NCBI GenBank assembly: GCA_903847465.1 | Contig: CAINDQ010000156.1 | Span: 1-35,302, forward strand | DNA length: 35,302 bases | From: an uncultured Candidatus Peregrinibacteria bacterium | GTDB taxonomy: Bacteria > Patescibacteriota > Gracilibacteria > UBA1369 > LOWO2-01-FULL-3 | Direction: 5' to 3' | In this document: piece after piece, positions 1-35,302 of the stretch | How the letters are laid out: each line of letters opens with the position of its first letter | How positions within the stretch are numbered: the first letter of the stretch is position 1 | Translations under genes and position numbers: made by a program | Notes under the pieces: model-generated | The model's input: only the letters and a program-made list of their open reading frames with translations | The model's database searches: none | Told to the model about the DNA's origin: nothing

Positions 1-1597
1 GCTCTTGGAAAAGAGAATGAAACAGATCGTGAAACAGAATCAGAAATTTGTGAGGAAAGAAGAACCGGGCGATAAGGCGCTCGAATTTCTGCATCAGACA
101 GGGCAGATTTACAAAAAAGAATTGGCGGCGGAATATATAAAAGAAGGACAAACAATCAGTTTTTACGAGAATGTGATGCCTGATGGAAAAGCGATGTTTG
201 TGGATATGTGCGAAGGTCCGCATTTGGATAGCACAGGCAAACTTGGCGCTTTCAAACTCACTCATACTGCCGGTGCGTACTGGCGTGGAGACAGTGAGCG
301 TCCAATGCTACAGAGAATTTATGGAGTTTGTTTTGCGACGCAGGCGGAACTTGATGATCACTTAAAGATGCTGGAGGAAGCCAAAAAACGCGATCACCGA
401 AAACTTGGAAAAGAATTAAGTATATTTTGTTTTGATGATGATGTTGGTCCTGGATTGCCTTTGTGGCTACCAAATGGTGGAATTTTGATTGAAGAATTGG
501 AGAATTTGGCGAAAAAAATGGAAGAAAAAGGCGGATACAAAAGAGTACGCACGCCTCACTTGGCAAAAGAATCCATGTATTTGAAAAGTGGACATTTGCC
601 TTATTACAAAGAAACAATGTTCCCTCCGATGATACTAGATGAAGGCGTGAAATATTATCTAAAAGCGATGAACTGTCCTCATCACCACAAGATTTTCGCG
701 GCGGAACCAAAGAGCTATAGAGACCTGCCATTGCGTCTTGCGGAATATGGGACGTGCTATCGTTTTGAGCAGACCGGTGAGCTTTTTGGGCTGATGAGAG
801 TGAGATGTTTGCAGATGAATGATGCTCATATTTACTGTACAAGAAAACAATTTGAGGCTGAATTTCAGGCTGTGAATGAGATGTACATGAATTACTTTAA
901 GATTTTTGGAATTGAAAAATACGTGATGAGATTTTCAACTCATGACCCAGCGAGACTAGGAGAAAAATTTGTAAATGAGCCAAAACTTTGGAAAGAAACT
1001 GAAGATATGGTGAGAGAAGTTTTGATCAAAACGAAAACTCCATATGTTGAGGTAGCGAATGAAGCGGCTTTCTACGGCCCAAAAATCGATGTTCAGATTT
1101 GGAGTGCGATCGGCAGAGAATTTACACTCGCTACAAATCAGGTAGATTTTGCGGTGCCGGCGAGATTTGGATTGGTGTTTACAAACGAAGAAGGAAAAGA
1201 AGAAACGCCACTTTGTATTCATCGTGCGCCACTCGGAACTCATGAAAGATTTATCGGATTCTTGATTGAACATTATGCGGGTGCATTCCCAGTTTGGCTT
1301 GCTCCTGTGCAAACTATCGTACTTTCTGTTTCTGAAAAATTTAATGAGTATGCGAAAAAAATCGCCGCCGAGCTGAAAGAAAATGGAATCAGGGTGGAAT
1401 TTGATGACTCAAATGAAACTCTGGGAAAGAAAATCAGATCTGCAGAAATGCGAAAAATTCCATACATGCTTGTAGTGGGAGAAAAAGAAGTCACGGATGA
1501 AACAGTAACTGTTCGTGATTACGCCACAAAAAAACAGGAAGCAATGGGATCTGCTGAGTTTGTAAAGAAAGTCGTTTCCGAGGCGAAGATTTACTAG
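1..1597 (+). CDS. thrS: Threonyl-tRNA synthetase, 5'-truncated by window edge
   Basis: Frame is open to the window edge (codon before the listed TTG is CTC). Contains ThrRS motifs: GDSERPMLQRIYG, MNCPHHHKIF, LPLRLAEYGTCYRFEQTGELFGLMRVR, CIHRAPLGTHERFIGFLIEHYAGAFPVWLAP, plus a C-terminal anticodon-binding domain. Ends TAG. Confidence 0.96.
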   Translation, partial: LLEKRMKQIVKQNQKFVRKEEPGDKALEFLHQTGQIYKKELAAEYIKEGQTISFYENVMPDGKAMFVDMCEGPHLDSTGKLGAFKLTHTAGAYWRGDSERPMLQRIYGVCFATQAELDDHLKMLEEAKKRDHRKLGKELSIFCFDDDVGPGLPLWLPNGGILIEELENLAKKMEEKGGYKRVRTPHLAKESMYLKSGHLPYYKETMFPPMILDEGVKYYLKAMNCPHHHKIFAAEPKSYRDLPLRLAEYGTCYRFEQTGELFGLMRVRCLQMNDAHIYCTRKQFEAEFQAVNEMYMNYFKIFGIEKYVMRFSTHDPARLGEKFVNEPKLWKETEDMVREVLIKTKTPYVEVANEAAFYGPKIDVQIWSAIGREFTLATNQVDFAVPARFGLVFTNEEGKEETPLCIHRAPLGTHERFIGFLIEHYAGAFPVWLAPVQTIVLSVSEKFNEYAKKIAAELKENGIRVEFDDSNETLGKKIRSAEMRKIPYMLVVGEKEVTDETVTVRDYATKKQEAMGSAEFVKKVVSEAKIY

Positions 1598-4500
1598 TGA
1601 TGACCGTGTCCGCTACTAACTGCGCCAAATTCACTGCCGGCTTCGGCTGGAGCTTCTCTTCTTTTTATCATTGAGTCAAAAGGCATTCCTATTAGATTGG
1701 CTCCGTTGATAACTTCCATCATCTTTGCTCCATCATCAGCCGCTACTACGGCTTCGAAAGCTTCATCAAAACCTTCCAAAGCCAACTGAATTCTACGCTG
1801 AAGAGCTTTATTATTTGGATCTTCCATATCCATTCCACTTGTGTCTGTATGAATCAACTCAAGCCTTTCTTTCAACTGAGCATTTTGGTAAGCATCAGCA
1901 ATTTTCAAAACCACAGCATTTAATTCTCTGAAAAATGTAGCTGGAACAACATCACTAACAATTGTCTTTCTATTCAGGGTGTTTTTATCCATGTGATAGT
2001 AAAGCTTGCTACCTTTTTCCCATCTTTCCAGCATAATTGCTTCATATCTGACGTATGATTTTACGGCCTGTTGCAGTCTTGTATAGTTTCCATATTCAGA
2101 CAATTTCTTGAAATATTGACTAAATCCTGGAGCCACGTTCGCATAACCCTCACTGGTAAGCAAAAACTTTCCACTACCACGACCTCCTGCCGTTCCACAA
2201 GCACTGGTCAAGATGGATGTAGATGCTGGAGGAAGGTAGGCAAACATATCATCATGATCCAATTTATCAGCATTTCTCAAATCCTTATTGCAACGTGTTT
2301 CATTTTCATAACTAGGAATGATATATCTCCAGAGGAATTCACTAACCCGCTCTGTAGGTTTACAATTAGAAGAATCGCCACCATCAAAATAGGCTAACCA
2401 TCTCTTGTAATCATCTTTTGTCCAACGATGTGGTTTTGGCTTTCCATCGGGACCTTTACGCATTGCCATGGCTGTCATGTATTCCAAAATCGGAAATTGT
2501 GCCAGCATTTCAGAATTGATATGACCAATTCTATCGAAACTTAAAATGGTATGGCCATGATGATTTTCGGCTGTAGCGGCGGCAACCATGAAATATAGTT
2601 TCGTTTCCATGGAAGATTTTCCCGCATCGATCATATGCAAAATCAATCCTTCAAATTCCATCGGATCAACGAATTCGTTGTTTTTGTGGCGTTTCAATAA
2701 TTTCTCAAGGGCTCTGCCGTGACCACCGGTGATAGACTCCAACTCTTTACCTTTTTCATACCATGATCTTGCGCCGGATTGACGAGTTGATTTGTCTTTG
2801 GAAACCCAATGATCATAAGTACTTTCTCCCCATATTGAGTCGATCGCTCCCTGTAAACAGTCTAGACCAGTACGATCATCTTCCTTGCTAATATGAGTAT
2901 ATGGATCGCCATTGGATGGGATCGGAATCAGTCTTCTAGGATCCGGAACGAATTGATTTAAATTCTTCCACATATCGATATCGTCCCAACGCATATGTCC
3001 TTTTTCCGCTAAGTCCTCAATACAAGCTTTCATTTCATCCTTGTTGTGAGTAACACGGAGACGTTCCTCAATTTCAAACACACCTTTTTGAGAGAATGAT
3101 TCATGGAATTGGTGCACCTCATCGTTTTCTGCCTGCTGTTTAATTCTACGCATTTCCGAACTAAAGAAAGGCAAGTCTTCACCAATGGTAGAATATCTGT
3201 CTTTTTGTCTTCTTTCCCAACGCCTCTGATAATAATCATAGCCGGCTTTTCCCATTTGCCACAAATCACTTCCACTTAAAACCTTTGTATTATCCCAAAG
3301 CTTACGCAGAAAACCTCTTTCTTCGAAACTCATTCCTCCAACTTTATAGATCTCATCATATGTCAAAGCCTCCGCCTTGATCTCTTTACTTTGTTTTTTT
3401 GGCGCTTCTTCAGCTTCTTCGGCTGCTTTTTCTGCGGCTGTTTGTTTTGGATGTTTTTTTTCTTCTTCGGCTGCTGCTGCCTCTAAATCGGCTGTTGGGT
3501 CTGCTGGATGCGCTGGAGCTGCTGTTGGATGGGCAGGTTCCGCTGGATGCGCTGGTTCCGCTGGATGCGCTGGTTCCGCAGGATGAGCTGGTTCCGCAGG
3601 ATGAGCGCCTTCCGCTGCGACATTTCCTTTGTGGACCATTTCAGCGAAGGCAGGTGCTGAAGAAGATGTTCTTTCGATTCTGTATGATTTATTAGGAGCT
3701 TTTGCTTTTGAGGCGACTTTTGCTGAAACAGCGCCGAGTGCTGCTCCGACTGCGGCAAATAAACCTTCTTCTCTTTCCGCAAAGGCATCTTCGGGAGTTT
3801 TTGGACCATCTGGAACTAATATTTCCAGACCAAATTTATCACCATCATCTGTGCTAATAAATGCTGTGCGTGGTTCGCCAATGTCGGAATAAACTTTGAT
3901 TTCTTTTGGTGGCTCGCCTACTTTTGGCAATTCAAGTCTACCTAAATCCTCTCCGGAAAATCCAAACTCTTCAGCTGTTTTTCTGCGTGATGCTACTTCT
4001 CCATCCAATACTTTTTGCAAAGAATCTTGAGGAGTTAGGACGCGAGAATAATTATGCTGAATGATGAATTTTGCGAATTCTCCAGGAGAAAATTCTTTCT
4101 GTTCGCGATCGAAATAGAGAGATGGATGAACTGAATATGCCAAGCGTTCCTTTTCTGTTTTTGTGACAGAATGATTGAGAACTATGAGTGGTTCTTTCCC
4201 CGCAACCTCTTCTATTCTTTCAATTTCAAATTCTTTAGTGCCAATAATTTCATCACCTTTATCATTGAAATCTCTTACTTTTGCGGAAAATTTATCTCCT
4301 TGGGAAAGTGGTTTGAAATGAGTTTGTTTGCCAATGCTGTGATTTAGTTCTTCCAGCGTCATGCCTTCCTGATGAGTTTCTTGTTCGTTCGCTTTTTTCA
4401 AGAAATTCACATAACCAGTAGTCTTTTTTACGCCTTGCTCATCAGTAAATTCGACCATGAGCTCACCAATGGCTGTACGAAGATCAGGATCTGTTTTGGC

Positions 4501-5682
4501 ACTTTTTGGAAGATCCAATTTATCAAAATACACTCTATCGATTGTGATTGTGCCGAATCTTTTTGTGGTAAGTCCCGTTTCCGGATTCGTAACTGTGCCA
4601 CCAATTTCCAAAGAACTACTTTGGGAATCGTCCAGCGCGACTTGATCAAAAAACCATCTCTTTAATTTCTTGGCCTCGCGAAGATCGATGCCGGATTCGG
4701 ACAATAATACATCAAATTTCTTGAACATTTTCAGAGAACGTTCGCGCCAATCGTCGTATTCAGCAAGCGCTTCTTTGGCTTCCTGCTCGATAGTTGCCAT
4801 CTGACGTTCCATCTCCACTTTTTGCGCTTCGAGAGCTTGGAGGCGGACAGTTAAGGATTCTTTTTTTGATGAATCAAGGCCTGGCGATTTTAATTCTGCG
4901 GCAACTTTTTCACATTCTTGGTAAGCAGAAATATATTTTTTTGATAACTTTTGATATTGGGCATCGAGAGATTTTAATTCTTCCAAAAGACCTGTGCGTG
5001 GAGGTTCGACTTCCCAATTTCCAACTCTCAAACCTTTGTCTTCGGGAACGTCGAGAGTTCCTTTGAGATCTGCTAGAGCGTTGATTTGGCCATTTGTAGC
5101 CGAAGTTTCGGTATTTGTTTCAACGCGAGTTACTGTTTTATCAGCAGCTTCTTTAGCGTTTTGGATGGTGTCTTTCGCTCGATTTTCATCAAGTTTCGCT
5201 ATGTATTTATCCTGATTTTTTGGAACAAGCGGACCTGAATGGCCTCTGATTTCTTTCAAAATTCCCATCACACATTCCTTTTCATTTTCGCCACCTTCGA
5301 TGGCTTCCAAGAATCTAGGAATTTCTTTTCCACGGGCTGGGAACTTGCCGTCGCCCATGGCCTTCATCAAAAGATAATATGGATTGAGATCGTCTTTTGG
5401 ATAAATGCCTTCACGCAGAACTCTGTTCTTGTGAAGCTTTTCGATGATGCGAGGATCCAGTGCTGAAGCGCCTACGAATTGTTCTTTTCTCAGGCCTAAT
5501 TGGCTGATTTTTCTTTCCTGGGCTTCGGTCAATTCTGCTGTTTTTTTGAATCCAGCAGCGCCTACTCCTGTGCGAATTTTTGAGTCTTCGTTACTGCCAT
5601 CAGCAAAAGAAAGCTGACGAGAAGGAAAAAATTCGGAGGAATGGTCGTGAGTGCTATGATTGTGTAGAAATTTTATTTGCAT
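1594..5682 (-). CDS. Large uncharacterised protein (1362 aa) with His-rich termini, a coiled-coil-like segment and a HPAEPA repeat linker
   Basis: Single long ORF. Last gene of a five-gene minus-strand cluster. No family recognised. N-terminus MQIKFLHNHSTHDHSS, C-terminus SSGHGHH, central (HPAEPA)n. Confidence 0.9.
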   Translation of the reverse strand: MQIKFLHNHSTHDHSSEFFPSRQLSFADGSNEDSKIRTGVGAAGFKKTAELTEAQERKISQLGLRKEQFVGASALDPRIIEKLHKNRVLREGIYPKDDLNPYYLLMKAMGDGKFPARGKEIPRFLEAIEGGENEKECVMGILKEIRGHSGPLVPKNQDKYIAKLDENRAKDTIQNAKEAADKTVTRVETNTETSATNGQINALADLKGTLDVPEDKGLRVGNWEVEPPRTGLLEELKSLDAQYQKLSKKYISAYQECEKVAAELKSPGLDSSKKESLTVRLQALEAQKVEMERQMATIEQEAKEALAEYDDWRERSLKMFKKFDVLLSESGIDLREAKKLKRWFFDQVALDDSQSSSLEIGGTVTNPETGLTTKRFGTITIDRVYFDKLDLPKSAKTDPDLRTAIGELMVEFTDEQGVKKTTGYVNFLKKANEQETHQEGMTLEELNHSIGKQTHFKPLSQGDKFSAKVRDFNDKGDEIIGTKEFEIERIEEVAGKEPLIVLNHSVTKTEKERLAYSVHPSLYFDREQKEFSPGEFAKFIIQHNYSRVLTPQDSLQKVLDGEVASRRKTAEEFGFSGEDLGRLELPKVGEPPKEIKVYSDIGEPRTAFISTDDGDKFGLEILVPDGPKTPEDAFAEREEGLFAAVGAALGAVSAKVASKAKAPNKSYRIERTSSSAPAFAEMVHKGNVAAEGAHPAEPAHPAEPAHPAEPAHPAEPAHPTAAPAHPADPTADLEAAAAEEEKKHPKQTAAEKAAEEAEEAPKKQSKEIKAEALTYDEIYKVGGMSFEERGFLRKLWDNTKVLSGSDLWQMGKAGYDYYQRRWERRQKDRYSTIGEDLPFFSSEMRRIKQQAENDEVHQFHESFSQKGVFEIEERLRVTHNKDEMKACIEDLAEKGHMRWDDIDMWKNLNQFVPDPRRLIPIPSNGDPYTHISKEDDRTGLDCLQGAIDSIWGESTYDHWVSKDKSTRQSGARSWYEKGKELESITGGHGRALEKLLKRHKNNEFVDPMEFEGLILHMIDAGKSSMETKLYFMVAAATAENHHGHTILSFDRIGHINSEMLAQFPILEYMTAMAMRKGPDGKPKPHRWTKDDYKRWLAYFDGGDSSNCKPTERVSEFLWRYIIPSYENETRCNKDLRNADKLDHDDMFAYLPPASTSILTSACGTAGGRGSGKFLLTSEGYANVAPGFSQYFKKLSEYGNYTRLQQAVKSYVRYEAIMLERWEKGSKLYYHMDKNTLNRKTIVSDVVPATFFRELNAVVLKIADAYQNAQLKERLELIHTDTSGMDMEDPNNKALQRRIQLALEGFDEAFEAVVAADDGAKMMEVINGANLIGMPFDSMIKRREAPAEAGSEFGAVSSGHGHH
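3501..3612 (-). repeat. Short in-frame tandem repeat (~18 bp unit) encoding HPAEPA-type repeats
   Basis: Encodes HPAEPAHPAEPAHPAEPAHPAEPAHPTAAPAHPADP. On the + strand the unit reads approximately gctggttccgctggatgc. Confidence 0.85.
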
Positions 5683-5733
5683 TCTGACGTTAGGATAAAT
5701 CTTTAAGTGTTAATTGGGCAAGAGATTTGGGAT

Positions 5734-8406
5734 TTAAGGGTTTAGCTTTAAGGCTTTTTGCACTTTAGTTAGGGTATCTTGCGCCTTTCCTTTTGCGGCG
5801 CTGGCGGCGGCTGAGTCTATTGTAACTACTCCACCTTTTCCACGTTCTCCAACCGCTTTTCTAGTCTTGTCATCTGTTATTTTCTTAATATCAGTTTCTG
5901 CATCAACTGGCACAAGAGTGGCTCCTTCAGCCCCAATTCTAAATACTTTAGTCTTTCCCCCTTGGCCAAATTCCAAGGTCGCTTCTCCTGTTTTTTCTGA
6001 CACATAAATTATACCTTTATCGCCGGCTGCGTCAGCCTCTGGGGCAGGACCGTCAATTGGGCGAGCTATGTCTCCGAGATTCTTTTTGTCGTGGGATACT
6101 AATTCCGATCTTTCTGCTTTTTTAGCTGCTACTGCCTTGTCGCGAGTTGCTTTTGCTACTTTCAAATCATCTGGAGCGACGGCATCAGTAGACGCATTTC
6201 CGTCTGCATTAAAGAGATTGTCACTAGTTTCACTCATGTAATATGGTTTGCCTTTAATAGTAACCTCGGTGAAATCATGGTCTGTTTTGAGGTCTGTTTT
6301 TGCTGGTTCAGGAGTGGTAACTGCTGCGGCTGCTCCAGCTGCTGCTGTTGTTCCGGCTGCTGCTGCACCTGGAGGAGGAGGTGTCGGAGCCTCGACCTTT
6401 TTTGCATCAACATCGCTATAATTTTTTCGGATATATTCGTTGATGTCCACACCTTTTTGCTTTCGTGTTGTTTCATTTTTGTCTTCTTTGAAATCAATTA
6501 GCATTTTATACAAGTCCTTATCTTTTTGGACAGTTGAATCTCGAAGTGTTGTTACAAGAAGTTTATTATTACGATCGAGAGATTTGACCATATCATCAGA
6601 ACCATCGGCAAATTGTTTTTTCGAACCCTCGCCCTTTAATACTCCTACTGCACCTTGAGCCGTAGTTTCTTTACCTAGGTCTTCTGCGTTGACGTTGTTC
6701 TTTTTGAACAGCCAAGCAAGTTCAGGATTATCCACCAAGTCTGTGTTAGGCTGATCTAAATTTTGAGTAAGTGTTTTTAAACCATGAGTTACAGCTCCGA
6801 GACTATATTTATTGCCTTTGGCACCAATTGGGATAATTGGTAAATGTTTGAATGGCAAAGTGCCTATTAATGTGCCGGCAGATTTCAACCAGCCTTTCAT
6901 TGTTCCTGTTACTGTACCCGCTATCGTGCCCTCTGCGGCTTCAAATACGCCCATCCAGATAATGGCTACACAACCTACCGCTACAACTAAATCTTGGAGA
7001 GTGCTTAGGCCGACGATAGGAACACCCATGGACACATCGGTGCCTTGAACAAGGACATTTTGCAAATTTGTTTTACTAACAGTTCTTAACATAATCCATC
7101 CTATTGAAAGCGCAAAAGCGATAGGGATTGGAACAAACAAATGTTTTGTAAATTGTTCGGAAATTTTGCTAACTGCGGATAGTTGTTCTTTTAAAGCGGG
7201 TACTGCCATCGTTACAATGATAATCGGCGAGAGCGCAATAGAAATCCACATCACAACAAGCCTAGCAAGCAATACTATCAATAAGGCTACAAAAGATGCC
7301 GAGAAAAGAATAAACATAACCAATCCAAATATTACATTGATGGCTATTTTACTGACGTCATCAACTGTTTTTAAGTTGGTTGTATCCAAATTTGAGATGA
7401 ATGGAATTTTCATCATATTTACAGCCATAGCGGCGGCGACATTGCTTTGAGTGAGTTTGCCAAAATATTCGTTACCTTTCTTAGCCAATTTTATTCCATC
7501 ACATATTGGGTGGTAGCCAATTGTATTCTTACCATCTGGGTCTGGCGCTACTTCAGCCTTAAATTTTGCTTTTTGTTCGGCGGTGAGACTGGAAGCATCA
7601 ACTTTGCCTAAGAGCGAGCTTGCAGTATCGTCTGTTACAACTTTAATCCCATACATTGAAGCCATACGTTTGGTATATTCATTTTTTGCGCCTTCATTGA
7701 GTTTTGTGGCAGTATCTTTTGTTTCTAACTCTGCGGGTGTAGCAAAATCAGACTTCTTATATCCTGATAAGCCTATACAAAACTCTTTTTGAGTTTCGGG
7801 AGATAAGGTCACATCGCCCAAGTCAAGCTGGGCAGGTAAAGCAAAAATCGCAGTGCTCACGACATTCACAACATCGAGAGCGACTTTGATTCCTAAAAAC
7901 GAAAAATTCACGGCAATAATTCCAATAATAATCTGCGGTAAAGCCGCTTTGATGGCGTAAGCACCGCCGTCTTCTCCCAGCCCGGTGATGTTGTATAAAG
8001 CGATACCGACCAAGGCGACCACAAAGAAAATATTCACAAGATTACGGATCGGAATCCAGATGTCTTGCAATGTTTGAGCCATTCCTGCGCCAAAAAGCAG
8101 ATTATTGTCCATCAAGCCTCCAATCATATATAGGACTGGCCAAATCGCCTGACTCAAAAATGACTGAATCTCCAAAACAGCATCGATTCTCTCCATGGTT
8201 TTGGCTTTTGCGGCGGGAGTTGGCTCAGTTGCCGCATAGGCTGTATGCGAATTTTGGATGGTGGCATTTTTTATTGCCGCATCCTGTGCAATCAGAGAAT
8301 TGGCAGAATAGTTGGCGATCTCCGGTGCAGTGATCACAAGGATCAGTGAACAAATGATCAGAATGAAAATTCTTTTTATCCAGTTTTTTTGTGTTTGTTT
8401 TTTCAT
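5734..8406 (-). CDS. Polytopic membrane protein, VirB6/TrbL-like (type IV secretion-type), 890 aa
   Basis: N-terminal signal/TM (MKKQTQKNWIKRIFILIICSLILVITAPEIA). Multiple TM segments including ALPQIIIGIIAVNFSFLGIKVALDVVNVVSTAIF and FVALLIVLLARLVVMWISIALSPIIIVTMAVPALK. Cytoplasmic-like charged C-terminal half with a Pro/Ala linker. Topology and the LLARLVVMWISIALSPI-like segment resemble VirB6/TrbL-like proteins. Confidence 0.65.
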   Translation of the reverse strand: MKKQTQKNWIKRIFILIICSLILVITAPEIANYSANSLIAQDAAIKNATIQNSHTAYAATEPTPAAKAKTMERIDAVLEIQSFLSQAIWPVLYMIGGLMDNNLLFGAGMAQTLQDIWIPIRNLVNIFFVVALVGIALYNITGLGEDGGAYAIKAALPQIIIGIIAVNFSFLGIKVALDVVNVVSTAIFALPAQLDLGDVTLSPETQKEFCIGLSGYKKSDFATPAELETKDTATKLNEGAKNEYTKRMASMYGIKVVTDDTASSLLGKVDASSLTAEQKAKFKAEVAPDPDGKNTIGYHPICDGIKLAKKGNEYFGKLTQSNVAAAMAVNMMKIPFISNLDTTNLKTVDDVSKIAINVIFGLVMFILFSASFVALLIVLLARLVVMWISIALSPIIIVTMAVPALKEQLSAVSKISEQFTKHLFVPIPIAFALSIGWIMLRTVSKTNLQNVLVQGTDVSMGVPIVGLSTLQDLVVAVGCVAIIWMGVFEAAEGTIAGTVTGTMKGWLKSAGTLIGTLPFKHLPIIPIGAKGNKYSLGAVTHGLKTLTQNLDQPNTDLVDNPELAWLFKKNNVNAEDLGKETTAQGAVGVLKGEGSKKQFADGSDDMVKSLDRNNKLLVTTLRDSTVQKDKDLYKMLIDFKEDKNETTRKQKGVDINEYIRKNYSDVDAKKVEAPTPPPPGAAAAGTTAAAGAAAAVTTPEPAKTDLKTDHDFTEVTIKGKPYYMSETSDNLFNADGNASTDAVAPDDLKVAKATRDKAVAAKKAERSELVSHDKKNLGDIARPIDGPAPEADAAGDKGIIYVSEKTGEATLEFGQGGKTKVFRIGAEGATLVPVDAETDIKKITDDKTRKAVGERGKGGVVTIDSAAASAAKGKAQDTLTKVQKALKLNP

Positions 8407-8410
8407 ATTA

Positions 8411-10027
8411 TTATTGGAAAAGTATTTTTAAAATTGATGAAATAAAAGAATGATTATCGATCACTTGTAGAGGAAGAAAGAAAGTTGCGGCGTAGACTGC
8501 TTTGCCGACTCCGACTGCTGTACAAACGCCAGCCCCGACAGCTACTTTTCCTGGAATACTCATACCTTCTTCTGGCTGTTGTTCTGGGAATGTTTCGCCA
8601 TTATAGCCTCCTGGGTTTTCTCCTTTGGAAGTACCATTATTTGAATCTCGTTTATTTGGCTCAGGTTGATCTTGGTTGTCTTCCCCTTGGCCACCTTGGT
8701 CACCTTGACTTTGACCTTCTCCGTTTTGGCCTTTTCGATTTTGACCATTCCTGTTTGAATTTGCTCTTCTTCTGGTTCCGTTTCTTGGGTTTGTAACAAT
8801 TTTGCTTTTACCGTTGCGGATTCCGGCGAATTCTTTTTGGATAGTTGGCTTTTGACCACCAAAAATCGATTCAAGTCTGGATTCGTCCCGATCGGAGGTG
8901 CCTCCACTTCCACTTATAGATATTCCTGCGGATGCCCTGTCTGAAACTGGAGTCATTGATGATACGCCACTCCCATCAGAGCTATCACTTGGGATCCCAG
9001 GAAGAGCGCTCATTGAAAAACCTTCAGTCGGGATGACCACAGGTTCCGGCAATTTTGCTGGATCCACATAGCTTGGAGAGATATCAGCCGCTTTTTTGAT
9101 TGGCATTTTTGCTCTTCTATCCGCCATTTTTGCGTATTTTGCGGCAAAGGTATCGGTCTGTGTAATTGCCGTTACCAAAATTGTATCTTTTATAGGCGTT
9201 CCATCATTCCCATAAATATTTCCATCTTTGTCCAAGTACATATTCTCAAGTTCTTCTTTGTTCATTGGGACACCTAGACGATTGCAAGTTGCAAGAACCT
9301 TCTCTATTTCTGCTTGAGACATATTTAGTTTTTCGGCATCACCTTTCTCTACCTGATATTGCAAAGTTTCGGCGATAGCTACGCCAATTGCGGCCTGAGT
9401 GACCGGACTGCCATTCCCATAATACAAACAGCCATCGCTACTTCCGTAATACATATAATCAAGATCTCTCTCGGAAATCAGCACACCTTTCTGGCGACAT
9501 TTCTCGATAACTTCCTGCTTTTCTTTGTCAGAGAGAACCATCATCTGATAATTCTGTTTGGTAGAATTATCGGTAGTTTGATCATCTCCTTGTGAATTTC
9601 CGGATTTAAGCCCGATGGCTTGAGAAACAGCAGATTGATAGTCTGCAACTGTGATATTTTCAACTAAACCGATGCCCAAATCGTTAAAAATATTGGCGAA
9701 AGCAAGGATAGAATCCTTGGTCATATTTCCAAGACGAACCATTTCTCGAATTTTTGGAACGGTATGTTTGTAGAATTGTTCGTGTGTTTTTTTGTAATCG
9801 TCAGACTTCGCTTCCAAATAATCGATGTAATCGTAATTGCGATGTTGAAGTGTTTCAGGGATCTGATTTCTATTTGTCACTCTCAACTCTTTGGTATATT
9901 CAGCAAAAATTCTCACACCCATATATCCGGAATATTGGCTTATAAATACGCCATTCGGACCTGTCCACTCAGGTGTGGATCCAATCTTTTGCGCCAATGA
10001 TTTTAGGGCTGCGGGATTGATTTTCAT
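8411..10027 (-). CDS. Uncharacterised protein (538 aa) with an internal ~56 aa duplication, a disordered NG/Q-rich region and a C-terminal hydrophobic segment
   Basis: Long ORF in the cluster. Two internal repeats (aa ~165-221 and 236-291) and C-terminal GKVAVGAGVCTAVGVGKAVYAATFFLPLQ. Confidence 0.88.
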   Translation of the reverse strand: MKINPAALKSLAQKIGSTPEWTGPNGVFISQYSGYMGVRIFAEYTKELRVTNRNQIPETLQHRNYDYIDYLEAKSDDYKKTHEQFYKHTVPKIREMVRLGNMTKDSILAFANIFNDLGIGLVENITVADYQSAVSQAIGLKSGNSQGDDQTTDNSTKQNYQMMVLSDKEKQEVIEKCRQKGVLISERDLDYMYYGSSDGCLYYGNGSPVTQAAIGVAIAETLQYQVEKGDAEKLNMSQAEIEKVLATCNRLGVPMNKEELENMYLDKDGNIYGNDGTPIKDTILVTAITQTDTFAAKYAKMADRRAKMPIKKAADISPSYVDPAKLPEPVVIPTEGFSMSALPGIPSDSSDGSGVSSMTPVSDRASAGISISGSGGTSDRDESRLESIFGGQKPTIQKEFAGIRNGKSKIVTNPRNGTRRRANSNRNGQNRKGQNGEGQSQGDQGGQGEDNQDQPEPNKRDSNNGTSKGENPGGYNGETFPEQQPEEGMSIPGKVAVGAGVCTAVGVGKAVYAATFFLPLQVIDNHSFISSILKILFQ

Positions 10028-10028
10028 A

Positions 10029-11603
10029 TTATGGGGTTGCTGGTTTAGTTGGTGGGGCTGGTGGTGGCGTTACGGGTTGAGCTGTCGGAGTTGCCGCTGG
10101 TTTTGAAGTATCTTCCTTTGGTGTGTTTGTGGGACCTTGTTTGGCTTCAACTAAAGCTTCTTGATAAAGCTCTCCGGCATTATCGGCAGGACCGATGTTT
10201 AATTTTGCAAAAGCGAAGGCTAATTTTTTGAATCTTGTGCCGGTTAGGTCGGCGTTGCCTTCATTCGATTCCACTTTTTTTAACTGCGCTAGCAACTGAT
10301 CATATGGCTTGGTTGGATCTTCTTTTTTCATATTCTCCAAAAACAATTTGAAATTTTCGAAAGTGGCTTCGTTTTCTTGGAAATTGTTATCCTTGTTTTT
10401 TTCGGAAACGAAACTGGCAAGAGTTTTGACTCCGAAAGAATCACCAGAAGGATCCTTCATTTCAAGAGCGCTCTTCCAGCCTCTAGGACTTGCTGAAACT
10501 ACTTTCAATAAACCCTCGAGAGCTTTGTTGTGATCCTGAGTATCACGTGTTTCTTTTGAAGCTAATAATTCTCCAATACTTTTATCGCTACCAAATATTG
10601 CGGCGGCCCCAATTTCTCCAAGACCAAATAAAACATGAGGAATTTTGAAAGCATAGGATGGGTCTTTTTTGATCTCTTTGAAATTTACGATCCAGTTGAG
10701 GAGTACTGTCGCACTACCTGCAACATAACCAAATAATCTCATGAAACCGGAAAGTGTAAACATTTCATTGGCGGCATTTTTTGCGCCATAAGATTCGACG
10801 CAAAGCCTTTTGGCTTCCTGCATAAAATCATATTTTTCTTCCCAAGCGACAGAGATCCCGTCCAAAAATTTTCCCCATTCTGCTTCTTCTTCTGGAGTTG
10901 CACCTGCTTTTGGACCGATTGCTTCATCAACTTCGAGCGGTGAAACTGCACCTTTTTCACAAAGAGCTTTGAAGAGTTCTTGTTTTTGGGCAACATCCAT
11001 TTTTTTCACAGCGTCAGATTCCAAACATTTATCGATGATGTCTTTTCTTTTTTGAGGTTTGGCAAAAGCCATAAGGGTACAAGAAAAGGCAAAATTTGGG
11101 TCTGGATAGCGAGGACCTGTCAAAGCCTTTACCATCTCGCCTATTGGATTTGTCCCTGGATCAATTTCTGTTTGAGCACTAAAAATAAATTTCACGGCAT
11201 CTTTCACCCAAGCATACTGTGGATTTTTTTCTGAAGCCATCAAAAGATCACCCAAAGCATTTCCGTAGCTTTGCGCCTTTGCCAAAGTTTCCAGAGTTGT
11301 TTTAGCATCGTCAGGAGAAAGACTGGCGGCAAGGGATCTGATGATAGTTAATTTTTCTATAAGCCTCTTTTCCACCTTGGCTCTTTCTTCGACGATCTTG
11401 TCTGCTGGAACGCTCGTCGCAACATTAATCCACTCTTGCAAAAGAGCGTTTATTGGACTCGATAAAATGTCGTTTTCTGCAATAGCAGCAGCCATTCCGG
11501 CTCTGTCCGTACGACTGCCGGTTTGAAGCTTTTCGTGTAGATAATCGAAAGTTTCTTTGATTGCTTTTGTTGCAGGCTCACCTAATCCAGCTGGGATTTC
11601 CAT
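10029..11603 (-). CDS. Uncharacterised mostly alpha-helical protein (524 aa) with a central hydrophobic stretch and Pro-rich tail
   Basis: Long ORF. LFGYVAGSATVLLNWIVNF and PHVLFGLGEIGAAAIFG are hydrophobic; tail is PTAQPVTPPPAPPTKPATP. Confidence 0.87.
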   Translation of the reverse strand: MEIPAGLGEPATKAIKETFDYLHEKLQTGSRTDRAGMAAAIAENDILSSPINALLQEWINVATSVPADKIVEERAKVEKRLIEKLTIIRSLAASLSPDDAKTTLETLAKAQSYGNALGDLLMASEKNPQYAWVKDAVKFIFSAQTEIDPGTNPIGEMVKALTGPRYPDPNFAFSCTLMAFAKPQKRKDIIDKCLESDAVKKMDVAQKQELFKALCEKGAVSPLEVDEAIGPKAGATPEEEAEWGKFLDGISVAWEEKYDFMQEAKRLCVESYGAKNAANEMFTLSGFMRLFGYVAGSATVLLNWIVNFKEIKKDPSYAFKIPHVLFGLGEIGAAAIFGSDKSIGELLASKETRDTQDHNKALEGLLKVVSASPRGWKSALEMKDPSGDSFGVKTLASFVSEKNKDNNFQENEATFENFKLFLENMKKEDPTKPYDQLLAQLKKVESNEGNADLTGTRFKKLAFAFAKLNIGPADNAGELYQEALVEAKQGPTNTPKEDTSKPAATPTAQPVTPPPAPPTKPATP

Positions 11604-11607
11604 GATA

Positions 11608-12183
11608 TTAGATTTTAAATAATCTTATTAAAACGTCTGAAAATGATTCTGTTTTGCCTTCCATCTCAGGGATTTTGTTAAGCAGAAAATCTCGGATAGG
11701 AGCGGGATCCATGCCGGCCAATTGAATAGTGATTTCGCCGGTAAAGTTTCCTTCCACACGCAAATTTAAAGTTTCCACATAGGGTGGTTCATAAACAAAC
11801 CAGAAAGCCCTGATCTTTGTGAAATTATATTTTTTGTAGCCGACTTTGATGCCGACTTCGGAAATTTTTATTTCTACATTGCGAGGATGTTGTAGGTGTA
11901 CAAGCGCGTACACGGCTGCAAAAACCACAACCACCAAAGCAAATGACCAAGCCTGAAAATAAAGGCTCAAGATCGCCACTAAAGCGACAACCGAAACCAT
12001 ACTTATTTTCCAGATCCAACCCCTGTCGTGCATGACATATTCGGGAGCGACCCAAGAGAAAGCGGCATCGTCGTAGTAAGATGGCGCATTTTTGATTTCA
12101 TGCATCAACTGATGGCGAGCTTCTTTCTTTTGAGCTCGGTGTAGTTTGTGCTGATGATATTTTTCTTTTAGTTTTGAAAGCAT
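11608..12183 (-). CDS. Membrane protein with two TM helices followed by a PH-like beta domain (191 aa)
   Basis: Hairpin TM WIWKISMVSVVALVAILSLYFQAWSFALVVVVFAAVYALVHL, then beta-rich VEIKISEVGIKVGYKKYNFTKIRAFWFVYEPP. First gene of the cluster. Confidence 0.82.
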   Translation of the reverse strand: MLSKLKEKYHQHKLHRAQKKEARHQLMHEIKNAPSYYDDAAFSWVAPEYVMHDRGWIWKISMVSVVALVAILSLYFQAWSFALVVVVFAAVYALVHLQHPRNVEIKISEVGIKVGYKKYNFTKIRAFWFVYEPPYVETLNLRVEGNFTGEITIQLAGMDPAPIRDFLLNKIPEMEGKTESFSDVLIRLFKI

Positions 12184-12225
12184 TTGTTTTTGTTTTACTT
12201 TTTAAATCTAAATATTTTATCATAA

Positions 12226-12249
12226 AAAGCCCTCGAAAGGAAGGGCTTT
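12226..12249 (-). terminator. Hairpin terminator after rpsR
   Basis: Perfect 8-bp stem AAAGCCCT/AGGGCTTT with 8-nt loop; minus-strand reading is followed by a short T-run (GGGCTTTTTATG). Lies between bS18 and the 191 aa gene. Confidence 0.65.
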
Positions 12250-12281
12250 ATATGCAGTCTTACTAGTTTTTCAGTGTTTGT

Positions 12282-12497
12282 CTACCCTGTCGTAAATGGC
12301 ACTAATGCTACTATTCTGGCATTTTTTACCGCTCTAGCCATCATTTTCTGATGTTTTACGCAGTTTCCATTGTAATACTTTGGAACGATTTTGCGATATT
12401 GAGAAAGATATTTTCTCAACAATGCAACGTTTTTGTAATCAATAAACTTGATCTGATTGATACAAAACTGACATTGGCGATTTTTATAACTTGGCAT
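12282..12497 (-). CDS. rpsR: Small ribosomal subunit protein bS18
   Basis: 71 aa: NRQCQFCINQIKFIDYKNVALLRKYLSQYRKIVPKYYNGNCVKHQKMMARAVKNARIVALVPFT, a classic S18 with CxxC and CxxH. Confidence 0.97.
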   Translation of the reverse strand: MPSYKNRQCQFCINQIKFIDYKNVALLRKYLSQYRKIVPKYYNGNCVKHQKMMARAVKNARIVALVPFTTG

Positions 12498-12519
12498 ATG
12501 AATATTTTGTTAAAGAAAT

Positions 12520-12948
12520 TTAGAATATGTTTTCACCACTTGGCTCTTCCAAGGCTGATGTAGGAATTTCTTCGGCGGGAGGTGCAGCTTCTAGGAATTC
12601 ATTGTCTTCCTCTGACGAAGATCTTTTTTCCAGCATGATCATGTCCTGAAGGACAATTTCAGTGCGGAATCTTTTGCCATCTTCAGCGTCCCAGCTTCTG
12701 GTTTTCAGATAACCTTCCAGATAAACCAATTTGCCTTTGCGCAAATATTGATGGCACAACTCAGCAAGTCTTGCCCAAGCTACCACTTCATGGAATTCAG
12801 TAGATTTTTTGCGTTCGCTCGTACTGGTCATCCAGTCGCGGTTTGTCGCAATACCAAAAGTGACAACGGCTTGACCGTTTTGAGTTTGTTTCATTTCAGG
12901 ATCTCTCGTTAGATTTCCGATTATAATGACTTTATTGACTGATCTCAT
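12520..12948 (-). CDS. ssb: Single-stranded DNA-binding protein
   Basis: SVNKVIIIGNLTRDPEMKQTQNGQAVVTFGIATNRDW...LVYLEGYLKTRSWDAEDGKRFRTEIV OB-fold SSB signature; located between rpsF and rpsR. Confidence 0.96.
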   Translation of the reverse strand: MRSVNKVIIIGNLTRDPEMKQTQNGQAVVTFGIATNRDWMTSTSERKKSTEFHEVVAWARLAELCHQYLRKGKLVYLEGYLKTRSWDAEDGKRFRTEIVLQDMIMLEKRSSSEEDNEFLEAAPPAEEIPTSALEEPSGENIF

Positions 12949-12966
12949 TCTCTTTTAAAGTTAAAA

Positions 12967-13617
12967 TTATAATGTGATATCTGGATCGTCGATGATGCTT
13001 TTTAGTTTTGCATCAACGTCTTCGAGAGTCACCGCTGCAGGCTTTTTAGCCTTTGGTTTTTCCTCAACAGCTTCTTCTTTCTTTACTTTCTTTACAGTTT
13101 TCTTGTCATCTTTGTCTTCTTCTTCAACCGCTGGCGCTTCCTTTTTCACAAAAGGTTTTGCAACCACTGGTGTTGGTTTTTCACGTCTTTCAAAACTTCT
13201 ACCACCACCTCTGCGGTCTGTTTCAGCTTGGTCAGATTTTGCCTTAGCCTCTTCCTTGACCTTTGCCGCTTCTACGGCTTCTACTTCGTACTCTGCAAAC
13301 GTTTTGATTTCGTAATTTTTTGGAGTTTTTTGAATCAAATAGCGTAGAACACCTGGGTAGATATTCAATTGCTTTTCGAACTCCTTCACCTTTGCTGGAT
13401 TAGCTGTGAAATCATACACAGCATAATAACCCTGCTTTTGTTTTTTGATCATGTAGGTCAATTCTCTTAGACCCCACATGTCTTCGTGGAAGATTTTTCC
13501 ACCGGCTTCCTTGATGAGTACCTTCATTTCCTCAAGAAGGGTTTTTGTCTTTTCTTCGCCTAAATCCGGCTGGAGAACCAGCATAATTTCGTATTTAGGA
13601 AAACTTGTTTCAGTCAT
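12967..13617 (-). CDS. rpsF: Small ribosomal subunit protein bS6 with long charged C-terminal extension
   Basis: N-terminal ~100 aa is S6-like (YEIMLVLQPDLGEEK...WGLRELTYMIKKQKQGYYAVYDFTANPAKVKEFEKQLNIYPGVLRYLIQK), followed by ~110 aa of K/E/P/A-rich sequence. rpsF-ssb-rpsR order. Confidence 0.95.
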   Translation of the reverse strand: MTETSFPKYEIMLVLQPDLGEEKTKTLLEEMKVLIKEAGGKIFHEDMWGLRELTYMIKKQKQGYYAVYDFTANPAKVKEFEKQLNIYPGVLRYLIQKTPKNYEIKTFAEYEVEAVEAAKVKEEAKAKSDQAETDRRGGGRSFERREKPTPVVAKPFVKKEAPAVEEEDKDDKKTVKKVKKEEAVEEKPKAKKPAAVTLEDVDAKLKSIIDDPDITL

Positions 13618-13993
13618 ATTTTCTTTGGATTAAATAGTATTGTTTTGATCAGCCCAAGGCATTTTTCAGCCAGGAGCAGAAAATATTGCTTTTGAAAGCA
13701 GACGGACTTTAGCAAATGGTTATTCCTTTTGCAATAGACAAAGACAATATTTCACATCAAAAGTCAAGTTTTTATTACAAAATCCCAGAAGGCTCTTTAT
13801 AAAAATCAAGAGATTTTTTTGGCTCTTTTATGCTGAAAAAAAAGTGTTGCCAAAACTTAGTTTGTGCCAAATGACCATATTTTGATTCGAATGTCAATGG
13901 CCTACCCTTGCCCATCTCGGTAAAAATTAGGCATAATAGACAAAGGTTGTATTTTGTTATGAATCGCCTTTTCGATATTTCTTTGAACCGCTT

Positions 13994-15232
13994 ATGGATC
14001 AATTGGACACAACGACATTAGAAACCACACTTGAGGTAAATCATTTTGCCCGAAGAAGCCGTCACGTAAAGGTTTTTTCAAAAGCCACTCGCGTCTGGTT
14101 TCATTTTGTAGATATCTTGAAATGGATGGTTTCCCCTATAAGCAGGTTCCTTCAAAATAGATTTTTCAAAGCTATTGGAAAGTTTGTGGAGGCAATGTTC
14201 CAAACGATCGCAAAGGCAATGCCGATTCTTTCTCCTCAGAAAAAAATACTTCTGCAGGCGACTTTGCTTTCCGGCACTGTTCTGATCATAAGCTCATTAA
14301 GTCCGGGAGCCGTCTACACTTCCACCGAAACCAACTATGCAAAATCATATATCAATGAATATTCAATGCCTGGAGATGTGCTTGTGGCTGACGAGAATGG
14401 TTACTTGGTAAAAAGTAATCCTCAAACAGATCGAGCAAGCAGAATTGGTATGACTGATTATGCTGTACATACTGTAGAAGGCGGAGAATCAATGTCTGTA
14501 ATTGCGGAGAAATATGGAGTAAGCGTGGAGACTATTATGTGGGAAAATAAAATTGGAAATGCGAATGCTTTGAGAGTTGGCCAAAAGTTGGTTGTTCCTC
14601 CAGTCAGTGGTGTCAGCTACAAGATTGTGGCGAACGATACTCTCGAGAAGGTGGCCAAGAAATACAATATTACAAAAGACGTTATTATCGCTCAGAATGG
14701 ATTGGCTAGCGAGGCTTTGATCAAGGGGCAGACTTTGTTCTTACCTGGAGCAAAACCATTCGTAGATCCTGCTACAATCGCAACGGCAAATCGCCGTGCG
14801 ACAACCGGCGCCGTCAATAAATACATTTCCGCAAATCCATCCGATGCATCACCTTCTGTCGGAAAAATATTTATCTATCCATCTCTCGGAAAAATCACTC
14901 AATCTTTTCATGCTGGTCACTACGCGCTTGATATCGCGGATAGTTCTAGACCTCCGATCTGGGCCGCTGGTGGCGGTACGGTCGTCAAAGCTTCTTCTGG
15001 AACGTGGGGCGGTGGATATGGAAATCACGTCATCATTGATCATGGTAATGGCGTAAAGACGTTGTATGCTCACATGACGAGCCTGAACGTGTACGAAGGC
15101 CAGTACGTAAACCAAGGTGACGTTATTGGAATAATGGGAAATACGGGACGTGTTTATGGAATAACAGGTATTCATCTTCATTTTGAAGTTATCGATCACG
15201 GCGTAAAGAAAAATCCAAAATTGTATTACTAA
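13994..15232 (+). CDS. Membrane-anchored LysM-containing M23 family metallopeptidase
   Basis: Two LysM repeats ([32 protein letters not shown]..., [29 protein letters not shown]...) and an M23 domain with [13 protein letters not shown] and HLHFE motifs. Confidence 0.95.
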
Positions 15233-15233
15233 A

Positions 15234-15500
15234 ATGTTGAAACTTTTTCTTCTTATAGGCGGACTGCCAAGGATTTTTGTCTGTTGGCTAATCAAGATTT
15301 ATCAAAGAACTTTGTCTCTTGATCATGGGCCAAGGAAGAAAGATTATCCTTTTGGGTATTGCCGATTTACGCCTTCGTGCTCCGAATATGCCTACGAGTC
15401 AGTGAAGAAACATGGCGTTATTTGGGGAGGGATTAAATCTATTTGGAGAATTTTACGCTGTAATCCATATAGCAAAGGCGGTTACGATCCAGTAAAATAA
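15234..15500 (+). CDS. yidD: Membrane protein insertion efficiency factor YidD
   Basis: 88 aa: [13 protein letters not shown]...[45 protein letters not shown]. Confidence 0.94.
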
Positions 15501-15527
15501 CTTTGCGAATCGAATAAAAAAATTCAC

Positions 15528-16610
15528 TTGGAGAAGAAATATTTTTTAGGGTTGGACGTTGTGAAAGTCTTGGCCATTGCGTGGATTTGTCTTTTTCATA
15601 TATTCAATTACAGGACTGATTGGGCGATCGGAGTATTGTCTGGCTCAGAACATATTTCTTATTTTTTTAATGGCACTGAGGGGTTTTGGGCTAGTTTTCT
15701 AAAATCATTTATCAGCTTTGGATCATTGGGCGTGAATTTATTTATAATTGCTTCCGGAGTTGGATTGACCCTTTCAAGAAATCACGATAGAACTAAATTT
15801 TTCCAATTTATAAAGAAGAGATTACTGAGGATTTTTCCTTTGTACTGGGCAATCTTGGCGTTTTATTTGTTGATTGAAATCATCAAGAATCATCCGATTA
15901 ATTATATCGATTACGCTGTTCATTTTTTAGCTATACAGAATTTCTTTCCTCAATATTTACTAAGTATAGCGGCGCCTTTTTGGTTCATATCAACAATCAT
16001 CCAACTCTATATCTTATTCCCATTTCTATATGCTCTCTCAAAAAGACACTGGGTTGTTCCTATAATATTGGCCATCTTATTTAAAATTTTTGTAGCCCCT
16101 CAGCTGATTGCTTTTTTCGGAGGAGGAAGATTTTTCACGGAATACATTATTGATTTCACCGTTGGCATAACGCTTGGCAACATTCTGGTTGCGAGACCAC
16201 AAATTTTCAACAGCAAAAAATGGCTTTTGCTTATCCCAATCTTTCCAATAACTTTTGCAATTTGGGCATTCGTAACTTTCAATTCGTACGAATATTCAAA
16301 TGCCGTATTCCGCCTGACTTTCCAACTATTAACCATGTTGTTTTGCATTATCACTTTTACTTTATCTACATTTTTTAGCGGCAAGATCGCTTCGTTTATA
16401 AAATTATTATCGACTCTGTCTTTTACGGTCTTCCTAACTCATTACTTTTTAATCACTGAAATAATCAGAAGATTCAGTTTCCGGATACCATTCCCACTGG
16501 AAGCAGTGATCTTTGTAATAGCTTCTTTTTCCTTAGCTTATCTGATAAATCGGGCGATCAAGATCCTTCTTGACTTTACGGCAAGGATCATTAAAATTGC
16601 TTCGGTTTAA
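15528..16610 (+). CDS. Acyltransferase 3 (OafA/YrhL-like) membrane protein
   Basis: YFLGLDVVKVLAIAWICLFHIF N-terminus and about ten TM segments. TTG start proposed. Confidence 0.82.
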   Translation: MEKKYFLGLDVVKVLAIAWICLFHIFNYRTDWAIGVLSGSEHISYFFNGTEGFWASFLKSFISFGSLGVNLFIIASGVGLTLSRNHDRTKFFQFIKKRLLRIFPLYWAILAFYLLIEIIKNHPINYIDYAVHFLAIQNFFPQYLLSIAAPFWFISTIIQLYILFPFLYALSKRHWVVPIILAILFKIFVAPQLIAFFGGGRFFTEYIIDFTVGITLGNILVARPQIFNSKKWLLLIPIFPITFAIWAFVTFNSYEYSNAVFRLTFQLLTMLFCIITFTLSTFFSGKIASFIKLLSTLSFTVFLTHYFLITEIIRRFSFRIPFPLEAVIFVIASFSLAYLINRAIKILLDFTARIIKIASV

Positions 16611-16620
16611 CCAAAGCACC

Positions 16621-18159
16621 ATGTCAATTAAATGCGCATTAGTCAGCGTTTCTGATAAGAGTGGAGTTGTTGAATTTGCCAAGCAGCTATCTGCACTCGG
16701 CATCGAAATTCTATCAACCGGCGGAACTGCCAAAGCTCTGAAAGAAGCGAACGTAAAAGTTACAGATGTTTCAGATTACACAGGCTTTCCAGAGATGATG
16801 GATGGTCGTGTCAAAACTCTTCATCCAAAAATTCATGGAGGAATTTTGGCGCTTCGTGACAACAAAAGTCACATGGAAGAAGCCACCAAAAATGGCATCA
16901 AGATGATCGATTTAGTTGTCGTGAATCTTTATCCATTCGAACAAGTGACGGCAAAAGAAAATGTGACAGAAGAAGAAGCAATTGAAAACATCGATATTGG
17001 CGGGCCTTCAATGGTGAGAAGTGCCGCAAAAAATTTCAAATATGTAACAGTGATTACGAGTCCTGATGATTACGACTGGGTTGCCGAAAAAATTAAAAAG
17101 AATGGAAATACAGATTTGGAACTTCGCAAAAAATTAGCCCGCAAGGCCTTCACTCTTACTCATAAATATGATGATGGCATTGAACATTATTTGAGACTTT
17201 CTTTGGGAGAACCGGAACTTTTGCATTTGCATTACGAAAAAGTAACTAGTTTGAGATATGGCGAAAATCCTCATCAGAAAGCCGCTTTTTTCCGCAATCC
17301 AGACAACGAGGATTCCAATATTACAAATTCCACAGTGCTTCATGGCAAACAAATGTCCTTCAATAATATTGTGGATGGAGACAGCGCGCTCGAACTCGTA
17401 AAAGAATTCAAAGAACCAACAATCGTACTGGTCAAACACAATAATCCATGTGGAGTTGCCAGTGCGAAAACTATCGAAGAAGCTTTCAAACTTGCACATA
17501 TGGTCGATCCGATTTCCGCTTTTGGATGCATCATCGCTTCAAATAGAGAAATCAATACCGACATCGTCGACTACATGAAAGAGGCAAAGATGTTTGTGGA
17601 AATGATCGTGGCGCCTACTTATGAAGAAAAAGCGCTTGAGAGACTAAAGACCAGAGAGAATTTGAGAATTGTAGAGGTTGGTCCGCTCAAACTTGATATG
17701 AAGAAAACTGATATAAAGAAAGTGGCTGGCGGACTTTTAATTCAGACAAAAGACATGTACGAACTTCAGCCTTCAGATCTGAAAGTTGTGACCCAGAAAA
17801 AACCTACAGATGAAGAAATTGCTTCCATGCTATTCGCTACAAAAGTGGTAAAACACGTGATGTCTAATGCCGTAATAATGGCTAAAGGAACTGTTGTAAT
17901 GGGAGTTGGTGCTGGACAAATGTCTCGTGTGGATAGCGTGAGTATCGCCTGTCAAAAAGGTGGAGATAAAATAAATGGTTCTGTAATGTCTTCCGACGCT
18001 TTCTTCCCTTTTGCGGATGCAATGGAGCTGGCGGTGAAACACGGAGTGACTGCAATTATCCAACCAGGTGGATCAATCCGTGACGAAGAAATTGTCAAAA
18101 GAGCCGACGAACTTGGCATCAGCATGGTGTTTTCTGGAAGAAGATATTTCAGGCACTAG
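16621..18159 (+). CDS. purH: Bifunctional AICAR transformylase/IMP cyclohydrolase
   Basis: MSIKCALVSVSDKSGVVEFAKQL (MGS-like domain), LRYGENPHQKAAF, VKHNNPCGVA and NAVIMAKG...VGAGQMSRVDS. ATG at 16621 preferred over the listed upstream TTG at 16570. Confidence 0.97.
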   Translation: MSIKCALVSVSDKSGVVEFAKQLSALGIEILSTGGTAKALKEANVKVTDVSDYTGFPEMMDGRVKTLHPKIHGGILALRDNKSHMEEATKNGIKMIDLVVVNLYPFEQVTAKENVTEEEAIENIDIGGPSMVRSAAKNFKYVTVITSPDDYDWVAEKIKKNGNTDLELRKKLARKAFTLTHKYDDGIEHYLRLSLGEPELLHLHYEKVTSLRYGENPHQKAAFFRNPDNEDSNITNSTVLHGKQMSFNNIVDGDSALELVKEFKEPTIVLVKHNNPCGVASAKTIEEAFKLAHMVDPISAFGCIIASNREINTDIVDYMKEAKMFVEMIVAPTYEEKALERLKTRENLRIVEVGPLKLDMKKTDIKKVAGGLLIQTKDMYELQPSDLKVVTQKKPTDEEIASMLFATKVVKHVMSNAVIMAKGTVVMGVGAGQMSRVDSVSIACQKGGDKINGSVMSSDAFFPFADAMELAVKHGVTAIIQPGGSIRDEEIVKRADELGISMVFSGRRYFRH

Positions 18160-18175
18160 TTTTTAACTCATTTCA

Positions 18176-18985
18176 ATGAACAATCTTTATGCTTTGTTGC
18201 TTGGCTCAGTGCAAGGACTTACTGAATTTTTGCCAATTTCTTCGAGTGGGCATTTGGTTTTGTTAGAGAATTATTTGAAGCTGGATATTTCTCAGATGAA
18301 GAGCTTTGATGTGGCTTTGCATATGGGAACTTTGTTTGCGATTTTGGTTTATTTCCGCAAAGATGTTTGGGAAATGATTAAGGCGTTTTTCGGCTTGTTT
18401 ATGGGGAAATCCGAGAAGGCCAATCCATATGTAAAATTGATTATTTATATTATAGTCGGATCGATTCCGGCGGTTTTGCTTGGCTATTTTGCGGGAGATT
18501 ATATTGATAATTTATTTAGAAATACTCAGCAAGTGGCGATCAATATTTTGGTGGTGGCGGTGATATTTTTGTTTGGAGAATTTGTTTATGCGAAGATGTA
18601 TAAAAATGGACATAGGAATATGAATTGGGTGAAAGCTTTGATAATCGGTATCGCCCAATCCGTGGCTCTGGTACCGGGAATTTCCCGATCAGGCGCTTCG
18701 ATTGTGGCTGGACTTTTTCAAGGAATAAAGAGAGAAGAAGCGGCGAGATTTTCATTCTTGTTAGGAATTCCGGCGATTGCTGGAGCGGGACTTTTGACTT
18801 ATTTGAAACTGGGAGATGGTGGATTTGTGGCGGTAAATACTTCTGAATTATTAATTGGGTTTACTTCTTCCTTTATCGTCGGCATGGCTAGTATCGCCTT
18901 CCTGATGCGCTTCCTGAGGAATCACGGCCTGACCGTCTTTGCTATTTATAGAATTTTGTTGGCAGGATTTTTGCTGCTAGTTTAA
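18176..18985 (+). CDS. uppP: Undecaprenyl-diphosphatase (BacA/UppP)
   Basis: LLLGSVQGLTEFLPISSSGHLVLLE and VPGISRSGASIVAGLFQGIKREEAARFSFLLGIPAIAGA. Confidence 0.97.
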   Translation: MNNLYALLLGSVQGLTEFLPISSSGHLVLLENYLKLDISQMKSFDVALHMGTLFAILVYFRKDVWEMIKAFFGLFMGKSEKANPYVKLIIYIIVGSIPAVLLGYFAGDYIDNLFRNTQQVAINILVVAVIFLFGEFVYAKMYKNGHRNMNWVKALIIGIAQSVALVPGISRSGASIVAGLFQGIKREEAARFSFLLGIPAIAGAGLLTYLKLGDGGFVAVNTSELLIGFTSSFIVGMASIAFLMRFLRNHGLTVFAIYRILLAGFLLLV

Positions 18986-19048
18986 TTTGATTTACATTGA
19001 GAATAACGGCTGTTACACTTTTCCTATATTAATTTAATTCTCCTTTTC

Positions 19049-19897
19049 ATGAACCAAATTTTCAAGAAAGCTGTTGTACTACTAACAGCGACAGCATTGT
19101 TTTTGGTAACTTCAGCAACTGCTTTTGGATTTAGCGATGTAAAAGACACAGATATTTATGCTAAAGGAATCAAGTTTTTAAGTGAGAAAAAGATTGTAAG
19201 CGGCTATCGAGATGGCACTTTTGGTTACAACAAACAAATCAATCGCGCTGAGTTTCTAAAAATAGTAATGCAATCGCTGCCAGTAGCTTTAGAGGCAGTT
19301 TCAAAAGACAATTGCTTCAAAGATGTTCCAACGAGTGCTTGGTATTATGATTACGCTTGTGCTGCAAAAAATTTATCTTTTGTTGCAGGATATTCAGATG
19401 GAACATTCCGCCCAAAAAATCCAGTTCGTTTTACAGAAGCTCTAAAAATGATCCTCAGCGTTTACAACTTCAATGCCGACAAAACTGATCCATGGTACAT
19501 CGGCGTGGTAAAAATGGGAGCTGGATATAATCTCATTCCAATAACTATCAAGAGCTTTGATCACTACCTCACGAGAGCCGAAATGGCGGATATGACAACC
19601 AGAATGATGAATATTGGAGATGCTGATTTCAATGGAGTTTTGGGTGATGAAACTGCCTATTACGTCACTTACGATACGATAAAAAGTGGCATAGATATTT
19701 ATGCAAAATACGTAATTGATCATAAACCTGCCTCTTACGGAGCGGCTGGAACATGCCGATTTATGGGTGCACAATACGCAAATGGTGAAACTATCGACAT
19801 TATGGGTTCCGGAATTCTCACCTATGCGGCTAGCTGCATTTGTACAAATGGCGAATTAAAAGAATGCAAGAGATCGGCAACTCCAATCATGAAATAA
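19049..19897 (+). CDS. Secreted S-layer homology (SLH) domain protein
   Basis: Signal peptide MNQIFKKAVVLLTATALFLVTSATAFG. SLH repeats FSDVKDTDIYAKGIKFLSEKKIVSGYRDGTFGYNKQINRAEFLKIV and CFKDVPTSAWYYDYACAAKNLSFVAGYSDGTFRPKNPVRFTEALKMIL. Confidence 0.92.
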   Translation: MNQIFKKAVVLLTATALFLVTSATAFGFSDVKDTDIYAKGIKFLSEKKIVSGYRDGTFGYNKQINRAEFLKIVMQSLPVALEAVSKDNCFKDVPTSAWYYDYACAAKNLSFVAGYSDGTFRPKNPVRFTEALKMILSVYNFNADKTDPWYIGVVKMGAGYNLIPITIKSFDHYLTRAEMADMTTRMMNIGDADFNGVLGDETAYYVTYDTIKSGIDIYAKYVIDHKPASYGAAGTCRFMGAQYANGETIDIMGSGILTYAASCICTNGELKECKRSATPIMK

Positions 19898-19914
19898 GGG
19901 AGAAAAATATCTTG

Positions 19915-19943
19915 TGGACAAAATACTTGGTTGTTTGTATGAT
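19915..19943 (+). promoter_or_regulatory. Putative sigma70-type promoter for the first purP
   Basis: TGGACA-17 nt-TATGAT located 25 nt upstream of the ATG at 19968. Confidence 0.5.
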
Positions 19944-19967
19944 AACCAAAAGATTTAATCAACAGTT

Positions 19968-20984
19968 ATGGGGAAAATAAAAGACTACAGAATAGCAACT
20001 CTGGGTAGCCACACGGCTTTGCAAATACTGAAAGGCGCTCACGACGAAGGCTTCAAAACCATTTGCATATGCGAAAAAGGCTCAGAGAGACCATACCAGT
20101 CATACGGAGTCGCTGATGAAATTATCAGTGTCGATTCTTTCAAAGACTACTTCAAAATCGAACCTCAATTGATAAAAAAGAAGGCAATTTTGATTCCACA
20201 TGGATCGTTTGTAGCGCATGTGGGAGCCTCTAAAGCCAAGGAGATAAAGGCTATGCATTATGGCGCGAGAGGAATTCTGGAATGGGAAGCGGATAGAGAG
20301 AAACAGAGAGAATGGCTGGTGAAAGCCGGCATCAAGGTTCCAAAAATCATCAAAAGTCCGAAAGAAATCGATCGCACAGTGATCATAAAATTTCACGGAG
20401 CAAAAGGTGGACAAGGTTATTTCTTGGCAAACAATGAACGCCAATTCAAAGAAAGAATTAAGGAATTTCCGGATAATGACGGATATGTAATTCAAGAATA
20501 TATCGTTGGAGTTCCGGTTTATACTCACTATTTTTACAGCAAATTGACTGGCGAATTGGAGATAATGGGATTCGATAAAAGGTATGAATCAAATGCCGAT
20601 TCCATTGGACGCATAGCCGCAAAAGATCAGGTAGATGCCAATATTCACACTACGTATACAATCGTTGGAAATTCTTCATTGGTGGTTCGTGAGTCTTTGC
20701 TCCCTGGTATGTTTGAAATGGGAGATCAGGTAGTGGCAGCTTCGAAAAAATTGGTAGATGGTGGCTTATTTGGGCCATTCTGCCTTGAAGGAGTCATCGA
20801 TCCAGAACTTAATTACTACGTTTTCGAAATCTCGGCTAGAATCGTTGCTGGTACAAATCCATATATCGAAGGTTCGCCTTACACAGCGCTGAAATACAAG
20901 GAACCGATGAGCACGGGCAGAAGGCTGGCTCGTGATATCAAGATGGCGATTGAGGGAGACCAGCTCAAGAAAATTCTGGGGTAA
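19968..20984 (+). CDS. purP: PurP-type formate-dependent AICAR ligase (FAICAR synthetase), paralog 1
   Basis: IATLGSHTALQILKGAHDEGF, VIIKFHGAKGGQGYF, YESNADSIGRIAAKDQ, RESLLPGMFEMGDQVV, GPFCLEGVI, VFEISARIVAGTNPYIEGSPYTALKYKEPMSTGRRLARDIKMAIE match archaeal PurP consensus from memory. Confidence 0.9.
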   Translation: MGKIKDYRIATLGSHTALQILKGAHDEGFKTICICEKGSERPYQSYGVADEIISVDSFKDYFKIEPQLIKKKAILIPHGSFVAHVGASKAKEIKAMHYGARGILEWEADREKQREWLVKAGIKVPKIIKSPKEIDRTVIIKFHGAKGGQGYFLANNERQFKERIKEFPDNDGYVIQEYIVGVPVYTHYFYSKLTGELEIMGFDKRYESNADSIGRIAAKDQVDANIHTTYTIVGNSSLVVRESLLPGMFEMGDQVVAASKKLVDGGLFGPFCLEGVIDPELNYYVFEISARIVAGTNPYIEGSPYTALKYKEPMSTGRRLARDIKMAIEGDQLKKILG

Positions 20985-21044
20985 AATAATTAAAATGATT
21001 TTGAATTCTGCTAAACTCAAGAACATATCCTCTAATCAACAAAT

Positions 21045-21638
21045 ATGAAAAGGTTTTTGCCGACGATGCTTTTAATCATTCCAATGTTTTTGCTTACAGC
21101 TAATGTGTCATCTGCGGTTTCCAGAGTTGCGCAGCCTGATAAAAGCCAACCTTCTTCTATTTCTGAGAGCTCTCCAGTATCCATTAGAGAGCCTTCCCAA
21201 ATTGCTCCTGCCGTAACATCAGAGACTCTTAGCGATCGTGCTATACCTATGTTTTTATACGGTATGCTTTTTTTCGCAGCTTTTACCTGGCCTATACTAT
21301 TAGCTTTATTAATATTCGAATTGGGATTAGTAAAATTATTTTTCAAGGGAAGCTGGGGAAAAACTTTTTTAACCTTAGGGATTTTCATTCTTCTTTTAGT
21401 TTTAGGTTATATTTTACATGTAGTTTTCTCAACTCTTCTCGATTCAGGATTACCTGGCATGATTTTGATTTTTGGTATCTTATTACCAGTTTTGAAAGCT
21501 TTAATATCAATAAAGTTCTTTCCAGAAATTTCTTTTAAAAAAGCTCTTATTTCGTTAGTGGTTGTATTCATTATGGCTATTACTTTTGGAGCTATCTATT
21601 TCACAGTATTTCCTCCTGGCCGATTCACAATGGGGTAA
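21045..21638 (+). CDS. Small multi-TM membrane protein with signal peptide (197 aa)
   Basis: Signal peptide MKRFLPTMLLIIPMFLLTANVSSA, Ser/Pro linker, about four TM helices, C-terminus VFPPGRFTMG. Confidence 0.78.
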   Translation: MKRFLPTMLLIIPMFLLTANVSSAVSRVAQPDKSQPSSISESSPVSIREPSQIAPAVTSETLSDRAIPMFLYGMLFFAAFTWPILLALLIFELGLVKLFFKGSWGKTFLTLGIFILLLVLGYILHVVFSTLLDSGLPGMILIFGILLPVLKALISIKFFPEISFKKALISLVVVFIMAITFGAIYFTVFPPGRFTMG

Positions 21639-21661
21639 TATTTATTTTTTAATTTAAAAAC

Positions 21662-22018
21662 ATGGATTCTTTATTTTTTGTTATTCCAGCGATGATTATT
21701 GGCCTCACCATAATCGAGCTTATTGCTATACAATTCAGTACTAAAGGACCTTGGTTAAGATCGCTTCTCTCTGCATTCTTTTCGATTTCCATGACTCTTA
21801 TTGCTTGGTTTTTATCCGAACTTTTCAAAATTCAGCTTGCTCCTTTGGTATTTATTATTCTCCTCTTGCCTAAATCACTTATGGTCAAAATAATGTTTCC
21901 CAATGTATTTTTTGGAAAAATATTTATAGCTTTTTTGGCTGCTCTTTTAGGATTCATAATTTTAGCATTTGCCTTATCGGTAATAGTTAATCCAGGGGGT
22001 CACTTAATGGGATTTTAA
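21662..22018 (+). CDS. Small multi-TM membrane protein (118 aa), probably related to the preceding ORF
   Basis: About four TM helices; C-terminus VNPGGHLMGF resembles FPPGRFTMG of the upstream neighbour. Confidence 0.75.
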   Translation: MDSLFFVIPAMIIGLTIIELIAIQFSTKGPWLRSLLSAFFSISMTLIAWFLSELFKIQLAPLVFIILLLPKSLMVKIMFPNVFFGKIFIAFLAALLGFIILAFALSVIVNPGGHLMGF

Positions 22019-22026
22019 TTCAAGAG

Positions 22027-22055
22027 TTGCAGCTGACAAAAGGATCGCTTAGAAT
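22027..22055 (+). promoter_or_regulatory. Putative sigma70-type promoter for the second purP
   Basis: TTGCAG-17 nt-TAGAAT, 36 nt upstream of the ATG at 22091. Confidence 0.45.
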
Positions 22056-22090
22056 GGGCATAGCAATTTAGCTTTTTAATTTTTACTTTT

Positions 22091-23296
22091 ATGATCAATC
22101 AACAAGACATTTTGGAAATTCTGAAAGGTTATGATTTGAAGAATATTACGATTGGAGTTTTGGGTGGGCATAGCGCCTTGGATGTGTGCAGTGGAGCCAA
22201 AAAATACGGATTCAAGACTGTGGCGGTTTGCATGAAAGGCAGACACGAGACCTATTCAAAATACTACAAAACTCGTAAAGATTCGTATGCGCCGACAGGC
22301 GAATTGGGTTGTATTGATGAGATAATCGAGGTTGATCATTTCAAAGATATCGTGAAACCAGAAGTGCAAGAAAAGCTTCTAAAAATGAATACGATTTTCA
22401 TTCACAACAGATATTTCTGGGTATATTGCGACTTCGCGGAAATTGAAAATTCTTTCAAAGTGCCAATCTTTGGTTCGAGAGAATTAGTGAAATTGGAAGA
22501 GAGAGATTTTCCAAAAAACCAATATTATCTTCTGGAGAAAGCTGGCATCAGAATGCCAAAAATCGTTCGCTCTGGAGATTCCAAAATGAGCGCAGAAGAT
22601 TTACAAAAAGCATTCAAGCAACATTTCGAAACAGAAAAAGGTGGACCACTTATCATCAAAGTAAATGAGGCAAATAGAGGATACGAGAGAGCATTCTTCG
22701 TGGCGACTTCTGCTGCTGATTTCGAAAAGATCAGCTCAAAAATGCTCGCGGACGGAAAGATTCTCCAAAAAGATTTGGACAAAGCAGTAATCGAAGAATT
22801 CGTACTTGGCGCGCAGATCAATTTCAATTATTTCTATTCCCCTCTCGAGGACGGACTCGAAATAATGGGGACAGATACCCGCAGACAGACTTCGCTTGAT
22901 GGATTTCTCAGGCTCGATGCTTCTACTCAAATGTCGCTTCTCGATGCTGGATACAAACCATCAATGATCGAAACCGGCCACATCGCTTGCACCACAAAAG
23001 AATCGATTTTGGAAAAAGCTTTTGCGGCAGGTGAGAAATTCGTAAAAACTTTGAAGGAAGAAGTGGCTCCGGGAATAGTCGGACCTTTCGCTCTACAAGG
23101 CGCTATCGCGGCCTATGACGGCAAGGAAGAGTTCGTGGCGTTCGATGTCAGTATGAGAATTCCAGGCTCGCCAGGGACCAGATTTACGCCTTGTACGTCA
23201 TATCTATATGGCGAACCAATGAGCTACGGCGAAAGAATCGCTCTCGAGATAAAGAAAGCGGTGGAACATGATAGATTGATTGAAGTGCTGAGCTAG
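22091..23296 (+). CDS. PurP-family ATP-grasp ligase, divergent paralog 2
   Basis: DILEILKGYDLKNITIGVLGGHSALDVCSGAKKYGF, EEFVLGAQINFNYFYSPLEDGLEIMGTDTRRQTSLDGFLRLDA, GPFALQGAIAAYDG, YGEPMSYGERIALEIKKAVE. Same architecture as PurP, but ISARIVAGTN is replaced by VSMRIPGSPGTRFTP. Confidence 0.85.
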   Translation: MINQQDILEILKGYDLKNITIGVLGGHSALDVCSGAKKYGFKTVAVCMKGRHETYSKYYKTRKDSYAPTGELGCIDEIIEVDHFKDIVKPEVQEKLLKMNTIFIHNRYFWVYCDFAEIENSFKVPIFGSRELVKLEERDFPKNQYYLLEKAGIRMPKIVRSGDSKMSAEDLQKAFKQHFETEKGGPLIIKVNEANRGYERAFFVATSAADFEKISSKMLADGKILQKDLDKAVIEEFVLGAQINFNYFYSPLEDGLEIMGTDTRRQTSLDGFLRLDASTQMSLLDAGYKPSMIETGHIACTTKESILEKAFAAGEKFVKTLKEEVAPGIVGPFALQGAIAAYDGKEEFVAFDVSMRIPGSPGTRFTPCTSYLYGEPMSYGERIALEIKKAVEHDRLIEVLS

Positions 23297-23299
23297 TTG

Positions 23300-24289
23300 T
23301 TAAGGCCTGTATAATGGCGCCGTTACTACTTCAAATTTCCCTTTCTCTCCGCCGACCTTTTTCACCGTGAACTCAAATTCTCTCTTTGATGGCATTTCTT
23401 CCTCGGTTGCGCCGCAACATGGGCCGAAAACGTAGAGACTGCCGTCTTTATTGAAGAATTGCACGACTAGATTGTATTCGTAGTCGGCGACTTGTTTTGC
23501 GGAGAGAACTTTGGCTTTTAGGCAGGTTTGAGTGGCTGAGCAATATTGCTCGAGAATTTTTGCTGAGTCGGTTTCTTCTGTAGGGCTATATACTTTTAGG
23601 CTTTCCCAGTCAGTGGTTGAAGTGCTAAAAAGTTTCACAGCGTCTGCGAATTTGTTTTGGCTTAAGGAATTAAAGAAGGCTACCAAAGTTTTTTCGGCGA
23701 TTGCTGATTCGTCTTTGGCGGTGATTTTTGCTACCGGCATGGTCAATTGTGCTTGTTCAGTAGGCTCCAGCGTTGTTGAATTCAATTTCAAAGTTGGCTC
23801 AACTACGTCTTTTACTTCCCGGCATCCGACAGGTTTTCCTGAACCGTCGTCAAAACCACTCCCGCAAGAATTCCCAAAAAGTAACCAGTCGGAATTAAGC
23901 ATTGTTGGGTAAGTTCCTCCGCCCGCAGCGCATAGATCAAAGTCTGCTTTGAATTGGTCTAGCGTTGTGTACGAGCCTTTGTTTGGAAGGAGAGTAACCG
24001 TGAAAGTGTCGGATTCTTGGCTTGGTTTTGTGTATTTGAAATTGTAGATGGTCTTGGTAGTGCCACTAAATTTTGAAACAAGTTCGTTGAAATAGTTAGG
24101 CTCGTGCGCACTGCCACATTCTTCGGCTCTTGATGTTAATTGTTCTGCGGTATAGTCGAATGGTGCTGTGGTTTTTGAAACTGTGGCATCTGCTCCCGTG
24201 GTGGAATAAGTAAGTGGTTCGGAAACATTCTGAGCGCAGGCGGTGAACAGAAGGGAAAGAAGGACTAAGGCTGGGAAGAACTTTTTCAT
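23300..24289 (-). CDS. Putative secreted lipoprotein
   Basis: MKKFFPALVLLSLLFTACAQN signal with lipobox-like FTAC. The listed ORF start at 24367 would overlap the divergent gene, so ATG at 24289 is preferred. Confidence 0.8.
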   Translation of the reverse strand: MKKFFPALVLLSLLFTACAQNVSEPLTYSTTGADATVSKTTAPFDYTAEQLTSRAEECGSAHEPNYFNELVSKFSGTTKTIYNFKYTKPSQESDTFTVTLLPNKGSYTTLDQFKADFDLCAAGGGTYPTMLNSDWLLFGNSCGSGFDDGSGKPVGCREVKDVVEPTLKLNSTTLEPTEQAQLTMPVAKITAKDESAIAEKTLVAFFNSLSQNKFADAVKLFSTSTTDWESLKVYSPTEETDSAKILEQYCSATQTCLKAKVLSAKQVADYEYNLVVQFFNKDGSLYVFGPCCGATEEEMPSKREFEFTVKKVGGEKGKFEVVTAPLYRP

Positions 24290-24319
24290 AGAATTATTAT
24301 TAGGAATTGTTGATCGGAT

Positions 24320-24348
24320 TTTACCTGAAATGATTCTTGTAGTACAAT
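24320..24348 (+). promoter_or_regulatory. Putative sigma70-type promoter, near-leaderless
   Basis: TTTACC-17 nt-TACAAT; the -10 element ends only 9 nt before the ATG at 24358. Confidence 0.45.
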
Positions 24349-24357
24349 AGTCCCCGT

Positions 24358-25674
24358 ATGAAAGCATTATTACTCGCCGCAGGGAGGAGCAAAAGAATGG
24401 CTCCGATAAAGGACAAGAATTTCTTGGACTTTTTGGGTAAGCCTTTGATCCAGCATCAGATTGAGTTTTTGATGGAGAATGGGATGAAGGATATCGTGGT
24501 GGTGGGCGGAAAACATAACTTGGCTGAGCTTCGAGAGTTATGTGCGAAGTTGAGCAAAAAGATTGTGGTGGTTGAACAGAAAAATCTGGAAATAGGAATG
24601 AGAGGCGCGATTTTGGCGACGAAAAAACTCGTCTTCGATGAGCCGATTTTTATTTTCAGCGGAAATGATGTGGTCGATAAAACGGCTATGAAATCTATCA
24701 TGAAGGCCTTCAAGAGCAAATCCGCCGAGAGTTATCTGCTCGCAAAAACAGTCGATAAATATTTCCCAGGTGGATACCTGAAAGTTGATAAGAAAAATAT
24801 TATTTCAGCGATTATCGAGAAACCAGCGATCGGAAAAGAGCCTAGTAATCTGGTAAATCTCGTTTTGCATGTTCACACAAATCCAGCAAAATTATTCAAA
24901 TATTTGGAGAAAGTGAAGGACGATAAATCCGATCAGTATGAGGAAATGATGACAGCGATGATACATGATGGGGTTCGCATGGCGGCTGTGCCTTACTCCG
25001 GATTTTGGCAGCCGATAAAGTTTCCGTGGCATGTGGTTCCGGTATTCAAATACTTATTCGCACAAGCAAAAAAGAAGATCGCGAAGTCCGCAAAGATTGC
25101 CAAGAATGCAATCATTAATGGCGACGTAATCATCGACGAAAAGGCAGTGATTTTTGATGGAGCAGTGATCAACGGACCAGCTTATATTGGCCCAAATACA
25201 ATCGTGGCGACGAATGCTTTGGTGCGCGAAAGTCATGTCGGAAAAAACTGCATTATTGGATTTAGCACGGAGGTGGCGCGAAGTCACTTGAGCAATGATG
25301 TGTGGACTCATACAAATTATATTGGCGATAGCGTGATCGGAAATAATGTTTCGTTTGGTTCGGGCACTGTGACTGGGAATTTGCGCTTGGATGAGGGAAA
25401 TATTCATGTAGATATTGATGGAAACAGGATCGATACTCAGACGAATAAATTTGGTTTGATCTGTGGGGACAATGTGAGAGTGGGAATAAATACGAGCATG
25501 ATGCCGGGGGTAAGAATTGGAAGTGATAGTTTGGTGGGAGCTGGAATCGTAATTCCTGAAAATATTCCAGAAGGAAGTTTTGTGCGCGCCAAATGGGAAT
25601 TAAAAATCTGCCCAAATAAGGCGAAAATTGTGGTGGGAGGAAGAGAAGAAATGAGGAAGAGGTTGAAGAAATAA
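24358..25674 (+). CDS. Bifunctional sugar-1-phosphate nucleotidyltransferase with left-handed beta-helix acyltransferase domain (GlmU-like)
   Basis: MKALLLAAGRSKRMAPIKDKNFLDFLGKPLIQHQIEFL nucleotidyltransferase signature; hexapeptide repeats IAKNAIINGDVIIDEKAVIFDGAVINGPAYIGPNTIV...VRVGINTSMMPGVRIGSDSLVGAGIVI. Confidence 0.9.
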   Translation: MKALLLAAGRSKRMAPIKDKNFLDFLGKPLIQHQIEFLMENGMKDIVVVGGKHNLAELRELCAKLSKKIVVVEQKNLEIGMRGAILATKKLVFDEPIFIFSGNDVVDKTAMKSIMKAFKSKSAESYLLAKTVDKYFPGGYLKVDKKNIISAIIEKPAIGKEPSNLVNLVLHVHTNPAKLFKYLEKVKDDKSDQYEEMMTAMIHDGVRMAAVPYSGFWQPIKFPWHVVPVFKYLFAQAKKKIAKSAKIAKNAIINGDVIIDEKAVIFDGAVINGPAYIGPNTIVATNALVRESHVGKNCIIGFSTEVARSHLSNDVWTHTNYIGDSVIGNNVSFGSGTVTGNLRLDEGNIHVDIDGNRIDTQTNKFGLICGDNVRVGINTSMMPGVRIGSDSLVGAGIVIPENIPEGSFVRAKWELKICPNKAKIVVGGREEMRKRLKK

Positions 25675-25693
25675 TAAATAATCTGTTTTTAAA

Positions 25694-25894
25694 ATGGCTG
25701 ATATTGATCCGGAAATTGCAAAACGTTGTGTAGAATTTTATTTCAAAGATGGCACTCCAATGACAGTGGATACCGTAGAAGAAAAACTAAAAAACTTACG
25801 CGGCAAAAAATGCTGCCATAGTGGATGCGGGACGTGCATAACCACCGTCTGGGCTAGATTTGAGAAGCATTTGCAGAAAATGAAGGAGAGCTAG
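25694..25894 (+). CDS. Small cysteine-motif protein (CCxSGCxxC), 66 aa
   Basis: MADIDPEIAKRCVEFYFKDGTPMTVDTVEEKLKNLRGKKCCHSGCGTCITTVWARFEKHLQKMKES. Short but motif-bearing and tightly spaced between genes. Confidence 0.75.
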   Translation: MADIDPEIAKRCVEFYFKDGTPMTVDTVEEKLKNLRGKKCCHSGCGTCITTVWARFEKHLQKMKES

Positions 25895-25896
25895 AC

Positions 25897-26475
25897 TTAT
25901 TTCGCCAAATTTCGAATCACTTCTGGATACCACTTCTTTTCGAGAGCTTGGACACGCTCTTTGAGGGTGTCTGGGGTGTCGGTTTCGAGAACTGGGCAGG
26001 TTTTTTGGAGAATGATTTCGCCCGTGTCTACGCCTTCTTCGACGTAGTGGATAGTCATGCCGGTTTGTTTTTCGTGGGCAGCTAGAACTGCTTCGTGGAC
26101 GTTTGCGCCAAAGAAATTCTTACCACAAAATTTGGGAATCAAAGCTGGGTGAACATTTATAATTCTTTTTGGAAAAGCTTTGATAAAAGGCACACTTAAA
26201 ATTCTCATATAACCAACCAAAACAATTAAATCTACTTTTTCTTTTTCCAGGATTTGCAACATTTCTACGTCGAATTCTTCGCGTGATTTTCCTTTTGGAT
26301 CGACAAAAATTGCTTTGAAGCCTTGCTCTTTGGAACGCTCGAGCGCGTAGGAATCTGCCTTATTACTGATCACGACAGCGAGCTCGATGCCAGGCATTTG
26401 GCCTGCTTTCATTTCATCGATGATGGCTTGCAGATCTGTTCCTTTTGTAGAGGCGAGAATGCCGATTCTAAACAT
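25897..26475 (-). CDS. purN: Phosphoribosylglycinamide formyltransferase
   Basis: RIGILASTKGTDLQAII, VLVGYMRILSVPFI, IINVHPALIPKFCGKNFFGANVHEAVLAAHEKQTGMTIHYVEEGVDTGEII. Confidence 0.95.
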   Translation of the reverse strand: MFRIGILASTKGTDLQAIIDEMKAGQMPGIELAVVISNKADSYALERSKEQGFKAIFVDPKGKSREEFDVEMLQILEKEKVDLIVLVGYMRILSVPFIKAFPKRIINVHPALIPKFCGKNFFGANVHEAVLAAHEKQTGMTIHYVEEGVDTGEIILQKTCPVLETDTPDTLKERVQALEKKWYPEVIRNLAK

Positions 26476-26489
26476 ATTTTTGTGAGTTT

Positions 26490-27389
26490 TTAGATTTCTT
26501 CGGTTACTTTTAGGCCTAATTTTCTTTTTATTTCGTTGCCGGTTTTCGTGATGGCAAGACTGCCTAGCGCTGTTTCTCTAAATTTTGATGACATGTGCTT
26601 GGCTATATTATTCATCGCGGAGACAACTTCATCAAATGGAACTTTGCTTTTTATGCCTGCCATAACCATGTCGGAGGCGCCGATGGCAGCCATAGCACCG
26701 ATGGCGTTTCTTTTGATGCATGGCACTTCGACGAGTCCGCCCAATGGATCGCAAACTAAACCTAAATAACTCTTTAAGCCGATGGCGGCGGAATCTAAAC
26801 ATTGTTGTGGTGTGCCGCTGCGCATTTCGGTTAGGCCGGCTGCAGCCATAGCCACTGCCGCGCCAATTTCCGCTTGGCAGCCGGCTTTTGCGGCGGAAAG
26901 ACTAGCTCTTTCGGCGATAATCAAACCGACTGCCGCCGCAGTAAACAAACCTTTAATCAGTCTCCTTTTTCCAGCATGAAAATGTTCTGCACAACTAAAT
27001 AAAACTCCTGGGATCACGCCCGCTCCTCCAGCTGTCGGAAATGCCACTATTTTTCCCATCAAAGCATTCTGTTCATTTACCGCTAAAGCATACGCCATCG
27101 CTCTCACCGTAACTTTATTTCCCATCATATTTTTCAGATCCTTCAGACTGTTAAAAAGCTTGTGCGCATCGCCTCCGGATCCCGTCCACTCTGTATGCTG
27201 ATTGGATTTTATCCCCTTTTTCACGGCCTCGTACATCACATCTCTGACCATTTTCATTTGGGTTCTAGTTGCGCCTTCAGACTTGTTTGACCTCTCCGCC
27301 TCATACCATTTAGCGATCGTGGAAATACTATGGTCGTACTTTTTTGTAAGTTTTAATAAGTCCTCTGCTGTTTTGAATTCAAATTCCAT
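26490..27389 (-). CDS. sdaAA: L-serine ammonia-lyase, iron-sulfur-dependent, alpha subunit
   Basis: TGSGGDAHKL, AFPTAGGAGVIPGVL, GCQAEIGAAVAMAAAGLTE, CDPLGGLVEVPCIKRNAIGAMAAIGASDMVMAG. Confidence 0.94.
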   Translation of the reverse strand: MEFEFKTAEDLLKLTKKYDHSISTIAKWYEAERSNKSEGATRTQMKMVRDVMYEAVKKGIKSNQHTEWTGSGGDAHKLFNSLKDLKNMMGNKVTVRAMAYALAVNEQNALMGKIVAFPTAGGAGVIPGVLFSCAEHFHAGKRRLIKGLFTAAAVGLIIAERASLSAAKAGCQAEIGAAVAMAAAGLTEMRSGTPQQCLDSAAIGLKSYLGLVCDPLGGLVEVPCIKRNAIGAMAAIGASDMVMAGIKSKVPFDEVVSAMNNIAKHMSSKFRETALGSLAITKTGNEIKRKLGLKVTEEI

Positions 27390-27391
27390 AA

Positions 27392-28081
27392 TTATTGCTG
27401 TTTTTGTAATTTTGAAAGCGCTCTGGCGTAATCAACCCCTTTGATTTTTTCCAATTCCATTACTTCGGAAAGCAAAATTCTTCTCCCTTCCATACTGACT
27501 ACGCTCAAGGTTTTGTCCTTCAGCGATTGGCCAACCACTTCATCAACTGCTATTCCTCCCAAAGAATTAATATATTTCACCACGGCACGTGTCACCGACG
27601 GACTCTTATCATGCATTACAACAAGCGAAAGATGCTTTCCCGCGCGTCCACGGATATGCACTTTGAAACTATCAATTTGTAGAATTTCAATCATTCCCCC
27701 GCCGATAGAAGATCCGATTACCGCCATCTTGTATTTCCCATCCTCAAGCACTATTTTTACCGTATTGGGATGCCATTTCAACCCCAGATTTTTCTTAATA
27801 AATTCATATTTGATTCCTTTTTCTTTGGCAATTTCAAAAGCGTTTTTGATGTCAGAATCGCTAGTTCTGAATTTCATTACTCCGCCAAGCAAAGCTTTGT
27901 CGGTCGCATGCCCTTTGTATACTTCACCAAAAGATCCATGCAGATAGAAAGTGACTTTTTGCGGCGTTTTGTGAAACAAGGCACGGGCAAATTGTCCGAT
28001 CTTGCAGGCGCCAGCTGTATGAGAACTGGATGGGCCAACCATGATTGGTCCCGCTATATCAAATATGGATAAATGTGGCAT
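27392..28081 (-). CDS. sdaAB: L-serine ammonia-lyase, iron-sulfur-dependent, beta subunit
   Basis: SIFDIAGPIMVGPSSSHTAGACKIGQFAR and GSFGEVYKGHATDKALLGG; C-terminal ACT-like domain. Confidence 0.94.
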   Translation of the reverse strand: MPHLSIFDIAGPIMVGPSSSHTAGACKIGQFARALFHKTPQKVTFYLHGSFGEVYKGHATDKALLGGVMKFRTSDSDIKNAFEIAKEKGIKYEFIKKNLGLKWHPNTVKIVLEDGKYKMAVIGSSIGGGMIEILQIDSFKVHIRGRAGKHLSLVVMHDKSPSVTRAVVKYINSLGGIAVDEVVGQSLKDKTLSVVSMEGRRILLSEVMELEKIKGVDYARALSKLQKQQ

Positions 28082-28097
28082 TTTTCTGGAATTTGAT

Positions 28098-28128
28098 AAT
28101 TTAGAAAATTGACGGTTTACGTCAATTT
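28098..28128 (-). promoter_or_regulatory. Putative promoter with overlapping perfect dyad upstream of sdaAB
   Basis: Minus strand: TTGACG-16 nt-TAAATT. The -35 lies in a perfect 9-bp inverted repeat AAATTGACG-gttta-CGTCAATTT (28106-28128). Confidence 0.42.
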
Positions 28129-28161
28129 ACGATTTCAGTTTATCAGAACTAATTGAAAAGT

Positions 28162-29217
28162 CTATCTTATTTCCCCTAGTGGCTTTAGAGGCTGTGGCTC
28201 CTCATATTCAGCTTCCTGTTTTACAGGTGTCATAGGAGTTACCGAAGTGACTTGAACTTGAGTTGTTACCGGAGTTTGTAGCTGAGCTTGTGCTGCGGCA
28301 TCCGCAACTATTGCCGCTTCCAATTTCTTTTCTTCAATGAATTTCTTTTCGTCTATCGGCATGTCTTTATCGTACATAACCTGTGAAATAGACCAAGCAA
28401 GAGGAATACCATATTTGTCGTATTCTTTTTTGATATTGATCATCAAATTGCTTTTGATTTTAACCCAAGCACTCTTTGATTCTACCCAAGCTCCAATTTT
28501 TATATCAATATTGCTAGCCCCAAATCCGCTAATTACAACGGCAGGCTTTGGTTCAGCCAAAATTCCTTTCGTCTGTTTTACCGCATGCATACATACTTTA
28601 AGAGCATTTTGCAGATCGCCTCTGTAATCAACAGCGGCGGCAACTTCAATCTTTCTAAATGGATTTGAAGTATAACTTGTAACCTGTGTGCTGAATAAAT
28701 CAGAGTTTGGTACGATTACTTTTGTTCCATCAACAGCTCTTAGAATAGTTACTCTAGATTGGATTTCGACAACTTTTCCAAGGGTTCCGCCAACATTAAT
28801 AAAGTCACCAATGGCAAACTGGCGGTTCAATAAAAGCATTATTCCAGCGATAAAATTCATAATCAAATCTTGGAGGGCAAAACCCAATCCAAAGCCTACC
28901 GCAGCGATAATTACGGTCAAATCTATTCCCGCAATTTTCAAACCAACAGTGACTCCAATAGTCAAAACAGCGGAATAAGCAACACGTCCGCCCAAGGCCA
29001 CAACTTCCTTATTATCATCCTCTACACCCTTCTCCATCATCTTGCTTTCAACAACTGACTTCACTATTTTGGCGATCAAAAACGTAACAAGGATAACGAC
29101 AAAAGCCGCAATCCAAAGTGGAATACTTGTAACGATCATCGCGACAATTCCAGTCAATTGAGACGTTGTGTTGTCGGCAATTTGGGTACCTGTTGTTGCT
29201 GCTGCGTATGCGATCAT
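28162..29217 (-). CDS. Small-conductance mechanosensitive channel (MscS family)
   Basis: VIIAAVGFGLGFALQDLIMNFIAGIMLLLNRQFAIGDFINVGGTLGKVVEIQSRVTILRAVDGTKVIVPNSDLFSTQVTSYT. Confidence 0.95.
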   Translation of the reverse strand: MIAYAAATTGTQIADNTTSQLTGIVAMIVTSIPLWIAAFVVILVTFLIAKIVKSVVESKMMEKGVEDDNKEVVALGGRVAYSAVLTIGVTVGLKIAGIDLTVIIAAVGFGLGFALQDLIMNFIAGIMLLLNRQFAIGDFINVGGTLGKVVEIQSRVTILRAVDGTKVIVPNSDLFSTQVTSYTSNPFRKIEVAAAVDYRGDLQNALKVCMHAVKQTKGILAEPKPAVVISGFGASNIDIKIGAWVESKSAWVKIKSNLMINIKKEYDKYGIPLAWSISQVMYDKDMPIDEKKFIEEKKLEAAIVADAAAQAQLQTPVTTQVQVTSVTPMTPVKQEAEYEEPQPLKPLGEIR

Positions 29218-29364
29218 GTTTGTTTTTTTGGGTGTTTTGATTTTTTATATCATATTATTCTACCATTTTTAGACTTTTATTTCAAGGATATGTGAGGGGG
29301 CAACTTGCTAAAAAGGCCAGCATGGCGCAAATTATTGGTAGTTTTACTTTTAACCAAAACAATT

Positions 29365-30141
29365 ATGGATGGAGAGATTTTAGCAGGACTTTTGATTCCG
29401 GTTCTTATTTTCGTGGGAGTGGTCATTTTGATTAGTATCAAAGAAATCAAACAATACGAGAGAGGCGTGAGGTTTACTCTTGGTAAATTCACAGGAATTT
29501 CTGAGCCAGGATGGCGCATAATCATCCCAATTTTCCAAAATCTGACCAAAGTAGATATCCGTATAAAGGCCGTAGATGTTCCTGATCAAGAAGCCATTAC
29601 GGAAGACAATATCTCTGTGACCATGAATGCTGTTATTTATTACAAAATAAATGATGCCGCAAAAGCGATAATCGAAGTTGAAAATTTTTATTATGCCGTT
29701 AGTCAGCTTGCTCAGACCACAATGCGTAATGCCGTTGGTGAATTTTCACTAGATAAATTGCTGAAAAATCGAGCAGAGGTCGCTAAACAAATCGAAGAAG
29801 CTGTGGAGCAAACCACTGGATTATGGGGCATAGACGTACAATCTGTTGAATTAAAAGACGTCGTTCTTCCTCCAGAATTGAAACGCACGATGGCAAAAGT
29901 TGCCGAAGCAGAGAGAGAAAGAAAAGCCGTCATTATTCAGGCTGAAGGAGAAGTAATCGCCTCAACAAACATCGCCAAGGCTGCAAAAAACTTGTCAGAT
30001 TCTCCTGGAGCTTTGCACTTACGAACACTACAATCCATCAATGATATTTCCTCTGATCAATCAAATACAACTATCTGGATGGTGCCAATTGAAGCGCTTC
30101 GAGCGATAGAAAAAATTGGCCAAGCTCTTGAGAAGAAATAA
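29365..30141 (+). CDS. SPFH/slipin (stomatin-like) family protein
   Basis: IKEIKQYERGVRFTLGKFTGISEPGWRIIIPIFQNLTKVDIRIKAVDVPDQEAITEDNISVTMNAVIYYKI...AEAERERKAVIIQAEGE. ATG at 29365 preferred over the listed TTG at 29305. Confidence 0.93.
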   Translation: MDGEILAGLLIPVLIFVGVVILISIKEIKQYERGVRFTLGKFTGISEPGWRIIIPIFQNLTKVDIRIKAVDVPDQEAITEDNISVTMNAVIYYKINDAAKAIIEVENFYYAVSQLAQTTMRNAVGEFSLDKLLKNRAEVAKQIEEAVEQTTGLWGIDVQSVELKDVVLPPELKRTMAKVAEAERERKAVIIQAEGEVIASTNIAKAAKNLSDSPGALHLRTLQSINDISSDQSNTTIWMVPIEALRAIEKIGQALEKK

Positions 30142-30153
30142 CATCTATTTCCA

Positions 30154-31026
30154 ATGACTCAGCAATACGGAATCCTCGCTTTCCCGGCGAAACATTCGCT
30201 TTCCCCAGTGGTTTTTGATGCGGCTTTCAAGGCTATTGATACAGATAGCCAGTTTGGATTTTTTGAAATTCCAGAGAATGAATTGGGAGATTTTATGGAT
30301 AGAATGAAGGCAGGTAAAGTTTCCGGATTGTCCGTTTCTTTGCCTTACAAAGAGATGATATTGAATTACATGGATCAAGTTTCCGAAGATGCAAAGAAGA
30401 TTGGCGCGGTGAATACTGTCGTGAATAGAGATGGAGTTTTTTATGGATACAATACCGATTTCGTGGGAAGTAGTCAGGCTTTGAAAGAAGCTGTGGGAGA
30501 TTTGAAGAATAAACAGGTAGTAATTTTGGGAGCTGGAGGCGCGGCACGCGCCGTTATTTATGGATTACTGAAAGAAGGCGCGAATGTTTTGGGAATATTA
30601 AATAGAACGCTAGACCACGCCGAAAAATTGGCAAAAGAATTTTCGGAAATGTTTGGGGTGGAGATAAAAGCTTTCTCTAGTGAAAATTTAGCGAACACTC
30701 TTTCATTCCAAAAAGAGCTTATTCAAGCCGAAACAATTCTAATTCAAACAACCTCCCTCTGGACCTTACAGCCAGACATAACAGCTGCAGAATCGGAAAA
30801 ATTCTGCCCAGCAGAATACGTGAAATATTTTTCGACCGTAATGGAAATCGTTTACAAACCACTCTTTACTCCCCTCCTCAAAACAGCTCGAGCTCTAGGC
30901 AAAAAAATTATTACCGGAGACAAGATGTTCCTCTATCAAGCTTCAGAACAGTTTAAATTGTTTACGGGAAAAGAAGCTCCGATGGAGGTTATGAGAAAGA
31001 CTTTGAATGAAAATCTGTCTCAATAG
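30154..31026 (+). CDS. aroE: Shikimate dehydrogenase
   Basis: AKHSLSPVVFDAAFKA, GLSVSLPYKEMI, IGAVNTVVNRDGVFYGYNTDFVGSSQAL, VVILGAGGAARAVIYGL. Confidence 0.94.
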   Translation: MTQQYGILAFPAKHSLSPVVFDAAFKAIDTDSQFGFFEIPENELGDFMDRMKAGKVSGLSVSLPYKEMILNYMDQVSEDAKKIGAVNTVVNRDGVFYGYNTDFVGSSQALKEAVGDLKNKQVVILGAGGAARAVIYGLLKEGANVLGILNRTLDHAEKLAKEFSEMFGVEIKAFSSENLANTLSFQKELIQAETILIQTTSLWTLQPDITAAESEKFCPAEYVKYFSTVMEIVYKPLFTPLLKTARALGKKIITGDKMFLYQASEQFKLFTGKEAPMEVMRKTLNENLSQ

Positions 31027-31035
31027 GGATTTTCT

Positions 31036-31095
31036 CTCTGCTCTACGAAAAATGTCCTCGCCTAAAAGGCTCCGGGCATTTTTTCTTGAGCAGAG
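31036..31095. terminator. Compound stem-loop / bidirectional terminator between convergent genes
   Basis: Inner stem AAAAATGTCC...GGGCATTTTT (31048-31057/31074-31083, one G-U pair) with nested GCCT/AGGC, T-run after, flanked by perfect outer arms CTCTGCTC (31036-31043) / GAGCAGAG (31088-31095). Confidence 0.75.
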
Positions 31096-31164
31096 TCCTT
31101 CGCCCACGCCAAATCTCGCGAAGCTCGTTTTTGGCTAAGGCTTCGGACCGAAAATCTCGCTACT

Positions 31165-31971
31165 TTAGTTATGACGTAGGAATTCAGCACCAGCTTCATC
31201 CTTTGCGCGAGCAACTACTGGCTTTTCTGATTCCACAGCTTTTCCATAATCCTGTCCGAAACTTATTTCCAGAGAAAGGAAATCCTCATCGTATACATCT
31301 ACGATCCATCCATAGATCATAGAGAAAATGCTGTAAATAAGAGAGATTGAGCCCCATACAACAGGCAAAGCAAGGAACAAGACTATTGCAGGATTATTGC
31401 CTCCATATAGCCCAAACAAAAGAGCTGTACTCAAGACAATAGAAAGGAAAATTCCATAAAGACCAATTAAGGCATATTTAGTATTTGAGACCATTTCCAT
31501 AATCAAGGCGCTGGCCATTGCTGACAAAATCACATGAAGAGCGATAGCGAAAACCGCCAACCCAACATTGATCGATGAGGCAATAAAGTATACCGGTACC
31601 ATCAAAATAAACATCACCACACTGATAATGAAAATATGATAGATAGTGGTAGAAGTTTTAGTATATTTTTCACGTTCGGTCAGAGAAAGGAAGAGAACGC
31701 TCAAGATGTTTCCAATTGTAGAAGCCAAAAAAGCCGCAATACTCACCACAAAAACGAAAACCGGACTGACACTATCAGTGGCGGCCGCTGGATCCGTTAA
31801 AGGAGCAATAATCGTTGCGGCGAGAACCGCAATAATCAATAAAATCAAAGAACCGATTCCTCCACCTGCAAGTCCCGCTAATGTTTTTAGCAAAAGCATT
31901 GGGAATCCAAGTCTAGCTGGTCCTAATTGTTTTGGAGCCTCTTCCTGAACAGTTGCGTTAACTTCTGTCAT
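31165..31971 (-). CDS. Multi-TM membrane protein of unknown function (268 aa)
   Basis: Several TM helices; start overlaps the lspA stop (ATGA). Confidence 0.8.
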   Translation of the reverse strand: MTEVNATVQEEAPKQLGPARLGFPMLLLKTLAGLAGGGIGSLILLIIAVLAATIIAPLTDPAAATDSVSPVFVFVVSIAAFLASTIGNILSVLFLSLTEREKYTKTSTTIYHIFIISVVMFILMVPVYFIASSINVGLAVFAIALHVILSAMASALIMEMVSNTKYALIGLYGIFLSIVLSTALLFGLYGGNNPAIVLFLALPVVWGSISLIYSIFSMIYGWIVDVYDEDFLSLEISFGQDYGKAVESEKPVVARAKDEAGAEFLRHN

Positions 31972-32426
31972 ATTGTTTTTGTTTTAACTTGCCTTATTCT
32001 ACCATAAAACAGAATCAATAACAATACTCCGATTGTAATAAAAGCGTCTGCCAGATTGAAAAATGGATATGCCCAAATGGAAATAAAATCGATTACAAAG
32101 TGATGAATCAACCTATCAATCAGATTTCCGATTCCTCCAGCCAGAATCATGGAAACGCAAATTTTGGCTGGCAATGCAGATAAATCGACGACCTTATAGG
32201 CGAATGTTGCCAACAAAAACAGCAAAACAAAATTACTAATAAGGATCAAAATATATGGCAACGGCAAGCTAAAAGCGATTCCGGTATTTTCCACATATTG
32301 CATTTTGAAAAAACCATCTACGATCACAAAAGGATCCTTGAAAAACATGACCGCCAGATATTTCGTCAACTGATCTAGTCCTAAAAACATGACAACGAAG
32401 CCAGATATTTTGAGAAAGTTTTTCAT
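31968..32426 (-). CDS. lspA: Lipoprotein signal peptidase (signal peptidase II)
   Basis: GLDQLTKYLAVMFF, YVENTGIAFSL, SMILAGGIGNLIDRLIHHFVIDFI, FNLADAFITIGVLLLIL. ATG at 32426 preferred. Stop TGA. Confidence 0.95.
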   Translation of the reverse strand: MKNFLKISGFVVMFLGLDQLTKYLAVMFFKDPFVIVDGFFKMQYVENTGIAFSLPLPYILILISNFVLLFLLATFAYKVVDLSALPAKICVSMILAGGIGNLIDRLIHHFVIDFISIWAYPFFNLADAFITIGVLLLILFYGRIRQVKTKTI

Positions 32427-32504
32427 AAACAAAGAGTATAGATTTACTCTTTTCTTATCAAGGTAAAACTAGTAGTATTTCGTTTGCTTAAAAGATTTTT
32501 TCCT

Positions 32505-33713
32505 ATGATAAAATCGCTGAAATTTGATACCGTTTTAGCCCTGACAGTGCTATTTCTTTTGATTTTTGGGTTGATCATGATCACCAGTATTGGTGTGCCA
32601 AAATCAATCGCTTTGTCGGCTCCAGGAGTGCAATACCCAAACTGCGGCAGTGCGGATGTTGATTGCTATTTGTTATTCAAGAGACATTTGATACGCCTTG
32701 GAATTGGGATTGTGGCCTTCTTTGTAGCTTACAAATTACCGATGAAATTCTGGAAAAAAGTGGCTCCGGTGTTATTTGTGGCTATGGTGATTGTGCTTTT
32801 GGCGGTTTTAGTGATGGGGAGCAACTATGGAACATTCGCTACAAACTGGCTTGTTATCTTTAATACTTCCCTACAGCCTTCCGAATTTGCAAAACTGGTG
32901 GCCATTCTTTACTTCTCCTACTGGTTCAGTAAAAAAGGAGAGGACGTGGAGAGTTTCAAGGATGGATTTTTGCCTTTTTGTTTACTAGCTGCAGCTATTA
33001 TCTTCCCGATTATTTTACAAAATGATTTCGGGGGAACTTTTGTAATCTCTTTAATTTGTGTGCTGATTTATTTCGTGGCTGGAGCAAAATTCAAGCATTT
33101 AGCTTTTGGGTTTTTGATAGCATTGCTTGCGGGAATTATCGTAGTTACCGCTGTTCCTCATGTGAGAGAGAGATTTACTTCTTTCAACAGGGTAAATGAA
33201 GCGTGTGTGGAACAAGATTGCTGGCAGTCTATGCAGGCAAATATCGCTGTAGGAAGCGGTGGATTCTTTGGAAAAGGACTGACACAGGGCGTACAAAAAT
33301 CATATTGGTTACCGCAGGCTTCTGATGATTTTATCTTTGCGGCTTCGGCGGAAGAGCTTGGTTTTATTAGGATTATTTTCGTGGTGATTGCTTATTTTAT
33401 TATTGCGCTCAGAGGCTATTCCATTGCCAATCGAGCTTCGAATAATTTTGAAATGTATGTGGCGGTAGGAATTACCACGTGGCTAATGAGTCAGGCGTTT
33501 ATTAATATCGCTGTAAATACGGCGCTGATGCCCGTTACCGGCATTACTCTGCCGTTTGTGAGTTATGGAGGATCTTCGTTGATCGCTTCTTTAATTGGAG
33601 TCGGAATTCTTTTAAATATATCCGAAAACACATCTTATTATGCGAATAGTGCTAACTGGAGGAGGGACAGGAGGTCACATCATCCCGAACATGGCCGTTA
33701 TCGAAGAGCTTAA
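32505..33713 (+). CDS. ftsW: FtsW/RodA/SpoVE (SEDS) family peptidoglycan polymerase, likely FtsW
   Basis: GSNYGTFATNWLVIFNTSLQPSEFAKLVAILYFSYW, FIFAASAEELGFI, NTALMPVTGITLPFVSYGGSSLIASLIGVGILLNIS. Next to murG. Confidence 0.88.
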   Translation: MIKSLKFDTVLALTVLFLLIFGLIMITSIGVPKSIALSAPGVQYPNCGSADVDCYLLFKRHLIRLGIGIVAFFVAYKLPMKFWKKVAPVLFVAMVIVLLAVLVMGSNYGTFATNWLVIFNTSLQPSEFAKLVAILYFSYWFSKKGEDVESFKDGFLPFCLLAAAIIFPIILQNDFGGTFVISLICVLIYFVAGAKFKHLAFGFLIALLAGIIVVTAVPHVRERFTSFNRVNEACVEQDCWQSMQANIAVGSGGFFGKGLTQGVQKSYWLPQASDDFIFAASAEELGFIRIIFVVIAYFIIALRGYSIANRASNNFEMYVAVGITTWLMSQAFINIAVNTALMPVTGITLPFVSYGGSSLIASLIGVGILLNISENTSYYANSANWRRDRRSHHPEHGRYRRA

Positions 33714-34692
33714 AAAACGTGAGATAGCTGAGCTAAAATATATTGGCTCAAAAAACGGTCCGGAGAGAAAGATGATTGAAAAAATGGGAGTTGATTTTGA
33801 AGCAATCAGTTGCGGAAAAATGCGCAGATATTTTTCTTGGGAAAATTTTGTGGATTTTTTTAGAGTGCCGATGGGCGTTTTTCAGGCGTATAAAATCCTA
33901 AAAGAATACAATCCGATGGTAGTTTTTAGCAAAGGTGGATATGTGAGTTTTCCTGTTACTGTTGCGGCTTTTTGGCTAAAGATTCCGGTTGTTTTGCATG
34001 AATCTGATGTGGTGCCGGGGCTTTCCAATAAGCTGAGCATGAAATTCGCAAAAAAAATATGTATTAGTTACGAAGAAACTAAAAATTATTTACCAAAGAA
34101 ATTTCAAAAGAAATGCGTGATGACTGGGAATCCGGTACGCGAAAGTATTTTTGGTGGAAACAAAGAAGAAGGCTATAAATTTACAGGAATGAATGATTTT
34201 AGACCGATAATTTTGGTGATGGGAGGCAGTCAGGGAGCGGAACAAATCAATCATTTGGTGAGAAAAAGTTTGGATGAATTATTGAAAAAATTCCAAATAG
34301 TGCACATTACCGGAAGAGGAAATATTGACATCGGGATGCACAGAACCGGCTATAAACAATTTGAATATTTGGATGAGCAATTGAAAGACGTTTATGCGGT
34401 GTGCGACCTTATTGTGACGCGTGGAGGTGCAAACAGTTTGGCTGAAATTGCTTTGCTGAAGAAGAAAGCAGTGATTATTCCTTTATCGAAAGGCAGTCGC
34501 GGCGATCAATTGGACAACGCTCGAGTCTTCGTCAGAAAATTTGGATGGGCTATGCTTAGCGGAAATGTGACCAGTAGCGATTTCATTGAAGCAATATTTT
34601 TGGCATCTTATAATCAAACAAAAATTCAAGATTCAGAAGTTATAAATGGCACAAATAATATCGTGGATCTAATTCTTAATACTGCAAAATAA
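33640..34692 (+). CDS. murG: UDP-N-acetylglucosamine--N-acetylmuramyl-(pentapeptide) pyrophosphoryl-undecaprenol GlcNAc transferase
   Basis: MRIVLTGGGTGGHIIPNMAVIEEL, PVVLHESDVVPGLSNKL, VMGGSQGAEQIN, DLIVTRGGANSLAEIALLKKKAVIIPL. Confidence 0.96.
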   Translation: MRIVLTGGGTGGHIIPNMAVIEELKKREIAELKYIGSKNGPERKMIEKMGVDFEAISCGKMRRYFSWENFVDFFRVPMGVFQAYKILKEYNPMVVFSKGGYVSFPVTVAAFWLKIPVVLHESDVVPGLSNKLSMKFAKKICISYEETKNYLPKKFQKKCVMTGNPVRESIFGGNKEEGYKFTGMNDFRPIILVMGGSQGAEQINHLVRKSLDELLKKFQIVHITGRGNIDIGMHRTGYKQFEYLDEQLKDVYAVCDLIVTRGGANSLAEIALLKKKAVIIPLSKGSRGDQLDNARVFVRKFGWAMLSGNVTSSDFIEAIFLASYNQTKIQDSEVINGTNNIVDLILNTAK

Positions 34693-35302
34693 TGAGAATC
34701 GGAATAAATGGCAGATTCTTACTAAAGCCGTTTACTGGCATAGGTCAGCACACAATCAACCTTGTGAAAGAGCTCGCAAAGATTGATTTGAAAAAGGAGT
34801 ATGTGTTTTTCGTGATGGAGAAAGTGGGAAAAGAAGTTACTGGTTTGTTTTCAAAGAATGTGAAATTCGTGATATTACCGGAGAAAAAAATGCCATCTGC
34901 TGGTGCAAAAAAAGTGTGGTGGGAACAAATTCAACTGCCAGAAATTTTATTAAAAGAAAAGTTTGATGTCGCGTTTTTTCCATATCCTTCCAATCCTTGG
35001 ACGAATGATTTTTACAAAAAGGGAATAAAGACTTTTGTGACTGTGCATGATTGTTTGCCTTGGAAATATAAACATTATACGGGAGGAATTTTGTCCAGAA
35101 TGGCGCATGAGCAAAGCAAAAAAGCGGTTAGTAAGGCCGACGTTGTTTTCACTGTTTCCGAGACCTCTGGCAAAGAAATTGTAAAAATTTGCAAAGTGAA
35201 AGAGAGTCGAGTTTTTGTAATATACAATGACGCTGGTGACATTTTCAAAAAAGCTGAGGATCAAAAATTGGCCAAGAAAATTCTTACAAAATTTGGAATC
35301 AA
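34692..35302 (+). CDS. Glycosyltransferase (GT-B, family 4-like), 3'-truncated by window edge
   Basis: Not in the ORF list because it runs off the end. I translated it from ATG 34692: MRIGINGRFLLKPFTGIGQHTINLVKELAKIDLKKEYVFFVMEK...FFPYPSNPWTNDFYKKGIKTFVTVHDCLPWKYKHYTGG...VFTVSETSGKEIVKI. Overlaps the murG stop (TAATG). Confidence 0.85.
   Translation, partial: MRIGINGRFLLKPFTGIGQHTINLVKELAKIDLKKEYVFFVMEKVGKEVTGLFSKNVKFVILPEKKMPSAGAKKVWWEQIQLPEILLKEKFDVAFFPYPSNPWTNDFYKKGIKTFVTVHDCLPWKYKHYTGGILSRMAHEQSKKAVSKADVVFTVSETSGKEIVKICKVKESRVFVIYNDAGDIFKKAEDQKLAKKILTKFGI

Follow-up and report, generated by a model that had tools for sequence, protein, structure and literature searches.

A probable operon for the VirB6 platform of a dispersed type IV secretion system in Gracilibacteria

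Five consecutive minus-strand genes of an uncultured Candidatus Peregrinibacteria bacterium, here designated P5 to P1 in the direction of transcription, are likely to represent the operon for the VirB6 platform of a chromosomal Patescibacteria type IV secretion system (T4SS) whose genes are dispersed in the Gracilibacteria (Peregrini- and Peribacteria). The confidence is highest for P2, which, as judged from profile comparisons, is very probably VirB6. The window, i.e. the whole stretch of 35,302 nucleotides that was analysed, belongs to a MAG of 1.39 Mb in 159 contigs with a completeness of 95.9%. The five genes encode P5 (positions 11608-12183; 191 aa), P4 (10029-11603; 524 aa), P3 (8411-10027; 538 aa), P2 (5734-8406; 890 aa), and P1 (1594-5682; 1362 aa) and are located between rpsF-ssb-rpsR and thrS, just as an earlier interpretation made without database searches (the sequence-only reading) had described them. 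The intergenic distances, given there as about 1-50 nt, were measured as 4 nt (P5/P4), 1 nt (P4/P3), 4 nt (P3/P2), and 51 nt (P2/P1), which argues against separate transcription units for the five genes. The genes rpsR-ssb-rpsF lie upstream of P5, and the 98 nt between rpsR and P5 contain a terminator-like hairpin on the minus strand (12221-12254; -16.3 kcal/mol, z=-4.9); the cluster therefore probably forms its own transcription unit, separate from the rpsF-ssb-rpsR operon. At the opposite end, thrS is convergent with P1 and overlaps it by 4 nt. The remaining main ORFs of the window are ordinary genes, and a domain scan of them revealed no VirB4, VirD4, or relaxase domains, in agreement with the sequence-only reading. 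Direct searches of the five proteins against Pfam and NCBIfam yielded no matches; that the ORFs are real genes is evident from homologues in the same order, which persist in relatives down to 15-35% identity.

P2 and the VirB6/TrbL family

P2 is composed of a signal-like N-terminus, a polytopic core, a large loop, and a disordered C-terminal third. Seven windows of its hydrophobicity profile exceed 1.6, the signal-like N-terminal one included, with at least five segments being taken as indicative of a polytopic protein. The core is characterized by the motifs W..IRN.VNI.FV, VNFSF, and RL..W..I..SP. Within the P2 family, alanine-58 is nearly invariant and would be compatible with a signal-peptidase site, and two cysteine residues of the loop, Cys210 and Cys302, are invariant, a pair that would be compatible with an exported loop. 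The named relatives of P2 are from MAGs of Peregrinibacteria, Peribacteria, and Gracilibacteria, which would place the genome in the Gracilibacteria class of Patescibacteria.

In a comparison with Pfam, which included the curated cut-off for TrbL, no family scored with the P2 protein of the window. This is a matter of sensitivity and not a defining feature, because bridging homologues pass the TrbL cut-off: when 287 Patescibacteria genomes were searched with a profile of the P2 family, the matches in other classes (E values from 1e-19 to 1e-9) were the same ORFs that score above the cut-off with TrbL (PF04610), as seen, for example, in eight of these genomes. In eight loci fetched from other classes, the P2-like ORF is located only a few genes away from VirB4 (E values from 1e-248 to 1e-299). 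An HMM derived from these eight virB4-linked VirB6 proteins in turn detected the P2 protein of the window with an E value of 2.5e-21 and, in a set of 632 ORFs, recovered all 41 members of the P2 family and nothing else. A direct HHalign comparison of the P2 family with the virB4-linked VirB6 proteins gave 99.7% (E=5.7e-26, 217 columns), as opposed to 8.9% for the control with a reversed profile. Since both the virB4-linked HMM and HHalign find P2, we regard it as a divergent VirB6/TrbL protein. An AF2 model of residues 1-570 (pLDDT 72, pTM 0.65) had chains of VirB6/TrwI of plasmid R388 as its top Foldseek matches by probability (8rt9_F, 0.80; TMt 0.40); with a non-significant E value of 0.41, this weak match may serve as corroboration only. 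Searches of PDB sequences with the profiles of P2, P1, and P5 returned only coiled-coil or low-complexity noise.

Gene order and the partner proteins of P2

Relatives of P2 are present in 105 of 118 related genomes. Forty loci around P2 were read, of which one was ended by the edge of a contig or piece for P1 and three for P5. Within the family and the order, P1 adjoins P2 downstream in all 30 evaluable loci and P5 is located upstream in all 28, and no evaluable locus departs from the block P5-P4-(P3)-P2-P1; the genes thus co-occur in relatives, as the sequence-only reading required. The five-gene order, with gaps of 1-4 nt, is retained across 8 families at a P2 identity of 25-45%. In the other orders of the class, P1 adjoins P2 in only 1 of 9 loci, and the arrangement P5-X-P2 is retained in 6 of the 9, in different genomic surroundings. 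In one family in which P2 and P1 are apart, P5 is found directly upstream of P1 (two loci). This splitting of the block into P5-X-P2 and P5-P1 in distant orders ties P1, P2, and P5 together and makes P5 the link between P2 and P1, a pattern for which shared flanking synteny would hardly account. In several relatives, P1 and thrS are separated by a further ORF of 450-900 aa, which is absent in this genome.

P5 consists of a short basic N-terminus, a two-helix hydrophobic membrane hairpin, and a putative cytoplasmic PH-like (DUF5673-like) domain, which matches its earlier description as a 2-TM plus PH-like protein. A Pfam match to DUF5673 was obtained for 4 of 35 P5 homologues (best E value 3.9e-5), the P5 protein of the window itself having none. 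A single-copy gene for P5 was found in 233 of the 287 Patescibacteria genomes, which makes this membrane protein nearly universal in Patescibacteria. Outside the class, P5 is located at most 25 kb from a VirB6-like ORF in 22 of 66 genomes with both listed, the chance expectation being about 7% per genome in a test that ignores phylogenetic non-independence. P5 was shown to be genetically linked to VirB6. An assignment of P5 as PrgI/VirB3 was rejected (HHalign 1.2%), PrgI being a separate gene in relatives.

P1, previously characterized as a giant soluble protein with coiled-coil-like and low-complexity regions, indeed has a coiled-coil N-terminal half and an AEPAHP low-complexity linker, followed by a conserved all-helical C-terminal half. 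It occurs in 15 of 18 genomes of the class and in none of 174 other genomes and is class-specific. The structure predicted for the C-terminal half (pLDDT 83, pTM 0.80) had no match among solved and viral structures, and with TM-scores of about 0.2 at best, a function as phage-structure protein is unsupported. P4 is helical and has a Pro-rich tail, as was read from the sequence, but the hydrophobic centre ascribed to it is weak (Kyte-Doolittle maximum 1.38). In P3, the predicted repeats were confirmed as two copies of about 57 aa (E=6e-9), accompanied by a Gly/Asn/Gln-rich linker, whereas the proposed C-terminal TM segment is a borderline candidate within a weakly hydrophobic C-terminus (Kyte-Doolittle maximum 1.54). 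P1, P3, and P4 show neither a clear signal peptide nor a clear TM segment. The C-terminal 125 aa or so of P4 (residues 391-514) and the N-terminus of P3 (residues 3-135) have a domain in common (HHalign 96.3%, E=1.6e-9); the automated P3 and P4 families were merged through this real shared domain, and the families were then set by position. P3 is the variable member of the cluster, with several relatives having a single ORF (P4) between P5 and P2. For P1, P3, and P4, no homologues were detectable near VirB6 or VirB4 in other classes, and it is for this reason their synteny with P2 that points to membership in the system.

Remaining T4SS components and alternative explanations

The other components of a T4SS were found at separate loci in relatives. 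VirB4 (PF19044) is present above the cut-off in 53 of 60 relatives, including one of the same genus, PrgI/VirB3 in 46 of 60, and the VirB2-like T4SS pilin (PF18895) in all 60, with 15 matches in this genome. In the relatives, virB4 adjoins gyrA and usually also gyrB, with P1, P2, and P5 not being nearby, and prgI is located beside a lepA-like gene and a conserved partner of about 250 aa in all seven loci read. This partner, which is located downstream of prgI, was considered as a candidate for TrsD and could not be confirmed as such (no match in Pfam and none to VirB4 in HHalign). Neither VirB4 nor PrgI is encoded at the cluster locus in any relative read, and neither was found in this MAG. 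The missing virB4 is probably attributable to a contig break, because about 0.8 kb of sequence precedes gyrA on its contig (C49), whereas about 1.45 kb upstream of gyrA would be needed, the distance at which virB4 starts in one of the relatives.

Three other explanations of the cluster were weighed. If P2 were an unrelated polytopic transporter that resembles VirB6 only by its generic hydrophobicity, the lack of a direct Pfam match and the non-significant AF2/Foldseek match would be accounted for, but this explanation is effectively refuted by the reciprocal HMM search with its clean recovery of the P2 family, by the difference between the HHalign result and its reversed control, by the shared motifs, and by the virB4 linkage of the bridging proteins. 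The 890-aa protein, read earlier as polytopic and VirB6/TrbL-like, has kept that assignment, its homology being to virB4-linked VirB6 and not to an unrelated transporter family. Very improbable, too, is a distinct envelope machine that is derived from VirB6 and operates without T4SS ATPases; the presence of VirB4 elsewhere in most relatives, also within the genus, and the break of the gyrA contig where virB4 is expected to begin speak against it, in spite of the failure to find VirB4 and PrgI in this MAG or at the cluster locus of any relative.

Somewhat more weight, though still little, is given to the possibility that P2 is a VirB6 homologue and that P1, P4, and P3 belong to another complex, cytoplasmic or envelope-remodelling, which has no more than the operon in common with virB6 and P5. 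It would accord with the lack of detectable counterparts of P1, P3, and P4 near virB6 or virB4 in other classes and with the parting of P1 from P2 in other orders; against it stand the persistence of P5 with either P2 or P1 once these are separated and the tightly spaced five-gene order that has survived the divergence of P2 across families. The sequence-only reading had left the choice between a detached module of a T4SS-like system and a distinct apparatus, and the detached module is now favoured, with VirB4, PrgI/VirB3, and pilins being encoded elsewhere in relatives.

In the VirB6 platform explanation that we prefer, the T4SS would be split into an operon for the VirB6 inner-membrane platform, virB4 at gyrA/gyrB, prgI (virB3) at lepA, and about 15 pilin copies. 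P2 is, by its homology, the VirB6 channel protein, and P5 may act as its membrane-anchored PH-like partner. P1, P4, and the variable P3, predicted to be cytoplasmic and largely helical, would be co-expressed with VirB6 and may be physical parts of the machine, probably as a class-specific scaffold or substrate-docking layer beneath the channel, placed at the site of what would otherwise be cargo recruitment by VirB4 and the coupling protein. If the essential T4SS of Saccharibacteria (PMC10633639) may be taken as a model, proteins or DNA would pass through the machine between the epibiont and the cell of its host. The further proposal of a distinct Gracilibacteria T4SS subtype, in which the VirB6 platform is combined with a class-specific cytoplasmic assembly (P1/P4/P3) and the phylum-wide P5 in a detached operon, is tentative and has slightly less than even chances in our estimation.

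Known systems and significance for Patescibacteria

P2 resembles the VirB6/TrbL/PrgH family (PF04610; TrwI of R388; virB4-linked VirB6 of Patescibacteria) in its polytopic core, its large central loop, and the motifs IRN.VNI.FV and RL..W..I..SP, with profile homology in both directions. In contrast to that family, it is below Pfam detection, is larger with its 890 aa, and has a long disordered C-terminus; its gene, unlike those of the virB4-linked VirB6 proteins, is located away from virB4 and has class-specific flanking genes. P5 has its two-helix hairpin and its putative PH-like domain in common with the DUF5673/bacterial PH-like membrane proteins (PF18923), to which some of its homologues match, and differs from them as a Patescibacteria-wide, virB6-linked family. 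Rickettsia represents an unrelated lineage with a diderm T4SS, and neighbours of the P1, P3, P4, or P5 type are not known in that system. The likeness to the dispersed T4SS of Rickettsia consists in the location of T4SS genes in separate chromosomal islands (cited in PMC12102498). Closer at hand are two Patescibacteria systems, the clade's own T4SS with its relationship to MPF-FATA (PMC12102498) and that of Southlakia epibionticum, which is essential (PMC10633639). Like these, the relatives of the window genome have a chromosomal system with VirB4, PrgI/VirB3, and multiple VirB2-like pilins, but here the loci are scattered instead of forming one cluster, and P1, P3, and P4 are not described there.

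A survey from 2025, which covered 3,035 genomes, reports that VirB6 is scarce in or missing from Microgenomatia and Gracilibacteria, "suggesting extreme sequence divergence," and that VirB3 and TrsD are rarely near virB4 in Gracilibacteria (PMC12102498). Our literature search retrieved no paper joining Peregrinibacteria with VirB6. P2 would fill this gap as the subunit reported to be scarce or absent in Gracilibacteria, and the position of the cluster away from virB4 would explain why surveys of virB4 neighbourhoods missed it. The phylum-wide P5 and the class-specific P1, P3, and P4 become new, testable subunit candidates. The T4SS, with VirB6 as its core channel subunit, is presumed to be the machine that the tiny parasitic Patescibacteria direct at their hosts, and it is one of a small number of machines without which their epibiotic growth has been shown to fail.

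Genes flanking the five-gene cluster

A gene encoding a protein with LysM and Peptidase_M23 domains (13994-15232, plus strand) is located divergently to rpsF, and its adjacency to the five-gene cluster is retained in many relatives. Because the Patescibacteria have VirB1-like T4SS hydrolases with domains of the LysM/Peptidase_M23 type (PMC12102498), this protein may, by analogy, serve the machine of the cluster. At the other end, between the gene of the large soluble protein P1 and thrS, some relatives contain extra ORFs, namely a conserved family of 740-900 aa downstream of P1 (L039, L040, L041, L042, L045, and L051; e.g., L040:16339-18867) and a second ORF of about 450 aa (L046/L047). These ORFs have no confident Pfam match and none is present in the window.

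P2, virB4, and pilin loci in relatives

Parts of the Gracilibacteria are known to recode TGA, and in-frame TGA codons within homologues of the VirB6/TrbL-like P2 in some relatives of other orders (G098:C17, G101:C3) are consistent with this. A single MAG, G029, possesses two P2 copies (G029:C11 and G029:C78; 41-42% identity to P2 of the window), which is unusual among the searched family members and reflects either a mixed bin or a true duplication.

In most loci of the family and order, virB4 is adjoined by a protein of about 720-800 aa with an N-terminal membrane segment (e.g., L077:2050-4221, with homologues likewise beside virB4), which lacks a Pfam match and for which the MAG that contains the window yielded no homologue. 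In relatives (e.g., G056:C27, G038:C2, G058:C2), T4SS_pilin (PF18895) matches lie within giant ORFs approximately 1,500-1,700 aa long, often with shorter pilin-matching ORFs next to them.

Purine genes of the window

Two PurP-type (DUF1246/DUF1297) genes (19968-20984 and 22091-23296, both plus strand), the nearby purH (16573-18159), and a purN-like gene (25897-26475) represent remnants of purine synthesis, which are unusual for a Patescibacterium.
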